This document shows, one piece after another, positions 1 through 64,000 of a stretch of DNA of 64,000 nt. The notes under the pieces are model-generated. The model was not told the DNA's origin and did no database searches. It saw nothing but the letters and a program-made list of their open reading frames with translations. The stretch spans positions 72,886 through 136,885 of the forward strand of contig JAOAJK010000001.1 in NCBI GenBank assembly GCA_026414225.1, given 5' to 3'. This DNA comes from Thermoplasmata archaeon (lineage in GTDB: Archaea; Thermoplasmatota; Thermoplasmata; Lutacidiplasmatales; SKW197). The position numbers and the translations under genes were made by a program. Position 1 is the first letter of the stretch. The number at the start of each line of letters is the position of its first letter.

Positions 1-2659
1 CAGCAATTGCTGGCTGGTACTGTCCACTCAGATTTGTTGTCACCTGGATTGGGTAAGGCAGTCCACTGGCAAGCACATCAACTGTGTAATTGAGTTTTGC
101 CTTGACGGAAGAGTTCCCTGCAGAAATGCCCGTCACAAGCACGGAATATGTACCCGCACCCGTGCTGCTGAGTACCGTCATCTGCATCGTTACCGTTCTG
201 TTGTCTCCAGATGCCATTACAAGATTACTGGTTGAAAGAGAAACTGTTATTCCGGGAGGACTCTGCGTGCTCAGGCTCACCGTGTCTGCGTTAGTACCAT
301 AGTTTATTACACTGAACTGGACCACGGAGGTGCTTCCAGGCACAAGTCGGTAGGCGCTCTGACCGATATAGTTCATTCCGATTCTATAGTTGTCTCTGGG
401 TCCGAAATCAGCAGAGGCCACGAGGGCAAAGGGCTGGGGCTGCTGGGTAACGGAATAACCGATGACCTGGACGGTATATGTCCCAGCGGCAGGGTTTGGA
501 ATATATATTTCCTCCACCACATTCCTTCTATCCCAAGAAGTCGTGGTTTCTGCAGAAACCCCATTTACAAAGTAGTTCCCGTGATATTCTTTGCCATCAG
601 GTGTTACAATTTTCAAATCAAGGTCATTCACCAACGCATAACTTGCAGTTGTGCTACCCTGATAATCAGTCCATGTGAGCGTAAGTTTAAGCGGCACATT
701 TGCAGAAGAAACATTCAATGTGGTATTCCAGGTCTGTCCGCTTGAGGTAAAATTATAGGGGCTATCGAAGAATATATTGGATTTTGGTGCTGTTGGATAG
801 ATGGCTTCCTTCAGATTCACCCTCCCCCAGCCCTGCTCGTTGCTCGGGTATTTGTAACCCATGTCCACCGCACCATTTATCTGGGTTGCCCTTATCAATG
901 CACTGCTCGGTGTAATCCCGACCACATCGGTGTAATACTGTCTTACAATTGCACTTGAGCCGGCTGTGATCGGAGTTGCCATCGAAGTGCCACCCATGTA
1001 CTCGTACTCTGGCTTTCCATCGCCGTTCGTGTCAAGCACGGCCCCCCAGCCCCAGTTCTCGTTAGAGGTTCCAGAGCCCTGGGTGGATGCCGCCGAAACA
1101 ACGGAAATTATCCATGTGCCAGGTGCCGAAATATCTGGTTTTATTCTCCCGTCGGTGCACGGCCCACGGCTTGAAAAGTCCACCATTGCATTCGGGTCCA
1201 TTCCATCAGAACCCATCTCTGGCCTCAGGTTCATCGAGGCCCCTACTGCAAGCAGGTTCTTTGCGGTTGCTGGACTACCAACGGTACTTGCACCGGGGCC
1301 ATCATTTCCATTCGCAAAATGAATGGTCAGATCCTTGTAGGTCCATCCAAGCTGGTCAATGTTCCGAGAATCCGTGGTGTATGCTCCACTCGCCGCAGCC
1401 CCAATACTCGTGGATGTGATTCTTGCGCCCTGGTTATAAAGGTACTGCAAATCGTTGTAGTAGTTCATGTTGCCTGAAATTCCACCAGAGGTAGTGCCAC
1501 ATGCACGGAATGCCAGCTTTGCCTCCGGTGCGATACCGGCATAGCCCAGCAAATAGTTACGGTCATTCACATTGCCCCCATAATATTCCTCTGAAAGATA
1601 GCCATTTCCCATCACTGAACCCGCTACATGGGTTCCATGACCATCCTCATCGTCTGCATCCACGCCAGAGACTGCAGTGAGACTCACAACCCTTTGTCCC
1701 AGGGGTCCTAGCCGGAAATCGCCGCGGAGAGTTCCCGTGTTTCCGGTATCGAGCCCCGTATCGAGCACACCTACAACCTGGTTCGTGCCCATTAAACCTA
1801 CGCCGAGGCTTGTGTTATTCGCATCCCAGGCAGGTCTTGCCATTATTATTTCTCCTGCAACATCGTTCATTATCTTCTGCTCGAGTTTCCTATCCACTAG
1901 ATAAACTTCAGGCCACTTCAAAAGGATGCGGAAAAGGTTGGGCGTTACTTTTGCAGAAATAAGAGCAGTAAGTTTCCCATCTCCTTCTCTGTGCACCATA
2001 ACATCTTCCGCACCAGAAACCAGAAGTTTCTCAACTACCGTTCTCCACTCCACATCGGGATAAACTTCTATCCAGATGTCGGTGGTTTCTTTTGGAAGTT
2101 CTTTTAGGAGATACGAGAGTTTGTATGCTGGTTGATAAATTACGATTCCGCCAACAAATTCCATTGACCGCACACCGTCCAACGCCTCACCAGGAATTTT
2201 AGCCACGAAAGCATTGTGGGGAAGATAATCATAAACAATGCAACCTTTTTCCCGCAGGGAAGAAAGCCATGTCTGTTTCACGGAGGCCTTCATCTGGATA
2301 ATGTAGTAATCATATCCAGTCGTATCGGAGAGCGAAAGGTCTGGAGGGAGTGATGGTGGATTCTTGATATTAAATTCCGCCCAGTTCAATGCAATGGTAT
2401 CAGGGCTGCTCTGGCTGATTGTATAACTTCTGGCAAGTTCTCCCACAATCCCCAATGGGATCTCCACCAAGTAAAAACCCTCGTATTCCTCAATTATCTT
2501 GCCATCTGCTGCCCCTACAATGGTTTCGATGTCTGGTGCCTTTTCTATCAAAATCTTTGTTTTTTCAACACAGGTTTCTGCCTTTAGACTTGGAGGTATT
2601 GCTGCAATCAGAGCCCATACAACAACAAGGGATACAAAAATCCCGATTTCATCTTTCAT
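1..2659 (-). CDS. Secreted subtilisin-like (S8) serine protease, 3' end outside window
   Basis: A secreted endopeptidase of the subtilase family. The frame is open from an ATG at 2659 to the window edge (886 codons) and the C-terminus is missing. The N-terminus has a hydrophobic signal segment (residues about 5-22), followed by a pro-region of some 270 residues. The catalytic triad is clear: Asp about residue 300 in VGVLDTG, His about 341 in DGHGTHVAG, Ser about 559 in GGTSMATP. The oxyanion Asn lies near 450 in ANGNDGPG. After the protease domain comes a jelly-roll region like a P-domain (about 610-750), then an Ig/NEW3-like beta-sandwich that continues off the window. It is transcribed alone from a TATA box at 2692-2700. 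A role in extracellular protein degradation or surface-protein maturation is inferred. Confidence 0.93.
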   Translation of the reverse strand, partial: MKDEIGIFVSLVVVWALIAAIPPSLKAETCVEKTKILIEKAPDIETIVGAADGKIIEEYEGFYLVEIPLGIVGELARSYTISQSSPDTIALNWAEFNIKNPPSLPPDLSLSDTTGYDYYIIQMKASVKQTWLSSLREKGCIVYDYLPHNAFVAKIPGEALDGVRSMEFVGGIVIYQPAYKLSYLLKELPKETTDIWIEVYPDVEWRTVVEKLLVSGAEDVMVHREGDGKLTALISAKVTPNLFRILLKWPEVYLVDRKLEQKIMNDVAGEIIMARPAWDANNTSLGVGLMGTNQVVGVLDTGLDTGNTGTLRGDFRLGPLGQRVVSLTAVSGVDADDEDGHGTHVAGSVMGNGYLSEEYYGGNVNDRNYLLGYAGIAPEAKLAFRACGTTSGGISGNMNYYNDLQYLYNQGARITSTSIGAAASGAYTTDSRNIDQLGWTYKDLTIHFANGNDGPGASTVGSPATAKNLLAVGASMNLRPEMGSDGMDPNAMVDFSSRGPCTDGRIKPDISAPGTWIISVVSAASTQGSGTSNENWGWGAVLDTNGDGKPEYEYMGGTSMATPITAGSSAIVRQYYTDVVGITPSSALIRATQINGAVDMGYKYPSNEQGWGRVNLKEAIYPTAPKSNIFFDSPYNFTSSGQTWNTTLNVSSANVPLKLTLTWTDYQGSTTASYALVNDLDLKIVTPDGKEYHGNYFVNGVSAETTTSWDRRNVVEEIYIPNPAAGTYTVQVIGYSVTQQPQPFALVASADFGPRDNYRIGMNYIGQSAYRLVPGSTSVVQFSVINYGTNADTVSLSTQSPPGITVSLSTSNLVMASGDNRTVTMQMTVLSSTGAGTYSVLVTGISAGNSSVKAKLNYTVDVLASGLPYPIQVTTNLSGQYQPAIA

Positions 2660-2691
2660 GGCGATCACGGGGAGCATAATCTATTTTCGGC

Positions 2692-2700
2692 TATATAAAT
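2692..2700 (-). promoter_or_regulatory. TATA box of the subtilase gene
   Basis: On the minus strand the AT-rich element reads atttatatag and lies about 37 nt upstream of the ATG at 2659. That allows a short leader. It sits in the 59-nt gap after the stop of the upstream TPR gene. Confidence 0.5.
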
Positions 2701-2718
2701 ATATTTACTTACTACAGC

Positions 2719-5700
2719 TTACAGCTGCCCGATGTCTCTATCCACAGGAGGTTTGGAAGATGCTGCTGGGGGCTGGGTCTGTGCCACCTCCTTGTCAACA
2801 GCCCTTTCTGCCGCTCTACTCTCCTTCTTCTCAGTCTTCTCCTCCACTTTCTGCTTCCCCGTCTCTGCTCTCGGAAGAATTATCTGTCGCCCGCACTTTG
2901 GGCATGTACCATAGGTTTTCGCACACAGGAGGCAAACGGGGGCCCCGCAGTCGTGCAGAATATCCGCCAGCCCGTTGCAAATCATGCACCGCTCCACACC
3001 CTTTCTTCCCGCAGGCAGGTATTCCGAGTTGGAGTCCCCGGCGGGAGTTTTCTCGACAATTTCGCTGACTTCAACAACTGGAGTGCTGACCTTCCCATCA
3101 CTGAAGGATTTAAGATGATGCAGGAGAATCTTCGCCTTAAAAATTCCAGTATTCAAGTCCTTCGCAAGGTTGAACAACGTTCTCTTCTCTGGCGGAATCT
3201 TCATCGCTTCCCTTGCAAGTGATTCGATTTCAGGGGTGAACTCATATTTAGAAGCATCCAGCTCCTCCACCGCCATGATGAAGCCCATGATTTTTTTTGC
3301 CTTCTGGACAGTGATGTTCGGGTGATTCACAACAATATCTGACAGCATTATGCCATTTCTAGCAATCCCATCAGGGTTCTTTTCCAAGCAAACTCTGAGA
3401 ATTTCGGTAGTCTCCTTATCTAGTGTCTCTATTTCCCCCTTCGAGAGGGTTGATAGTTCTATGTTTTCGAATGAAGAAAGGTAGGTAGCCACATGATCCA
3501 GCATGTTAAACGGAATCTTGCACTCCACAAACATGTCCCTTTTCGTTAGCCGCCGTTTCACCTGATACTCGTATTCAAGCACTTTTCTTGCATGGCTCTC
3601 AATATTTTTCTCAATCATCCGAATCTGGGCGGTCTTTCTACCCTCAAACGCAGGTGCAAACTCCCTGTCAATTTCAAGGGCCCGCTCAAAACATCTAAGC
3701 GCATCCTCATACCTTTCCATCTTTATCAGGCACAGTCCTTTAGCATTCCACACATATTTGTTTTCTGGGTCAAGTCCTATGAGACGGTCATAGTCAGAAA
3801 TCGCCTCATTAAATCTTCCAAGCTTTTCAAGCAGCATTGCACGATTCTGTATCGCCTCCTTGAAATCCGGGTTAAGCTGGATTACCTTTGTATAATTATC
3901 CACCGCTTCCGGAAGATTTTCCTTCGAAGCATAGATTTCCGCAAGAGCCATGTAAACCGCCGGGGCCCTGCTATCAATCTGGAGCGCCTTCTCATAACAC
4001 TCAATTGCTTCGTTCACCAGTCCCGTCTTGAAATTAGCACGGCCCATCAAATACCAGGTCTCCCAGTCCGCTTTCCCAGTGCGCACTACCTTTTCGAAAG
4101 CATCCTTGGCAGCTGTAAAATCATCACGGAGCATGTAGAGATTTCCGAGTGCTTTCCAGCCCTCTATGTTATCTGGCATTATCGCAATCGCATTTCTGAA
4201 TCTCTCGATTGCCTCCTCCACCTTCCCGTTTTCCTGGAGCACCCTTCCGAGTTTCAAAGATGCTTCAGCATTCTCACCGGCTTTCACTGCCTGTTCGTAG
4301 CATAGAATTGCCTCGTCTCGCTTCCCGACCTTCAGAAGTGCATCGCCCTTGTATTCCCATGCTCTGGTGTTCTCCCCATCAATTTTAAGCACACCGTCAT
4401 AGTATCCTATTGCCTCAGAGGGCTTGTTCATCTCGAGCAGAATTTTTGCTGCATCAAAGTAGGGCCCTACATCATTTGGCTCAAGGGCAATCGCTTCTCT
4501 GACCGCAGCCAGCGCCTCTTCCAGCCGTCCAAAATCCCATAACAGCTTCGTTTTGTCGAGCCAGCAACTCCTGTTCTGCGGATTTTTCATGAGAATCCTG
4601 TTACATACCCTGAGCGCCTCCTCCTTCTCATTCCTCAGCACATGGAGCTGTTTCTTGAGAGTTAGGAGGTCCATATCATCGGGCAACTTCTCAAGCCCTG
4701 TTTCTATTTCCCTCCTCGCTTCGTCGTATCTACCGAGAGAGAGCAGGCACTCAATCTTATCTTTCAGTGTCTTGATATCGTCAGGGGCAAGTTCCATTAT
4801 TTTGTTACAGTAGTCTATCACATCTTCTGTTCGTTTCAGGGTAAGAAGTACATCCTTTATCTGCCTGAGAAGTTCGACATTCTGAGGTGCGCGGTTCATT
4901 GCCCCCATGAGAGATACCAAGCCCTCTTCCAGCCTCCCCACCTTTATCTGCGACTGCCCCTTGCGGAGCAGAATCCGGACATCATCGGGTCTCAGGGCCG
5001 CAGCCAGTGTGTAATACTCAACTGCCTCGGCATCCCTTGCAAGCTTCGTCATTACTTCGCCCATCTGGTATAGGATTTCTGGGTCGTTCTGATCAATATT
5101 TCTGGCTTTTTCAAAATTGGAAAGAGCTTCCTCATACCTCCCTATCTGCATAAATGCCAGTCCCTTGCCCATGTAGTACTCCTTCTTATCCGGGCTGAGC
5201 TTTATTGCCTCGCTGAAGCTCTTTGCGGCTTCCTCGAACATCTCCATTTCCAGTTCTGCTCTTCCCTTCATGTACCACGCATTTGGATTACTGGGGGACG
5301 CTGTGACCGCCTTCTTGGTTAGTTCCAGTGCCTTATCAAAATCACCAGTCTGGATCAGAATCCGAGTTCTGGCGATTGCGGCTTCGGTATATTCCGGGCG
5401 CATCTCCAGCACTTTTTCAAACGCAACCAGAGCGTCTTTGAGATATCTCTCCCTTTCATAGTTTTGGGCATTTACCGCCAGCTGTTCTGCCGAGAGTCCG
5501 AGGTCCATCAATGTCTCGAGTTCCGTGGGGTCTGACTGGAGTATCTGCTTGGATACCGTATATACCTCGGAAAATCTACCCAGTTCCTTCAGAATTTCCT
5601 TTATCCTCCTCTGGACGCTCATGTCATTGGGCACAATCCTGAGATAATCCTGGTAGGATCTGAGTGCATCCTCGCTCCTCTTCAGTGAATCGAGTGCCGA

Positions 5701-6972
5701 GGCCTTTTCAAGCAGTGCCTCCTTATCCTCAGGCATGATTGCCAAAAATCTGTTACAGTAATCCACCACAAGTTCAAATCTCTGGAGGGTTCTCGCAAGT
5801 CCCCGGAGGGTCTGCAATATCTGGAGATTTGATGGGTCATGTTCCAGAGCCATTGCATAAGAGTTCAGGGCCTCCTCCGTTTTTCCGAGATTCAGGTAAG
5901 CAAAGCCCCGGTCAAGCATCGCCTGAATATTGTTGGGAATCAATCTCAGAATTTCACTTGCGCTGTTGATTACTATCTCATGCTTCCCCATCTGTTTAGC
6001 GATGTTCTTTTTATGGACCCACCATTCGGACTCATCTGGGTAGGCGGTAGTAAGGGTCTCGTAAACTTCCAGTGCCTCATCTAGACGACCCAAGGTGAGC
6101 AGAATCTCTCCTTTCATGCAGAGTGCACTGCGGTCCGTTCTGTCTATTTCCAGCACCTTATTGTATTCCTCCAGTGCTTCTGCGATTCTTCCAAGTTTCT
6201 TGAGGATGTTTGCCTTAACCGTGAGAAACTCCTTTGTGGGTTTTATTTTTATCGCATTTTCAAGCATTGCAAGGGCATCATTATCCTTCCCCATTGCAAC
6301 AAGAACATTTGCTTTCTGATACCACGCCTCACAGTCGTTGAAGTCAAGCTCAATGATTCTATCGAAGCATCCAATTGCTTCCTCATATCTCTTCAAATTT
6401 GCGAGGGTGATGCCTTTCTGAAGCAAAATCCTTTTATTGTCAGGCAGGAGCTTCAAAATCCTGTCAAAATAAAACACATTCAATGGGTCAAGTTCCTGAA
6501 CTTTGAGGTAGCATTGCACGGCTTCGTCCGTTCTTCCCAGAATTCTATAGGCATCCCCTTTGCTCGTCCAGATTGACTTATCCTTCGGGTAAATTTCAAG
6601 GGCACGGTCGTAAGCTACAAGGGCTTCTTCTAGATTCTTACCGGTAACGGTCAAGATGAGGGCTTTGTGGTACCATGCCATTCCGTTTTTCGGGTTAAGG
6701 CGGATTGCCTGTTCAAAACACGATTCGCTTGCGTCATACTGGTTCAGCACATAAAGCTCATATCCAAGGTCATTGAAAAAACTTGAAAAATTCTCGGCAT
6801 ATTTTTCAAAAGATTTTGCATTTTGCATCACATACCTAAAAATCTCAAGATATTTCTTAACCAACTCGGACTGGGGGGTTCTCTGTGCCTGGGACTTCAC
6901 CTCCTTAAACATCTCCGTTGCCTTTTTCAGCACTTTTTTTTCCTTATCCATCAGTTCGTCAAGAAACCCCAT
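2719..6972 (-). CDS. Giant TPR-repeat protein with C-terminal Cys-rich zinc module
   Basis: 1417 residues. From about residue 65 to 1150 the protein is an almost unbroken array of roughly thirty 34-residue tetratricopeptide repeats, with the usual W-Y/LG-A-Y-A-P pattern (for example AWYHKALILTVTGKNLEEAL). This should form a long protein-binding superhelix. Residues 1150-1330 are helical and not TPR-like. Near residues 1334-1366 seven cysteines occur as C-x2-C-x9-C-x4-C-x2-C-x6-C-x2-C with a nearby His, a probable RING- or zinc-ribbon-like fold. The tail is Lys/Glu-rich, then Pro/Ser-rich. There is no signal peptide, so it is probably cytoplasmic. The ATG at 6972 has AGGTGA upstream and follows the 532-residue TPR gene by 6 nt, so the two form an operon. 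The partner proteins are unknown. Confidence 0.9.
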   Translation of the reverse strand: MGFLDELMDKEKKVLKKATEMFKEVKSQAQRTPQSELVKKYLEIFRYVMQNAKSFEKYAENFSSFFNDLGYELYVLNQYDASESCFEQAIRLNPKNGMAWYHKALILTVTGKNLEEALVAYDRALEIYPKDKSIWTSKGDAYRILGRTDEAVQCYLKVQELDPLNVFYFDRILKLLPDNKRILLQKGITLANLKRYEEAIGCFDRIIELDFNDCEAWYQKANVLVAMGKDNDALAMLENAIKIKPTKEFLTVKANILKKLGRIAEALEEYNKVLEIDRTDRSALCMKGEILLTLGRLDEALEVYETLTTAYPDESEWWVHKKNIAKQMGKHEIVINSASEILRLIPNNIQAMLDRGFAYLNLGKTEEALNSYAMALEHDPSNLQILQTLRGLARTLQRFELVVDYCNRFLAIMPEDKEALLEKASALDSLKRSEDALRSYQDYLRIVPNDMSVQRRIKEILKELGRFSEVYTVSKQILQSDPTELETLMDLGLSAEQLAVNAQNYERERYLKDALVAFEKVLEMRPEYTEAAIARTRILIQTGDFDKALELTKKAVTASPSNPNAWYMKGRAELEMEMFEEAAKSFSEAIKLSPDKKEYYMGKGLAFMQIGRYEEALSNFEKARNIDQNDPEILYQMGEVMTKLARDAEAVEYYTLAAALRPDDVRILLRKGQSQIKVGRLEEGLVSLMGAMNRAPQNVELLRQIKDVLLTLKRTEDVIDYCNKIMELAPDDIKTLKDKIECLLSLGRYDEARREIETGLEKLPDDMDLLTLKKQLHVLRNEKEEALRVCNRILMKNPQNRSCWLDKTKLLWDFGRLEEALAAVREAIALEPNDVGPYFDAAKILLEMNKPSEAIGYYDGVLKIDGENTRAWEYKGDALLKVGKRDEAILCYEQAVKAGENAEASLKLGRVLQENGKVEEAIERFRNAIAIMPDNIEGWKALGNLYMLRDDFTAAKDAFEKVVRTGKADWETWYLMGRANFKTGLVNEAIECYEKALQIDSRAPAVYMALAEIYASKENLPEAVDNYTKVIQLNPDFKEAIQNRAMLLEKLGRFNEAISDYDRLIGLDPENKYVWNAKGLCLIKMERYEDALRCFERALEIDREFAPAFEGRKTAQIRMIEKNIESHARKVLEYEYQVKRRLTKRDMFVECKIPFNMLDHVATYLSSFENIELSTLSKGEIETLDKETTEILRVCLEKNPDGIARNGIMLSDIVVNHPNITVQKAKKIMGFIMAVEELDASKYEFTPEIESLAREAMKIPPEKRTLFNLAKDLNTGIFKAKILLHHLKSFSDGKVSTPVVEVSEIVEKTPAGDSNSEYLPAGRKGVERCMICNGLADILHDCGAPVCLLCAKTYGTCPKCGRQIILPRAETGKQKVEEKTEKKESRAAERAVDKEVAQTQPPAASSKPPVDRDIGQL

Positions 6973-6978
6973 CTCGGT

Positions 6979-8577
6979 TCACCTCACGATTGACTGGAAC
7001 ATCGGATCATCCTTCAATGGCTCGAAAACCTTTTCTGACCTCGCCCGTTCCTTAAATTCCTCGTTGAGAACGGCTGCCTGCTTCAGAAATGCTTTCGCTT
7101 TGTTATAATCTCCATTGATTGCCTCCAGAACGCTCTTTAGATACCATGCCTCCCCTTCCTTTGGTCTTCTCTTCAGCACCTCATTCAGGGCTTGTGTTCC
7201 CTTTTCATAATCCCGCATCTGGCAGTAGATTGCACCGATTGCAAGGTAAACATCTGGATCCTCCGGATTAAGCTTCGCTGATACTGTGAACGAATTCAAA
7301 GCTTCCTTTACCTTTCCCAGTTTTGCAAGTCCAATCCCGTTGTAGTACCACAGCACATCGTCGGTCGTGTGCACGGGGAGAATCAGCTCCATCAATTCGC
7401 CCATGTCTGCATACCTCTCCACTTCCAGCAACTTGTCAAGGATTATCAGAATTTTTTCCTTGTCATCCAAATTCTCAGAGACGAATCGTTTGATTTCTTC
7501 GACCGGTGGAGATTCCTTCGTGTACGGGGATTCAAGTATATGAGCGAGTTCCTTTGAAATCTCGGGTTCCGTTGGAGGTGTTGGTTGAGGCACTGCCTGC
7601 TCCGGCAGCTCTTCAATTTTAACTGTCTTCAGCTCAATGGGCTTCAGTTCTCTTGCTAGTTCCTCGGGTTTGGGTGTTGCCTTCGCGAGGGTGGGAAGTT
7701 CCTCAGGCACTGCCATAACCCCTTTCCCTTCCCTCGTAGGTAGGAGCTCCAGTTCCTCCTCATTTTCCTCTGTTTCTTGAGGTACCTGTTGCTGAACTTC
7801 TGGATATTCCGGCTGCGGCTGAACCTGGTCTACCGGTTGCTGGGTCTGTGGACCAATTTCGGCCTCTCTTGCCCCTGCAATTCTCTTTAAGTTCTCAGCT
7901 TCATCAGGTTTCAATGTTACAACAGCATCATAATATTCCATTTTCGGATTCATCTCAAAAAGAAGCTTGTAAATTTCCACCGCTTCATCAACTTTCCCCT
8001 GTTTTGCAAAAACCGCAGCTTTTCCTTCCAGTGCCTGCATGTCATTGGGGTTTATTTTGAGGATTCTGTCATAGTTCGCTAGATTGTTCGGCTCTACCTT
8101 TATTAAGTTCCTGTAGGCAAGAATCGCATCTTCATTTTTACCCAACACCCTGTAAGCATCACCAAGGTTTCTCCATGCAGTCACATTCTTCGGGTCAAGC
8201 TTGACCGCCTCCGAGTAACATATAACTGCATAGTTTGCAGTGCCCGGGTTAGCAAAGTGAATACTGCCCTTGAACAACCATGCATGCACATTCTTCGGGT
8301 CAAGCTGGAGAGCTTTCTCAAGAGCTTCAATTGCGCGCTCTACCTCATCCAGAGCATAGAGTCCCCTTCCCACCTCGGTGAGCAGGGTAGAGTAATCCTT
8401 TTTGTATTTCTTTACTTCCTCTACATACTTATTGTATGTTCTGAGGGCGGCTCTGAATTCATTTGCTGCCTGGTCCGGCTTTCCGGCTCTCTGATACTTC
8501 TTTGCAGTTTCCACTATCTCACGGATTTCATCTAGAAGTTTCTTTTCAGGGTCACCGCCAAACAGAGGGGGGCTCAT
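6979..8577 (-). CDS. TPR-repeat protein with Pro/Glu/Gln-rich linker
   Basis: 532 residues from the ATG at 8577 (MSPPLFGG...). An in-frame start 69 nt upstream would add a hydrophobic stretch that does not fit the rest of the protein, and the internal ATG has GGAG upstream. The first half carries about four TPR units (ALEKALQLDPKNVHAW and similar). A low-complexity Pro/Glu/Gln segment spans about residues 250-345, and a second TPR block lies near 390-500. It is probably a cytoplasmic adaptor. It is the first gene of a two-gene operon with the 1417-residue TPR protein, so the two products may act together. No enzymatic motif is visible. Confidence 0.87.
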   Translation of the reverse strand: MSPPLFGGDPEKKLLDEIREIVETAKKYQRAGKPDQAANEFRAALRTYNKYVEEVKKYKKDYSTLLTEVGRGLYALDEVERAIEALEKALQLDPKNVHAWLFKGSIHFANPGTANYAVICYSEAVKLDPKNVTAWRNLGDAYRVLGKNEDAILAYRNLIKVEPNNLANYDRILKINPNDMQALEGKAAVFAKQGKVDEAVEIYKLLFEMNPKMEYYDAVVTLKPDEAENLKRIAGAREAEIGPQTQQPVDQVQPQPEYPEVQQQVPQETEENEEELELLPTREGKGVMAVPEELPTLAKATPKPEELARELKPIELKTVKIEELPEQAVPQPTPPTEPEISKELAHILESPYTKESPPVEEIKRFVSENLDDKEKILIILDKLLEVERYADMGELMELILPVHTTDDVLWYYNGIGLAKLGKVKEALNSFTVSAKLNPEDPDVYLAIGAIYCQMRDYEKGTQALNEVLKRRPKEGEAWYLKSVLEAINGDYNKAKAFLKQAAVLNEEFKERARSEKVFEPLKDDPMFQSIVR

Positions 8578-8679
8578 GACTGCATTCGCTCCTTCGATGA
8601 TTAGGATGTTATAGGTGAGAATTATTAATACCTTTTGTATGCCCAAAGAGAAAATTTTGCTAGTGAATCCTTCGCTTGT

Positions 8680-9600
8680 TTATACAAGTGCCAGGACCAG
8701 TGCAAGGGTGGCAAGCAGAACCTCCAGCCCCAGAAACGCCATGGTGATATCCTGTTCCTTCAATCTACCTCTCCCAATCAAAAAGTGAATAATGCTTTTT
8801 GGTTTTCCTCTCCAGGTAATAAATCCTTCCCTGTCAACCACACCAAAGACCTCGGTCTTGCCCCTAAATCTTAACTTGAACAGAAACTCACAGATGTGTG
8901 GAATGAAGAGAATTATCAGGGACAGCCAGAAACCTCCGTAAATGAAAAGCAGGGGAACAAGTGTGCCTGTAATGAAGGTTCCTGAGTTGCCTGGAAAAAC
9001 CTGAGAAGGGTACCAGTTGAATAGCAGAAGGATTCCAGCAATGAGAAGGCAGAGGAGGGCAGCAGAACCCATTACCATGTTATTCACCAGGAACGCAAGG
9101 GATGCGAGCGTTCCGAGCTGGACTACACCGATGCCTGGGCTCAAGCCATCGTAGCCAGAAATTATGTTAAATGCATTTGAAAAGAACGATGTGATGAAAG
9201 GGAGGAGAAATACAAAAGGAACTACAGCAAGTATCCAGGGTGGAGATACGGTCCAGTTTCCACTAACACAGTAAACTATAAGAGGAATAGATGGTAACAT
9301 CATCAGGGGAACCTTTACCCAGATTCCAGTCCCTTTTATATCATCGATCAAACCTATGAAGCCAGCAATCAGAATAGCAAGTCCAAGTGAAATGCCGAAA
9401 TTTCCAAGTAATGTTGCCAGGATGCAGGTGATTGCTGGGAGCAAAAATATTCCTCCCCCTGTTGGGACTGCTTTTCTCTCTGGCTTATTCCTGTCAACAC
9501 GGAGGAGTTCTGGAAATTTTCTAGCATTTCTAATGTAAACACCGAGGAGAAATGGGGTGCTGAAGGTCAATCCGAGACATAGTGCAAACAGAAATTCCAT
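8680..9600 (-). CDS. Glycosyltransferase family 4 (MraY/GPT-type) membrane enzyme
   Basis: 306 residues, about ten membrane helices. The family transfers a sugar-1-phosphate from a UDP-sugar onto a polyprenyl (in archaea dolichyl) phosphate at the membrane. Visible signatures are the TGGGIF motif after the first cytoplasmic loop, the acidic GLIDDIKG motif, NAFNIISGYDGL, and a late PHICEFLFK-type loop carrying the conserved His. This matches the archaeal/eukaryotic GPT branch, which starts N-glycan or surface polysaccharide lipid carriers. The start at 9600 was chosen because a TATA box lies 26 nt upstream (leaderless). The longer frame adds 22 residues that cross that box. The exact sugar cannot be read from sequence. 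Confidence 0.87.
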   Translation of the reverse strand: MEFLFALCLGLTFSTPFLLGVYIRNARKFPELLRVDRNKPERKAVPTGGGIFLLPAITCILATLLGNFGISLGLAILIAGFIGLIDDIKGTGIWVKVPLMMLPSIPLIVYCVSGNWTVSPPWILAVVPFVFLLPFITSFFSNAFNIISGYDGLSPGIGVVQLGTLASLAFLVNNMVMGSAALLCLLIAGILLLFNWYPSQVFPGNSGTFITGTLVPLLFIYGGFWLSLIILFIPHICEFLFKLRFRGKTEVFGVVDREGFITWRGKPKSIIHFLIGRGRLKEQDITMAFLGLEVLLATLALVLALV

Positions 9601-9621
9601 GGTGGTGTATATGGAAGGGGA

Positions 9622-9630
9622 TTTATAAAT
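9622..9630 (-). promoter_or_regulatory. TATA box of the family 4 glycosyltransferase gene
   Basis: tttataaat is centred 26 nt upstream of the ATG at 9600. This spacing puts transcription initiation at or next to the start codon, meaning a leaderless mRNA, and it decides the start. Confidence 0.65.
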
Positions 9631-9692
9631 ATAGCCGTCAGGATTTGCATTGGTCCATATCCTCATTTATAACTTTAAACCTTCTGGCGAAT

Positions 9693-11360
9693 TTAAATCC
9701 CGGTTTTATAAATCTGGACAATACCATTATCATAAACCTTCACGAACGGAGGGTTGCTAAACTTTTCCTCCACCTCCACAGGTATCGGTTTTGCTTGCTC
9801 GAGTGGGCTCATCGCACAGCCAGTTTTCATGTCTTCGGTGAGGAGAACATAATTTACGGGTCTCTCTTTGTGCGGTGCCTTCGCACTGGCAAGCTCTTCT
9901 AATGTGAGATTCAGGTCTGTGTTGAAGAAGGTCTGGGGTGTGGTATCCCATGTGGCATACATACCGCCAAATCCAAAAATCATCGAACTCATCCTGTGGT
10001 CTGATGCGTAAACGCCAGGGGCAAGCCGTGTCCAGAGTGCACCCTCAAACTCCCCCGTGCTTGTACCCTCCTGGAAACCAGCCATTGTAGCTTTATCGGG
10101 GTAAACAGAAGGCACTGCGAGGAGGCAAAGAACCCCAATGAAAACCGCGAAAATTTTTCTTGCATTCCCGAGGATTCTGTACATATATGAAGCCCCGGCA
10201 CCTGCACACACGGATAGCGGGAGAAGCAGATACTCGATGTGTCGGTAGGGAATAAGCACCTCCGGGACCATGAAAACGCCTGCAAGCAGGGACAGGGTCA
10301 CGCCACCAAGGAGACCGAACAGTGCAATCCCTGATGGAAAAATGTCAGCAAGCTTTGAACCGACTGTTGCGAATGAATATAGAACCATGAGAGGAAGGAA
10401 AAGGAGAAGCATTTCCGGCGTTAGAGTAATTGTTGTGCCAGGAATCTGGACAAATACAAGAGGGACGAATATTATGAGGATCACCATGATGCATGCTAAA
10501 ACTCGTAGTAATGCGGCTTTAAAACTTAGAAATTTCCCTCTATAAGCAAAGATTTTTTTGAGGAATCTCTTCCGGAGGAGGAGGTAAAGTAGGGGAAAAA
10601 TGCCGGTGCCAGCGATTGCTACATATTCTGGTTCAGCTCCGAGCAACCCCACTTTAACAATAAACTCATTGAAGGCACCTCCCGCAAATACCCATAAATA
10701 GATGAAAACCAGGTAAGCAAAGAGGACGAGCAAAACATCAAGCTTCAGATACTCTCTCTGGTTTCTCAGATACTGGTGCATTAGAAACGCCGTACAGAGC
10801 AGGGAAAGGAATAGGAGGAATGCGGAGAGATGGTGGGTGATCGCGATTGCCGGCATACCCAGAAAGGCAATCGCATAGAATTTTTTATCCTCCCTTGTCT
10901 TGAGAAATGCTAGGAAAATAAAAACCAGAAGCATGTTGCCAATTGCACCAGGCATCGGATGAGATGTCGGAAACACATAGGGCATCGAAACAGAGAGGAG
11001 AATTGCTGCAAGAAGCCCTGCACCTGTTTTTCCGAAGATTTTTCTTCCAGTCAGGAACACAAAAATCGCACCAAATGAGGCAATAACGGGTGCAAGAATT
11101 CTAACAGTATCAAAGATTGTTATTCCCGTGGATACTGTGAAACTCCCAGATACTATGAACATGCCCTGAAAATAGGGGTAACCAAACCCCCAGCCCTCAT
11201 AATCTGTCGTAATGTGTCCCTGGTCCACAAGCCGATGGGTAAGAAAATAGTACTCCCCTGTATCTGAACCCCAGATTAGGTGCTGCGTGAGTGGAAATAG
11301 ATGCACACAGAGAGAGAAGAGGAAGAGAAACACCAGCAACGCTGCCTCAGACCTTTTCAT
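9693..11360 (-). CDS. Multi-spanning membrane protein, probable GT-C type glycosyltransferase
   Basis: 555 residues with about eleven to twelve membrane helices and a C-terminal extracellular domain of roughly 130 residues. The first loop after helix 1 holds an acidic motif, WGSDTGEYY (residues about 30-38). This is where GT-C enzymes that use polyprenyl-phosphate sugars keep their catalytic Asp/Glu, and the overall layout resembles STT3/PMT-like proteins. The WWD-type motif expected of an oligosaccharyl transferase is not seen, so it is more likely a sugar transferase for lipids or surface glycans, or an unknown relative. The TATA box lies 26 nt before the ATG. It sits just upstream of the family 4 enzyme on the same strand, which suggests a shared glycan pathway. 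Confidence 0.68.
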   Translation of the reverse strand: MKRSEAALLVFLFLFSLCVHLFPLTQHLIWGSDTGEYYFLTHRLVDQGHITTDYEGWGFGYPYFQGMFIVSGSFTVSTGITIFDTVRILAPVIASFGAIFVFLTGRKIFGKTGAGLLAAILLSVSMPYVFPTSHPMPGAIGNMLLVFIFLAFLKTREDKKFYAIAFLGMPAIAITHHLSAFLLFLSLLCTAFLMHQYLRNQREYLKLDVLLVLFAYLVFIYLWVFAGGAFNEFIVKVGLLGAEPEYVAIAGTGIFPLLYLLLRKRFLKKIFAYRGKFLSFKAALLRVLACIMVILIIFVPLVFVQIPGTTITLTPEMLLLFLPLMVLYSFATVGSKLADIFPSGIALFGLLGGVTLSLLAGVFMVPEVLIPYRHIEYLLLPLSVCAGAGASYMYRILGNARKIFAVFIGVLCLLAVPSVYPDKATMAGFQEGTSTGEFEGALWTRLAPGVYASDHRMSSMIFGFGGMYATWDTTPQTFFNTDLNLTLEELASAKAPHKERPVNYVLLTEDMKTGCAMSPLEQAKPIPVEVEEKFSNPPFVKVYDNGIVQIYKTGI

Positions 11361-11382
11361 TGGAAGGGAAATCCTGCAGGGG

Positions 11383-11390
11383 AATATAAG
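11383..11390 (-). promoter_or_regulatory. TATA box of the GT-C-like gene
   Basis: cttatatt on the minus strand is centred 26 nt before the ATG at 11360, consistent with a leaderless transcript. Confidence 0.55.
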
Positions 11391-11394
11391 GTTT

Positions 11395-12786
11395 TCAGAA
11401 GCCCCTCATCTCCACAATTTTTTCATCAATCTCTCTGACCATTCTCTGCTGTTTCAGCCAGAACTCTGGCTTCCTCGTTTCCACAAGTTCCTCAACACTT
11501 TTCCCCCTCTGCTCCACCCATGTATAGTATTTGAGATTGAACCACCGCTTTCTCCTCTGGAAGGTTGCTTCCTCTATCCAGTCAAGCTTGGGATTGAAAA
11601 CGGTTTGATGTACAGCCCTTGCACTTGCCTTGTCTATTTTGCCGAAGTTTTTCCGCATGTCCGCAAGCACAGAATAATACCTGTCAATCGAATCCGTTGC
11701 AACCGTGAAGATTACCTCGTCTTCATCCATCTCGTAGTACTTTGCGGTCTTTATTGCCCCGATGATGTTGCAGATACCGGAGATACCAAAAAGTGTGGAC
11801 ATAAATTCAATGGTTTTCTTTGGAATCCTGAGTTCGGTGCTGAGATATTCCATACCTCCAGGTTCGCTCACAAGCTGCAGCCCGCGTTTGCACTCAATAT
11901 CATCCACGCACATGATTGCATCCATCATCATCACATTATGGATCCATGTGACATGCTTGTCTCCGATGCCCTGGATGTCATGGCCGCCGAAACCATTCAG
12001 GAAGATTGTAGGACACTGAATTGGTTCGAGCCCTATGGTTTTCGCTTCGTAAAACTCCTGCTTTATTCGCTCACCTGCGGCGATCGTGCCTCCAGAACCC
12101 ATCGCCGAAACAAAGGCACTAACCCTTCCGTTTCCGATGCCCCTTTCCTTTAGCTCCTTCACCACACGTAAAATCGTGTTGCCTGTCACATAGTAGTGGA
12201 AGCGATAGTTTCCAAATTCTGCAAACTGGTTGAGCACGCGAACCTTTTTGTCCTTTCTCGCAAGCTCATCAGCCTTATCATATATCTCCTTTACATTGCT
12301 TTCGCATCCCGGCGTTTTGATATACTCTGCCCCATACCTCTTTATCAGCTCAAACCGTTCCTTTGACATCAACTCTGGCAGAATAACGATTGATTGATAT
12401 CCCATTCTCGGGCCCACATATGCCCCGCCAATACCATAATTTCCCGTTGAAGGCCAGACGAGCTTATGTATTCCCGGTTCTATCTCACGGTGCACCTGTT
12501 TCTCGATTGCGCAGGAGTAAGTGGCACCAACTTTGTGGCTACCTGTAGGAAATTCCTTCCCATAGAGAATTACAATGGTCGTCTTCGTGCCGGTCAGTTG
12601 CTTCGGCAGCATAAAATAGTAGGGTTCATTGTGTTCATTAACCCATGTTATGTTGTATAGATTTATTGGATTCAAGGCATCCTTTTTTTTCTTCGCTTCA
12701 ATCGCATTTTTCCTTATGGTTCCTTTTATCTTCGCCGGGTTTAGCATCTCCTCAAATGTAGGGCCGAAAACCATCTGCTTTACCAT
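11395..12786 (-). CDS. Fold-type II PLP-dependent enzyme of the cysteine synthase/TrpB superfamily, substrate unknown
   Basis: 463 residues from the ATG at 12786, which has GGTGA 5 nt upstream. Fold-type II PLP enzymes catalyse beta-replacement or beta-elimination on amino acids. The Schiff-base lysine is in TGSHKVGATY (about residue 88). The substrate loop is STGNYGIGG where cysteine synthases have TSGNTG. The phosphate-binding loop is AMGSGGT. The C-terminal 100 residues are longer than in CysK/CysM and rich in aromatic and charged residues. I cannot assign it to cysteine synthase, threonine synthase or diaminopropionate lyase with confidence. It is transcribed alone. Confidence 0.8.
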   Translation of the reverse strand: MVKQMVFGPTFEEMLNPAKIKGTIRKNAIEAKKKKDALNPINLYNITWVNEHNEPYYFMLPKQLTGTKTTIVILYGKEFPTGSHKVGATYSCAIEKQVHREIEPGIHKLVWPSTGNYGIGGAYVGPRMGYQSIVILPELMSKERFELIKRYGAEYIKTPGCESNVKEIYDKADELARKDKKVRVLNQFAEFGNYRFHYYVTGNTILRVVKELKERGIGNGRVSAFVSAMGSGGTIAAGERIKQEFYEAKTIGLEPIQCPTIFLNGFGGHDIQGIGDKHVTWIHNVMMMDAIMCVDDIECKRGLQLVSEPGGMEYLSTELRIPKKTIEFMSTLFGISGICNIIGAIKTAKYYEMDEDEVIFTVATDSIDRYYSVLADMRKNFGKIDKASARAVHQTVFNPKLDWIEEATFQRRKRWFNLKYYTWVEQRGKSVEELVETRKPEFWLKQQRMVREIDEKIVEMRGF

Positions 12787-12814
12787 CCGTTTCACCGTTG
12801 AGGGGAATACCTGC

Positions 12815-13042
12815 TCAGATTAAAAACCTTTTCAAACTTCTCAGTGTGACAAGTTCCTCATATTCAACTGCAAGCTTATCTGCAATTTCTCTGGGAAGCC
12901 CCCGTTTTCGCAACCGTTTCCTGAACCTGTAGGTAGCCCATCTTCTTTTATGGCCAAGTTTCAAATACCAAAAAAGGAGGCGGAAGAGTAAAACTGGCAG
13001 GCGCACCGCTGTCGTGAGTATTATCTTCACTGCCGAACTCAC
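12815..13042 (-). CDS. Small basic protein of unknown function
   Basis: 75 residues, not recognised. The N-terminal half has one hydrophobic segment (about residues 5-27, AVKIILTTAVRLPVLLFRLLF), followed by a strongly basic stretch and a short helical C-terminus. It could be a single-pass membrane protein with a positive cytoplasmic tail. The GTG start overlaps the stop of the upstream gene (GTGA), so the two are translationally coupled. It is the last gene of the operon led by the winged-helix regulator. Confidence 0.62.
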   Translation of the reverse strand: MSSAVKIILTTAVRLPVLLFRLLFWYLKLGHKRRWATYRFRKRLRKRGLPREIADKLAVEYEELVTLRSLKRFLI

Positions 13043-13431
13043 TTTTCCTCCTCCCTCTCCTTTCTCACCTTCTCCTTTATCTTCTCCTTCACCGCCTTCT
13101 CAATTTCCTCGCCGATTTCGTCCTCCTTCCCCTCTTTAATCAGTTTCCCTATGGCTCCTGCAATGTTCAAATTTGCCATGTAGTCCTTTGTCAGTTCATA
13201 CGCCTGGCTCTTGTCCATCCCTGCTTCAACGAGCGACTTGTAGAAAGTAGCCACCGCTTCTGCATACTTCTTCGACTGTTCCTTGCCGTAAAGCACATCT
13301 GTGAGCGCGTTCAGCAATGCAGGCACTTTCTCCGAAACCACTGCAAGGACTCTTTCCAGTTCCTCAACATCCTTTTCTCTATCCATCTCAATCTGGATTT
13401 TCTTCTCCTTCTGTTCATTTTGTTCGGACAT
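13039..13431 (-). CDS. Charged helical protein of unknown function
   Basis: 130 residues from the ATG at 13431, which has GGTGAT 4 nt upstream. A start four codons earlier sits directly on the purine-rich site and is less likely. The protein is all-helical, with Lys/Glu-rich ends and a middle part (residues about 25-90) containing KYAEAVATFYKSLVEAGMD and YELTKDYMANL. No known domain is recognised. It lies 31 nt after the winged-helix gene and overlaps the next small gene by 4 nt, so it is probably co-regulated with both. Confidence 0.72.
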   Translation of the reverse strand: MSEQNEQKEKKIQIEMDREKDVEELERVLAVVSEKVPALLNALTDVLYGKEQSKKYAEAVATFYKSLVEAGMDKSQAYELTKDYMANLNIAGAIGKLIKEGKEDEIGEEIEKAVKEKIKEKVRKEREEEK

Positions 13432-13462
13432 TTTTATCACCATTCCTCCAAACGCTGTGCAA

Positions 13463-13912
13463 CTATTTAACTAAACCGAGCAATTTTAGCCACTTGTTGA
13501 CCAATTCAGTAGAAACCCTGTATCTGCTGCCTCTCCCCTCCACCTTTTCCACCGCACCAATTTCCTCCAGTTTTTTTATTTTGGTCCGCACAGTGGCCCT
13601 TGAACCCTTTCCCCTTCTCTTCCTCAATTCGTCTGCTATTTCCGAGATGTTTGCCTCCCTCTTTTCGAAAAGCACCGCAACAATTTCTCCTGCTATCGGG
13701 TCTTTTAAATCAGGTAAAAGAATTTCAGGGGTAACTTTACCGTGCTGGAGATAAAGTTTCAGTAGCGTGAGATAGTTTGCTGCGAGGGTATTTGTCTGGG
13801 CAATGGCTTCAGCACTCATCTTGTAAGGGTTTAGCAGGGAGGCAACCAGTTTTTCCAGTTCTTCAATTCTCTTTGTGAGATATCGGATTTCTTCTTTCAG
13901 ATTTTCTGCCAC
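13463..13912 (-). CDS. Winged helix-turn-helix transcriptional regulator
   Basis: 149 residues. Residues 1-30 form a short coiled coil that probably dimerises the protein. The C-terminal half (about 72-140) is a winged helix: EANISEIADELRKRRG is the first helix pair, SRATVRTKIKKLEEIG the recognition helix and GRGSRYRVS the wing. The GTG start at 13912 is supported by a TATA-like element 25 nt upstream. It is the first gene of an operon with two small unknown proteins and lies back to back with an ABC export operon. It may regulate either or both, which is inference. Confidence 0.78.
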   Translation of the reverse strand: MAENLKEEIRYLTKRIEELEKLVASLLNPYKMSAEAIAQTNTLAANYLTLLKLYLQHGKVTPEILLPDLKDPIAGEIVAVLFEKREANISEIADELRKRRGKGSRATVRTKIKKLEEIGAVEKVEGRGSRYRVSTELVNKWLKLLGLVK

Positions 13913-13931
13913 ATTTTGGAAAATACCAGGA

Positions 13932-13940
13932 GGATATTAA
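13932..13940 (-). promoter_or_regulatory. TATA-like box of the winged-helix regulator operon
   Basis: cttaatatc on the minus strand lies about 24-25 nt upstream of the GTG at 13912 and suggests a leaderless mRNA. The 131-nt gap to the divergent ABC gene contains no other obvious element. Confidence 0.45.
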
Positions 13941-14043
13941 GGGTATCTGTTATAGACGCGACGAGAGAAACACTATTTCCACGCTGGATTTTTTGGCAGC
14001 TAGCACAAAGGTTATCTACTGCTTTCCCATTATTCCCAAACAT

Positions 14044-15006
14044 ATGCATGCCGATGCAATTAAATGCGTAAATCTTTCCAGGGATTTCAGAAGCAAGGGC
14101 AAAACGGTCCACGCTCTCAAAAATGTAAACTTAACCGTTAAGAAGGGCGAACTCTTTGGGTTGCTCGGACCCAATGGTGCGGGAAAGACCACATTGATAA
14201 AAATTCTAACGACCCTGCTTCTCCCGACATCTGGTAGGGCGTATGTTTACGGGTATGATGTAGAGAAGGAGTTCCGGAAAATTAGGCCAATCATAAACAT
14301 GGTAGCTGGCGGTGAAACCTCTGGCTATGGCTTGCTCACGGTTTTTGAAAACCTCTGGATGTTCTCACAGTTTTACGGAATTCCAAACAAGACCGCAACA
14401 GAGAGAATAAATTCTATGCTGGCACGCCTGCGTATCCAGGAACTTGCAAAAAGAAAGGTTAGAGCCCTTTCAACAGGCGAGAGGCAGAAGGTGAATATCA
14501 TCCGGGGCTTCATGACCGAACCGCTGATAGTTTTCCTTGATGAGCCAACACTTGGCCTGGATGTCGAAACTGCGAGGATGATAAGAAAATTTGTCAAGGA
14601 ATGGATTGCTGAAAACAAAGAGAGAACGGTGCTGCTGACAACCCATTACATGATGGAGGCAGACGAACTCTGCGACAGGATTGCAATAATTGATAGGGGG
14701 AAGATAATTGCACTGGATTCTCCTGCGGAACTCAAAAAGCTCGTGAAATCAGATGTTTCAATAAACTTGGAGATAAAACCGGCAATAAAACTTGACTGGC
14801 TTAGCAGGATTGACGGCATCGTAGGGCACACTGCAGCCCACCAGGACGGCAAGGTAAAGCTGAGATTGGTGGCAAAGGATGATGCTGTTGTGGGGGAGGT
14901 GGTTTCAGGGATATACAAGGAAAACGGAAAGATTGTCTCGCTCCACAAGGATGAGCCAACGCTTGAGGATGTATTTCTGAAACTTACTGGCAGGGGGCTG
15001 GAATGA
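14044..15006 (+). CDS. ABC transporter ATPase (ABC-2 / drug-export type)
   Basis: 320 residues from the ATG at 14044. A TTG 17 codons earlier gives an unlikely extension. It powers export with the two permeases that follow. Walker A is GLLGPNGAGKTT, the signature LSTGERQKVNI, and Walker B LIVFLDEPTLGLD with switch His in LLTTHYM. The C-terminal 90 residues are the usual DUF4162-like extension of ABC-2 ATPases, ending in LEDVFLKLTGRGLE. The stop overlaps the next start by 4 nt. The substrate is unknown; drug, lipid or polysaccharide export is common for this family. Confidence 0.93.
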   Translation: MHADAIKCVNLSRDFRSKGKTVHALKNVNLTVKKGELFGLLGPNGAGKTTLIKILTTLLLPTSGRAYVYGYDVEKEFRKIRPIINMVAGGETSGYGLLTVFENLWMFSQFYGIPNKTATERINSMLARLRIQELAKRKVRALSTGERQKVNIIRGFMTEPLIVFLDEPTLGLDVETARMIRKFVKEWIAENKERTVLLTTHYMMEADELCDRIAIIDRGKIIALDSPAELKKLVKSDVSINLEIKPAIKLDWLSRIDGIVGHTAAHQDGKVKLRLVAKDDAVVGEVVSGIYKENGKIVSLHKDEPTLEDVFLKLTGRGLE

Positions 15007-15818
15007 ATACGGTATTGCTGAATCTCCGTGCCATCCGTGGGAGGGCATATCCAAGAATCGTGGGTTTAATCCGTGAGCCTTCATGGATATTCTGGGAAAC
15101 GGTACTTCCCCTGCTGAGCATCTCAGCATTCATCTATGTTTACAGAAGTTTGAATGCCCCTCCAATGTACGAGGGTTTTGTGGTGCTTGGCGGTGTTATG
15201 ACCACATACTGGCTGAATGTTCTGTGGAGCATGGCCGCTCAGCTATACTGGGAAAAGGAGACCGCAAATCTCCAGCTCTATCTTGCAGCCCCCATGTCAA
15301 AGATGTCAATCCTCGCAGGAATGGCCTTCGGTGCCATCATCTCCACCACTCTGAGAGCAACAACCATCCTTTTGTTGGGAATCTTTGTTTTCCATGTGAA
15401 GTTTGTAATTTCATCCCCGCTCTTGCTCCTCCTCGTTTTTGTGGTAGCACTGCTTGCTCTCTACGGAATGGGCATGCTATTTGCATCACTCTACCTGATG
15501 TGGGGTAGAGAGGCCTGGTATCTGAACAATCTCTTCCAGGAACCAGTTTACTTTCTTTCGGGGCAGTATTTTCCTGTAAAAGCCCTCGGAACTTTTCTAG
15601 CGGCGGCGGCATCAATCATCCCGCTTACACTAGGGCTTGATGCGATGCGACAGATACTGTTTCCGGAGAGCATCCCGTGGGGTTTTCTGAACCCCTGGAT
15701 TGAACTGGGAATTCTTTCAGTACTCACGGTTATCTTCCTCGTTGCTGCAAAATACGCTCTGGATAGAATAGAGTATCTCGGTAAGACCAAGGGCACCCTT
15801 ACCATGAGGTGGCAATGA
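15003..15818 (+). CDS. ABC-2 type transporter permease
   Basis: 271 residues with six predicted membrane helices, typical of ABC2_membrane proteins. The short N-terminal cytoplasmic segment runs into a coupling region (VGLIREPSWIFWETVLPLL). The ATG overlaps the ATPase stop (ATGA) and the gene overlaps the next permease the same way, so the three products are made in step. It is probably one half of a heterodimeric membrane channel. Confidence 0.9.
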   Translation: MNTVLLNLRAIRGRAYPRIVGLIREPSWIFWETVLPLLSISAFIYVYRSLNAPPMYEGFVVLGGVMTTYWLNVLWSMAAQLYWEKETANLQLYLAAPMSKMSILAGMAFGAIISTTLRATTILLLGIFVFHVKFVISSPLLLLLVFVVALLALYGMGMLFASLYLMWGREAWYLNNLFQEPVYFLSGQYFPVKALGTFLAAAASIIPLTLGLDAMRQILFPESIPWGFLNPWIELGILSVLTVIFLVAAKYALDRIEYLGKTKGTLTMRWQ

Positions 15819-16642
15819 TGAATGTGAAAAATGAACTCAAGGCGGCAATGTGGCTCGAGTTCCAGATTGAGTCAAACTGGACTTCCCCGCTCATCTTTGC
15901 CATCTACAACATTCTAAAGCCGGTGGGTGCGGCTCTGGTGCTTGTCGCGATGTTTTATGTGGTTGTAGGTGCGTGGACAGGCAACAGTTTGGCGTTCATG
16001 TATGTGGGCAATGCGTTCTACATGATTCTCGCCCAGACGCTTTTCTCGATCGGCTGGATTGTCCATGACGATAGGGAGCACTATTCCACACTTCGCTATC
16101 TCTACATCTCTCCAACACCCTACTTCAGGTATCTGGTCGGAAGAAGTATTACCCGTTATTCCCTTTCCATTGTGCCGATGTGCGTTCTCCTTCTCCTCGG
16201 ACTGGCGCTTAAGATAGAATACAGGTTCAATCTCTTGCTTCTCACCTTTGCCTTGATTCTTGGCTTTGTGTTTATCGTTGGCACTGCGTTGCTTATCAGC
16301 GGCATCAATTTGCTTACGGCTAGGCACGGGGGGGCAATTGGCGAAGCTTTTGCGGGAATCTTCTATCTGGCAAGCGGGGTTGTATTTCCAGTGGCTTTGT
16401 TACCTGGATGGGCACAGCAGATTGCCCTGGTATTCCCTACAACCTACTGGTTTTCAATCATCAGGATCGCGGTGCTTGGCTACGAGAGCGATAAGTTCAT
16501 GGGGGGTTTCTCTGTCCCAGACCTCTGCCTCTACCTCACCACCCTTTCATTTGTTTATTTCTTTCTCGCTTACCTTCTGTTCAGGTTCGCAGATACTTTG
16601 GCGAGGAAGCTCGGCATTCTGGACATGAGCACCACATACTGA
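15815..16642 (+). CDS. ABC-2 type transporter permease, second subunit
   Basis: 275 residues, six predicted membrane helices, related in layout to the preceding permease. The ATG at 15815 gives an ATGA overlap with the previous stop and is preferred to a GTG two codons upstream. It contains the conserved periplasmic-side motif SGVVFPVALLPGWAQ, where many ABC-2 permeases have SG..fP...LP. It is the last recognised gene of the export operon. Confidence 0.9.
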   Translation: MMNVKNELKAAMWLEFQIESNWTSPLIFAIYNILKPVGAALVLVAMFYVVVGAWTGNSLAFMYVGNAFYMILAQTLFSIGWIVHDDREHYSTLRYLYISPTPYFRYLVGRSITRYSLSIVPMCVLLLLGLALKIEYRFNLLLLTFALILGFVFIVGTALLISGINLLTARHGGAIGEAFAGIFYLASGVVFPVALLPGWAQQIALVFPTTYWFSIIRIAVLGYESDKFMGGFSVPDLCLYLTTLSFVYFFLAYLLFRFADTLARKLGILDMSTTY

Positions 16643-16791
16643 AGATCCCGCACGAATATACGGGAGAGTTCAAGAACTTCGAGTGGGGGGAAGCACAGCG
16701 GAAAAATCCCCTGAAGGAGGATATTGTCCACGAGATTATCCACTCTGAAAGCCTTCCCTCAACTTCCACCTACGGATGCCTCGGATGGTGA
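16643..16791 (+). other. Unassigned open stretch, possible gene remnant
   Basis: After the permease stop, one frame (codons starting at 16495, 16498 ... stop TGA at 16789) stays open for 98 codons. It overlaps the permease 3' end in another frame. The part beyond the permease reads like real protein (KIPHEYTGEFKNFEWG, then EDIVHEIIHS, ending TYGCLGW). There is no ATG, GTG or TTG anywhere in this frame. It may be the end of a degraded gene, a sequence-indel product, or chance. Confidence 0.25.
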
Positions 16792-16799
16792 GTGGAAAT

Positions 16800-16808
16800 C
16801 TTTATATT
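16800..16808 (+). promoter_or_regulatory. TATA box of the RAM-domain gene
   Basis: ctttatatt lies about 35 nt upstream of the ATG at 16840. The short leader contains GGTGA 5 nt before the start codon. Confidence 0.5.
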
Positions 16809-16839
16809 TTAGAAGTATCTATACCTAAACGGTGAGCAA

Positions 16840-17073
16840 ATGGCAATCGGCTTCGTATTAATAAGCACGGCACCGGCAAAGGAACACGATGTGTACAACG
16901 AGTTACTGAAAGTGAAAGAGATAGTGGAACTGCACCCTCTATTCGGAGAATATGACCTGATTGCAAAGGTAGAGGCAGAGGACTTCAATGTTCTAGGTCA
17001 GGTAGTTGTGGACAAAATCAGGTCTATTCCAGGTGTGATAGATACAAAGACCCTGACAGGGATAAAGTTCTGA
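16840..17073 (+). CDS. Stand-alone Lrp/AsnC-type RAM (ligand-binding) domain protein
   Basis: 77 residues, the length of a single Lrp effector domain with no DNA-binding part. The fold is beta-alpha-beta-beta-alpha-beta. The typical pattern is visible in VELHPLFGEYDLIAKVEAED, and the last strand includes GVIDTKTLTGIKF. Such proteins assemble into ring-like oligomers, bind amino acids or other small molecules, and can modulate full-length Lrp proteins. GGTGA lies 5 nt before the ATG. It is followed after 15 nt by a small membrane protein, probably in the same transcript. Confidence 0.87.
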   Translation: MAIGFVLISTAPAKEHDVYNELLKVKEIVELHPLFGEYDLIAKVEAEDFNVLGQVVVDKIRSIPGVIDTKTLTGIKF

Positions 17074-17088
17074 GACGCTGGTGAAAGA

Positions 17089-17382
17089 ATGAACATGGGC
17101 TGGCTGGAATACCTAACAGTGTTTCTGCTGACAATGGGCTTAATCATGTTGCTTGCAGGGATATTTACGGCCTATTTCGGCACTGGTAGAAGCAGGGCAA
17201 TCGGCGCAATTCTCCTGGTGCTTGGTCTCGTGATCGGAATATTCGGGGGCTTCTACTACTACAAAATGAACCCAGGACATCTCCTTGAACTAATCAAGAG
17301 TGCCCTTCTGCTGCTCCTTTCCGCGATAGGTGGCGCGGTGGTCGCTGTTGTGGTGTTTCTGGCAGCAATAATGAAGGCATGA
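17089..17382 (+). CDS. Small membrane protein with three predicted helices
   Basis: 97 residues, nearly all hydrophobic, in three predicted membrane helices (about 8-28, 36-60, 68-95). The last is rich in Leu, Val and Ala. GGTGA lies upstream of the ATG. I do not recognise a family. It follows the RAM-domain gene closely and may be co-transcribed with it. Confidence 0.68.
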   Translation: MNMGWLEYLTVFLLTMGLIMLLAGIFTAYFGTGRSRAIGAILLVLGLVIGIFGGFYYYKMNPGHLLELIKSALLLLLSAIGGAVVAVVVFLAAIMKA

Positions 17383-17410
17383 ACTTTCAGCGCAAACCTT
17401 TTTCGCTAAT

Positions 17411-17419
17411 TTTTATAAT
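17411..17419 (+). promoter_or_regulatory. TATA box of purE
   Basis: ttttataat in the gap after the small membrane protein gene. The spacing of 25 nt to the ATG at 17440 favours a near-leaderless start there, although ATGs at 17434 and 17446 are in the same frame. Confidence 0.5.
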
Positions 17420-17439
17420 TTTGTTTCGTAAGGATGGTG

Positions 17440-17925
17440 ATGGAAATGGTCGATGTGTGTGTGATTGCAGGTAGCATTTCAGATATAGAAGTGATAAAGA
17501 AATGTGTTTCCATTCTGAAGGAACTGGAAATATCACACGAGGTTCACATTGCCTCCGCCCACAAATCCCCAGAACTTGTTGAGCAAATTGTTGGGAACTC
17601 CAGTGCAAAGGTGTTCATAGCAATTGCAGGTCTCTCGGCAGCTCTTCCAGGTGTTGTGGCATCGAAAACCCTCAAGCCGGTGATTGGCGTTCCGTGCAGC
17701 GGGAAAATCTCGCTAGATGCAATTTTATCCGTGGTACAGATGCCCCCCGGAATGCCAGTAGGATGCGTTTCCCTCGATGGAGGGGCAAACGCTGCACTCC
17801 TTGCAGCAAGAATTCTCGCCCTAAACAATGAAAAAATTGCAGAAAGATTAGAGGAATACCGCGATAAATTGGTTGAGGAAATGAAGAAACAGGATAAAAA
17901 AATTGAAGAAGAATTAAATCATTGA
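17440..17925 (+). CDS. purE: PurE, phosphoribosylaminoimidazole carboxylase catalytic protein
   Basis: About 161 residues. It acts in purine synthesis and makes carboxyaminoimidazole ribonucleotide. Landmarks: AGSISD (phosphate loop), IASAHKSPE, AIAGLSAALPGVVASKT and VIGVPCSGK. The usual bacterial mutase (class I) has SAHRTP at the second motif. SAHK here is more like class II enzymes, which carboxylate AIR directly with CO2, and no purK is next to the gene. The family start is close to MVDVCVIAGS, so ATG at 17440 or 17446 is more likely than 17434. The 3' end overlaps the convergent gene by 12 nt. Confidence 0.92.
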   Translation: MEMVDVCVIAGSISDIEVIKKCVSILKELEISHEVHIASAHKSPELVEQIVGNSSAKVFIAIAGLSAALPGVVASKTLKPVIGVPCSGKISLDAILSVVQMPPGMPVGCVSLDGGANAALLAARILALNNEKIAERLEEYRDKLVEEMKKQDKKIEEELNH

Positions 17926-18204
17926 CTCTATGTCAACTGGACTCTCGACAGGTTTTAGGGGTTCTGTTGTGAGAGTGTATCTTACATTTGTACCCCTCAG
18001 GGCCCTGTGGAGACGCTCTGTAATTTCCAGGAACTCGCCGTCATTGTGGTAGTCAATCATAAAGTCGTGATGGCCCTGGACTATCTGGAATCCCAAGCTC
18101 GTCATTATCCTGATGATTTCTGCTGGCGATGCTCCTTCGCTCGAAAATTCAAATCGCACATAGGTCCTTCTGGTTTCCGTGCCTTTGACATATATTTTGA
18201 TCAT
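17914..18204 (-). CDS. Small conserved-looking protein of unknown function
   Basis: 96 residues from the ATG at 18204, which has GTGAGG 5 nt upstream. A GTG three codons earlier overlaps that site. Alternating strands and helices (IKIYVKGTETRRTYVRFEFSS, then SPAEIIRIMTSLGFQIVQ) suggest a small alpha/beta fold. No active-site pattern is evident. It converges with purE, overlapping its last 12 nt. The promoter region holds two perfect palindromes. Confidence 0.65.
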   Translation of the reverse strand: MIKIYVKGTETRRTYVRFEFSSEGASPAEIIRIMTSLGFQIVQGHHDFMIDYHNDGEFLEITERLHRALRGTNVRYTLTTEPLKPVESPVDIESMI

Positions 18205-18210
18205 ATTCCT

Positions 18211-18248
18211 CACTTAAAGTGCTATACCTGTGGTTGTATATTAATATA
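18211..18248. promoter_or_regulatory. Palindrome pair in the promoter of the 96-residue protein gene
   Basis: CACTTAAAGTG (18211-18221) is a perfect inverted repeat around one base, just upstream of the ATG at 18204. TATATTAATATA (18237-18248) is a perfect 12-bp palindrome at TATA-box distance. The first could be an operator; the second serves as the TATA element. Confidence 0.4.
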
Positions 18249-18321
18249 ACGGTGGAAGGGTGAGAAGAGAAACTCCAGAGCATTGTTAATAGCGTCTAAA
18301 GTGGCACAATACCCCAAAAGT

Positions 18322-18329
18322 TTTATATA
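18322..18329 (+). promoter_or_regulatory. TATA box of the first pilin-like gene
   Basis: tttatata lies about 35-40 nt upstream of the ATG at 18364. A short leader carries GGTGATA 6 nt before the start codon. Confidence 0.55.
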
Positions 18330-18363
18330 CCCAAATCACCATTTAATCTGTGGTGATAAAAAA

Positions 18364-18780
18364 ATGAGGCGGTTTAAAGTAAGCAGGAAAGGTGCACTAG
18401 AGGGACTTCCGCTGTACCTGATCATCATGGTGATCATCGCAGCGGTGGGCATTGCCATCCTCGTGGGCTGGATGTACATGGTGAAGAAGCCGGAGCTGGA
18501 CCACATCTCGATTGAGGTTACAGACATGACAATCGGAAATACATACGACTTCAACATCACTGCCTACGATGTGAACGGCAAGACACTTGAGGGCGTTGAA
18601 ATCCATCTAGAAGGTTGTGGTGTGGATGTGAAGAAGCTCACCGACAAGAATGGACAGGCACAGTTCTCTGTCACTCCGACGCTACCCCAAAATGTGCATA
18701 CTGGCGAGATCAAAGTGACTGCCAAGTACACAGGCACTACAATGAAAATCGTCCAGGGAATCATAACGGTGCACGACTGA
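18364..18780 (+). CDS. Pilin-like surface protein with Ig-like domain
   Basis: 138 residues. The N-terminus is short, basic and ends in SRKG, followed by ALEGLPLYLIIMVIIAAVG and a single hydrophobic helix. That is the layout of class III (type IV prepilin) signal peptides, cut before the hydrophobic helix, probably between Gly and Ala. The rest (about 45-138) is a beta-sandwich resembling bacterial Ig-like (Big-1) domains: a DVNGKTLEGVEIHLEG strand pair, then LTDKNGQAQFSVTP. A role in a pilus or surface filament is inferred. GGTGATA precedes the ATG. A T-rich terminator separates it from a second pilin-like gene with the same ALEGLPL motif. Confidence 0.75.
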   Translation: MRRFKVSRKGALEGLPLYLIIMVIIAAVGIAILVGWMYMVKKPELDHISIEVTDMTIGNTYDFNITAYDVNGKTLEGVEIHLEGCGVDVKKLTDKNGQAQFSVTPTLPQNVHTGEIKVTAKYTGTTMKIVQGIITVHD

Positions 18781-18792
18781 AAACCTATTAAC

Positions 18793-18808
18793 ACTTTTTT
18801 AATTTTTT
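18793..18808 (+). terminator. Oligo-T transcription terminator
   Basis: The run acttttttaattttttg lies 13 nt after the first pilin-like gene. Archaeal RNA polymerase stops at such T stretches. Some read-through into the second pilin-like gene would tune the ratio of the two products. Confidence 0.5.
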
Positions 18809-18814
18809 GTGAAT

Positions 18815-19294
18815 ATGTTTGTGAAGAATAATAAAGCACTGGAAGGTTTACCTCTACAGCTGACGATAATTGCGGTTGTCCTTGGCATATCTATCCCCTT
18901 GATTTTTGGCGCATTCTTCTCCTATGACAGGTTCAACACGGAGCAGCAACTCAGAAATGAATTAAATATTCTGGCTAATGCTGCAAAGAAGGTGTACCTG
19001 GGAACGGTGAACAGTTCAGATAGCGTCACGCTCCACATCAACGAGGGGTTTTTCACGAAAATAGAGTACATTAAAATCGGGGCTCCGGTAACCCAGACCA
19101 CAAATACGACCACAATCGTATATCGGCTTACCAGCGTAGGAGAGGGAAAAATTGTAATCACGAACCCAAACATCAAGATGTGTTCAGACAAAAACGATAC
19201 CTTCACGCTGGGGAGAGGCCTTCACAATCTGATTCTCACATGCAAATACAGTTCCACAACGGGAATTTATGTGGAAATTACAGAGGCCGCCTAA
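18815..19294 (+). CDS. Second pilin-like surface protein
   Basis: 159 residues from the ATG at 18815. A GTG two codons upstream is possible. It starts MFVKNNKALEGLPLQLTI and so shares the ALEGLPLxL prepilin-type motif with the neighbour, followed by one hydrophobic helix. After the helix, NTEQQLRNELNILANAAKKVY continues the amphipathic stalk typical of pilins. The remainder is beta-rich with several Asn-X-Ser/Thr sites. It ends 4 nt inside the convergent branching-enzyme gene. Co-assembly with the first protein is inferred. Confidence 0.73.
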   Translation: MFVKNNKALEGLPLQLTIIAVVLGISIPLIFGAFFSYDRFNTEQQLRNELNILANAAKKVYLGTVNSSDSVTLHINEGFFTKIEYIKIGAPVTQTTNTTTIVYRLTSVGEGKIVITNPNIKMCSDKNDTFTLGRGLHNLILTCKYSSTTGIYVEITEAA

Positions 19295-20865
19295 CGGTAA
19301 ATTCTGTAGTCAATTTCCGGGAAGAGGTTGTGTCTAAACTCCAGGTCTGAAAGAAATCTCTCATCTACCGTACCCGAGATTATCTGGTAATAGAGATTTG
19401 TGAAATTTGTGATGTGTTCCCTGAACCGCTTCACCGCATACTCTACATCAGTGCCTGTATGCATTATGAATGGCCAGTCGGAGGACTGGGCGAGGAGCAA
19501 CTCTCTCGCACACTGGTTGAGGGCACGGTGCAGCAATCCGTCTGGGTTCTCAAACCTTCTTGCAAGCTCACTCATTCTTTCACCTGCCTTGTGGAGGTGC
19601 CTGTAAATCCAGTCATTGCTGCCATTGAGCCACACCTCGCAGTAGCCCTTCCATCCCCAGCTTGAGAAGTTCACCTCGACAACTTGGTTTTCAGGATATT
19701 CTTTCAGATACTCACTCGGTGTTATGGTTTTGATTGTTTGCTGGTCGTAATGAATCTTTTTGAAGAGAAAATAGAGAAAGTCAATCCCTTCATTCCACCA
19801 GTGCCCATAAAGTTCAGCATCGTACGGAGCGACAATAATCGGCTTTCTGTCCATCAAGGAATACAGATACTCTACCTGCTTTTCCCTGCACCACATGAAG
19901 TGACCGGCATGCTCCGCTGCCTTATCAAGTGCCCTCTCCGGCACATAGGGTTCCTTGTGCACCCCCGGTCCCGTGATTCTGTAGTACTTGATGCCTACAA
20001 AGCATCTTTTTCCATCTCTATGAAGATAGGGTTTTATGTACTCATACTCCAGATCCCAGCCCACATCCCTGTAAAACTCCCGATAGTTGTAATCTCCGGG
20101 GTATCCTTCCTTTGCACTCCAGACCTGTTTCGAACTCTCAACATCCCTTCCGAAAGCGGCGACACCAGATGGGCAGTAAACGGGTGCATAAACACTGTAT
20201 CTCGGCCTGGGTTTTCCGAAAAGCAAACCATGGGTATCCACAAAGAAATACCTGATACCAAAATCCTTCAGGAATTCATCGTGTCCTGGCATATATCCAC
20301 ACTCAGGTAACCATATGCCCCGTGGTGCTTTCTCAAAGACCCGCTTATAGTTCTGGACCGCAACTCCAATCTGGGCACGAACACATTCTGGATTTACTGC
20401 CAGTAATGGCAAGAAACCATGGGTAGCTCCTACTGTAATAATTTCGAGCACTCCCTGCTCCTGGAAATGTTTGAAGCCCCTGTTCAGGTCTCTTCCATAA
20501 GCCAGATATGTGTCTTTCACCCCTGCAAACCTTTCAAGATACCAGTGTGCAAGTTTGTTAAACTCGGGCTGAAACTGGGTACGCACAATTTCTTTTTTGC
20601 AGAGGTCGATCAATCTATCCAATCTTGCCAGGCATCTCTCCTGTAACAATCTATCCTCGAACATTGCGGAAAGCGTGGGACTTATTGACATTGTGATCCT
20701 GAAATCCACGCCTTCATTCACCAGCGCCTGGTACCTCTGGAGCAGTGGGACATAGGTCTCGGCAACTGCCTCGTAGAACCAGTCCTCTTCAAAAAAATCC
20801 TCATACTCTGGATGTCTGACAAACGGAAGATGGGCATGAAGCACGAGATTAAGATAGCCCAGCAT
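19291..20865 (-). CDS. GH57 family 1,4-alpha-glucan branching enzyme
   Basis: 524 residues, full length for the family. It transfers alpha-1,4-glucan segments to alpha-1,6 positions to branch glycogen-like polymers. The N-terminal LNLVLHAHLPFVRHPE is the first GH57 block. The nucleophile is Glu188 in IWLPECGYMPG and the acid/base Asp349 in APYDAELYGHWW. The C-terminal helical part ends with LYYQIISG. The positions match biochemically studied archaeal and Thermus branching enzymes. The gene starts 5 nt after the DUF4912 gene, in the order TrmB, aldolase, DUF4912, GH57. Confidence 0.92.
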   Translation of the reverse strand: MLGYLNLVLHAHLPFVRHPEYEDFFEEDWFYEAVAETYVPLLQRYQALVNEGVDFRITMSISPTLSAMFEDRLLQERCLARLDRLIDLCKKEIVRTQFQPEFNKLAHWYLERFAGVKDTYLAYGRDLNRGFKHFQEQGVLEIITVGATHGFLPLLAVNPECVRAQIGVAVQNYKRVFEKAPRGIWLPECGYMPGHDEFLKDFGIRYFFVDTHGLLFGKPRPRYSVYAPVYCPSGVAAFGRDVESSKQVWSAKEGYPGDYNYREFYRDVGWDLEYEYIKPYLHRDGKRCFVGIKYYRITGPGVHKEPYVPERALDKAAEHAGHFMWCREKQVEYLYSLMDRKPIIVAPYDAELYGHWWNEGIDFLYFLFKKIHYDQQTIKTITPSEYLKEYPENQVVEVNFSSWGWKGYCEVWLNGSNDWIYRHLHKAGERMSELARRFENPDGLLHRALNQCARELLLAQSSDWPFIMHTGTDVEYAVKRFREHITNFTNLYYQIISGTVDERFLSDLEFRHNLFPEIDYRIYR

Positions 20866-20870
20866 CCTCT

Positions 20871-21794
20871 CTATGCCCTCATCCTTCTCGTGACTTCTAT
20901 CTTTATCTCCCTCTCCTCCTTACCGTCCCTGGATCTGGCTTTAAGCAGGATTTCTCTCTCACCATCTGGTAAAGCATATCTCAGGGTAAAGGACCCATCC
21001 TCCCTTAAAGCCACAGGATACCCGTTGGCGGTAACACTTGCATCTTTCTCAGTTGCTCCATAAACAATCAGTTCTGTATCTGCAATAAACCAGAAACCCC
21101 TGCGTTCTTCCATTCCACGGGGCATGCTCCCCCACGAGCCAACGCCAGGGCTTGTGATGTTCGGCACCCTTACCTCTTCCTTGATAATCTGTTCAATTCT
21201 CCTAATCACCTCACCAGAACTCCCGAAAAATTCTCCGCTTTTGGCTCTGAGAATCAATTCGAAAATTTCGTTTACCACCATCCATTTTTCATCCGTGAGA
21301 TGGGTTGGGGCCTCCCTTGGCACTCTCACGATGTTGGAAACGAGGATAGGCACAAAGTTGTCATTCTCATCCTTCAGCCCGAACTCTGCCTGGTATTCTG
21401 TATCTGGGTTGGGAATATTTATGTACCAGGATGTCGTATTCCCCACATCTATATCCATACATTTCCTTTTACCCTTCGTGAGTTCATACACCCTGAGGGT
21501 TTTTCGGAGCACTCCCAGGGATTTTTCTATTTCAACTGCGAGCTTGATTTTGCTCTGATTTGAAAGGTCCCAGTATGCGAAGACCCATCTTGGATCCCGC
21601 ACGAGAAGTACAAGTTTGTCTTCTTCATAACTTGCCGGTAATGGCTCTATCACCGCGGGAATCCCTTCGCAGGTTCTTCTTTCAACATGCGATGAAACCT
21701 GGATTTCTTCAGTTTTCTTCTCTACGGTTCGAGGTTCCTCCACAATTTTCTTATTCGTGTTCTTGGTATTTTTCTTATTCTTCGTTCTGGGCAT
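20871..21794 (-). CDS. DUF4912 domain protein
   Basis: 307 residues. A Lys/Thr/Asn-rich N-terminus (1-35) precedes the DUF4912 domain. The latter is recognisable by LVLLVRDPRWVFAYWDLSNQ near residue 70 and an Ig-like strand series up to about 165. A C-terminal beta-domain (about 235-300) resembles a surface or carbohydrate-binding module. DUF4912 genes are often found next to GH57 glycan enzymes, as here, which suggests a role in glycan binding or regulation of storage polysaccharide metabolism. It lies 2 nt after the aldolase and 5 nt before the branching enzyme. The biochemical function is not established. Confidence 0.8.
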   Translation of the reverse strand: MPRTKNKKNTKNTNKKIVEEPRTVEKKTEEIQVSSHVERRTCEGIPAVIEPLPASYEEDKLVLLVRDPRWVFAYWDLSNQSKIKLAVEIEKSLGVLRKTLRVYELTKGKRKCMDIDVGNTTSWYINIPNPDTEYQAEFGLKDENDNFVPILVSNIVRVPREAPTHLTDEKWMVVNEIFELILRAKSGEFFGSSGEVIRRIEQIIKEEVRVPNITSPGVGSWGSMPRGMEERRGFWFIADTELIVYGATEKDASVTANGYPVALREDGSFTLRYALPDGEREILLKARSRDGKEEREIKIEVTRRMRA

Positions 21795-21796
21795 AA

Positions 21797-22654
21797 CTAT
21801 ACACCCTTTCCGATGCAGCCAAACAACCGCATTTTTTCCTTCACAGCCGCCTTGACATTTTCCTTGCTCTTCTTCAGAACTTTTCTCGGGTCGACCTCTT
21901 CTGGCATCTTCTGGATTGACTCCTTGATTCCGTTCACAAATGCCCTGTTAAGCTCGGTGGCAATGTTGATTTTCCGCACTCCCGCCGCAATTGCATCCCT
22001 TATCCCATCATCAGGGATTCCTGTCGCACCATGCAGCACAAGCGGAATGCCCACGAGTTCCTTTATCTTTCTGATTCTAGGTATGTCCAGTTTCGCGGTC
22101 CGTGTCAGCATTCTGTGCACATTGCCAACAGCAACAGCCAGCGAATCGCACTTGGTCAGTTCAACAAACCGCCTTGCCTCATCCGGGTCTGTCATCAACG
22201 CCTCCACCTCAGAAACTGTGATATGGTCCTCGGTCCCGGCAACCTTCCCGATCTCCGCCTCTACGGGAACACCAACTGGATGAGCTATCTCCACAATTTT
22301 TCTGGTGATTTCCACATTCTTTTCAAACGGAAGGGCTGAGCCATCAAACATAAGGGATGTGAAGCCCGCTCTGAGACACCTAACATTCTGCTCGAAGTCG
22401 GTTCCGTGGTCAAGGTGGAGCACAACGGGCACCTTCACCTCTTTTGCTGCAGTGGTCACCATTCCCACAATAAATTCAAGTCCAGCATATTTTATTGCCC
22501 CCTGGCTTGCCTGTAGGATAACTGGTGCGTTCTCCTCTTCTGCTGCTTCTATTATCGCCTGCACCATCTCGAGGTTATTTGCATTGAATGCCCCGACAGC
22601 GTATTTTTCCTCTTCAGCCCTCTGGAATATTTCTCTTGATGTAACCAGCACCAT
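21797..22654 (-). CDS. Class II fructose-bisphosphate aldolase family protein
   Basis: 285 residues from the ATG at 22654, which has GGTGA 5 nt upstream. The class II fold and metal site are clear: VVLHLDHGTDFE gives the catalytic Asp and a zinc His. VEAEIGKVAG supplies a zinc-region Glu, AVGNVHRM another His, and LVLHGATGIPDD the last His. The usual motif AxGTxHG is AVGNVHRM here, a departure that may change the substrate, for example towards tagatose-bisphosphate or another ketose-bisphosphate. Most archaea use the bifunctional FBP aldolase/phosphatase or class I aldolase instead, so a transferred origin is plausible. TATA box at 22700-22709. Confidence 0.88.
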   Translation of the reverse strand: MVLVTSREIFQRAEEEKYAVGAFNANNLEMVQAIIEAAEEENAPVILQASQGAIKYAGLEFIVGMVTTAAKEVKVPVVLHLDHGTDFEQNVRCLRAGFTSLMFDGSALPFEKNVEITRKIVEIAHPVGVPVEAEIGKVAGTEDHITVSEVEALMTDPDEARRFVELTKCDSLAVAVGNVHRMLTRTAKLDIPRIRKIKELVGIPLVLHGATGIPDDGIRDAIAAGVRKINIATELNRAFVNGIKESIQKMPEEVDPRKVLKKSKENVKAAVKEKMRLFGCIGKGV

Positions 22655-22699
22655 AGTTCTCACCAGATTTTCTTCTCTTTTTGAAGATTATACCCTTTT

Positions 22700-22709
22700 A
22701 TTATATAAA
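22700..22709 (-). promoter_or_regulatory. TATA box of the aldolase-DUF4912-GH57 operon
   Basis: ctttatataa on the minus strand lies about 50 nt upstream of the ATG at 22654. A leader of some 25 nt carries the GGTGA site. This region is a natural target for the TrmB protein encoded just upstream. Confidence 0.5.
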
Positions 22710-22760
22710 GTTTTTTTAAGTCCATTATTGTCCAGGTGGAGCCAGCAACCCGCGAGCAAA

Positions 22761-23594
22761 TCAGAAGAGCCGCTCCATCTGTTCGAACGGCACCGCTTCA
22801 GCATAGAGTTTTTCGAAAAGTTCTTTAAAGGGCCTCACCGCCCCCAGATGCTTTATTACTAACGCAACAAAATCTCTCCTCAAGCTGAGCGGGTCTTCGA
22901 GTGCAAGCCACACTTCCTTGTCATCAAAGAGGGCAAATTTGCTTGGTACATTTTCAATGAAACGAATGTCTCCTCCTTTTCTGTGTAGGATTTTCACAAG
23001 CTGGATTATTTTTGGATTCAATGACTCCGGGTCTGACTGGTAGATTGAACGCACTTTCACACCCTTTTCCAGTGCCTCGAAGGTTGCAAAATACTGGACC
23101 TCTGACGGTGCATAAGGAGATTTTTCCAGTGTTAGAATTTCCACTTCCGCGGCCCTCGCAGTGTCTGCATAGCTGGCTGCAATTGCATTTGGGTCCTTGA
23201 GCACCCATACATATTCTCCAGTGGGCGCCTCCCTGGCGTACTGTCCACCTATTTCCTTCAGCTTTTCCATCAAAAAGTTCGCAGTAACCTCCCTTCTCGT
23301 TATTGTCTCACTGAGCTGCTGCTTCATTGTTTCCAGGTAGCCCTTCAGAGCAATGTCGGGGGAGATTGCGAGGTATTTTGTGACCTTACCCGGATGTGAT
23401 TGACAGAACCCTTTTCTTTCAAGGGTCATAAGCACATCGTAAACCCTCGTTTTTGGCACCCCAGAAATTTCAGACACCTGTATGGCAGTGATTTCACCCC
23501 CTCTTATTAGCCCGAGGTAGGCCTTTGCCTCGTATGGTGAAAGCCCCAATTCTTCAAGTTTAGCCAAATACTCGCTGTAGTCCTCATCTGCCAT
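22761..23594 (-). CDS. TrmB family sugar-responsive transcriptional regulator
   Basis: 277 residues from the ATG at 23594, which has GGTGA upstream. The N-terminal winged helix spans about residues 8-85 (LGLSPYEAKAYLGLIRGGEIT, then SGVPKTRVYDVLMTLERKG). The C-terminal part resembles the TrmB effector domain, with a phospholipase D-like region around 120-250 (VWVLKDPNAIAASYAD, DKEVWLALEDP). TrmB proteins bind sugars and control sugar transport and glycolysis/gluconeogenesis genes. Its placement upstream of the aldolase and branching-enzyme genes fits that role. Confidence 0.87.
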   Translation of the reverse strand: MADEDYSEYLAKLEELGLSPYEAKAYLGLIRGGEITAIQVSEISGVPKTRVYDVLMTLERKGFCQSHPGKVTKYLAISPDIALKGYLETMKQQLSETITRREVTANFLMEKLKEIGGQYAREAPTGEYVWVLKDPNAIAASYADTARAAEVEILTLEKSPYAPSEVQYFATFEALEKGVKVRSIYQSDPESLNPKIIQLVKILHRKGGDIRFIENVPSKFALFDDKEVWLALEDPLSLRRDFVALVIKHLGAVRPFKELFEKLYAEAVPFEQMERLF

Positions 23595-23630
23595 ACATTT
23601 CACCAGATGCAGTAACATTAATGCATTGTT

Positions 23631-23640
23631 AATATATAAA
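23631..23640 (-). promoter_or_regulatory. TATA box of the TrmB gene, with possible operator
   Basis: tttatatatt on the minus strand lies about 41 nt upstream of the ATG at 23594. Next to it, around 23607-23626, ATGCA and TGCAT form an inverted repeat around gtaacattaa, which could be an autoregulatory site. Confidence 0.4.
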
Positions 23641-23652
23641 CATATCTCAACC

Positions 23653-23677
23653 GGGGGAAATAATTTTATTTACCCCC
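23653..23677 (+). promoter_or_regulatory. Inverted repeat enclosing the TATA box of the PAC2-guaA operon
   Basis: GGGGG at 23653-23657 and CCCCC at 23673-23677 flank an AT-rich core in which aaataa is mirrored by ttattt. The core contains the likely TATA box (about 23663-23671) of the gene starting at 23703. A repressor binding here would block TBP, which is inference. Confidence 0.35.
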
Positions 23678-23702
23678 TGCCAATCTCCGCATCGGTGTTT
23701 CA

Positions 23703-24476
23703 ATGCCAAGCAAGGAAATTGTGAAGAAAAAGGTTGTGGAAAAAAGTGTTCGACTTATCGAGCAAAAGCAGGTAAAGTGCGAGAATGCCGTGTTTGTCGA
23801 GGCATTTCCAAGTGTCGGATTAATTGGAAGTATTGTCGGCAATTTTCTGGTAGATAGTTTTAAACTGGAAAGGGTTGCAACTATCGTCTCAGATTATTTT
23901 CCGCCTGTAGCAATAGTCCGGAATTCAGTGCCCTCGCACCCTGTAAGGATATACGGAAACGATAGAATCCTCGTATTCCTATCCGAATTTGTGCCAGACC
24001 CTTTCCTCACCAAGGAGCTATCTGAGCTTATCCTTGAACTGGCAAAAACCAGAAAATGCTCCATGATTATTTCTCCTGAGGGCGTGGTTTATAACGGGTC
24101 ATCAGAAGAAAACCATGGTATCTACGGGGTAGGCTCGACACCTAAAATGCGTAAGTTACTGGAGGAACACAACATCACCGCCCTGAGAGACGGGATAATC
24201 TCCGGGATTTCAGGAATGCTGCTCGCGGATGGAGAATTGAACGGCATTGATGTGCTCTGCCTCCTGGCTGAAAGCAACCCCAAAATACCTGATGCACGGG
24301 CAGCAATCAGAATCGTGCATATCCTGGATGAGTTACTCCCAGACATAGAAATTGATGTTGCTCCCCTCGAAGCCCAGGCAGCAATGTTTGAGAAAATGTT
24401 CAAGGAGTCGGTGGAGAAGGCAAGAACAAGCTTAGAGAAACACGAGATTGACTCCTTCCATACAATGTACGGGTGA
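23703..24476 (+). CDS. PAC2 family protein (proteasome assembly chaperone-like)
   Basis: 257 residues. PAC2 family proteins assist 20S proteasome assembly in eukaryotes; archaeal homologues such as PbaA/PbaB form related complexes. Typical features are [20 protein letters not shown] near residue 32, [27 protein letters not shown], and the [15 protein letters not shown] motif. The C-terminal helices include [18 protein letters not shown]. The stop lies within the GGTGA site of the next gene, guaA subunit B, so the two are coupled. The functional link to GMP synthesis is unknown. Confidence 0.87.
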
Positions 24477-24481
24477 ACCTT

Positions 24482-25429
24482 ATGTTTGAACCTGGGGTTT
24501 TTCTTGAGGAAAGTGTGGAAAAAATCAGGGGGGAAGTAGCGGGAAAAGCTGTGATTGCATGCTCGGGAGGTGTGGATAGCACCACAGCCGCCGCAATCGT
24601 CTCAAAAGCAATAGGGGACAATCTTCTGGCAGTTTATGTTGATACAGGTTTTATGAGAAAAAACGAAACTCAGAATGTGGAAACTACTTTGAAAAAACTC
24701 GGGCTTAACTACAGAATTGTGGATGCGAGAAAAGAGTTCATCTCGGCGCTGAAGGGTGTTGTTGACCCAGAAGCGAAAAGAAAGATTATAGGGGAGAAAT
24801 TTATCCGTGTTTTTGAGCGTGAAGCCCGGGATTTCGGAGCAGAATATTTAGTGCAGGGAACAATTGCGCCCGACTGGATAGAAAGCGGAGATGGCCTGCG
24901 GGACACAATCAAATCCCATCACAATGTGGGAGGATTGCCAGAGGAGATGAACTTAAAGCTGGTGGAGCCCCTGCGTGACCTCTACAAGGATGAGGTGAGA
25001 AAGGTGGCGGCCTACCTTGGAATTCCGGTGCATGACCGCCAGCCGTTCCCTGGCCCGGGTCTCGCTATCAGGATTCTTGGAGAGGTGAATGAAGAACGCC
25101 TGGAAATTGTGCGGGAGGCATGCGCTATTGTCGAGGAAGAAATAGAGACGGCGGTGAAATCAGGGCAGATTCAGAAGCCCTGGCAGTACTTTGCCGTGCT
25201 GCTACCAATCAAAAGTGTCGGGGTTCACGGAGATGTGCGTTCTTATGGTTACACCGTTGCCGTGCGTTCCGTGGAGTCAATCGATGCAATGAGTGCCGAG
25301 TATTCAAAGATTCCCCATCATGTTCTTGAGAAAATTTCAATCCGCATCACCAACGAGCTGAAGGAGAAGGTAAACAGGGTGGTCTATGACATTTCCCACA
25401 AGCCGCCAGCCACCATAGAATGGGAGTGA
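24482..25429 (+). CDS. guaAB: GMP synthase, ATP-pyrophosphatase subunit B
   Basis: 315 residues from the ATG at 24482. It converts XMP to GMP using ATP and ammonia supplied by a separate glutaminase subunit, as is usual in archaea. The PP-loop is [14 protein letters not shown] near the N-terminus, and TIAPDWIES is the conserved xanthylate region. The dimerisation domain ends with [14 protein letters not shown]. The glutaminase partner gene is not in this window. The first ATG in frame after the PAC2 stop has GGTGA 5 nt upstream. Confidence 0.95.
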
Positions 25430-25454
25430 AATTTCCCACATCAGCCCATCAGCA

Positions 25455-28400
25455 CTACTCAATGTATCGAAGTGCCTCCGCTGGATGGACCCTCGATGCC
25501 TTCACTGCAGCGTAGGATGTGAGAGCAAGCGTGAGGAGATAGGCAAGGGCAACGATAAGAACTATGTTCAATCCTGGAACCATGAAGGGAGCGCTTCCCT
25601 CCTCACCGAACGAGCTGAGGTAAACTCCGTACGCCACACCAATTCCCAGCACAACTCCCAGCAGAATTCCGAATAAAGCTACAAATGAAATTTCCACAAG
25701 GAAACTGAACATCACCATTTTCTTCTGGAAACCGAGGGCACGGAGCATGCCGATTTCCCTTTTTCTCTCGGTTACTTCCCTCAGGGTGACAATTGAGATG
25801 CCAGCAATTCCGACAATTAACCCCAGACCCAGAAAAACCTGCATCAAGTTCATGATATTTGAAGCAATCTTCACAATCATTTCCAGCAGGTCCTTTAGGA
25901 CAATTGCACGGAACCCGTAGGGCAGAAATTCCTTCTCGAGATTTTTTGCAATCTCGCCCGCTTTCTCTGGCTTGCTGAGAGCGATCGCGAACACTGTCTT
26001 GTTTGTAATGTTGAAGGCATTGGCAAGGAAATTCTGGCTCGTGAAAACGCCGGCAATCAGGTTCGTGTTCATGATGCCTATAACTGTCAGATTTGCCTCC
26101 TGACCGTACATGTTTCTCACAAAAAGTTTTTCACTCACATTCACAGCCAGACCAGACATTCCATACATCATCCTCTGATTTCTGTTCTCGTCGCTGTAGG
26201 CCAGATTTTTGTCAACAACCGCAAGCGAGGGGTCTTTTCTTATTGCCTCCCAGACCTCAGCAGGCGAATTATACCCCGGAGCGAGGGCATGGAATGTGTA
26301 GCTATTTTTGGACAGGAAGGTATAGTCCAGACCATAAAGGGGGTAAAGGGTTGCGTTCTCCCTGCTCATGTTCTCCGAGTACACAAACCCATATGTGGTT
26401 GAGAAGCTTGCGATGTGCTTAAAATCCGCTGCCGAGAGATTCTGATTTTCAGCAATCATTTCTGTGATGTTGTTAATCGGGTTGTCCTGGTCTGTGAATC
26501 CGAATATATCGAAACCCCCAGCGTTGTCCTCGAGTAACTTGTTCACACTCCCCATCTGCATACCAGTAATCATGGCGAGCATGGTCACTGAGAAGATTAC
26601 AATTGCAAACATGAAAATTGTGGTTGCTGTACGTAACTTCTTTTGCATCGGGTAGAGAATTGCAATTTTCATCACCGCATTCATTCGCTTTGACCTGGTC
26701 TTTCTGGTCAGTTTCAGCATGCCACTTAAAATCACACGGGAATTGTAAATCAGAAGCACAACACCAGCAAACACAATATAGATTCCGACACCGATGAATA
26801 GGTCAAAGCCAAAACCATCGTCCGCAGGAATGTCAAGGGGGATGAGGAGAAAGATGATGCTGAACAAACTTGCGAGAGTGAGGAAAAGGCGCTCATGTCC
26901 ATACTTTTGCACTGCAAGGGCCGCAATCCCGAAACTGAGGAAGAAGGGCGCGCTGATAATCGAAAGACCCCTGAACGAGGTCTCAGGAAGCAACGCATTC
27001 ACTAGGAAAAGGATGCCTATAATCAGAGAGATGCTGCCAAAAATTCTGTAGTTCCGTTCCTTTTTCCCTGTGGCCTCCGGAATGTCCCGTATAGCGGCTA
27101 CGATGTTCAACTTGCTGATGAGGGTGGCAGCGATAAAAATTGTGAGCATCGTTATCAGAAAGCCCCCAGCGAACGCAAGGAGGAGTGAGATTGGTTCAAA
27201 ATGGGGCACAATCGTGAAACCAACTATCGCAAGGGAGCTCGCAAATGTGAGGGTGAACAGATAAATCATGAGGTATCCCAAGGCAATTCCAGCAGCACTT
27301 CCTACGAGGGCAGAAATCACCGCATACACCATTCCCTCATAAAGAAACATCTGGATGAGCTGGCTCCGTTGCATCCCAACCGCTCTCGCAATCCCGAGTT
27401 CAGATTTCCTCTCTTCAGCCAGCAAATAGAAGATAAGAATTATCAGCACGACCCCGGCAGCGATTGTAAAACCATCAAGCATCAGGAAGATGGAGGAAAT
27501 CATGCTTCCTGCCTCCTCCATATCCTTCAAGCTATCTGCCTTTGATGTGTGCACCTCCAGTCCAACGGTTGCATTCGTAGTTAACTCATCCAGTTTTTGT
27601 TTCAGAAACTGGACAAAAACATCGCGCTCTTCCCTGGTCCCGAACTTCCCCTCAATTCTGACAAAATTCACGGAGCCATTGTCCAGAGAGTAAATCTTGA
27701 GGGCGGTGGTGTAGTTAAGAACTAATGTGGTATTCCCGACCATGTTTACGGGGGTGCCGGGCAGCTTCTCGACGATGCTCAATTTCACAGTTTCAATCTC
27801 CCCAGTGAGCTTCAGCGCCGAAACATCTAGCGTCCCATTTGGAAACGCAGAAAGCATGCCTACCGCCATACACTCCGGATCGTTCAGAGAAAAGTTTGTG
27901 AGATTTATCCGTTTCCAGGTGTTATCAAGCGCTCCCAAGGTTCCGTTTTCCACCGCCATTATGTTCAGCGGTAATGGGATTAGAGTCCCATTTGGCATCG
28001 TGAAGTTGGTAAATGCAATCTTCAGATTGTAGGGCTGCGGACTAGTGAAATCAGTGTAAAGTCCCTTTACCACTGAAAATCCCTGGTTGGTGTAGTTCTG
28101 GATGCTCGTGGTGAAGTTTTCTATAAACTCTCCTGGAAGCATCTCTCGTGTAGATTTTACAGTAACGGGCAGTTGAGATGTGAAGTTCTTCAATATCTCT
28201 TTTACCCGTTCAGATGTAGCGTTTATCCTGTAGGCATTTACAAAATCCCCGAACATTGCCCTTGCATCAGTGTAGTTAAAGATTAGCGTGGCATTCAGGA
28301 AGTTCCCTCTCCCTTCCGGCACCACGATATCCTTTATTGTGAAATTTCTCGCAGCATGCCTATAATCTGGATAGGCTAAATATTCCACCGTTATGGAAGA

Positions 28401-29606
28401 TGGAAACTGGTTGATCTCCCGTGTCACATTTATGTTGAAGTTGTTGACCACCACGATCTCACCTTCGGCAACATCGCTGAAACTCGTTCCGAAGAGCCCG
28501 GTAAAGTTTCCGAAGAGAGCGTCGTTTGCGTTCAGCGAGGTGGTGTTTACTGGCACGGTCATGTTAATCCCAATCACGCTTAAATTCACATATACATTCC
28601 TCAGAAATTCTGGCAATGAAAAGTCCATGAAATTTGTACAGATACCTGCGGAAAAGGTGAGATTGGCCCCCGCAAATTCTGCACTCAGATTCTGGGGCGC
28701 GTTAAGGAGGAGTGCAGTCGTGTTGTTTGTCTCCACCCATCTCCACAAAGCATCTGCCATCTCATCCAAATAAATTCCTGCATCCTCAGCAGTTATTGTA
28801 GAATTGAGCTGCTCCAGCACCTTCTGTTTCACTTCCTCTGAATATATCCAGCTATCCTCCACCCCTCCCTTGTTTGACACAATGATTTTGTTGATTTTTC
28901 CCTCCCTCGCGGTGATGTTCTGCAGGGTTTCAAGCCGCAGGAACAGTCCGTTTGAGTTTGCCTTGCCCTCATTCTCGATGATTTCTTTCAGGGTTAAATT
29001 CCAGGATTTTCCCTTGTAAAAAACAAGGAGGGTGTCTCCCCTTACCGCCTCCATTTTTTCCGCTGATTTGCGTGTGAGATAACACTCCCAGGCGCCGAGT
29101 TCAGACCCGTCCAGGATTTTTCCATCAACACCTTTGAAACTTCCAAATTTTCTATCAAATTCAGGTATGATTCCGACGACTGATAGCGAGGCCTCCCCAT
29201 AGAGGGTTCTTGCATCTCTAACCGGGAGCGTTTCCTGCAACCTGGGGGCAAGTCCGTCTATCAAACTTTCATTTTTAACGCCCTTTTCGAGATCATCGAA
29301 CCATCTGTAGGGAATGTAGGTCCTTTCGGGGTCTATCGATGAAATTGAAATTTGTTCGTCGATGAGGTGAAGCTCATCGTAGACGCTCTTTTCGAAGTAG
29401 TAGTTGAGCGTATCGCTCATCATCAGCGAGCCAGAAATCATTGCAGTTCCTATCATTAGGCCTGAAACCACGAGGGCAATCTGCAGTTTCCTCCTGAACG
29501 CATTCTTCAACCCCAGTTTGAGGAGAATCCTATTCTTGAAACTGGCTGCAAGAAGCAGCGCGATTACAATTGTAAGAACAATAATTACCTGGAGTTCACA
29601 GTTCAT
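25455..29606 (-). CDS. Large MacB/FtsX-type ABC transporter permease
   Basis: 1383 residues. An N-terminal membrane helix and a second one after a short basic loop (about 5-22 and 40-65) precede an extracellular domain of some 620 residues, rich in Asn-X-Ser/Thr sites. Then follows a first FtsX block of membrane helices (about 720-980), a second extracellular region (about 1010-1220) and a final FtsX block (about 1230-1375). The repeated motif is RKREIGMLRALGFQ, paralleled earlier by RKSELGIARAVGMQ. The family does not move substrate through a channel but transmits ATPase movement across the membrane, as in LolCDE and MacB. It overlaps the ATPase gene by 4 nt. Substrate or partner unknown. 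Confidence 0.9.
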   Translation of the reverse strand: MNCELQVIIVLTIVIALLLAASFKNRILLKLGLKNAFRRKLQIALVVSGLMIGTAMISGSLMMSDTLNYYFEKSVYDELHLIDEQISISSIDPERTYIPYRWFDDLEKGVKNESLIDGLAPRLQETLPVRDARTLYGEASLSVVGIIPEFDRKFGSFKGVDGKILDGSELGAWECYLTRKSAEKMEAVRGDTLLVFYKGKSWNLTLKEIIENEGKANSNGLFLRLETLQNITAREGKINKIIVSNKGGVEDSWIYSEEVKQKVLEQLNSTITAEDAGIYLDEMADALWRWVETNNTTALLLNAPQNLSAEFAGANLTFSAGICTNFMDFSLPEFLRNVYVNLSVIGINMTVPVNTTSLNANDALFGNFTGLFGTSFSDVAEGEIVVVNNFNINVTREINQFPSSITVEYLAYPDYRHAARNFTIKDIVVPEGRGNFLNATLIFNYTDARAMFGDFVNAYRINATSERVKEILKNFTSQLPVTVKSTREMLPGEFIENFTTSIQNYTNQGFSVVKGLYTDFTSPQPYNLKIAFTNFTMPNGTLIPLPLNIMAVENGTLGALDNTWKRINLTNFSLNDPECMAVGMLSAFPNGTLDVSALKLTGEIETVKLSIVEKLPGTPVNMVGNTTLVLNYTTALKIYSLDNGSVNFVRIEGKFGTREERDVFVQFLKQKLDELTTNATVGLEVHTSKADSLKDMEEAGSMISSIFLMLDGFTIAAGVVLIILIFYLLAEERKSELGIARAVGMQRSQLIQMFLYEGMVYAVISALVGSAAGIALGYLMIYLFTLTFASSLAIVGFTIVPHFEPISLLLAFAGGFLITMLTIFIAATLISKLNIVAAIRDIPEATGKKERNYRIFGSISLIIGILFLVNALLPETSFRGLSIISAPFFLSFGIAALAVQKYGHERLFLTLASLFSIIFLLIPLDIPADDGFGFDLFIGVGIYIVFAGVVLLIYNSRVILSGMLKLTRKTRSKRMNAVMKIAILYPMQKKLRTATTIFMFAIVIFSVTMLAMITGMQMGSVNKLLEDNAGGFDIFGFTDQDNPINNITEMIAENQNLSAADFKHIASFSTTYGFVYSENMSRENATLYPLYGLDYTFLSKNSYTFHALAPGYNSPAEVWEAIRKDPSLAVVDKNLAYSDENRNQRMMYGMSGLAVNVSEKLFVRNMYGQEANLTVIGIMNTNLIAGVFTSQNFLANAFNITNKTVFAIALSKPEKAGEIAKNLEKEFLPYGFRAIVLKDLLEMIVKIASNIMNLMQVFLGLGLIVGIAGISIVTLREVTERKREIGMLRALGFQKKMVMFSFLVEISFVALFGILLGVVLGIGVAYGVYLSSFGEEGSAPFMVPGLNIVLIVALAYLLTLALTSYAAVKASRVHPAEALRYIE

Positions 29607-30313
29607 TGATTCTCACCGTGTCTGGAGGGCACATACTCCCTGATGATTTTTCCGTCCTGCATCTGCACCACCCTGTGAGCATGCTCCCCGACGAAGAGGT
29701 CATGTGTGACCAGCACGAAAGTATGGCCCTTTTCCCTGTTCAATTTTACCAGTAAATTTACGATTTCTTTCGTGCTCTGACTATCCAGATTCCCTGTGGG
29801 TTCATCCGCCCACACAATTGCCGGGTTGTTCCCAAGTGCCCTTGCGATTGCAACCCTTTGCTGCTGGCCTCCGCTGAGCTGGTTGGGAAGATGTTCAGCC
29901 CATTGCTCAAGTCCCACATCCCTCATCGCCCTCAACGCCATCTTCCTTGCTACCTCGGGTTTTTTACCACCAACAAGCATCGGAAGCTCCACATTTTCCA
30001 CGGCAGTAAGGACAGGAATCAGGTTGTATGCCTGGAAAACAAATCCCATCTTCCTTGCCCGGTAGTCAGTAAGTTCCACATCCGTGAGATTGTCTATTCT
30101 CTTCCCGTCAATTTTCACAATCCCCTTGTCAATACCATCAAGCCCTGAAAGACAGTTCAGCAGGGTGGTTTTTCCGCAACCAGATGGCCCCATCACGGAA
30201 AGGATTTCGCCCCGCCTTATTTTCAGAGATACCCCGCGGAGTGCATGCACCCTGGTGCTACCGGTGCTGTAAATTTTGTGCAGGTCCTCTGCTTCTACAA
30301 TATAATCTGCCAT
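29603..30313 (-). CDS. ABC transporter ATPase of the LolD/MacB type
   Basis: 236 residues. Walker A MGPSGCGKTTLLN, Q-loop VFQAYNLIP, signature LSGGQQQRVAIARAL, Walker B AIVWADEPTGNLD, and switch His in LVTHD. The YNLIP sequence after the Q-loop is typical of the MacB/LolD group. It pairs with the 1383-residue permease through a 4-nt ATGA overlap. The start is the ATG at 30313, 26 nt from a TATA box, so the mRNA is probably leaderless. Confidence 0.95.
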   Translation of the reverse strand: MADYIVEAEDLHKIYSTGSTRVHALRGVSLKIRRGEILSVMGPSGCGKTTLLNCLSGLDGIDKGIVKIDGKRIDNLTDVELTDYRARKMGFVFQAYNLIPVLTAVENVELPMLVGGKKPEVARKMALRAMRDVGLEQWAEHLPNQLSGGQQQRVAIARALGNNPAIVWADEPTGNLDSQSTKEIVNLLVKLNREKGHTFVLVTHDLFVGEHAHRVVQMQDGKIIREYVPSRHGENQ

Positions 30314-30334
30314 CGGGAGACGAACGAGGGGGCG

Positions 30335-30342
30335 TATATAAG
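30335..30342 (-). promoter_or_regulatory. TATA box of the MacB-like ABC operon
   Basis: ttatatac on the minus strand is centred 26 nt before the ATG at 30313, indicating leaderless transcription of the operon. Confidence 0.6.
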
Positions 30343-30373
30343 AATTGTCTTAGGGTATGCATTTCCCAGAATA

Positions 30374-31294
30374 TCAAACCACCGCGGGAACTCCTGGCAC
30401 CCTGGGAAACACCTGCACATCCTCAATATGCTGGCGCCCTGTGAAATACCGGACAAGCCGTTCGATCCCGATCCCTGCACCGGCGGAGGGTTTCAGAAGC
30501 CCTTTCCTTGCAATCTCAAGATATGGCCAGAAACTGCTAGGTGAGAGGTTTGACCTCTGGAGTTTTGTCATTATTTTTTCGTACTCGTGTTCCCTTTCTC
30601 CACCTGAGAGCACCTCCCCATAACCCTCAGGCATCACGAGGTCGTAGTTGAGGCAATGGCCTGGCCTTGTCTCATCTTCCTTATCGTAGAATTCCCTGGA
30701 GATATCCGTTATCCAGAAGGGCTGGGTAGACACCTTGCTTAACTCCCTGTCGCTCCCATAATCTTTCATCACTTCCTCCATCGTATAAACCTTGAACGGA
30801 CGCTGGAAAACCGGAATCTCCCTTTCAAATCGGTCCCATACGGTTTTCCGCACTTTACTGGCGGTCCTGCACACTGCCTCCTCAACAAGATGCATCACAT
30901 CACCCATCTTCGCGTGAGCAATCTCGAAATCAAGCTGGGTAAACTCGTAAGCATGATGCCCATCATCGCGCTCGGGTCTTTCAACTCTTATGTTGGGAGA
31001 GAGAATGAAAATTCTATCCAGCCCCATGCTAACAGCAATCTGCTTGTGCAGTATCATGCTGTGCATCAACTTCATCTTCTTGCCGTATATTTCAACTTCA
31101 GGAGCAGTTATCTGGGTGCTCGAGGGTTCTGGCCAGAGCGGGTCTGTCACAAAACTCAGCATTACTGGTAGCATCCATCTGAACCCGTTCTCCTTGAAAC
31201 ATTCGGTAAGGGTGTGGATTATCTCGGTCTGCACTTCCATGATTTCGCACATCCGCCTTCTTGCCACGATTTCTTCTATGGTTCGTAGTGCCAT
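30374..31294 (-). CDS. Archaeal asparagine synthetase related to AsnRS (AS-AR type)
   Basis: 306 residues. This is a class II aminoacyl-tRNA synthetase catalytic core of the Asp/Asn type with no anticodon-binding domain. Visible are the FTQLDFEIAH motif 2 region, HCLNYDLVMPEGYGEVLSGG and motif 3 GAGIGIERLVRYFTG. Proteins of this build, known from Pyrococcus, make asparagine from aspartate, ammonia and ATP without tRNA. The gene is divergent from an Lrp/AsnC regulator, which fits amino-acid control. GAGGTGA lies 5 nt before the ATG. A pseudo-synthetase with another role cannot be excluded from sequence alone. Confidence 0.88.
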   Translation of the reverse strand: MALRTIEEIVARRRMCEIMEVQTEIIHTLTECFKENGFRWMLPVMLSFVTDPLWPEPSSTQITAPEVEIYGKKMKLMHSMILHKQIAVSMGLDRIFILSPNIRVERPERDDGHHAYEFTQLDFEIAHAKMGDVMHLVEEAVCRTASKVRKTVWDRFEREIPVFQRPFKVYTMEEVMKDYGSDRELSKVSTQPFWITDISREFYDKEDETRPGHCLNYDLVMPEGYGEVLSGGEREHEYEKIMTKLQRSNLSPSSFWPYLEIARKGLLKPSAGAGIGIERLVRYFTGRQHIEDVQVFPRVPGVPAVV

Positions 31295-31351
31295 TTTTTC
31301 ACCTCAATTTGTCTGCACTGCGCGGGTGTTTATAAGCGTTTTGTTCTATTT

Positions 31352-31410
31352 TTCGGCAATTGTACGGCATTGTTTGGAAAAACTTAAATATTTTAAGGCA
31401 TTCTGCCGAA
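31352..31410. promoter_or_regulatory. Shared regulatory region between asparagine synthetase and Lrp genes
   Basis: TTCGGCA (31352-31358) and TGCCGAA (31404-31410) are inverted arms 45 nt apart, the second ending just before the Lrp ATG at 31412. Between them lies the Lrp TATA box (about 31383-31392) within a near-palindrome, CTTAAATATTTTAAG. The direct repeat CGGCAATTGT/CGGCATTGT starts within the first arm. This could be an autoregulatory Lrp site. Confidence 0.45.
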
Positions 31411-31411
31411 C

Positions 31412-31876
31412 ATGGGTGGAATAAAGTTTGACGATGTGGACGCCAGAATCCTACGGATTCTTGTGGAAGACGCAGCGATGCCTGTGACAAAAATTGCAGG
31501 AAAAATAGGTTTACCGAGGACAACGGTGCAGGAGAGAATCAACAGGATGAGGGAGCAGGGAATAATCCAGCGATATACCGCTATCGTGAACCACAGGTTA
31601 CTTGGCAGAGGGACTGCTGCGTTCGTGCTGGTTTCCTTCATGCCGGGCGTTGGTTTTTCTCAGAGGGAGGTAGCGGAAAAAATTGCGAAAATTCCAGGAG
31701 TTTATGAAGTCCATCTGATTGCTGGAGAGTGGGATATTCTGCTCAAGGTGCGGGCTGCCACAATAGAGGAGATTGGAAAATTGATTATTGACAGGATAAG
31801 GGCGATACCCGGTGTTGCCAGAACTCTCACATGCACTGTTTTTGAAACAGTGGCGGAAAATGAGAGGGGTTTGTGA
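31412..31876 (+). CDS. Lrp/AsnC family transcriptional regulator
   Basis: 154 residues, full length. The N-terminal helix-turn-helix (residues about 8-52) reads DARILRILVEDAAMPVTKIA and LPRTTVQERINRMREQGII. The C-terminal RAM effector domain follows at about 68-145, with PGVYEVHLIAGEWDILLKV. These proteins respond to amino acids as octameric rings. It is divergent from an asparagine synthetase and 64 nt upstream of an aminotransferase, so nitrogen or amino-acid control is a reasonable inference. The TATA spacing of about 25 nt suggests a leaderless mRNA. Confidence 0.93.
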   Translation: MGGIKFDDVDARILRILVEDAAMPVTKIAGKIGLPRTTVQERINRMREQGIIQRYTAIVNHRLLGRGTAAFVLVSFMPGVGFSQREVAEKIAKIPGVYEVHLIAGEWDILLKVRAATIEEIGKLIIDRIRAIPGVARTLTCTVFETVAENERGL

Positions 31877-31902
31877 AGAACGGCAAACTCTACCAAAAAC
31901 CG

Positions 31903-31910
31903 TATATATT
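31903..31910 (+). promoter_or_regulatory. TATA box of the aminotransferase gene
   Basis: tatatatt lies about 34 nt upstream of the ATG at 31941, leaving a leader of roughly 10 nt that includes ggtg. Confidence 0.5.
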
Positions 31911-31940
31911 TTTATGTGTTACTATTAAGTGGTGTAAGAA

Positions 31941-33200
31941 ATGGGTGACAGGTATCAGGAATTATTTTCCCACAGGGCCCAGCAGATGAAAGCATCTGAC
32001 ATAAGGGAACTTTTAAAACTTGTCCAGCAGCATGACATAATCTCTTTTGCGGGGGGCTTACCGAACCCTCAGGCGTTCCCGAATGAAGAAATAAAGAAGA
32101 TCGCCGTGGATGTTCTGGAGAATGATGCATTCGCCGCACTCCAGTATGGTCCTACGGAGGGGATAAAACCCCTGCGCCAGAAGATTGCGGAGCGGATGGC
32201 TAAGAAGGGAATCAATTGCGAAGACATGGAGGTTCTTGTGGTTACAGGAAGCCAGCAGGCACTTGACCTCGTGGCAAAGGTGTTTCTAAACAGGAAGGAT
32301 ATTGTGATTGCGAGTGCACCGAGCTATCTTGCTGGATTGAGTGCATTCTTAAGTTACGAAGGTAAGGTGGAGCAGACCCCGATGGATAGCCAGGGTGTCC
32401 TTACCGATGTGCTGCGGGAAAGAATTCATGCGATTCACAGACATGGCGGAAACATAAAGTTCATCTACGCACTCCCCACATTCCACAACCCTGCGGGCGT
32501 GACAATGCCAGAGAAGAGAAGAAAGGAAATGCTTGACATAGCAAAGGACTATGACCTCCTCATCGTGGAAGATGACCCGTACAGCGAGCTTAGGTATGTT
32601 GGAAACGATATAAAGCCGATAAAGGCGTTTGACGATGAGGGCAGGGTAATATACACCAGCACATTCTCAAAGATTCTCACCCCGGGATTGAGAGTTGGAT
32701 GGGTCATTGCTGACCCGGAAATCACGAGAAAGCTGACGATTGCAAAGCAGGCAACTGACCTCTGCACAAGCACCTTCAACCAGTACATTGCTTACGAGTA
32801 CATGGCGAGGGGCTACATTGACAAGCACATTCCGAAGATAAAGGAACTGTACGGAAGAAAGATGAAAATCATGCTGGATGCATTGAAGAAGTACTTTCCG
32901 AAGGCAGTGAAGTGGACGGAGCCTGAGGGAGGCATGTTTCTCTGGTGTAGCTTGCCGGACGCCGGGAAGACCGATACGAGGGAAATCCTGAAGGAGGCAC
33001 TGGTGCAGAAAGTTGCGTTCGTGCCAGGTAACGGGTTCTATGTGGATGGAAGTGGCAAGAACTGCATGCGGTTGAATTTCACCCATCCGAGGGATGAGGA
33101 TATCCCTGTTGGAGTAAAGCGACTGGCAAAGGTGATTGAGGAAGAGCTTGCAAAGGCGAAGGAATACAAGTTCCTGGATACAGCGCCAATCGGAGTATAA
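31941..33200 (+). CDS. PLP-dependent class I/II aminotransferase
   Basis: 419 residues, fold type I. The Schiff-base lysine is in TSTFSKILTPGLRVGW, and the PLP aspartate lies in LLIVEDDPYSELRY. The FAGGLPNPQAFP opening and the ALPTFHNPAGVTM region match the group containing archaeal 2-aminoadipate, aromatic and broad-range aminotransferases (LysN/ARO8-like). The amino acid substrate cannot be decided here. It lies just downstream of the Lrp gene on the same strand but has its own TATA box. Confidence 0.92.
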   Translation: MGDRYQELFSHRAQQMKASDIRELLKLVQQHDIISFAGGLPNPQAFPNEEIKKIAVDVLENDAFAALQYGPTEGIKPLRQKIAERMAKKGINCEDMEVLVVTGSQQALDLVAKVFLNRKDIVIASAPSYLAGLSAFLSYEGKVEQTPMDSQGVLTDVLRERIHAIHRHGGNIKFIYALPTFHNPAGVTMPEKRRKEMLDIAKDYDLLIVEDDPYSELRYVGNDIKPIKAFDDEGRVIYTSTFSKILTPGLRVGWVIADPEITRKLTIAKQATDLCTSTFNQYIAYEYMARGYIDKHIPKIKELYGRKMKIMLDALKKYFPKAVKWTEPEGGMFLWCSLPDAGKTDTREILKEALVQKVAFVPGNGFYVDGSGKNCMRLNFTHPRDEDIPVGVKRLAKVIEEELAKAKEYKFLDTAPIGV

Positions 33201-33209
33201 CACTCATCA

Positions 33210-33887
33210 CTAAACCAATCCCTTATCCCTCAAACTGGTGAATCCGTTTCCAAGGATAATGTGGTCCAGCAATGTGAGATTTAGCAGCAAGCACCCTTCC
33301 TTAATCCTTCTCGTGAGTTTCACATCCTCCTCGCTCGGCTCCGTGTCACCAGAGGGATGGTTGTGGGCGATGATGATTCCCGAGGCTCTCAGCAGCAATG
33401 CCTTCGAAAAGATTTCTCTCGGTTCCACAATTGACATGTTGGAGATGCCAACGCTGGTGGTCTCGGCTTTCACAATTCTGTTCTTCCCGTTCAGGAAAAC
33501 TGTGATGAAATTCTCCTTTGTCTCGTCCACTATGTATCTTCTCGCCACGCATGCCGCCTCGGTAGCACTCTGAATCTGTTCCGGCACATAGTTGCGTTCC
33601 TCGGAAAGCCGTCTGGCAAGTTCAAAGGCAGCCGAGAGAATGCAACCCGCAGTGAGTCCCACACCGAACTTTGCAGCAATCTCCTGTGCAGAAAGTTTCG
33701 AGAGTTCGAGCACGGTTATTTCTGCTAGGACCCTTCGCGCGATGTCCAGTGCACTTCCCTGCTTGTTTCCTGTTCTTATAAGAATTGCGAGCAGCTCCGT
33801 ATTGCTCAACTTGTTGGCTCCAAACATCAGCAACCTCTCTCTTGGCCTTTCTGCAGGTGGTAAATCCTTTATCTTTACGGACCACAT
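33210..33887 (-). CDS. radC: RadC family JAMM metalloprotein
   Basis: 225 residues from the ATG at 33887. It has the N-terminal helix-hairpin-helix region (LPPAERPRERLLMFG, SNTELLAILIRTG) and a C-terminal JAMM/MPN-like domain. That domain shows IIIAHNHPSGDTEPSEED as the metal-binding motif and an upstream Glu in VEPREIF. RadC was long listed as a DNA repair protein, but its activity is unclear. It is common in bacteria and patchy in archaea. It ends 9 nt after the convergent aminotransferase gene. The TATA spacing of 25 nt supports the start, and a perfect palindrome lies upstream. Confidence 0.92.
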   Translation of the reverse strand: MWSVKIKDLPPAERPRERLLMFGANKLSNTELLAILIRTGNKQGSALDIARRVLAEITVLELSKLSAQEIAAKFGVGLTAGCILSAAFELARRLSEERNYVPEQIQSATEAACVARRYIVDETKENFITVFLNGKNRIVKAETTSVGISNMSIVEPREIFSKALLLRASGIIIAHNHPSGDTEPSEEDVKLTRRIKEGCLLLNLTLLDHIILGNGFTSLRDKGLV

Positions 33888-33907
33888 AATTGCGAATTCT
33901 CCCCATA

Positions 33908-33936
33908 TCATTTAAAACCGACCCCTACATGTAGGG
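33908..33936 (-). promoter_or_regulatory. radC promoter with adjacent 14-bp palindrome
   Basis: ttttaaatg (33908-33916, minus strand) is the likely TATA element, 25 nt before the ATG. CCCTACATGTAGGG at 33923-33936 is a perfect palindrome directly upstream of the BRE position. This is a strong candidate for an operator. Confidence 0.5.
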
Positions 33937-33961
33937 CAGAGTTTTGACGGAAAAGATACTG

Positions 33962-35119
33962 TTACTTCCTGGTCCTGTAGGCAAGAACCACAAGTGCCAG
34001 GAGGGGCACGCAGAGCCCAAAAAGCGAGATTATCGCAAGATTAATCGAGACATCCGCGAGGAACCCGCAAACCGGGGAGAGCGGAATAAGAATCGCGGTG
34101 TAAATCACACTCATGTAGCTGAGCATAACTCCCCGCTTGTCAGAAGGCACCTCGAGATTCACATAATAAACCAGCAGCGGCAGCGTCAGTCCTGTGGTGA
34201 AACTGAACATGATAACTCCTGTAACAGCCAGGAAGCCGGGAGTTACCAGGAGCACGAAGATACTTGCCAGCGGGAGGAACCCGGTTAAAAATAAAACCCT
34301 CCTCCCCATTGCCTTTTCAATTTTATGCATTGAAAACGATGCGGACGCCCCCACGAATGTAAATACCAAATAGATTAACCCGATATGGCTCACCGAAAGC
34401 CCGATGTAATACATGAACGGCTGTTTCAGAATGATAAAAACACCGTCAAGGGCAGCATAAATCCCGCCGAGAAACAGCAGAAAGTAAAGGTTTCTGTTGG
34501 CACGGACAATCTTCACGCTCTCTTTCAGATTCACTATCACATTCTCCCTCCTGATGGCCCTGGGGGGGCAGGGAAGCAGGAATGGCAAAAGTCCGGAAAA
34601 AAGAATCAAAACCCCGCTGAGAAGAATTGGAAATTGAAGGGAGTACATGCTACCCAGATAGCCACCTATAAGGGCAGCAATTCCTATGGAAATCTGGGAA
34701 ATTGCCATTCCATATCCATACATTTTTGAAAATCTGTGCTGGACACCAGCAGTATGCACATAATCGAAGAGCCAGGCAGAATCTCCAACATTCTTCATTG
34801 CCACCCCAACGGCCCAGAGCACATACGAGAACACCACGACCCAGAAATGAACCGGGAATGCAAACACGATTATGGCCATTCCGACAAACATCGAGCTCAG
34901 CGCCATTATGTAGGTTCTCGGATACCTGTCTGAAAGAAGACCTGCAGGAATCTGAAACACAAACAGGGAAAGCCAGTAGATGGCATCAATGACCCCGACC
35001 TGAACCATCGTGTAATCGTGCTGGAGGAGAAAAATAACCCAGATGGGTGAGAACATAAAAATATAGCTGGAAAAAGAATAAATATAATAGATGAACGCTA
35101 CATCTTTTCTGATTTCCAA
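33962..35119 (-). CDS. MFS-type transporter
   Basis: About 385 residues from a TTG at 35119, chosen because it lies 4 nt after the phosphoglycerate mutase stop. Longer in-frame starts would overlap that gene by more than 100 nt and add an implausible Cys/Arg-rich extension. There are twelve predicted membrane helices. The loop between helices 2 and 3 has GLLSDRYPRTYIM, the major-facilitator signature. The charged central loop near the middle contains RAIRRENVIVNLKE. The substrate is unknown. It is the fifth gene of the minus-strand operon that begins with MTA phosphorylase. Confidence 0.83.
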   Translation of the reverse strand: MEIRKDVAFIYYIYSFSSYIFMFSPIWVIFLLQHDYTMVQVGVIDAIYWLSLFVFQIPAGLLSDRYPRTYIMALSSMFVGMAIIVFAFPVHFWVVVFSYVLWAVGVAMKNVGDSAWLFDYVHTAGVQHRFSKMYGYGMAISQISIGIAALIGGYLGSMYSLQFPILLSGVLILFSGLLPFLLPCPPRAIRRENVIVNLKESVKIVRANRNLYFLLFLGGIYAALDGVFIILKQPFMYYIGLSVSHIGLIYLVFTFVGASASFSMHKIEKAMGRRVLFLTGFLPLASIFVLLVTPGFLAVTGVIMFSFTTGLTLPLLVYYVNLEVPSDKRGVMLSYMSVIYTAILIPLSPVCGFLADVSINLAIISLFGLCVPLLALVVLAYRTRK

Positions 35120-35123
35120 AATC

Positions 35124-36356
35124 TCAGCTTCCGAATTTTTCAGACCTGGCTGTGAGCTGGAGCAGCAACGGTAGTAGATTCTTTCCCAGTATCGTGCCGA
35201 GACCACCCCTTGCACACGCAATCTCATCAAAGGTTCTCACGGCATCTTTCCGCACGCCCTCTCCACGGATGGAAAGGGGCACCGCATCGCCAGTGTGGTC
35301 CTTAACACTCACCGGCGTCGTATGGTCCGCAGTCAGAGCCATCACATAGTTCTGGTTGGCATTGTTCAGAATGTGCGCAAGAGCCGCATCGATGCGTTCG
35401 ATGACCTTCACCTTTTCCCCAGCATTTCCATCATGGCCGCAAATGTCAGGTGCCTTGATATTGAGAAAAACAAGGTCATAGTTATCCAGTGCCTTTACAA
35501 CCGCCTCCGCCTTTGCCATCATGTTCGTGTCCAGCCCTCCAGTTGCACCCTTCACCTCGATTATATCAAGGCCCGCCACCCTGCACACCCCTTTCACAAG
35601 GGCAATGCCAGTTATCGCTGCACCCTTTATGTGGTAGAGGTCCCCCACCTTTGGAATATGTGGCACGATACCTGCACCTCTCGGCAGCACGATGTTTGCA
35701 GGAGGTAGCCCCGCAGAAACCCTATCCCTGTTCACTGGATGTTCTTTCAAAATTCTATAACTTTCCTTCACAAACTGGTTCACAACCCTCGCCGTCAGTT
35801 CTGCCTCTGGTTTTAGCGCTTTTACTTCACTTACCTTCCTGCCCTCACCATGTGGATCGGCATCAGTGATATACGGGCTCAACCCATCACCCCTCAGCAC
35901 AAGGACAGCCCGATGCTCAACGGACTCCTTGAACAGCACTTTCACACCCTCTATTTCCATCCCATCCAGTGCTTTTGCAATCTCATCGGTTCTCTCCTTG
36001 ATTCTCCCGGCTCTCCTGTCCTCCACTACCAGATTATCGTCAACGGTGGAAAAGTTGCATCTCAAGGCAACATCCCCGCCCCTGACTTCAAGCCCTACAC
36101 CCGCTGCCTCGTAGGGTCCCCTGCCAGTGTAAAGCTTATAGGGGTCATAACCCAGAATTGCAAGGTGGGAGGTATCGCTTCCAGCCCTGACGCCGACATC
36201 AATCGGGTACATCATTCCGCAGATGCCTTCCCTTGCAATTTTATTCATCGTTGGCTTTTTCGCTACCTGTAGTGGCGTTTTTCCCTTTAACTCCTTCGCT
36301 GGTCTATCACCGAGCCCGTCGCAAATCACAATCAGCATTTTTCCTAAATCTGCCAT
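35124..36356 (-). CDS. apgM: 2,3-bisphosphoglycerate-independent phosphoglycerate mutase, archaeal type
   Basis: 410 residues from the ATG at 36356, which has GGTGATA upstream. It interconverts 3- and 2-phosphoglycerate in glycolysis and gluconeogenesis. This alkaline-phosphatase superfamily member has metal ligands in VICDGLGDRP and in ALTADHTTPVSVKDHTGDAV. The Ser nucleophile is in GSDTSHLAILGYDP. The NIKAPDICGHDGN motif is also family-typical. It overlaps the start of the DUF92 gene by 13 nt and is followed by the MFS carrier. Confidence 0.95.
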   Translation of the reverse strand: MADLGKMLIVICDGLGDRPAKELKGKTPLQVAKKPTMNKIAREGICGMMYPIDVGVRAGSDTSHLAILGYDPYKLYTGRGPYEAAGVGLEVRGGDVALRCNFSTVDDNLVVEDRRAGRIKERTDEIAKALDGMEIEGVKVLFKESVEHRAVLVLRGDGLSPYITDADPHGEGRKVSEVKALKPEAELTARVVNQFVKESYRILKEHPVNRDRVSAGLPPANIVLPRGAGIVPHIPKVGDLYHIKGAAITGIALVKGVCRVAGLDIIEVKGATGGLDTNMMAKAEAVVKALDNYDLVFLNIKAPDICGHDGNAGEKVKVIERIDAALAHILNNANQNYVMALTADHTTPVSVKDHTGDAVPLSIRGEGVRKDAVRTFDEIACARGGLGTILGKNLLPLLLQLTARSEKFGS

Positions 36357-37078
36357 ATTATCACCGCCGCAATTATCACCGTGCACCCGATAGAGAGAAG
36401 GTTATTTGTGCCTTTTGTTAGCAACCCCCTGTTCTCAAGCAGAGCCCCGAACAGGCTGTCAATATGGCAACCCAGGAATCCGAGTCCAGAAATCAAACCA
36501 AGATAGAGGAGGTTAAACTCAATCTCGCCGAAGGCGGCGAGAAACCCGGTGCCAACGACAGCAACGAACAATCCCCCGTTAAATGCCCAGAGTTCGCCCA
36601 GCAACGAGATGCCCCCGTTTGTGCCCTGTCTCACCCTCCTGAAATCGGTTATAAGGTAAACCCTGTCAGAAAGAACTCCAATTTCACTTGCAAGGGTGTC
36701 CGCTGCAGCGACTGATAACGCGACGAGGTAAAGAAAAACAAGGGTTTCCTGGATTTCCACCGATGCAAAGGAATAGCCAATTCCGAGAAACATGGGCACA
36801 AACCCATTTGCAAGCACATTCTTCCAGCCCCGCTCACCCCTTTTTCCCTCCTGAACTCCCAGCACCTTCTTTGTCTCATACTTAAACCTCGTGGCGGCAA
36901 AACTGGCCACCAGGAAGAGGAGGAGTAGGGCCAGCCATGGAAGGCTTGCGGCTCCGATGGGGAGGCCGATGAGGAACGCGGTAATTGTGCCTTCAAGGTC
37001 GAGCACGTGCTTCCAGTATGCAACGACTCCGATGATTAGACACAGTACAGCGCTCAGGACGATGCTTTCAACAGCCAT
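36344..37078 (-). CDS. DUF92 family membrane protein
   Basis: 244 residues with seven predicted membrane helices. The family includes plant VTE6, a phytyl-phosphate kinase that uses CTP; archaeal members are uncharacterised and a prenyl-phosphate kinase role in lipid recycling is only plausible. Conserved features are AADTLASEIGVLSD, GTNGGISLLGE and GCHIDSLFGALLENRG. It overlaps apgM by 13 nt and follows a small zinc-ribbon gene. It probably acts in the cytoplasmic membrane. Confidence 0.85.
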   Translation of the reverse strand: MAVESIVLSAVLCLIIGVVAYWKHVLDLEGTITAFLIGLPIGAASLPWLALLLLFLVASFAATRFKYETKKVLGVQEGKRGERGWKNVLANGFVPMFLGIGYSFASVEIQETLVFLYLVALSVAAADTLASEIGVLSDRVYLITDFRRVRQGTNGGISLLGELWAFNGGLFVAVVGTGFLAAFGEIEFNLLYLGLISGLGFLGCHIDSLFGALLENRGLLTKGTNNLLSIGCTVIIAAVIIWQI

Positions 37079-37115
37079 ATTTTTCCCCTTTTCTCCGGCT
37101 CAGATCCTCCTTCTG

Positions 37116-37268
37116 TCAAATCTTCGATTTGGGAAATTCGTGCCCGCATTTCGGACACTTAACATAGCCACAATCCCCGAATGCAGCGGAAGAACAACCT
37201 CTGCAGGCAAAACTTCTTCCATAGCTCGTGTCAAACCTAAAACCGCATTTAGGGCAGATAACGAGCAT
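37116..37268 (-). CDS. Small zinc-ribbon protein
   Basis: 50 residues from the ATG at 37268, which has GGAGGTAGGGGA upstream. Upstream starts lack such a site. It has two CPKCG motifs and a CRGC between them (C-x2-C pattern repeated), so it should bind zinc. No enzymatic part is present. It sits 14 nt after the MTA phosphorylase stop in the same operon. A role in transcription or RNA binding is possible but not shown. Confidence 0.72.
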   Translation of the reverse strand: MLVICPKCGFRFDTSYGRSFACRGCSSAAFGDCGYVKCPKCGHEFPKSKI

Positions 37269-37282
37269 TCCCCTACCTCCCG

Positions 37283-38164
37283 CTATACTCCCGCGAACTC
37301 GAGGGCATTCTTGCACTCACAATTCCTTTCACCCGGAGTCGCGGGCACGCATTCAGCAAGAATTTTCTTTATGCTGGCGATATTTTTCTGCATCGTGGAA
37401 ATTATTTCGTGAGCGTCAACTGGTTTTTCAGCCCATACATCGTAATCTGTAATCTGGCACAAACTTGCGTAGCACATTTCAAGTTCTCTGGCAAGCTGTG
37501 CCTCTGGCACAAGCGTCATCCCGATGATGTCTGCGAAATTTCTGAACATTTTGCTCTCCGCCCTCGTCGAAAACCTCGGTCCCTCGATGCAAACATAGGT
37601 TCCTGTCCTGTGGGCTTTTATCCCGAGGTTTTCTGCGGTACTGCACAGAATTCTCCTCAGTTCCTTGCAGAATGGGTCAGCCATCGAAATGTGGTAGGTT
37701 CTGCCCCCATCGTAAAAAGAATAATCCCTCTTCTTCGTGAAATCAATGAACTGGTCGGGAACAACTAGATGTCCTGGCTCCATCTCCATTTTCAGGGACC
37801 CGACCGTTTGTACAGAATAAATTCTTTCTACACCAGCAGATTTCAATGCCCAGATGTTTGCCCGGTAGTTCACCCTGTGGGCAGGAATCACATGGCCCTT
37901 GCCATGCCTTGCTAGAAATGCGACACTCACATTCCCTATTTTTCCAATCTCCACATTCGAAGAGGGAGCCCCATATGGCGTGGAAAGTTTCAGGGTTTCC
38001 TCTGGTGAAAAAAGTCCTGACTCATAGAGCCCTGAGCCACCAATTATCCCGATTTTTGCCTTTACCTTCTGCATGGGGCCGGAAACGGGTTGGGGGATTT
38101 TAGGTTTTCTCTTTCCTCTCCCCTCCCTGCCCCAGTTCTGTATCACACACAGTTCATGGTGCAT
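37283..38164 (-). CDS. mtnP: S-methyl-5'-thioadenosine phosphorylase
   Basis: 293 residues. It cleaves 5'-methylthioadenosine with phosphate in methionine salvage. Visible are [34 protein letters not shown] (the MTAP-type substrate loop), [20 protein letters not shown] and [15 protein letters not shown]. The chosen ATG at 38164 has AGGTGAGGC upstream and is followed by a 30-residue basic extension absent from most relatives. The internal Met at 38074 starts the family core but lacks a good ribosome site. It leads the operon down to the MFS carrier. Confidence 0.93.
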
Positions 38165-38206
38165 TGCCTCACCTGCTGTTTCTCCCGAATGCGGAGTTCA
38201 GCAAAG

Positions 38207-38214
38207 TTTATAAT
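38207..38214. promoter_or_regulatory. TATA box between MTA phosphorylase and the coiled-coil cluster
   Basis: The element gtttataatc can be read on both strands. It is 27 nt upstream of the ATG at 38238 on the plus strand (leaderless). On the minus strand it lies about 46 nt before the phosphorylase start at 38164, leaving room for a short leader with its GGTGA site. Confidence 0.5.
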
Positions 38215-38237
38215 CTGATGTCTAATACAGTGTTCAA

Positions 38238-39380
38238 ATGGTGTTCAAGGCCTATCTGCCCGATGGCAGGATTGTCTGTTCTTCGTGCAAATCAGAAGTG
38301 AAACAGAAGGATAACAGGTGTGAGGTCTGCCTCTCGCTGCTGGAAGTGGAGAAAGAGGGGATGGAATGCCCTTACTGCGCGAAGATAGTGGACAGGTATG
38401 CTACAATCTGCGAGTATTGTGGTAAGGTGCTCCGCGAGAGCAAGCCCAAGGAAACTGCAGGTCTGGATGAGGAATTTCTCCTGAAGCTGCTTGACCTCGG
38501 GAAAAAGGTGGAGAAGGAAAGTCCCGAGGATGTGGAGGAGCGGGCCAAGGCTCTAGAAGTGATAAAAGCTGTTGCGGGTGTGGTGGACGAAACTGCAGAA
38601 AGTGCGAAGAAGGAAGAGAAAACCCCCTCAAAGATTCCAGAAATCGAGAAAAAACCAGAGGTCGGGAAAGCGCCTGCGAGAGAGCACGAAGTCGAGACAA
38701 AAACCATACTGGTTCCCGATGAATTGAGGACCCGGTTTTCCAGGTTCCTTGAGACCGATATTGTGCAGTTGAAGGAGAAGGTGGATGCACTGCCGGAGGG
38801 AACGCTCAAGGATGCATTAGCTACATTTATTGACACGATCGCATCGGTTGCGGAGACGAAGTTAGGGGGGAAGATCGAGAAGGACAAACTTCTGGAGGAA
38901 ATTGCCTCTCTCCTGACTGAGAATCTGGAATGCATAAATAGTGTGGTAGACCAGTATGTCAATTTTATCAAGATGCAAAACGCCATGGAAGAAACAATGG
39001 CCAAAGCCGCCCAGACCCAGGGGGGTAAAATTTCAAAAAAGGACTGGCTTGCCGCCCAGAAACAGGTCCAGGCAGAGCTCTTCAAGGTGAAAAAGGAACT
39101 GGACGAGGAAACCGAGAAAAGGGTGAAGAAGGCAACGAAGAAGGCGGAGGAAGAGATTGAGAAATTGAAAAGCCAGCTTACCGAACTTACCAAGGAGAAT
39201 GAAAGATTGAGGCAGACAGGAGTTTCGGCTGAAGAGACAGAAGAACTGCGGCTACTCCTGAAAACCCTGGATGACCTCCTTGGAGAACTACCAGACGATA
39301 AAATCGAGGAGTTTGCCAAGTCTGATAAATTCAAATTATATGAGAAAGTTCTGGATAAGTATAAAGTAGGAGAGGATTGA
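38238..39380 (+). CDS. Double zinc-ribbon, coiled-coil protein
   Basis: 380 residues. Residues 1-65 carry two zinc ribbons (CSSCKSEV...CEVC and CPYCAKIV...CEYCGKVL). A Lys/Glu/Pro-rich linker follows (70-160), then two helical stretches and a long coiled coil (about 270-340). The C-terminal 40 residues (LDDLLGELPD, EEFAKS, LYEKVLDKY) are nearly identical in pattern to the end of the next gene's product. It is not recognised as a described family; zinc ribbons at the front suggest docking to another protein or nucleic acid. The ATG sits 27 nt after a TATA box. It is the first gene of the coiled-coil cluster. Confidence 0.85.
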   Translation: MVFKAYLPDGRIVCSSCKSEVKQKDNRCEVCLSLLEVEKEGMECPYCAKIVDRYATICEYCGKVLRESKPKETAGLDEEFLLKLLDLGKKVEKESPEDVEERAKALEVIKAVAGVVDETAESAKKEEKTPSKIPEIEKKPEVGKAPAREHEVETKTILVPDELRTRFSRFLETDIVQLKEKVDALPEGTLKDALATFIDTIASVAETKLGGKIEKDKLLEEIASLLTENLECINSVVDQYVNFIKMQNAMEETMAKAAQTQGGKISKKDWLAAQKQVQAELFKVKKELDEETEKRVKKATKKAEEEIEKLKSQLTELTKENERLRQTGVSAEETEELRLLLKTLDDLLGELPDDKIEEFAKSDKFKLYEKVLDKYKVGED

Positions 39381-39382
39381 AA

Positions 39383-40126
39383 ATGGGATTGAGGGATAAA
39401 GCCAAGGAAAAACTTGCCGAGATTTCGGAGGGAAAAACCACAGGCCAGCAGGAAGTTCAGCGGGTTCCATTGCCTTCCCAGCCAGCCGTGCAGTCACAGT
39501 CCGTCCCCCAGGCGGTGCAGAAGGATACAGGGGAAATGGACAAGCAGAGAATGATTATAGTGAAGATTAAGCAGGAACTGGAGGCGAGGAGGAAAGAGCT
39601 GATAGCGAAGGAGGAGGAAATTTCGAGCAGAGAAAAGGAAATCGCAAGCAAGAGCAGTGAGATTGAGGCAAAAACTACCGAATTGAGAAAACTTTACGAG
39701 GAGATCGAGCGAAGGAGACGAGAGCTGGAAGAGGAACTGGCAGCGAGGACGAGGGAGGTCGGTGAGAAGGAGGAGAAAATTCTCGCAATGGAGCAGGAGT
39801 TGATTGAAAAGATGCGAAAGGTAGAGGAAAAGGAAAGGGCAATCGCGCAGCTTGAGGAAAACCTCAGGACAAGGATGGTCGAAGTTGCCAAGATGGAGGA
39901 GAAAACTGCTGCCGCAATCGGTGAAATTGTGACTGAACTCTCGGAACTCGGAATAACTAGGGAGGCATTTGAGGGGCTCATGAAGACCTCCGAAACTGAC
40001 ACAAAAAAATTGCTGATTGTGCTCGACGAATTGCTTGGAGAACTGCCAGATGAGGTGATTGAAAAATTTGCTAAATCCCCGGATTACCGGCTGTATGAGA
40101 AAGTGCTGAAAATGTATGGAGTTTAA
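39383..40126 (+). CDS. Coiled-coil protein sharing end motifs with its neighbours
   Basis: 247 residues from the ATG at 39383. An in-frame TTG two codons earlier overlaps the previous stop. The N-terminus MGLRDKAKEKLAE is matched by MGLRDKARAKLEE in the next protein. A Gln/Pro-rich stretch follows (20-50), then a continuous coiled coil (about 55-175). The C-terminus repeats the LDELLGELPD, EKFAKS, LYEKVLKMY motif of the previous protein. It is probably a rod-like cytoplasmic protein that binds its neighbours, which is inference from the shared ends. Confidence 0.85.
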   Translation: MGLRDKAKEKLAEISEGKTTGQQEVQRVPLPSQPAVQSQSVPQAVQKDTGEMDKQRMIIVKIKQELEARRKELIAKEEEISSREKEIASKSSEIEAKTTELRKLYEEIERRRRELEEELAARTREVGEKEEKILAMEQELIEKMRKVEEKERAIAQLEENLRTRMVEVAKMEEKTAAAIGEIVTELSELGITREAFEGLMKTSETDTKKLLIVLDELLGELPDEVIEKFAKSPDYRLYEKVLKMYGV

Positions 40127-40147
40127 TTCCTCAGATAGGTGGAAATA

Positions 40148-42742
40148 ATGGGACTCAGGGACAAAGCCCGGGCAAAACTGGAAGAGGATACAAAACCCGA
40201 AGAGGGGTCCACTGTTGCGCCAGCAAAAGAGGCTGCTGTCAGGGAAGCAGAGCCAGAAAAGATAGAGCCAAAGGTAGAGATAGGAATCTCACCGATTGCT
40301 AGGTTGAAGGAGGAAATAGTTGAGAGGGAGAAGAAGGTGGGTGAAAAAGAGAAAATCCTTGCTGAAAAAGAAAAGGAGATTGCTGATAGAGAAAAGGGGC
40401 TGGAAGAGGAGAGGAAGAAACTTGTAGAAACTGAAAAGGAACTTGTGAAGAGAGAGGAGGAGCTGAAGACAAGATTTGCAGATTATGAAAATCTGGTTAG
40501 AGAGGTCGAGGCGAGGGAGAAGGAGGTTGAGAGAGCCCGCCTTGAAACTGAAAAACTCCGGGAGGAACTGGAAAGGGACAGGCAGGGTATTGAAAGGGCG
40601 AAAGAAGAAATAGAGAGAGCGCGCAAAGAGCTGGAGGAGAAGGGAAAGGTAAGTGATGAAGTACTGGAAAAGGAGAAGGATTTGAGAAAGCGGGAGGAAG
40701 AGGTTGAAAAAGCGTGGGAGGCAATTGCAAATTCCAGGAAAGAAATTGAAGCGAAGCAGCGGAGCTTTCATCTACGGGAGAAAGAACTGAGTGAGGCATT
40801 CAGGTCAATAAAGGAGAAGGAAAAGAATCTCAGGGAGGCTGAACTGAAGATCGAGAAACTTAATGATGACTACACACGGAAACTCGAAGACCTGAAAAAA
40901 CGGGAGAATGCTGTGGAAAGGAAAGAGCGGGAACTCGAGATTGCAAGGGGAGAATTGGAGGGTTCTTACGGGAAGCTAGAGGAGGAAAAACGCAGGATAA
41001 AGGAGATGCAGGAGAAGATAGAGGAGGAGAGAAAATATCTAGATGCTGAAAAGGAAGAGTTAGGGGTTGAAAAAGCCCGTGTGAGCAAGCTGGATGCTGA
41101 ACTCAGGAAAAGAGAGGAGGCCCTGAAGGCGAAGGAGGAGAGGTTTGAGAAAGAAATGAGTAAATTGGAGGAAAGAGAAAAAGAACTGGATGCAAGAGAA
41201 AAAAAGATTGAGGAGATGGAAAAGGAGGTGGGACGGGCTAAGCGGGAGCTGGATGTGAAAACTAAGGCGTTTGAAAGCGAGGCAGAAGAGGTGAGCCAGA
41301 AAATGAAAGTTCTCGAAGAGAGAGAGAGAAATTTGAAGAATCTAGAAAATAAAATCGCCCTTGAGAAGGACGAGGTTAACCGTGTATGGAGAAACATAGA
41401 GCGCGAAACCGCACGGCTCGAGGCTGAGGATAGAAGGTTGAGGGAACTTTCTGAACGGCTTGAAAAGGATAAACTGGAAATCGATAAGATAAGGAGGGAG
41501 TGGGAGGGGAAGGAAGCTGAAATCAATGCAAAATTAAAGGTTATTTCCTCCAAAGAGAACGAAATAAGGGGGCTTGAGAGAAAATATGCAGAGGAGATGG
41601 AAAAGCTAACCGCCAAGAGTTCAATGCTTGAGGCCCTGCAGATTGAGTTGAGGCGAAAGGAGGAAGAATTGCACAGAAAGGAGATGCAGCTGGACAGGGA
41701 AGCCGAGAATGTGGTTAATGCCCTCAATGAAATAGAGGCAAAGAAGAAGGAACTGGCTAAGGAGTCGGAAAAAATTCACGAAAAGGAACTGGAACTCCAG
41801 GAACTTGAAAATCAACTTGCTTCGGAAAGAAAGAGGTACAACGAGGTCATCCAGCGGGAGAAAATGCTCGAGGAGGAGTTTGGAAGAAAAGAAACAGAAC
41901 TTGAGGAGATAAAGCAATCAGCAATTGCACTGATGAAATATGCAAAAACAATGGAACAACGGAGGAACGAGGAAATTCTGGCGAAGATAAGAGAGGAAAA
42001 GGAACATCTAGCCACGGAGAAAGAGGAGCTTGAAACCGACCTGCGGAAGCGGGCGAAGGAACTTGAGGTGAAGGAGAGCCAGATAAGGCAACTCGAGAGG
42101 GAACTTGAAGCAAGGCGCAGGGAAGTGACGGAGAAGGACGAGAAACTGGAGGAACTTCGAGCAAAAATTCTCGCCGAAAAGGCAGAACTGGCAGAGGTGT
42201 GGAAACGGCTGCAGGCCGAGATGCATAAACTCGCGGATGCAGAGGAGGAGGTGAAGAAGAGGGTAGAGGAAATCCTGCGGAAGGAAAGGAATGAGCTGGT
42301 AAGGAAGGAGAAGGAACTTGAAAAGAAGGAGGAAGAGCTTGCAGAAAAGGGGCGGCAGATGGAAAGAGAAATAAAGAAAAAACTGGAAGAAGAAATTGAG
42401 GGCTTAAAGGAACGGGAAAAACAGCTTGAGTTGCTTGAAATGAAATTGAAGAAAAAGGAAAAGGAAGGAATGGAATCAGTTGAAGCTATGCTGGGGGCTG
42501 AGCGTGAAAAAATTGCAAAACGGGAAAAAGAACTGGAGGAGTACACTGCCCAGTTGATGACACGCGAGAAGGAGTTCGAGAAGATTGAGAGGGAGATCAA
42601 GCAGAGGGAGAAGCAGCTTGCTAAGAGGGAGGCAGAGGTTGAGGCGATGATGGAGGAGGTGAAGAGAAAGGAGAGAATGCTCGGTGAGAAGAAGGAGTAT
42701 GTTGAGAAAATGAAGAAGAGCATCGAAGAATTGCTTAAGTAG
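40148..42742 (+). CDS. Long coiled-coil rod protein
   Basis: 864 residues from the ATG at 40148, which has AGGTGG upstream. After the MGLRDKARAKLEE head and a short Pro/Glu/Ala segment, residues from about 60 to the end form an almost unbroken, highly charged coiled coil (Glu, Lys and Arg make up most residues). It contains repeated REKEL-type units such as EERERNLKNLENK. There are no SMC or Rad50 ATPase heads, no membrane helix and no Cys clusters. A parallel dimer could reach over 100 nm. It lacks the LPD C-terminal motif of the two upstream proteins. Confidence 0.88.
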   Translation: MGLRDKARAKLEEDTKPEEGSTVAPAKEAAVREAEPEKIEPKVEIGISPIARLKEEIVEREKKVGEKEKILAEKEKEIADREKGLEEERKKLVETEKELVKREEELKTRFADYENLVREVEAREKEVERARLETEKLREELERDRQGIERAKEEIERARKELEEKGKVSDEVLEKEKDLRKREEEVEKAWEAIANSRKEIEAKQRSFHLREKELSEAFRSIKEKEKNLREAELKIEKLNDDYTRKLEDLKKRENAVERKERELEIARGELEGSYGKLEEEKRRIKEMQEKIEEERKYLDAEKEELGVEKARVSKLDAELRKREEALKAKEERFEKEMSKLEEREKELDAREKKIEEMEKEVGRAKRELDVKTKAFESEAEEVSQKMKVLEERERNLKNLENKIALEKDEVNRVWRNIERETARLEAEDRRLRELSERLEKDKLEIDKIRREWEGKEAEINAKLKVISSKENEIRGLERKYAEEMEKLTAKSSMLEALQIELRRKEEELHRKEMQLDREAENVVNALNEIEAKKKELAKESEKIHEKELELQELENQLASERKRYNEVIQREKMLEEEFGRKETELEEIKQSAIALMKYAKTMEQRRNEEILAKIREEKEHLATEKEELETDLRKRAKELEVKESQIRQLERELEARRREVTEKDEKLEELRAKILAEKAELAEVWKRLQAEMHKLADAEEEVKKRVEEILRKERNELVRKEKELEKKEEELAEKGRQMEREIKKKLEEEIEGLKEREKQLELLEMKLKKKEKEGMESVEAMLGAEREKIAKREKELEEYTAQLMTREKEFEKIEREIKQREKQLAKREAEVEAMMEEVKRKERMLGEKKEYVEKMKKSIEELLK

Positions 42743-42763
42743 GACGGGATATATGGTGATACC

Positions 42764-43006
42764 ATGAAAATCAGGATCAAATATTTTGCTGGCTTACGGG
42801 ATATTACGGGCAGAGAAAGCGAAACCATCGATGTGAAGGAAAAAACAAGAATTGCAGACATTCTAAAGATGGTTTACAGCAAGTATCCTGATATGAGAAA
42901 AACCGCCGAAATAATTGTCGCGAGGAACAGACAGTACGCAGATGAAAATGAACGAGTTGAAGATGGTGATGAGATTGCACTCCTCCCGCCTGTAAGCGGT
43001 GGTTGA
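42764..43006 (+). CDS. moaD: MoaD/ThiS-type sulfur carrier protein
   Basis: 80 residues, beta-grasp fold, ending in the diglycine PPVSGG needed for adenylation and thiocarboxylation. It begins MKIRIKYFAGLRDITG, typical of MoaD. It supplies sulfur for molybdopterin synthase together with the MoaE gene that starts at the next base. In archaea such carriers can also act as protein modifiers (SAMPs). It lies 21 nt after the coiled-coil rod gene. Confidence 0.92.
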   Translation: MKIRIKYFAGLRDITGRESETIDVKEKTRIADILKMVYSKYPDMRKTAEIIVARNRQYADENERVEDGDEIALLPPVSGG

Positions 43007-43417
43007 ATGCCGGCTGTCAGGGTGAGCATTGGGAGGAGAAGATTTTCCCTGGAAAAACTTTTGTCGGATGTGCCAGAAACAAGCGGTGCCTGTGTGGTGT
43101 TTGTCGGGATTGTCAGGGGCAGGGAGGAGAAGAAGCGAGTGGAAAAACTGGAGTATACTGCTTACACTGAAATGGCACGGACGGAGTTGAGAAGGATATG
43201 CGTCGCAATTGCTGAGAAATTTGGAGTTGATGCAATATATGTGCACCACAGAATCGGGACACTTAGACCCAAAGAACCTACGGTTTACATAGCGGTTTTT
43301 GGTCCCCACCGGAATGAGAGTTTCATGGCATGCAGGGAAGTACTGGAACTGATAAAGCAAAGGATACCGGTATGGAAGAAGGAATTTGTTGAGGGAGAGA
43401 ATGGAAGGTGGAAGTAG
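43007..43417 (+). CDS. moaE: Molybdopterin synthase catalytic subunit MoaE
   Basis: 136 residues. It converts precursor Z (cPMP) to molybdopterin with sulfur from MoaD. Visible are SGACVVFVGIVRG near the start, HRIGTLRPKEPTVYIAV, HRNESFMACREVLELIKQ and the catalytic lysine motif PVWKKE. Start and moaD stop abut with no gap, so translation is coupled. No other molybdopterin gene is in this window. Confidence 0.95.
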   Translation: MPAVRVSIGRRRFSLEKLLSDVPETSGACVVFVGIVRGREEKKRVEKLEYTAYTEMARTELRRICVAIAEKFGVDAIYVHHRIGTLRPKEPTVYIAVFGPHRNESFMACREVLELIKQRIPVWKKEFVEGENGRWK

Positions 43418-43485
43418 TTGCAGAAGCCGATAGGAAAGGTTAAATTTGGAGAGAGTATATCTGTTCTACGGGAATAGGTGGAAAC

Positions 43486-46400
43486 ATGGTAATACTCCCA
43501 TTGTCTATAGTGTCAATTTTTATCGCAAAACAGCATGAAGAGAAGGAGATAGAGAAGGCCGCTGAAGCCAAGGAAATGATGGAAAAGATTGAAGCCCGTA
43601 TGAATGCTGTAAGGGAGAAGGGAATAAAAAATATTGAAAAAATTGAAAAGGTATATTCCACAATAGCCAAGTTTTACAAGCAGGAGGCATATGAAAAGGT
43701 GCTGTCAGAGGGCTTGAGACTTCTAAGTGTTATGGAAAAACTCACAGCCAAGGAAGAGAAAAAGGAGGAAGAGGAGAAGAAGGATAAAGCCGAGAGTGAG
43801 AAAATCGCAAGGGAAAAGCTGGAGGAGTGCAGGAAGAAATTGGAGGAAATCAAGGAAAGAGGCGTGAAAATCCATCCCAGGATTGAGGAAATGCTCGCTG
43901 AAATCGAGAGTAATATCGGTGCTGAGAAGTATGCGGATGCAGAACGGCTTGCTGGCAAACTCCAGAAGATAGAGAGTGTCCTGGTGGAGGAGTATGAGAA
44001 AGCGGTAAACTTCGTGAAGGAAATCTCCAAGTTGCTGGAAGAGCGGGAAACGTTGAAAGCTGCATTTGATGAGGATATGGCGCGGGTGCAATCCCTTCTC
44101 GGAGAAGGGAATTACAAGGAGGCGGTTAAAGAGTGCACGGAAATTATCGATAGGGTCAAGGCCGCCCAGTACTACATGACTGCGGTTGAGAATGAGGAGA
44201 AAAAAATTGAGGCAACTGCGGAGTTATATTATGAGAGAAGGGAAGAAGTCCCATACCTGGATGCAAGGAAAAATATTGCAATCCTCGGTGAGAGTGGAAG
44301 GTACGAAGAGGCCCTTGCACTTGCATCCGCGTATTCATACATGCTCCAGTCATACCTCACTGAGGGGAGCCAGGCCCTCGTAGAGTTTGACAATATTTTC
44401 AGGAACAGCGACAACTATGTGCAGAGTGCAGTTACCTATTACCAAAGCCAGGTTTCGTATCTGCGGAAAAAAGTGGAAGAGGGAAAAAATCTGGAGATTA
44501 ACACTGCCGATGCCGAAAACCTGCTGGCAGACGCGGATAAGTTCTTCAGTGAGCGGAAATATGGTGATGCTCTGGATAATGTGTTACTGGCGAAAAGTTA
44601 CCTCTACAGTGCTACCGAGAACAAACTGAATAGCCTAATTTCAAATGTGGAATCCTTTTTGGCCAGTGAAACTGCAATTTCCCCGGAGGATATGGGGAAA
44701 TTCAGGGCAAGGGTTGAGGAAGCCAAGGAACTTGTGGGCAGGAAAAGATACTTCGAGGCGAACAAAATCCTTGCAGAGATAAAGGATGAGTTTTTGAAGG
44801 TGAGGGATGCAGTGCTCACCACAATGAAAGCCACACTTGAGAAAAAGATTGAAGAGGCAGAGAAGCAGGGTATTGATGTGCCTGGCGTTAAACGTTTGAT
44901 GTCAATTGCGGAGCGTGAGATTGCAAAGGAAAACTACGCGGCTGCGGTATCTCACTACAAGAATGCAATTGATGGCATTGATGCGGTGGTAATTGTTGAA
45001 GTGGAAAAGAAACTGGCGGATGCAGAGAAATTCGCATCATACCTCAGCGATTTGCCTGAAGGCAAATTTGTGGCGAAACTTGGGGAAATCAGAGGCAAAA
45101 AGGATGGTGGAAACGCATTTGAATTGCTGAGGGAAACCCTGGAACTTGAGAAAATTTTCGCTGAGGACCTGAACCGCCTTGTAGAAAGCAAGCTCTCCGT
45201 TCTCACCCACCTAGAAAATTTAAAGTCCATGCTTAATGTGGAGTATCAGATACCAAAGATAACCTGTACCGGATATTCTGATGCGGAAAATTGCATTAAG
45301 GAAGTGGAGAGTTTTATCAAGGACACGAACGAGAAGTTTCGAACAGCATTCGAAAAAGTTGTGGAAGAAGGAAACAGAAAAATGGAGCTGGCAATCCCCG
45401 ACATGGATATTTCGGTTGAGAAGAACCAGTTCAAGGAAATGTTGAAAGCAATCAACGAAGCGCGATGGGATGTAGCAATCGAACACTACAATCTATTCAT
45501 TAAAACTCTTGAGAAGAATGTCATCGATTTTGTTAAAAAACGGGTGAGGGAGCACCTGCGTCCCCTGAATGCGGCCGCCCAGCAACTCGGTGTGAAGGGG
45601 CTTTCTCCGAAGGACATCGGGAATCTTATAAAAAACATTAACCTAGAAAATGCAAAAGCAACATATTCTGAAATTCTAGAACTGGAAGCCAGCATAGAGA
45701 AGGATACAATTGCCCTCCTGAACGATAAATTCACGAAAATCAACGCAAGTGTGGAGATTGCAGAGAGCATAGGATTTGGTGTGGGGGAGATAAAGGGGGA
45801 AATGGAGAAGGCAAAGATGGCGATTCAGGAGAAGAGGTTTGCTGAAGCTAACAATGCGCTGGAAGAGATAAAAAAAGTAATAGCATCCTCGCTTGCAGAA
45901 TTCGTAAATGCGGAGTTGACGGGCTTAAAGTCACTTATTAATTCCGCTGTGGAGAAAAAAATAGATATCGGTGATGTCCACACCTATTTAAACGATGCTG
46001 AGAGTTTGATACGAAGAAATAACATAATCAAGGCCCACGAAAAAATCAGAGAAGGGCACGAACAAATTGTTAAAGTTTTTGCGGGGGCTTCCACCAGCAT
46101 GGAGCAAACCCTCAGGAAATGCATTGCGGCAATGGAACGGCTCGGAATAGAATGGAAGGATATCGATGCAGAATCCCAAACTGTGGGGTCACTTAAGGCA
46201 GAGGGAAAATTTTTCGAAATTGTTGAACTGCTCTACAGGTTAATTGACGAAGCAACAGACCGTTTGGCCTCCCAGTGGTTAAATCTTTACAAGTATGCGG
46301 AACAACTTGTGTTTTCTATGGAGCGATATGGTCTCGGATTTGGCTACAGGGAACGACTGGAGAACGCGAGGATGCTTGCAAGTACCAACAGAACATACGA

Positions 46401-49400
46401 AGCCCTAATAGAAATCATAAACCTTCTTGCAGAGAGCGATGAACTGATGAGAGCGGAGGCCCTGAAGATTCTTGAGAAGCTCACCTACCTTGCAGAGACC
46501 GGCGGTAAATACGGGATTGTGGTGACATACGATTCCGCGACCCTTGAGAGAATACGGCAGCTTATAGAAGCAAATAGATACTTTAATGCTATAGAGGAGG
46601 CGTATCCAGTTTACAGGAGTTACACAAAACTTTTTGAAAAGTATCTTTCAGATATGCTGACTGCTTTCCACGAGGGACTGAAGACCCTACGGACCTTCAA
46701 CATCGATACCACGCCCTACGCTGAACGCATAGATACCTATCAAAGTTACATAAGTGCCAACGACTGGAAAAATGGTCTTGAGTACGGAACCGAACTCCGC
46801 AATGAAATCCAGAATACGATAAAGAAGAAGGTGGAAGAAGTCATCGAAGAGACCGGCGAGAAACTGAGGATGCTGGAAACCCGCGGTGAGGACATCTCCA
46901 AAATAAAGTTCATGCAGGAAGTTGCGATCGAGAAGTTGAAGCAGGGAGACATTCAGAAGGCGGTAAGTGCAGCATTTTCCGCAAGGGAAGGTGCCGAAAA
47001 GGCCTTCGGTGAAAAATGCATGGCTTTGATCGAATACTGGGATAAGATTATCACAGCCCTCGAAAAGTACAGCCCACAGCCAGACATGCTTGAAAAACTC
47101 GGAATGCTCCGAGAAAGAGCCAAGGTAAATCCACAGTCAGCACTGGAAACCGACAGCGACATGCGGAGGATGCTCAAAGAGAAGATGGTGATGAAAAACA
47201 GGGAAAACGAAAAGAAACTGGGAGAAGTGAAAAAGGAGTTTGCCAATCTTAAAATGGACTGGGGAAAGATGGAGAATCACCTTAGAATGTTGTCGGCCAA
47301 GGAAAACTTCGAAGTTGTGGATATTCAAAATATTATGACATTTGTTGAAGGACTGAATCAGGAAATTAAGATAAAACTGGCTAAAACGATAGTGGAATTT
47401 GAAAACCAGTTATCGCTGATCGAAGATTCTGGCAAGAGGGAAGAGATCCGGGCCACGATTGCGAAGTCAAAGGATATGCTTAATGCTGGACAAATTGAAG
47501 GAGCAAACACGGAAATTGGAAAGATTGCGGCTGGTGTGAGAAAGGTTATTGAGGACACCATAGAGGCCAGGATGAGTGAAACAGTCAAGATAATTGCTGC
47601 ATTGAATGTCCTGAACCTTAATTTCCATATTTATGAAAACCGTTATCTTGATGCGAAGGAACATCTGGCAAGAGAGGAATACTCAAAGGCACTTGAAATT
47701 CTAGAAAATATAATGGAACAGGGTAACAAGGAAATTGAAGACCACATAGCTGGGATTGAACGGGAGATCACCGATGCAATGGAGATAATGAAAAGGCTGG
47801 ATATAGATACAGCTGAGATCTCTGAAAAACATGCCCTTCTCAAGCAACATGCAGCCAGCAAGGATTTTGATGCAGTGTCAAAAATATACCCAGAACTGAA
47901 GGGGAAGATTATAAAAATGATGGAGGAAAATCTTCTCTCTGCAATTAATCAATGTGACTTGCTGATCGAGTTCGCAGTGGGTATCGGAATCGATGTCTCT
48001 CATCCAAAGGAGCTACTGAACAAGGGAAAGATAAGGTTTGCTTCAAAGATGTATGTCCAGGCAAAGAATCTTATCACCAAGGCCCTGTCATCCACTGAGG
48101 AAGCGGTGCGACGATATATCGCGAACGAGATAGGTATGATTGCTCCGCAGATTGAGATGCTTGCGCTGCTTGGCATTCCCGCGGAAGAACACAGAAACCT
48201 TCTCGAGGAGGCAAAGCGGAAGCTGGATGTTAGAGATTACATGGGCGCCCAATCAATCTCCGTAAAACTCAAAAAACAGGTGGAAGATTTGCTCGAGGAG
48301 AACAGTACGAAGTTGTTGGCTGAAATCAGGTCATGCATTGAAAAGGGTGCCCAGATCGGTGCAGAAACCACTCTGTTCGAGCGAATGTACCTTACCGCTC
48401 AGGCATTCATAAATGGAAGAAACTATGAAGGACTCGTAAGCCTTGCAAAGGATGCTAAAAATAAGTTTATAGAGGTCACGAATGAGGTCTTTAGAGCCCA
48501 CATCGAGACATTCGGAAGATGGCTGGATATTCTAGCCATTCACGGAATAAGCGATGAAAATTATGTAGAGATAAGGAACATGGCTAGGAATACATTTGAA
48601 GCCGGGAACACCACCGAAGCGGCGAAGATCATAAAAAATGCATTGAACGATATGGAAATCACCGTAAGGGATAGGGTCCTCAAAAGAAAGGAAGAGATTG
48701 AAGAGAGAGTCAGCTTTCTCAGAAAATACGGTGTTCAGCTATCACCAGTTGAAGTTGCCATAAAAAATATTGCCACAGATGTGGAGAAGAGGGACTATAT
48801 TGAGGCAAGGAACCATATTGAGCAAGCCAACAAAGCCCTGAATCAGATTGCAGAAATAAAGGTAAGGGAGTTGCTTTCATCCCTAAAAGGATACATCGGG
48901 AAATTGAAAAAATCGAACGTCCCTGTTACGGACAGAAGCAACGAAATTGAGGTACTTCTTACAGCGGGAAAGCATTTTGATGCCATCACAAGATACGAAG
49001 AGATTCTTGCCGAGGTTGACAGCAATTATGCCCGCCATATCCTTGAAATTGCGGAAGAAACGGAAGGTTACATAAAGACCTCTGGCAACCTTCTCGCTTC
49101 GACCGAAAATTTCATCGAAACGCTGAAGCAGGTGAAGTATCTGGTGGAAACACGGGCATACGACGATGCCTATCAGATAGCCACCCAGGTGAGGTATCAT
49201 GTAACTGCCCAGATAGAGGGCAGAATCAACGGAGCAATCAACGAAGCTCAGGGATACATTGAGCGTTTCAAGACACTTGGACCAGAAATTTTATCCGCTG
49301 CAATTGTGCTCAACAATGCTTCCCTCTCGCTCTCACAGAAGAAATACAGTGAGGCCTACGAACTCGCTACAAGCGCGATCAATAAAATAATGAGCAGCGT

Positions 49401-52400
49401 TAGGGAATACACCACACGGGAAATAGAGGACTACAAGAGTTTTATTGCGGATTGCGAGAGAATCGGAATTGATGTGACCAAATTCAGAGAAGGCGTGGTC
49501 CGTGCAGAAAGGTCGTTGAGGGATAACCGGGTCGTGGAAACCTATTACACGATAAAAGAAACCAAGAAACTCGGCGACGAAAGCATGTCAACCTACCTTG
49601 CATCCAGAATCAATGATACGATGGCGAGAATAGATGAGGCAGAACGTTTGGGTGTGGACACCGTTAAGATAATTCATCTGAAAAACCGTGTAGCTGCGGT
49701 GCAGCAATCACCGAATGTGCTGGACGCCCTAAGAGAACTTAAGAACATAGAGCAGGATACGACTATTGCTGCAGAGGAAAAAGTTAAGGAGGTTTTTGAA
49801 TCTATTGATGGATTGTATTCCTACTTCTCAAGGGTAGGTCTTAATCTTTCCGAGGCAGAAGGTCTCCTCAAAATCGCATCCCAAAACATAGCTTCGAAAA
49901 ATCTGGTGGATGCGATGGCCGTGTTGATTGAGTGTGAGAGTGTCGTGATTGAAACGGTAGAAAAATACATCACATCCGAACTTGCAAAATGGCAAAAATT
50001 CCTTGTGTTCCTGATGAAGGTTGTCCCTGAATTTTCTTCGCTGGTGGAGCAAATTAAGAAAGTCCAGGACCTCCTGGTTGTGAAGGATTACAAAAAGGCA
50101 CATCACATGTTGAATGAACTCAGCAGTGCAATTCTTAAGAATGTGAATGAGAAACTGCTACCTGCGATTGAAGCCAAGCTCCAGGAAGTTGTGGAAGTGA
50201 GGAAAATTGGAATTGATGCGTCCAGAGTGGAGGCGATGATAAGGGAGGCGATCGAAAAACTACGGGCTGGCGAGTATCTCAGGGTGAAAGAAATTTTTGA
50301 AAATGCATCAGCCCAGTTTGACAATATGCTCGCTGCCCATTCCAACAACGAAATTGAAATCTTTGCAAGGAATCTGGATGTTGCAAAAATGCTGGGCATC
50401 GACACCAGCCAGTACAGTGCCCTCCTTCCACAGTTCAAGAGTCAGGTGAGTGGAGGGAAGTACAGAGAGACCTTGTTGCAGATTTCTACGATTCAGAAAG
50501 AACTGTATGAGAAGTTGAAATCAGTAATAGAGAAAAACGTTGCAAAATGTATTGAGGAAATGGAGGTTGCCTCTGAACTCAACATCGACTTCAGTGAAGT
50601 GAACGCACTCCTTGAATCAGCGGCAATGAAGATTAAGTATATGGACATGATGGCAGCATACCAGATGGTCACTAAAGCAAAGGAAATCATACCGGAAATC
50701 GTACGTAGCCAGATTGCGAGGGAAATTGAGTTGCAGCTTGAAAGAGGAAGCCGGCTCCGTGAAAGAGGAATTGATATATCCAAACATGAACACCTTCTAC
50801 ATAAGGCAAAGGAGCGGCTGGGTGCCGGGAAATATTCGGAAGCTAAGTTTCTTATAGTAAGGTACATGAACAGTATTCTCCCAGTTCTGGAAGAAAACTT
50901 TGACAAGAGCATTGACTATCTACGGGCAACGATAAACACGGCAAAGGTCATCGGAATAAAGGTAGAAGGAGAGGATGCTCTTTGGGGAGAAATAAAGAAG
51001 AGAATTGGAACAGGCGATTACATCGGGGCGAATGAATTAATAGAAGTTTATCAAAGTAACCTTATTGAGAAGATAGAGACCACGGTGAAGGCGGAGCTTC
51101 AGAAATTCACAACTCTTCTCGAAATTGCCATCGCATACAAATGTCCCGTAAGCAGTATTGCAGAATCGCACTCCCATACTCAAACCGAGTTTCAGAGTAA
51201 AAAGTATGTGAATGCACTTAAGCAGGCAAAACAGAATATTGAACAACTCGAAGAGATCCTGAGAGAACGTGCTGGAATAGAACTGAAAAACCTCGAGGCA
51301 GAGATCAAGGAATATGCGTCTCACAATGTTGATACCAGCGTCGCGGAAAAAGTTCTGGATGAAGCGAAGAAACGTCTCGGAGAGAAAAACTATTCCCTGG
51401 CATTCGAATCCATAACCCATGCCAGGCACAACCTTGAACAGAACGCAATTGGATTCGAGAAAAAAGTCATAGAGGAAGTCCAGCGGCTCGTGGACAACGC
51501 GGTGGAGATGAAAATAAATATTGAACAGGGTAGCGTGCTTTTCAACAATGGTAAAGAACTTTACAATACTGGCAAACTCTTGGAGGCCCTGAGTCCGCTC
51601 GTTTCATCACGCGAAAAAATCACTCAGGCAATTAAAAACGAGCTCCGTTCCAGAATTGAAACAATGAACTCCACACTTGAACTCGGGCGGGAGATGAAGA
51701 TCGATGTCTCCGAGATAGAGCGAAACATCCAGAGTGCCCAGAAATCGCTGCTTATAAACAGCTTTGAAGAAACCCACAGGTTTATAACTGCAGCCACTTC
51801 AAAATTCGTTAGCGTGGCTACTGCCGCCCTCGGCACAGAAATCTCCAAGGTAGAGGCGATAATCAACGTGGGTGAGACCATCGGGTGCAATCTCGCACTG
51901 AGTCGTAAGGAAATCCTGAAGGCAAAGGAAATGGTGGTGAATAAGGAGTTTGCTGGTGCGAAAAAACATATCGATGAGATTGCTGCAAAAACGAAGAAGA
52001 CGGTATCTGCCCGTGTGCTGGAAGAGATAAACGGGTCCAAGGCGGTGCTTGGTCTGGCAAAACAATTCCGGATTGAAGTGTCAAAACAGGAAGAGGTGCT
52101 TAAAAATGCAGAAGAACTTGTGCGGAAAGAAAGATACCAGGAGGCCTACAATCATGCAATTGAGATAAAGGCATACCTTGTGAACAGCGTGGTCAAATTC
52201 CTCAATACAGAAATCTCCTCTGTAAATGGTCTCCTGAATGTTTCTGGTTCAATAGGTGTTCCAGAACTTTCCCCTGCAAGGGAAGACATTGATGAAAGCT
52301 TGAAAAAGCTTCATGAAATGGACTTCGAGGGCGCATATGCTAAACTGGATGCTGCAAGAAACCGCATTATCAAGAATGCTACTGAATACCTGAATGCACT

Positions 52401-53709
52401 CGTGAAGGATGCTGAAAACATTTTAGCAGATGCAAAAAATGTTGAAGCGGTGGTAAGTGAAGAACTTTATGCAGAGATTGAAACTGCAAAGGCGCATATC
52501 AATCAACAGCGCTTCAGGGAGGCAAGGGATGTAGCTCTGGGAGTGTATGAAAAAGGGCTGAACATTGCAAAGGATAAGATACAGGAGAGGTTGAACGTGC
52601 TTAATTCCCTACTGGATCTCACGAAGAATTTTGGAATCCCAGTAGAAACTGCTCCTGAAACGATGAAGACAATCTCTGAGATGCTGGCAGCAAAGAATTT
52701 CAAAGGAGCGAACAAAAAGTGCCTGGAATTGACGAAAAAAGTGAGTGATTTACTCCAGAGTTACTGTGAGACCCAGATACTCAACACGGCCAAGCTTGTG
52801 GACCTTGGCGAATCGATAGGGATCAAGATGCTGGAGATAAAACGGTCTGTTGAGGGAACCTGGGGACTTTTGAGGAACAGGCAGTACCTAGATGTTGTGA
52901 ATCTCACAAACGATGTTCAGACAAAGATTCATGGAATGCTTGATCATTTTCTGATGGATGAGGTGCAGCGAATCCAGAATGATATAAAGTATGCGGAGAG
53001 CATCGGTGCAAATGCAGCAAAGGTGAGGGAAATGCTGGAGGGTGCACAGACGAAACACAGAGAAAAGGACTACACTGCAGCCCATCGAGCCCTGGTGGAT
53101 ACCGAGGTGGCGCTTGGGAAAGTGCTGACCAGGCATATAAGTGATTCCGTGAGCGTAGCCCGTCTTACCTATGACATTGGATTGAGAATCGGGGTGGACC
53201 TAAATGACATCAACGAAAAGTTCAGACAGATAGAGAACCTCTCCAACGAGAAAAAATTCAGGGAGGCGTATTTTACCGTTGTGGAAACCAGAAAGAACAT
53301 AATTTCTAGAATTGAAAACTATATGAGTGATGCCCTGAATGATGTAAACCAGAAGATTGAAACTGCCAGCGAACTCGGTGTCGATGTGACCAATGCAAGG
53401 GCAATGTTCGAGATTGCAAAAAATACCATCCGGGGAAAAGATTATCTGGAGGCAAAGAAAATTCTGGGTAAAATCGAAGAAAATGTGGACACCCTTTGCA
53501 GGAACAACCTGCTTGAAGAGTATGAGCGAATAATGAAGACAGTTGAGGAATTCAAAGCAAAGAATGTGGATGTAAGCGAAGTGGTTTCGGGACTGGAAAG
53601 GGTAAAATCACGGATTGATAAAAAGCTGTATGTGGAGGCAAAGCTCGCCCTCGAAACTGTAAGGGCAAAGATAAGAACGATAGAAAGAATCGTGAAGCTC
53701 GGAGTTTGA
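43486..53709 (+). CDS. Giant 3407-residue protein with about fifty 62-residue helical repeats
   Basis: One uninterrupted frame of 10.2 kb; ATG with AGGTGG upstream. A short hydrophobic N-terminus (ILPLSIVSIFIA, residues 3-14) could anchor it to the membrane, and a Lys/Glu-rich spacer follows near residue 90. The rest is built from units with the pattern G-[I/V]-D-[V/I], then LL-x-x-A, K-x-Y-x-x-A and a long helix before the next GID. The period is 62 residues: units begin at nt 45772, 45958 and 46144, exactly 186 apart, and at least ten units I counted keep 62. A few near residues 560-640 are irregular. The units diverge in sequence, so they are old. I recognise no family; an elongated all-helical scaffold is inferred. 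No Cys-rich, catalytic or ATPase motif is seen. Confidence 0.9.
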   Translation: MVILPLSIVSIFIAKQHEEKEIEKAAEAKEMMEKIEARMNAVREKGIKNIEKIEKVYSTIAKFYKQEAYEKVLSEGLRLLSVMEKLTAKEEKKEEEEKKDKAESEKIAREKLEECRKKLEEIKERGVKIHPRIEEMLAEIESNIGAEKYADAERLAGKLQKIESVLVEEYEKAVNFVKEISKLLEERETLKAAFDEDMARVQSLLGEGNYKEAVKECTEIIDRVKAAQYYMTAVENEEKKIEATAELYYERREEVPYLDARKNIAILGESGRYEEALALASAYSYMLQSYLTEGSQALVEFDNIFRNSDNYVQSAVTYYQSQVSYLRKKVEEGKNLEINTADAENLLADADKFFSERKYGDALDNVLLAKSYLYSATENKLNSLISNVESFLASETAISPEDMGKFRARVEEAKELVGRKRYFEANKILAEIKDEFLKVRDAVLTTMKATLEKKIEEAEKQGIDVPGVKRLMSIAEREIAKENYAAAVSHYKNAIDGIDAVVIVEVEKKLADAEKFASYLSDLPEGKFVAKLGEIRGKKDGGNAFELLRETLELEKIFAEDLNRLVESKLSVLTHLENLKSMLNVEYQIPKITCTGYSDAENCIKEVESFIKDTNEKFRTAFEKVVEEGNRKMELAIPDMDISVEKNQFKEMLKAINEARWDVAIEHYNLFIKTLEKNVIDFVKKRVREHLRPLNAAAQQLGVKGLSPKDIGNLIKNINLENAKATYSEILELEASIEKDTIALLNDKFTKINASVEIAESIGFGVGEIKGEMEKAKMAIQEKRFAEANNALEEIKKVIASSLAEFVNAELTGLKSLINSAVEKKIDIGDVHTYLNDAESLIRRNNIIKAHEKIREGHEQIVKVFAGASTSMEQTLRKCIAAMERLGIEWKDIDAESQTVGSLKAEGKFFEIVELLYRLIDEATDRLASQWLNLYKYAEQLVFSMERYGLGFGYRERLENARMLASTNRTYEALIEIINLLAESDELMRAEALKILEKLTYLAETGGKYGIVVTYDSATLERIRQLIEANRYFNAIEEAYPVYRSYTKLFEKYLSDMLTAFHEGLKTLRTFNIDTTPYAERIDTYQSYISANDWKNGLEYGTELRNEIQNTIKKKVEEVIEETGEKLRMLETRGEDISKIKFMQEVAIEKLKQGDIQKAVSAAFSAREGAEKAFGEKCMALIEYWDKIITALEKYSPQPDMLEKLGMLRERAKVNPQSALETDSDMRRMLKEKMVMKNRENEKKLGEVKKEFANLKMDWGKMENHLRMLSAKENFEVVDIQNIMTFVEGLNQEIKIKLAKTIVEFENQLSLIEDSGKREEIRATIAKSKDMLNAGQIEGANTEIGKIAAGVRKVIEDTIEARMSETVKIIAALNVLNLNFHIYENRYLDAKEHLAREEYSKALEILENIMEQGNKEIEDHIAGIEREITDAMEIMKRLDIDTAEISEKHALLKQHAASKDFDAVSKIYPELKGKIIKMMEENLLSAINQCDLLIEFAVGIGIDVSHPKELLNKGKIRFASKMYVQAKNLITKALSSTEEAVRRYIANEIGMIAPQIEMLALLGIPAEEHRNLLEEAKRKLDVRDYMGAQSISVKLKKQVEDLLEENSTKLLAEIRSCIEKGAQIGAETTLFERMYLTAQAFINGRNYEGLVSLAKDAKNKFIEVTNEVFRAHIETFGRWLDILAIHGISDENYVEIRNMARNTFEAGNTTEAAKIIKNALNDMEITVRDRVLKRKEEIEERVSFLRKYGVQLSPVEVAIKNIATDVEKRDYIEARNHIEQANKALNQIAEIKVRELLSSLKGYIGKLKKSNVPVTDRSNEIEVLLTAGKHFDAITRYEEILAEVDSNYARHILEIAEETEGYIKTSGNLLASTENFIETLKQVKYLVETRAYDDAYQIATQVRYHVTAQIEGRINGAINEAQGYIERFKTLGPEILSAAIVLNNASLSLSQKKYSEAYELATSAINKIMSSVREYTTREIEDYKSFIADCERIGIDVTKFREGVVRAERSLRDNRVVETYYTIKETKKLGDESMSTYLASRINDTMARIDEAERLGVDTVKIIHLKNRVAAVQQSPNVLDALRELKNIEQDTTIAAEEKVKEVFESIDGLYSYFSRVGLNLSEAEGLLKIASQNIASKNLVDAMAVLIECESVVIETVEKYITSELAKWQKFLVFLMKVVPEFSSLVEQIKKVQDLLVVKDYKKAHHMLNELSSAILKNVNEKLLPAIEAKLQEVVEVRKIGIDASRVEAMIREAIEKLRAGEYLRVKEIFENASAQFDNMLAAHSNNEIEIFARNLDVAKMLGIDTSQYSALLPQFKSQVSGGKYRETLLQISTIQKELYEKLKSVIEKNVAKCIEEMEVASELNIDFSEVNALLESAAMKIKYMDMMAAYQMVTKAKEIIPEIVRSQIAREIELQLERGSRLRERGIDISKHEHLLHKAKERLGAGKYSEAKFLIVRYMNSILPVLEENFDKSIDYLRATINTAKVIGIKVEGEDALWGEIKKRIGTGDYIGANELIEVYQSNLIEKIETTVKAELQKFTTLLEIAIAYKCPVSSIAESHSHTQTEFQSKKYVNALKQAKQNIEQLEEILRERAGIELKNLEAEIKEYASHNVDTSVAEKVLDEAKKRLGEKNYSLAFESITHARHNLEQNAIGFEKKVIEEVQRLVDNAVEMKINIEQGSVLFNNGKELYNTGKLLEALSPLVSSREKITQAIKNELRSRIETMNSTLELGREMKIDVSEIERNIQSAQKSLLINSFEETHRFITAATSKFVSVATAALGTEISKVEAIINVGETIGCNLALSRKEILKAKEMVVNKEFAGAKKHIDEIAAKTKKTVSARVLEEINGSKAVLGLAKQFRIEVSKQEEVLKNAEELVRKERYQEAYNHAIEIKAYLVNSVVKFLNTEISSVNGLLNVSGSIGVPELSPAREDIDESLKKLHEMDFEGAYAKLDAARNRIIKNATEYLNALVKDAENILADAKNVEAVVSEELYAEIETAKAHINQQRFREARDVALGVYEKGLNIAKDKIQERLNVLNSLLDLTKNFGIPVETAPETMKTISEMLAAKNFKGANKKCLELTKKVSDLLQSYCETQILNTAKLVDLGESIGIKMLEIKRSVEGTWGLLRNRQYLDVVNLTNDVQTKIHGMLDHFLMDEVQRIQNDIKYAESIGANAAKVREMLEGAQTKHREKDYTAAHRALVDTEVALGKVLTRHISDSVSVARLTYDIGLRIGVDLNDINEKFRQIENLSNEKKFREAYFTVVETRKNIISRIENYMSDALNDVNQKIETASELGVDVTNARAMFEIAKNTIRGKDYLEAKKILGKIEENVDTLCRNNLLEEYERIMKTVEEFKAKNVDVSEVVSGLERVKSRIDKKLYVEAKLALETVRAKIRTIERIVKLGV

Positions 53710-53744
53710 AAGGAATTATATATCGGGATGCGTTATATCCACTC

Positions 53745-53906
53745 ATGTTTCCCTTGATCCCGGTGGGTGTGCTCCTAGTTATCCTGATACTGATAGTGGT
53801 ATTTGCAATCTATAAGATAATAAAATTCATAATAACGCTGGTAATCCTGGCAGTAATTTTTCTCGCACTCTGGTATTTCGGTTTTCTCTCGTTCTTGGGA
53901 ATCTAA
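53745..53906 (+). CDS. Mini membrane protein with two helices
   Basis: 53 residues from the ATG at 53745, preceded by a TATA-like gttatatcc and, further up, attatatatc. The upstream TTG start at 53706 is less likely because it lies inside the giant gene's end. Nearly all residues are hydrophobic, forming two predicted helices with KIIKF between them. It lies directly after the 3407-residue gene and overlaps the convergent CBS gene by 4 nt. It could anchor the scaffold, which is speculative. Confidence 0.55.
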   Translation: MFPLIPVGVLLVILILIVVFAIYKIIKFIITLVILAVIFLALWYFGFLSFLGI

Positions 53907-55060
53907 ACTGTTCTGCCTGCTTTCTTTCTCTCTGTAACCAGCTTGTCCTTCTCCTTCTTTGCCCGCTTCTCAAGTTCCCGCATGCAGGTATCGATGCACT
54001 CCAGAATATCCCAGCTCGAGTTGCGGGCATAGAACACGCCTCTAGGTGTTGTCAGTCTTGCTGCTGTGGTATAATGTTTCACCTCTCCTGTCCTGTGAAT
54101 GGTGCTCACATGCACATTCAGCATCCTCGGGGTTAAAAATCTCCCTATTCTTTTGAGACCCTTGCTCACAATGCGGTCGAAGGCATCCATCGTATCATGG
54201 TCCTCTTCAAGCCCTGTGATCTGGACATATGTGGTTGGCCTTGCGACAGAACTAGCGACAAATTCAACCACATCTGCAGCGGTCAGAATTCCCACCGGCT
54301 TTGAGCTTTCTGTGACAAGGACACTTGAAATTTTGTTCTTTTCCATGAGCTGGATTGCCTCCTTAAGATTACTTTTCGGGTCCACTGTAACTGGAGGGTT
54401 CATTATACTCTTTACCTCGATCGCTGTCGCGGGTGTCTGTTTCAGCCAGTCCATTTTTCCCTTCAACCTGTCCCTGCTGAGGGCATTTGCAATATCCTTC
54501 AAACCAATTACTCCCACGGCCTTTCCCTTTTTGTCAACCACGGGAATGTTTGTCTCGTCTAGACTTTTTATGAGCTGTCTTGCTTTGTCCAGTGTATCAC
54601 TTTCAGAGATGCATATCGGTTCTCTGGACATGATGTTTGAAACAGGCACTCCCGCATAGTTTTTCACTTCGGACACCGCGGCTACAAGGTCTCTCCTTGA
54701 AATAATTCCTTTGAGTGTGTTCCCCTCAACCACGAGAATTGCCCTGTGTCCGGTAGTATGCATCATTTCTGCGACTTCCTCAATAGTTGCATCTGGAGAA
54801 ACCTTCGGTGCAGGTAGCATTATGGATTCCATCTTGGTGGTCATTGGCCACTGTCTCCTCTTTATGAATTCTTCGTAGGTGACGACGCCGACTGGCTTAT
54901 TCTTTTTCATCACTGGTAGAACATGAACATTGTACTTCTTCATAATGCCCAGTGCAGACTCGAGTGTGGCATCTTTTTCAACTGTAATCACTTTTGTGGT
55001 CATTAAATCCTTTGCTTTCAGAACTTCTTTTGATTTCTGTGGCATGGTAATCTCCGTCAT
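53903..55060 (-). CDS. Four-CBS-domain protein with C-terminal HPF-like domain
   Basis: 385 residues from the ATG at 55060, 22-26 nt after a TATA-like element (leaderless). Four CBS motifs in two Bateman pairs (residues about 12-270) include VLPVMKKNKPVGVVTYEEF and NIPVVDKKGKAVGVIGLKD. They likely sense adenine nucleotides. The last 105 residues (from TYVQITGLEED) resemble the ribosome hibernation factor HPF/RaiA: beta-alpha-beta-beta-beta-alpha with VHVSTIHRTGEV and a final helix with CIDTCMRELEKRAKKEKDKL. This suggests an energy-sensing ribosome silencer, which is inference. It converges with the mini membrane protein gene and is divergent from the GvpD-like gene. Confidence 0.85.
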   Translation of the reverse strand: MTEITMPQKSKEVLKAKDLMTTKVITVEKDATLESALGIMKKYNVHVLPVMKKNKPVGVVTYEEFIKRRQWPMTTKMESIMLPAPKVSPDATIEEVAEMMHTTGHRAILVVEGNTLKGIISRRDLVAAVSEVKNYAGVPVSNIMSREPICISESDTLDKARQLIKSLDETNIPVVDKKGKAVGVIGLKDIANALSRDRLKGKMDWLKQTPATAIEVKSIMNPPVTVDPKSNLKEAIQLMEKNKISSVLVTESSKPVGILTAADVVEFVASSVARPTTYVQITGLEEDHDTMDAFDRIVSKGLKRIGRFLTPRMLNVHVSTIHRTGEVKHYTTAARLTTPRGVFYARNSSWDILECIDTCMRELEKRAKKEKDKLVTERKKAGRTV

Positions 55061-55076
55061 AGTGGAACAAATCAGG

Positions 55077-55086
55077 TAATTAAAAA
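55077..55086 (-). promoter_or_regulatory. TATA-like element of the CBS-HPF gene
   Basis: agtttttaat on the minus strand, about 22 nt before the ATG at 55060. It supports this start against a longer frame that begins 21 codons earlier and runs across this element. Confidence 0.45.
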
Positions 55087-55154
55087 CTTTCGTTTGAACC
55101 CTGTGCATTGCATTTAAATACACCTACACTGTTATGGGTACAGGATGAGAGAAC

Positions 55155-56636
55155 ATGAGGGGCATGCTTCCCAAGGAAATAAGGACTTTCTTCAGGCAGA
55201 ACTCAGGGAGGTCGTTGCTGATAAAGGGTGCACCGGGCAGTGGAAAAACCACTCTGGCACTTCAGATCCTTGAGGAAACTGTCGATATCAACAGAGGTTT
55301 CTACATTTCCACCAGGGTCTCTGATGAAGCTATATTTTCCCAGTTTAAGTGGTTGAAGGAGAAGGAGTGGAGGGACCGCTTGATAGATATTACCAAGGAC
55401 TTCCTGAGAGAGATTGTGCCGGAAAAACGGGAGCTCCCGGAGAAAAAGGTGGTTAAGGCAAAAGAGATTCTAAGCACCCTGACAGGGGAAACTGAGAAAA
55501 GAGGGGTGGAATACCGTAGTAAGCTTTTAGAGTTAATACAGGAAGTGGAAGTGCCTGAAATTGAAAATCTTTACGACCGCATCCAGTCACTTCTTCCAAA
55601 CCGATGCATGGTGGTCATTGACAGTATAGACGGAATGGGTGAAAAGTATGGAATTCCCTATCTAAAAATCGTGGAAGCCATCCAGAAGGACCTGGTGGAG
55701 CAGACAGATGTTAATCTGGTGGTCGTCATTGAGAGTGAGGGTCAAACACCCATAGATTACCTCGTTGATGGCATAATTTCCCTCGGAATGGAGCGGTATG
55801 GAATGTCCCAGATACGGGAGATGAGTGTAAAGAAGATGCGCGGGGTGAAAATTGAAAATCCGTACTATCTTTTCACCCTTCTTGATGGCAGGTTTCACGC
55901 CCTGGAGGAGGGAAACAAAAAAGAAAAGGTTCACAGATGGACTCCGATTACCCATACGGTCGAGCGGTATTCCACAGGAATGAGGGAGATAGACCGGTTC
56001 ATCGAGGAAATCCTACCTGGCGAAATAATTTTTATCGAGGGAGAACCAACAGTTCCCGAGTCCAGTATGGTCCCGTTTATTCTTTCACCCGTGGCCAATT
56101 TTCTTGCTCAGGGGCACGGGGTGATGCTCATACCGCCAGTTTCAATGACGCTGAAGCATCTCTCGCCAGTAATCCAGGCAGCAGGCGAGAATGTGTCACA
56201 CCTCAGAATTTTCCTGAAGGTGCACGAGAGCTCGTCGGAGAAACATGTGGTCAAACTGCCTTACAAAAACAGCATGGAGGACTACCAGATCTGGCTCGAA
56301 AATTACAATGAACTCCTTAAAAATTCGAAAAAACCATTCCTCCTGGCAGTTGGACTGGATACCCAGGAATCCACCTACAGGCGGGAGGAACTGATGGAGG
56401 TGTTGATGCAGGTGGTGGAGCACGCCAGAACAAAACACGACATATTGCTGCTCGCCACCAAATTGAACGGAGAACTAAACAAGCCCGCATCAGCAATCTG
56501 CAAGACCCATATACAGCTGCATGAACGCAACGGTCTCACATTCCTCACCGGACACAAGAAGAGAACTGGCACATACTGGGTCCGCAGGGTACCGAGAGAG
56601 TGCGTTGATGACATAGAACTGCTTCCAATTCTCTGA
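55155..56636 (+). CDS. GvpD-like P-loop ATPase (RecA/KaiC fold)
   Basis: 493 residues with two RecA-like halves. The first has Walker A IKGAPGSGKTTLALQIL and Walker B CMVVIDSID. The second (from about 270) begins TGMREIDRFIEEILPGEIIFIEG, but its P-loop position reads GEPTVPESSM with no GK(S/T), so only the first half should bind ATP. It resembles the GvpD regulators of halophilic archaea and other KaiC-like proteins. No gas-vesicle structural gene is nearby, so its role here is unknown; a signalling or regulatory ATPase is likely. It is divergent from the CBS-HPF gene, 94 nt away. Confidence 0.82.
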   Translation: MRGMLPKEIRTFFRQNSGRSLLIKGAPGSGKTTLALQILEETVDINRGFYISTRVSDEAIFSQFKWLKEKEWRDRLIDITKDFLREIVPEKRELPEKKVVKAKEILSTLTGETEKRGVEYRSKLLELIQEVEVPEIENLYDRIQSLLPNRCMVVIDSIDGMGEKYGIPYLKIVEAIQKDLVEQTDVNLVVVIESEGQTPIDYLVDGIISLGMERYGMSQIREMSVKKMRGVKIENPYYLFTLLDGRFHALEEGNKKEKVHRWTPITHTVERYSTGMREIDRFIEEILPGEIIFIEGEPTVPESSMVPFILSPVANFLAQGHGVMLIPPVSMTLKHLSPVIQAAGENVSHLRIFLKVHESSSEKHVVKLPYKNSMEDYQIWLENYNELLKNSKKPFLLAVGLDTQESTYRREELMEVLMQVVEHARTKHDILLLATKLNGELNKPASAICKTHIQLHERNGLTFLTGHKKRTGTYWVRRVPRECVDDIELLPIL

Positions 56637-56652
56637 AGTTTCTGGTAAAAAG

Positions 56653-56661
56653 TTTTATATT
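56653..56661 (+). promoter_or_regulatory. TATA box of the GNAT acetyltransferase gene
   Basis: ttttatatt lies 25 nt upstream of the ATG at 56682, consistent with a leaderless mRNA. Confidence 0.6.
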
Positions 56662-56681
56662 TTAATTCCATCGCAGGTCTA

Positions 56682-57119
56682 ATGCTCATTCTGAGACCGT
56701 TCAGAGACAGCGATGTGGATCGAATTCAGGAAATAGCGTTAAAATCCCTCAGAGAAATTTATGACCCGAACCTGTATTACTCAATCGCATCTAGCTGGAG
56801 AGAGGGATTTATCGTAGCAGAAAATAATGGTTCGATTGTTGGGTTTATCGCTGGTACAATTGTCTCGCCCGAGGAAACAAGGGTTTTGATGTTCGCGGTC
56901 TCAGAGGGTTACCGCGATAGAGGCATCGGCACCCTACTGTTTACAGAGTTTATCAGACGCTCTGCAATGCTGGGTGCGAGAAGAATTTCGCTTGAGGTCA
57001 GAGTTTCAAACCGCAGGGCAATCGATTTCTACACAAGGTTTTCGTTTGTGATTGTTGGACTGCTGCCAGTTTATTACTCCGATGGAGAGGACGGTTACAA
57101 GATGATTAAAGTCCTCTGA
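56682..57119 (+). CDS. GNAT family N-acetyltransferase
   Basis: 145 residues, a single GNAT domain of RimI/Ard1-like size. Acetyl-CoA binding motif A is VSEGYRDRGIGTLLFTEFI, followed by ARRISLEVRVSNRRAIDFYTRFSF, typical of protein N-terminal acetyltransferases. Substrate proteins are unknown. It is transcribed alone and its last 14 nt overlap the end of the convergent phosphodiesterase gene. Confidence 0.9.
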   Translation: MLILRPFRDSDVDRIQEIALKSLREIYDPNLYYSIASSWREGFIVAENNGSIVGFIAGTIVSPEETRVLMFAVSEGYRDRGIGTLLFTEFIRRSAMLGARRISLEVRVSNRRAIDFYTRFSFVIVGLLPVYYSDGEDGYKMIKVL

Positions 57120-58803
57120 GAGTTCGGCCTTGCATCCATTCGAGCAGTGGAAGTGCAGCCCCTAGATACATCAACAACCCTGCGCAGATAAAACCCCCCA
57201 GAAAAACCCGCATGAAAGCATCGAGGTGTATCACGAAATCGGTGAAGAAGAAACCACATATCACGCCATTTACTCCGATCAGCAACGAGAAGAAAGTAAG
57301 GATGAAGCAATAGATTGCTAGCCCCACTGTTCTTATGTCCAATTGTGCGTGCTGCATCCGGTTTTGTCCGATTAAACCATACAGTCCCACACCGAGGAAC
57401 AACAATAGGCCAGGCACAAAAAACGAGATTAAAATTGCCCTGAGAACATCAATTGTTTCGTTGAATACTGAAAATGAGAATTCCATGCCTATCATGAAGA
57501 AAATTGAGAAATAAATAAAGACGATTGCTCCTCCGATGAGCCAGGGCACCACGAGCTGCCTCAGTTTTATCCTCTCTCTTCCAATCATAACTGCTAGAAG
57601 CCAGAACGACATCATCACGCCCGTGAATGAAAACACACCGACATTCATACGCTGATCAAAAATTTTTCTTGCCCTTGCCTCTTCAATCACTGAATCGTAG
57701 TTCCCGAGACCTTTCCGTGAAATCTCCTCACCAGCACTGAAATTTCCAGCTAGAATCTCAGAGTATGCGGTATTGAGAAATGTGGAGTCCAGCTGGATTT
57801 TGCTACCAGTTGTGTCCAGATACGCTTTTGCAAAAAAGTACCGCTGTTTCATCAAAAGGTAGGCATAAACTGCCTGATTTTCCTGACCCTGGTTAAGGCA
57901 TTCAAAGATAATTTTGCCCTGCGCTAGAGAAGGAATTTTTACCCCAAGGAGGTTTGAGATTGTGGGACATATATCTATCTGGTTTACCTCTCCCTTTGCC
58001 TTCTTTATCCCCTTTCCAAAAAATACCGCAAACGATTTCAGAGACAAAATTTCCTCACCACCATGTCCACCTGCGTCCCTGTGTCCGTGGTCTGAGGTGA
58101 CTATAAGGGTCGTGGTATTCCAGTCCAGCATGCTAGCAATTTCTTTTATGTAACCATCAATCTCCTTAGCCCTGAAAAGATACTCTTCCGAGTTACCGCC
58201 ATACATATGCCCGGCGGTATCCACACTTAGGAAGTGAATAAGGGTCAGGGCAGGCGGATTTCGGAGCAATCGCAGGGCCGCATTTTTTACCTCAAGGTCC
58301 GCAGATACGAAGTCCCCCGAGCCGTGTACAATCTCTCCGCCTGTAATGTTATCCCCGAGAAGGGCCCACCAGTCCGGGCAACCGACCACCGCATTTCCCC
58401 TCCCGCCTTCCCTGGTTATTGAGAAGAGATTTTCCGAGTACAGTTTAACGTCGCCCCAGTTCAAGACCTTCCCCGTGATCTCTGGCTTTGCACCCGTGAG
58501 CAATGCACTCCACCCGGCATAGGAAAGGGAGGGAATCACCGTCCACGAAACAAAGTCGCTGCCCTCCTCCCGCAAAGAATTGACAAAATTCATTTTGCAG
58601 GAGACATCGTACCTGAGCCCATCCACAACCACCAACACGACTTTCTGTGTAACTGGGTTTCCTTGTTCCGTGGTTCCATTCTGATAGGACGGCATGGGCG
58701 ATTGATAATCTTTGATGGAAAGTCCAGTCCAGAGCGAAAGAAGCAGAAAAATACATCCTGTTAAAAACGAAATTATTGAAAGAAAAATTGGAGAATTTTT
58801 CAT
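57106..58803 (-). CDS. Membrane phosphodiesterase / phosphoethanolamine-transferase-like protein
   Basis: 565 residues from the ATG at 58803. A longer frame would overlap the upstream gene by over 100 nt and add a poly-basic head. One N-terminal membrane helix is followed by an extracellular alkaline-phosphatase superfamily domain (about 55-340) and five C-terminal membrane helices. Metal sites: VVVDGLRYD, nucleophile in PSLSYAGWSALLTG, HFLSVDTAGHMYG, and SDHGHRDAGGHGG. The layout resembles GPI ethanolamine-phosphate transferases and other surface lipid/glycan phosphodiesterases. It starts 7 nt after the beta-rich surface protein gene, suggesting joint function at the cell surface. Confidence 0.85.
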   Translation of the reverse strand: MKNSPIFLSIISFLTGCIFLLLSLWTGLSIKDYQSPMPSYQNGTTEQGNPVTQKVVLVVVDGLRYDVSCKMNFVNSLREEGSDFVSWTVIPSLSYAGWSALLTGAKPEITGKVLNWGDVKLYSENLFSITREGGRGNAVVGCPDWWALLGDNITGGEIVHGSGDFVSADLEVKNAALRLLRNPPALTLIHFLSVDTAGHMYGGNSEEYLFRAKEIDGYIKEIASMLDWNTTTLIVTSDHGHRDAGGHGGEEILSLKSFAVFFGKGIKKAKGEVNQIDICPTISNLLGVKIPSLAQGKIIFECLNQGQENQAVYAYLLMKQRYFFAKAYLDTTGSKIQLDSTFLNTAYSEILAGNFSAGEEISRKGLGNYDSVIEEARARKIFDQRMNVGVFSFTGVMMSFWLLAVMIGRERIKLRQLVVPWLIGGAIVFIYFSIFFMIGMEFSFSVFNETIDVLRAILISFFVPGLLLFLGVGLYGLIGQNRMQHAQLDIRTVGLAIYCFILTFFSLLIGVNGVICGFFFTDFVIHLDAFMRVFLGGFICAGLLMYLGAALPLLEWMQGRTLRGL

Positions 58804-58810
58804 CCTATCC

Positions 58811-60475
58811 CTATTTTTCCTCTTTTTCGTGCCACTCTTTAGGTGGCTCTTTGAATTTGGGTTTTGCGTCAGTTTTCCACTCTTCTTTCTTTTTCTTCTC
58901 CTTTTCATGCACATGGACTTCTTCATCTTTCTTTGTCATGGAGAAGAAGTAGTAGGTGAGCAGGAGGACTACAATTATCACGATTATTATCCCTGCAACC
59001 AGCCACATGTTTTCCTGCGGGGGTTCTTCGGGCACTTCCATCACAAATCTGACTTCCATTGAATCATTCATGATCGCAGAATGGGTCTCGGGGGAAGGTC
59101 TCAAACTTTCGTAGACGACTTTCACGGTGTACCAACCCTGGAACACATCGTTGTTGGTCCCGTTTACGCAGGTAATCCGTTCCGAGTACAGAAGGAATAC
59201 GGCATACCCTGTTGTGTTCGTGTTCACCCTTCCTACCTCATTTTTGCCAGTGGAATCTATAACAATTGCAGTGGCTCCCGCTATTGGAGTGTTGTTTTTG
59301 TTAGCCACATATACTGTGAGCCATCTGTAGATCCTCACGCTTGCATTTTCCAGGACAATAACATTCTGAGCTTCAAATTTATCCTTGTCAACCTCCTTGG
59401 AGGGATACCATCCGTAAAGCTCAATTGTTGCATTTTCTGTAGCTTTGAGAAGGGGGATTGTACTGTTTACCAACACAACACTAGAATTACTTCCAAAAGT
59501 AAGCCCCTTATCAAATGTGCAGTCAAACATCTGGAATGATACCGCTTCCGTAAGGGTGCTCAGCTCGCCTTCATTTCCCCTGATTTTCGAGTTCTTGAGG
59601 ACCACTTCGTAGGCATGGACCGTTAGATTGGTTGCGTTATAGCCATCCAGCACGAATTTGCCGAGATGGGAAACCGTTAGTTTCGTCATCTTCGCAGAAA
59701 ACAGGGATTTGGCTGTAAAATTTCCACAGTTGTCTATGGTTACCGTATCTATGTTCACATCGTCAAGCGAGACATTCTGGACATTTTTCAGAACCATACT
59801 TGAGATTGATTTTTCGGAGAGGGTGTTGGAGGCACGGAATGTGTCTACCATAGCGATCTCAATGCTGAAAATCTGTGAATCTTCAGCGCTAAACAGGGAA
59901 CAGGCGGAGATATTAAAGTCCCCCAGTTCTGAGGATTTCAGAATTACCTGGTTCACATGGTCCACATAAAGTCCGTATAACTGTGCATTTTTCACCGTGA
60001 TTGTATCGCACGAGATTGAATAACTTCCATAGATCTGCAACCTGCCAGAATCATTTATCACAATTTTTGCGTTTTCTTTTATGATAAGGGTAGCATTCTC
60101 CGAAACATTAAGGACCCCACCATTTAGAATCAGAGTGGAATTGCCCTCAAGTATCATGGTGACATTGTTTCTGAGGTCCAGTGAGCCAGTGGTGTTTATC
60201 TGGAAAAATGCATTATCCTTCACATCGATCAGCAAATAGGAATCGTCATCCATTCTCGCAGAAATGTTGTGGTTGATGTAAGCCCCTGCAGACTCTTCGA
60301 GGGACATGCTGAAGTTGATCGGAATTTTTGACTGTGAGAGGTAAAGTTCATGGTCTTTATATACCACGCTGTTCAGAATCCCGCCATCATGTTCCGCAAG
60401 GGCATTCGGAATTAACGCCACCGTTATTATAAACCCCAACAGGAGGGGTATGTAAACAGTTTTATTGTTTATCAT
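58811..60475 (-). CDS. Secreted, membrane-anchored beta-rich surface protein
   Basis: 554 residues. It has a signal peptide (residues about 5-27, ending NALA) and then about 350 residues of short beta strands (SLDLRNNVTMILEGNSTLIL and similar), compatible with a right-handed beta-helix. A carboxypeptidase-regulatory-like domain follows (about 390-470, IAGATAIVIDSTGK). One membrane helix lies near 492-515, and a charged cytoplasmic tail rich in Lys, Glu and His ends the protein. There are many Asn-X-Ser/Thr sites. It is probably an S-layer-associated or adhesive protein; no catalytic motif is seen. It is in an operon with the downstream phosphodiesterase. Confidence 0.83.
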   Translation of the reverse strand: MINNKTVYIPLLLGFIITVALIPNALAEHDGGILNSVVYKDHELYLSQSKIPINFSMSLEESAGAYINHNISARMDDDSYLLIDVKDNAFFQINTTGSLDLRNNVTMILEGNSTLILNGGVLNVSENATLIIKENAKIVINDSGRLQIYGSYSISCDTITVKNAQLYGLYVDHVNQVILKSSELGDFNISACSLFSAEDSQIFSIEIAMVDTFRASNTLSEKSISSMVLKNVQNVSLDDVNIDTVTIDNCGNFTAKSLFSAKMTKLTVSHLGKFVLDGYNATNLTVHAYEVVLKNSKIRGNEGELSTLTEAVSFQMFDCTFDKGLTFGSNSSVVLVNSTIPLLKATENATIELYGWYPSKEVDKDKFEAQNVIVLENASVRIYRWLTVYVANKNNTPIAGATAIVIDSTGKNEVGRVNTNTTGYAVFLLYSERITCVNGTNNDVFQGWYTVKVVYESLRPSPETHSAIMNDSMEVRFVMEVPEEPPQENMWLVAGIIIVIIVVLLLTYYFFSMTKKDEEVHVHEKEKKKKEEWKTDAKPKFKEPPKEWHEKEEK

Positions 60476-60645
60476 ATATCACACCTGCCCTGACTGCTTT
60501 GGCTGTAATATGGTTTGCAATATATTAACCTTTTGATTGGCATCAACTCATGTTCTGGCTGCTGGATATTGCGGCATGGTTGAAATTGAATTAGCGTTAA
60601 GATAAAATCCTAAATCTTTTTATATTCCCCACCTATCTCTCAACC
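60476..60645. other. Divergent intergenic region, 170 nt
   Basis: It contains the minus-strand promoter of the surface protein gene (AT-rich elements near 60506-60512 and 60520-60527) and the plus-strand TATA box of the MscS gene (60618-60625, about 25 nt before its ATG). I see no RNA gene or repeat. Confidence 0.5.
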
Positions 60646-62160
60646 ATGGATAAAGCCCACTGGTCAGTTCTCACCCTTATTCTGGTATTCGTGATGATTG
60701 CCGCAGGGAGCAGTGGAGACGGGGGCACTGACGAGAATCTGAATGTATTCAACCGTTCATCACTTACCGTGGATGCCCATTACCCTGACGCATCGCACTT
60801 TGACTTCGTAATCGTGAACAACAACACGATGATATACTACATCGTAAATCTCTCCTCCAATGTGACGGATGCCACCTTTTCTTCCACTGAAAACCATTTT
60901 GTGGTTGAGCCAAAGAGCGTGAAGGAGGTGAAGGTCGAGATTAAGCCCTACAAGCGAGTTCCCAAGAAAAATTGCACCATAACCTTCGAAATTCGAAATG
61001 CTGTAAATTTGAGCCAGATACATACTTTCGTTTTTCATGTGGAGATAAACTATGTCGGCGTGGTTGCAACGGAGAAGGTCATCGGAATTTTTGAAAATTT
61101 TCTGCCATATCCCTTCAACAATGTGTACGGGGTTTTCATCCTGGATATAGTTCTCTGGAGTGTACTCATCATCGTGATATACTACCTCACAGAAACCATA
61201 ATCGCCAGGATGGTGAAACGCACCAAAACAGACCTTGATGATCGAATTCTGGCAATTGTGAGAAAGCCCTTGCTCGTGTTCTTTATCACCTATGCTATTG
61301 TCTCATCCACCGAAATCCTCGATCTCCCGGATGTGTTTTATTTCTACCTTTACAATTTTTACTGGTCTGTGGTGATTCTCCTCTTCGGTTACATGGCATA
61401 CCGTCTCTGGAAGGATGTGATTGTATACTTTTTCAGCCAGGTAGCCCAGAAGACGGAAACAGAGATTGACGATATTCTCGTGCCGGTATTTGACAAGGTT
61501 GGTGGAGCTGTGATTGTGGTCGTGATCCTCATATACTTCGTGAACAGGGTCTTCTCGGTGGATGTCACCCTGCTCGTGGCAAGCATGGGTGTGCTCGGCC
61601 TTATAATCGGTTTTGCAGCCCAGGATTCGCTTTCCAACTTTTTCTCGGGTGTTCTCCTGATGCTGGATAGACCGTTCGCGGAAGGGGACATAATCACGCT
61701 CGGAGACCCTGACAAGTGGTACCGTGTGGAGAGGATCGGTCTGAGGAGCACAAGATTCTATTCAATTTTCGAAGATGTTATGGTCGTGATTCCGAACAAC
61801 AAGCTTTCCTCTGAGAGAATAGTAAATATTGTAGAACCAGGAGCCACATTGAGGGGCAGGGTAGATTTCTCTGTCTCCTACGGTTCAGACCCGCAGAAGG
61901 TGTTGAAGGTAGCTGAGGAGGTGGCCCTTGCCCATCCCGATGTGGTAAAGGACAAGAAAAACGCCCCGGTGGTGAGGTTCAGGAATTTTGGCAATTCTTC
62001 GCTGGATTTTGCAATCTTTTTCTTAGTGAAGGATTACAACCAGAAATACAGGGTTGAGTCTGAGATCCGCACGAATCTGTTTGCACGGTTCAAGAAAGAG
62101 GGCATAGAGATTCCGTTCCCGCAGCTCGATGTCCACATAAAAAACGGGAAAGGTGGTTGA
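60646..62160 (+). CDS. MscS family mechanosensitive channel with N-terminal ectodomain
   Basis: 504 residues. It opens under membrane tension to release ions and solutes. After a signal-type helix, residues about 30-150 form a predicted extracellular Ig-like domain, unusual for MscS. Then come membrane helices (about 160-185, 205-230, 245-265, 280-310 and 315-345). The pore region is GLIIGFAAQDSLSNFFSGVLL, followed by the beta domain with VERIGLRSTRFYSIFEDVMV and VIPNNKLSSERIVNI. The C-terminal alpha/beta domain ends near QLDVHIKNGKG. The start is supported by a TATA box about 25 nt upstream. Confidence 0.93.
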   Translation: MDKAHWSVLTLILVFVMIAAGSSGDGGTDENLNVFNRSSLTVDAHYPDASHFDFVIVNNNTMIYYIVNLSSNVTDATFSSTENHFVVEPKSVKEVKVEIKPYKRVPKKNCTITFEIRNAVNLSQIHTFVFHVEINYVGVVATEKVIGIFENFLPYPFNNVYGVFILDIVLWSVLIIVIYYLTETIIARMVKRTKTDLDDRILAIVRKPLLVFFITYAIVSSTEILDLPDVFYFYLYNFYWSVVILLFGYMAYRLWKDVIVYFFSQVAQKTETEIDDILVPVFDKVGGAVIVVVILIYFVNRVFSVDVTLLVASMGVLGLIIGFAAQDSLSNFFSGVLLMLDRPFAEGDIITLGDPDKWYRVERIGLRSTRFYSIFEDVMVVIPNNKLSSERIVNIVEPGATLRGRVDFSVSYGSDPQKVLKVAEEVALAHPDVVKDKKNAPVVRFRNFGNSSLDFAIFFLVKDYNQKYRVESEIRTNLFARFKKEGIEIPFPQLDVHIKNGKGG

Positions 62161-62161
62161 A

Positions 62162-62839
62162 GTGCTGAAAACACCGGTGCTTGTGGTAAACTACAAGATT
62201 TACGATGTAAGCTACGGACATAAAGCCCTTGAACTCACGAAGGTGCTTGAAAGAATTGCTGATGAAACCGGGATTGAAATTGCTGCAGCGGTAACCCTTC
62301 CTGACATAAGGTTGATTGCCCCAAAAACCAAAATCGCAGTTTTGAGCCAGCATGCCGATGCAATTGAGTTCGGTAGCCACACTGGATTCACACCCCTTGA
62401 AAATCTGAAGGATGCTGGCGCTGTGGGCACACTTATTAATCACTCCGAGCACAGATTGAGGCTTGCTGAAATTGAGTTTCTTGTTGAAAAATGCAGGAAA
62501 CTAGGGATGGTTTCAATTGTATGCACCAACAATGTTGCCACGAGCTGTGCCGCGGCTGCCCTTGAGCCCGACTTCGTGGCGGTTGAGCCCCCAGAGCTTA
62601 TCGGCGGAGATATTGCGGTCTCCACAGCAAAACCTGAGGTCATTTCTGGGACTGTAGAAAAGGTGAAAAGGGTTTCAAGCAGGGTTAAGGTGCTCTGCGG
62701 CGCCGGGGTGAAAACAGGCAAGGATGTGTCTAAGGCGATTGAGCTTGGCTCGGAGGGAATTTTGCTTGCAAGCGGAATAGTGAAGGCGAAGGACTGGGAG
62801 AGGGCAACGAGGGACATTGTGTCGGGAATGTTAAAATGA
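62162..62839 (+). CDS. tpiA: Triosephosphate isomerase, archaeal short form
   Basis: 225 residues from a GTG at 62162, chosen because it gives the usual archaeal N-terminus (LKTPVLVVNYKIY) and has GGTGG 5 nt upstream. It interconverts glyceraldehyde-3-phosphate and dihydroxyacetone phosphate. Active-site residues: Lys in VVNYKIY, His in LINHSEHR, Glu in VAVEPPELIGG, and the phosphate loop near GAGVKTGKD. Its stop overlaps the queA-like start by 4 nt, so the two genes are coupled. It starts 2 nt after the MscS stop. Confidence 0.94.
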   Translation: MLKTPVLVVNYKIYDVSYGHKALELTKVLERIADETGIEIAAAVTLPDIRLIAPKTKIAVLSQHADAIEFGSHTGFTPLENLKDAGAVGTLINHSEHRLRLAEIEFLVEKCRKLGMVSIVCTNNVATSCAAAALEPDFVAVEPPELIGGDIAVSTAKPEVISGTVEKVKRVSSRVKVLCGAGVKTGKDVSKAIELGSEGILLASGIVKAKDWERATRDIVSGMLK

Positions 62840-63840
62840 AGCTCAGCGAGTTTGATTTTGCTCTTCCCAAGGAATTGATTGCCCAAGAACCGGCTGAACC
62901 GAGGGATAGTGCAAGGTTGCTCTGCGTGTGGAAGCGGAGCGGCAGGATAGAGCACCGCATTTTCAGGGAACTCCCCGAATATTTTGAGATGGGAGATGTG
63001 ATAGTCCTCAATGACACGAAGGTGATTCCGGCAAAAATTACCGTAACGAAAAGCACTGGGGGTAGGGTAAAACTTCTATTTGTAAAAAAGGTAGGGGATG
63101 GAAAATGGGAGGTGCTCGCCTCTGGGAAGCTAAGGGGGGAGAGGTATGAGGTGTTTACTGGTAGGCACAGAATGGAACTTGTGAGGGAGAACAACAGCTG
63201 GATATGCGTTTCACCCGAAATTGAGGAAATTCTGAAGACCCATGGAAATATGCCCTTGCCCCCTTACATTAAAAAGGAGATTAAGCATCCTGATGATTAC
63301 CAGACCGTTTATGCAAGAAAGGAGGGTTCAATTGCTGCTCCGACCGCCGGACTCCACTTTACCGAAGAGTTGCTTAACTGCCTTGAAAACAAGGGTGTGA
63401 AAATTGTTTTTCTAACCCTCCATGTAGGCTACGGCACATTTCACATGCCCCAGTGTGAGGAGGTTGAGGCACATAAGATGGAGGAGGAGTGGTATTCTAT
63501 TACCACCGAGGTGGCTGATGCGGTGAACCTTGCAAGAGAGAGGGGAAAGAAGGTGTGCGGTGTGGGCACCACCACAATGCGTGCCCTTGAAAGTGCATCC
63601 AAGAATGGCAAAGTCACTCCCTCATCGGGGGAGACCGAGCTTTTCATCTATCCTGGCTATAAATTCCAGAGCCCTGTAAATGCGTTTATCACGAATTTTC
63701 ACCTTCCGAAATCCACACCCCTTCTTCTCACTTCAGCCGTCGTTGGAAGGGAGTTTCTGATGGAAATTTACAGGATTGCGGTAGAGCAACGATACAGGTT
63801 TTTCAGCTTCGGGGATGCGATGGCTGTGTGGGACATATAA
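62836..63840 (+). CDS. queA: QueA, S-adenosylmethionine:tRNA ribosyltransferase-isomerase
   Basis: 334 residues, full length. In bacteria it adds an epoxycyclopentane ring from SAM to preQ1 in tRNA position 34, making epoxyqueuosine. It has the family N-terminus MKLSEFDFALPKELIAQEPAEPRDSARLL, and landmarks VIVLNDTKVIPAK, TVYARKEGSIAAPTAGLHFTEELL, HVGYGTFHMP and TNFHLPKSTPLLLTSA. Most archaea make archaeosine instead and lack this pathway, so it is unexpected here. ATGA overlap with tpiA. No tgt, queG, queF or queC gene is in the window. Confidence 0.94.
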   Translation: MKLSEFDFALPKELIAQEPAEPRDSARLLCVWKRSGRIEHRIFRELPEYFEMGDVIVLNDTKVIPAKITVTKSTGGRVKLLFVKKVGDGKWEVLASGKLRGERYEVFTGRHRMELVRENNSWICVSPEIEEILKTHGNMPLPPYIKKEIKHPDDYQTVYARKEGSIAAPTAGLHFTEELLNCLENKGVKIVFLTLHVGYGTFHMPQCEEVEAHKMEEEWYSITTEVADAVNLARERGKKVCGVGTTTMRALESASKNGKVTPSSGETELFIYPGYKFQSPVNAFITNFHLPKSTPLLLTSAVVGREFLMEIYRIAVEQRYRFFSFGDAMAVWDI

Positions 63841-63887
63841 GGAGTATCACCGTTATGTTTATCTATTCATAACGATTTGGGCTTGGC

Positions 63888-64000
63888 GTGAACGGAAAAA
63901 GAACAGCGGTTGCCGCTGTTGCACTGGCTCTTGCTCTCTGTATCTCCGTAATTGCGGTTTTCTGGCAGGTGAGCAGCAATCAGCCCGTCCTTTACCTAGC
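63888..64000 (+). CDS. Start of a secreted or membrane protein, cut by window end
   Basis: 37 complete codons from a GTG at 63888. A TATA-like tttatcta lies about 28 nt upstream. The product starts MNGKRTAVAAVALALALC, a short basic head followed by a hydrophobic helix (residues about 6-24), then polar residues: a signal peptide or membrane anchor. Nothing can be said about its function. Confidence 0.5.
   Translation, partial: MNGKRTAVAAVALALALCISVIAVFWQVSSNQPVLYL

Follow-up and report, generated by a model that had tools for sequence, protein, structure and literature searches.

A stretch of 64,000 nucleotides from the genome of a Thermoplasmata archaeon (the window) contains a single reading frame of 10.2 kb, which raises the question of what kind of protein is encoded by a frame of this length and what purpose such a protein could serve in an archaeal cell. 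The frame was confirmed to be open from its ATG to its stop codon and to encode 3407 residues, as originally predicted:
43486..53709, + strand: ORF of the rod protein, ATG at 43486 to stop at 53709, 3407 aa

A 62-residue repeat fills the protein

The self-similarity of the protein, determined by BLOSUM62 autocorrelation with 200 shuffles, had a z of 18.9 at lag 62 and of 16.3, 13.9 and 10.4 at the harmonics 124, 186 and 248, respectively, and no other lag up to 260 reached a z of 10. When parsed with a cyclic profile of 62 columns that included gap penalties, the protein resolved into 54 units, with a score of 2392 compared with -479 +/- 27 for shuffles, the profile in this comparison being fitted to the same protein. 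As an independent test, a profile built from residues 1439–3400 was applied to held-out N-terminal segments, and it matched residues 1–700 with a z of 12.9 and residues 701–1430 with a z of 14.4. Thus, the 62-residue helical repeat in about fifty copies, which the original prediction had read from the letters, persists against shuffled sequence. Its three unit starts at nucleotides 45772, 45958 and 46144, corresponding to residues 763, 825 and 887, are all unit starts in the parse. The consensus of the unit is GIDVSEIEELLEEAKELLNAKKYEEALEEIKEAEEKIIKVVEEKLNKEIEKLEKLIEEAKEL, and the units are arranged as follows:
43486..47799, + strand: looser region of about 22 units, many of which carry indels (residues 1–1438), including the exact triplet 45772/45958/46144
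47800..48915, + strand: six units in succession, each exactly 62 residues long (residues 1439–1810, profile parse)
49279..52254, + strand: sixteen units in succession, each exactly 62 residues long (residues 1932–2923, profile parse), with nearly or fully ungapped unit alignments
52633..53706, + strand: five units of exactly 62 residues and a truncated last unit (residues 3050–3407, profile parse)

Apart from the truncated last unit, no C-terminal domain was found in the protein. The strict unit length that had been claimed for the whole protein was found in its C-terminal ~58%, where 27 of the 31 junctions between residues 1439 and 3360 are exactly 62 residues and the four others (56, 65, 61 and 65) make two nearly compensating pairs, but not in the N-terminal part, where the spacing is looser and exactly 62 in 7 of about 22 junctions. 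When non-overlapping, in-register pieces were aligned, one gap column was needed for 32 units and none for thirteen unit pairs, at an identity of 10–26%, in keeping with the earlier description of strongly diverged units with conserved spacing. Because the spacing is exact among units that have so few residues in common, these alignments show that the unit length is under constraint.

The only same-genus genome compared, that of a sister species (G001), contains a syntenic orthologue of 3419 residues with 79% identity to the 3407-residue protein. With a pS of 0.77, at which synonymous sites are near saturation, and a pN of 0.11, comparison of the two genes shows purifying selection on the protein. 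There were three internal indels relative to the orthologue (3, 1 and 1 residues), none of them after residue 863. The conservation of indels between the two species was weighed as a proof of selection on the spacing, and this argument was dropped because neighbouring proteins have similarly low indel counts; the low count therefore shows constraint on the protein.

Predicted structure of the unit

Each unit consists, in order, of GIDVS, helix A (EIEELLEEAKELLNAK), a turn with Y-x-x-A, and helix B, and its best-conserved columns are G1, I2, D3, Y23 and A26. Structure prediction in pieces, as had been proposed, gave confident helices in two AlphaFold2 models, which cover 310 and 124 residues and whose alignments consisted of units of the same protein only (5 and 13 rows):
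50167..51096, + strand: five-unit model m54b46980c9bb (residues 2228–2537, pLDDT 90.3, pTM 0.62)
50701..51072, + strand: two-bundle model m0c99e04700f6 (residues 2406–2529, pLDDT 93.9, pTM 0.77)

In both models, a helix A of ~15 residues alternates with a helix B of 38–40 residues in every unit modelled. Each small three-helix bundle would then be formed by the last part of a B helix together with the A helix that follows and the first part of the B helix after that, and the long B helix, being unbroken, would carry the chain into the following bundle, resulting in an extended rod. We infer this packing, as well as a rise per unit of ~36 angstroms (39 x 1.5 minus 15 x 1.5), from the helix lengths; the 54 units would span about 0.19 micrometres at full extension. 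Because the predicted helices alternate between 15 and 39 residues, an extended chain of three-helix bundles, that is, a spectrin- or Embp-like rod, is probably to be preferred to a compact solenoid, and the solenoid scaffold of the original prediction is probably wrong. A Foldseek search of the PDB with both models found nothing significant (best E 0.26 and 0.62), all-helical rods generally scoring poorly in such searches.

Relatives in the genome, class and phylum

Relatives were identified in the genome, the class and the phylum, indicating that the repeat is not a one-off. In the same genome, proteins of 1979, 1872 and 1620 residues carry the unit, and weaker matches occur in smaller proteins. 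A protein of ~1490 residues found throughout the order has the unit in register (hhalign probability 95.6%, E = 1e-8, 118 ungapped columns), and a protein of roughly 1500 residues, represented by that of locus L057, was matched in 52 of the 100 class genomes sampled; the peak at 62 (z about 5–14) was present at most of the class loci examined. The ~1500-residue class protein (e.g., L057 and L088) is homologous to the 3407-residue rod, with the 62-residue unit in register, but is half its length or less, often bears a C-terminal zinc finger, and has smc/scp or ftsZ neighbours in several families.

The finger at the C-terminus of many of these relatives is RING-like, and examples were observed at L030:2139-7001 and L059:3860-6004. 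The Pfam profile PF14446 matched the finger of L057 with 51.9 bits, the other relatives being below the cut-off. The whole-protein scan of named genomes gave no match, and a scan with the zinc finger found real relatives in two MAGs of uncultured archaea, Euryarchaeota archaeon M_DeepCast_200m_m1_298 (L066) and Thermoplasmata archaeon B31_G17 (L067), from which the phylum is probably Thermoplasmatota; the Methanothrix candidates L068–L070 were rejected because they proved to be adenylate kinases whose zinc motif is similar.

Giant proteins also occur elsewhere in the phylum, two of them (3155 and 3183 residues) with a period of 126 (62 + 64) and others, ranging from 1759 to 7277 residues, with a period of 66. 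The largest is the product of a 7277-aa ORF (L049+L050, G100:C92), which is built of 110 repeats with a length of 66 residues (lag-66 z = 40; unit consensus GLDVSDEEELLSEAREALEEGDFEEAIELLEEARE...) and ends in a zinc-ribbon-like tail, and its genome encodes a second rod-type protein of 3840 residues (L051). The 66-residue unit is the 62-residue design lengthened by about one helical turn. The 3407-residue protein has the GxD cap, the Y-x-x-A turn and the tandem units of 62–66 residues that mark the 62/64/66-residue rods, and judged by these sequence features it is a member of a phylum-wide, undescribed and unnamed family of giant rods. A coiled-coil ORF of >2000 aa with a 42/126-residue period was also observed near a rod gene, at L075:11557-18000.

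Genes adjoining the shorter relatives

The gene of the 1500-residue relative, with its RING-like finger, comes directly after smc-scpA-scpB on the same strand at four loci (L082, L087, L088 and L089), at a distance from scpB of about 136–173 nt. Partial linkage was found at two more, with smc-scpA before the rod gene in L058 and scpB in L080, and the loci with smc/scp linkage represent three families in all. Thus, smc-scpA-scpB-rod is apparently an operon conserved in several families. At two further loci (L057:3627-10975 and L090:5596-12948), ftsZ lies 12–41 nt upstream of a rod gene of ~1590 codons, and a PUA-domain, DUF5591 (tgt-like) gene lies 3' of it; an apparent ftsZ operon with a relative is present in the complete single-contig genome G093 (1,486,778 bp). 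Other neighbours of several relatives are valS-like, alaS and metallopeptidase genes. In the genome of the window, contig C55 encodes ScpB; the rod paralogue on this contig lies about 39 kb away from it, and no rod gene adjoins scpB.

Proposed role of the rod

We favour, with some but not full confidence, the view that the 3407-residue protein is a giant, probably cytoplasmic and purely structural rod that acts as a spacer or scaffold, most likely in the setting of chromosome organisation, segregation or division. The number of units would set the length of the rod, and binding partners would be carried along its surface, as in spectrin, EzrA and the staphylococcal Ebh/Embp rods. A cytoplasmic location seems indicated because the protein has no signal sequence and its relatives adjoin genes for cytoplasmic proteins. 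The setting is suggested because the genes of the shorter relatives come immediately after smc-scpA-scpB or ftsZ, and it would extend to the 3407-residue member only through its family.

More tentatively, and with considerable doubt, the whole family may serve as an architectural partner to both the SMC-ScpAB condensin and the FtsZ division machinery, in which the number of units would set a physical distance (about 0.08–0.4 micrometres for 1500–7277 residues), often with a RING-like end-piece, and of which the 3407-residue protein would be a lineage-specific long version. Giant rods of defined length have been described in the cytoskeletons of eukaryotes and on the surfaces of bacteria. If the proposal is true, apparently cytoplasmic, phylum-wide rods linked to smc-scpAB and ftsZ by gene order would add a new component to the architecture of the archaeal cell.

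Comparison with known families and alternative readings

No family in Pfam, NCBIfam or the PDB sequences covers the whole protein, no enzymatic or other domain was recognised in it with Pfam and NCBIfam, and literature searches found no description of this repeat. In Pfam, the protein matched neither TPR families nor FIVAR or GA profiles at E <= 1, nor any HEAT or ARM profile, nor spectrin (PF00435), and its period is 62, not the ~106 of spectrin; thus, by these profile searches the protein matches no ordinary spectrin, TPR or HEAT family. The original statement that the unit falls in no described family therefore holds for the unit as a whole, but not for its inner hairpin, which is TPR-like.

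This hairpin bears the pattern L..A..L.....Y..A...I..A of TPR_1/TPR_2, and in a reading of the consensus, the signature positions of the TPR correspond to columns L10, A14, L17, Y23, A26, I30 and A33. It is conceivable, but in our judgement unlikely, that the protein is a long TPR-type superhelix, in which TPR hairpins with an elongated second helix would line a peptide-binding groove like that of p58IPK/DNAJC3 or the Ski3 scaffold. Canonical TPR proteins are very abundant in the genome, the unit has a weak profile match to the TPR of DNAJC3 in the PDB (E = 1.3e-4), and the paralogue L030 exceeds the Pfam cut-off for TPR_2 (31.5 vs 27 bits). However, besides the lack of a TPR match for the 3407-residue protein itself (P0001) at the threshold given above, hhalign of the unit with the TPRs of the same genome gave a probability of only 10.5%, and in place of the 34-residue period with two short helices, the unit has a 62-residue spacing, a GIDV cap, and helices of ~15 and ~39 residues, the second of which is predicted to be unbroken and is twice as long as a TPR helix. 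We therefore do not claim TPR membership, a distant relation of the inner hairpin to TPR being possible from these profile matches. As a separate observation, the genome has at least 150 TPR hits and is very rich in canonical TPR proteins, and a 1417-aa protein with many canonical TPR repeats is encoded in the window (2719-6972, minus strand).

EzrA has an N-terminal transmembrane anchor and a spectrin-like cytoplasmic domain, and is a regulator of FtsZ. Like spectrin and EzrA, the archaeal protein would be an extended rod in which continuous helices connect one three-helix bundle to the next, as the predicted helices suggest, but its unit has 62 residues compared with about 106, and neither Pfam nor Foldseek gave a match to these proteins. 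It also begins with a short hydrophobic stretch:
43486..43530, + strand: short hydrophobic N-terminus MVILPLSIVSIFIAK (MAKLLLTVVSVFIAK in the sister species)

An EzrA-like rod, fixed by this segment to the inner face of the cell membrane, has in our estimation a small chance of being the right description. Residues 2–14 keep their hydrophobic character in the sister species although the letters change, and the linkage of ftsZ to the rod genes of L057 and L090 recalls EzrA. However, this linkage is seen only in the 1500-residue relatives and not at the gene of the 3407-residue rod, the hydrophobic run is only 13–14 residues long with no basic residue ahead of it, its 19-residue hydropathy of about 1.0 is below the usual transmembrane threshold, and the paralogues and class-wide relatives begin without such a segment. 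Thus, the membrane tether suggested in the original prediction was not established, and the hydrophobic N-terminus is too short to be called as an anchor, though it could hold the rod.

In the solved structure of the Embp FG repeat, about 125 aa make up two three-helix bundles, which together extend about 70 angstroms and share a central helix of about 40 angstroms (PMC7587433). The archaeal helix order and lengths fit such tandem bundles with a shared helix, the bundles of the archaeal protein being predicted ones, and it would resemble Embp and Ebh (FIVAR, PF07554, and GA) in being a megadalton-scale rod of tens of diverged ~62-residue three-helix modules with a shared long helix. An adhesin stalk at the cell surface or outside the cell, like Ebh and Embp, would accord with this scale and module size (PMC7587433), but is very improbable: the archaeal protein has no signal-peptide or other export pattern, no cell-wall or S-layer anchor and no C-terminal transmembrane segment, and its relatives carry the terminal RING-like zinc finger and adjoin smc, scpAB and ftsZ, all of them cytoplasmic. 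It also differs from Embp and Ebh in having one kind of module, a 15/39 helix pattern and no FIVAR or GA match, and it is probably cytoplasmic. Finally, the enrichment at lag 7 (z 9.9), which is expected of amphipathic helices, would speak for a period that is a mere by-product of a generic heptad coiled coil. This reading can practically be dismissed by the held-out test, since G-I-D-V and Y-x-x-A are fixed at constant columns, and the unit profile reached a z of about 3 with two control coiled coils (an archaeal SMC and the 867-aa neighbour) compared with 13–43 in true members.

Matches to a small bacterial protein were also considered. Three relatives of ~1500–1600 residues matched the profile of SAXB, a SoxAX-binding protein (NCBIfam NF052674), over a unit-sized stretch with 82.7, 63.6 and 55.4 bits; membership was rejected, all being below the 95-bit cut-off and the scores probably representing the sum of many weak repeats, and the 3407-residue protein had no match at E <= 0.01.

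The rod gene and its surroundings

The gene of the 3407-residue rod is located after moaD-moaE and not after smc or ftsZ, and its neighbourhood is uninformative. The features upstream of it are:
38238..42742, + strand: three tightly packed genes (overlapping or adjacent), farther upstream
42764..43006, + strand: moaD, 80 aa
43007..43417, + strand: moaE, 136 aa
43428..43446, + strand: conserved stretch CGATAGGAAAGGTTAAATT, which lies 3' of moaE and 5' of the rod gene and is unchanged in the sister genome

The stretch CGATAGGAAAGGTTAAATT is TATA-like and located about 40–58 nt 5' of the ATG, and it is a possible BRE/TATA promoter. Because it separates moaE from the rod gene, the latter probably has its own promoter. 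The three genes at 38238-42742 encode a 380-aa double-zinc-ribbon protein, a 249-aa coiled-coil protein and an 867-aa coiled-coil protein, the last two of which have syntenic counterparts in the sister species; the match of the 867-aa protein to an SMC profile was set aside as generic coiled coil, and the opposite-strand ORF at 42863-43360 as a shadow of moaD-moaE. No Rfam element was found in the window. A similar C-terminal tail was observed in the 380-aa and 249-aa proteins (LLDELLGELPDEVIEKFAKS and LLDDLLGELPDDKIEEFAKS, respectively). Beyond the rod gene, the minus strand at 53903-55123 encodes a protein that combines four CBS domains with an S30AE match at its C-terminus, resembling a ribosome hibernation factor.
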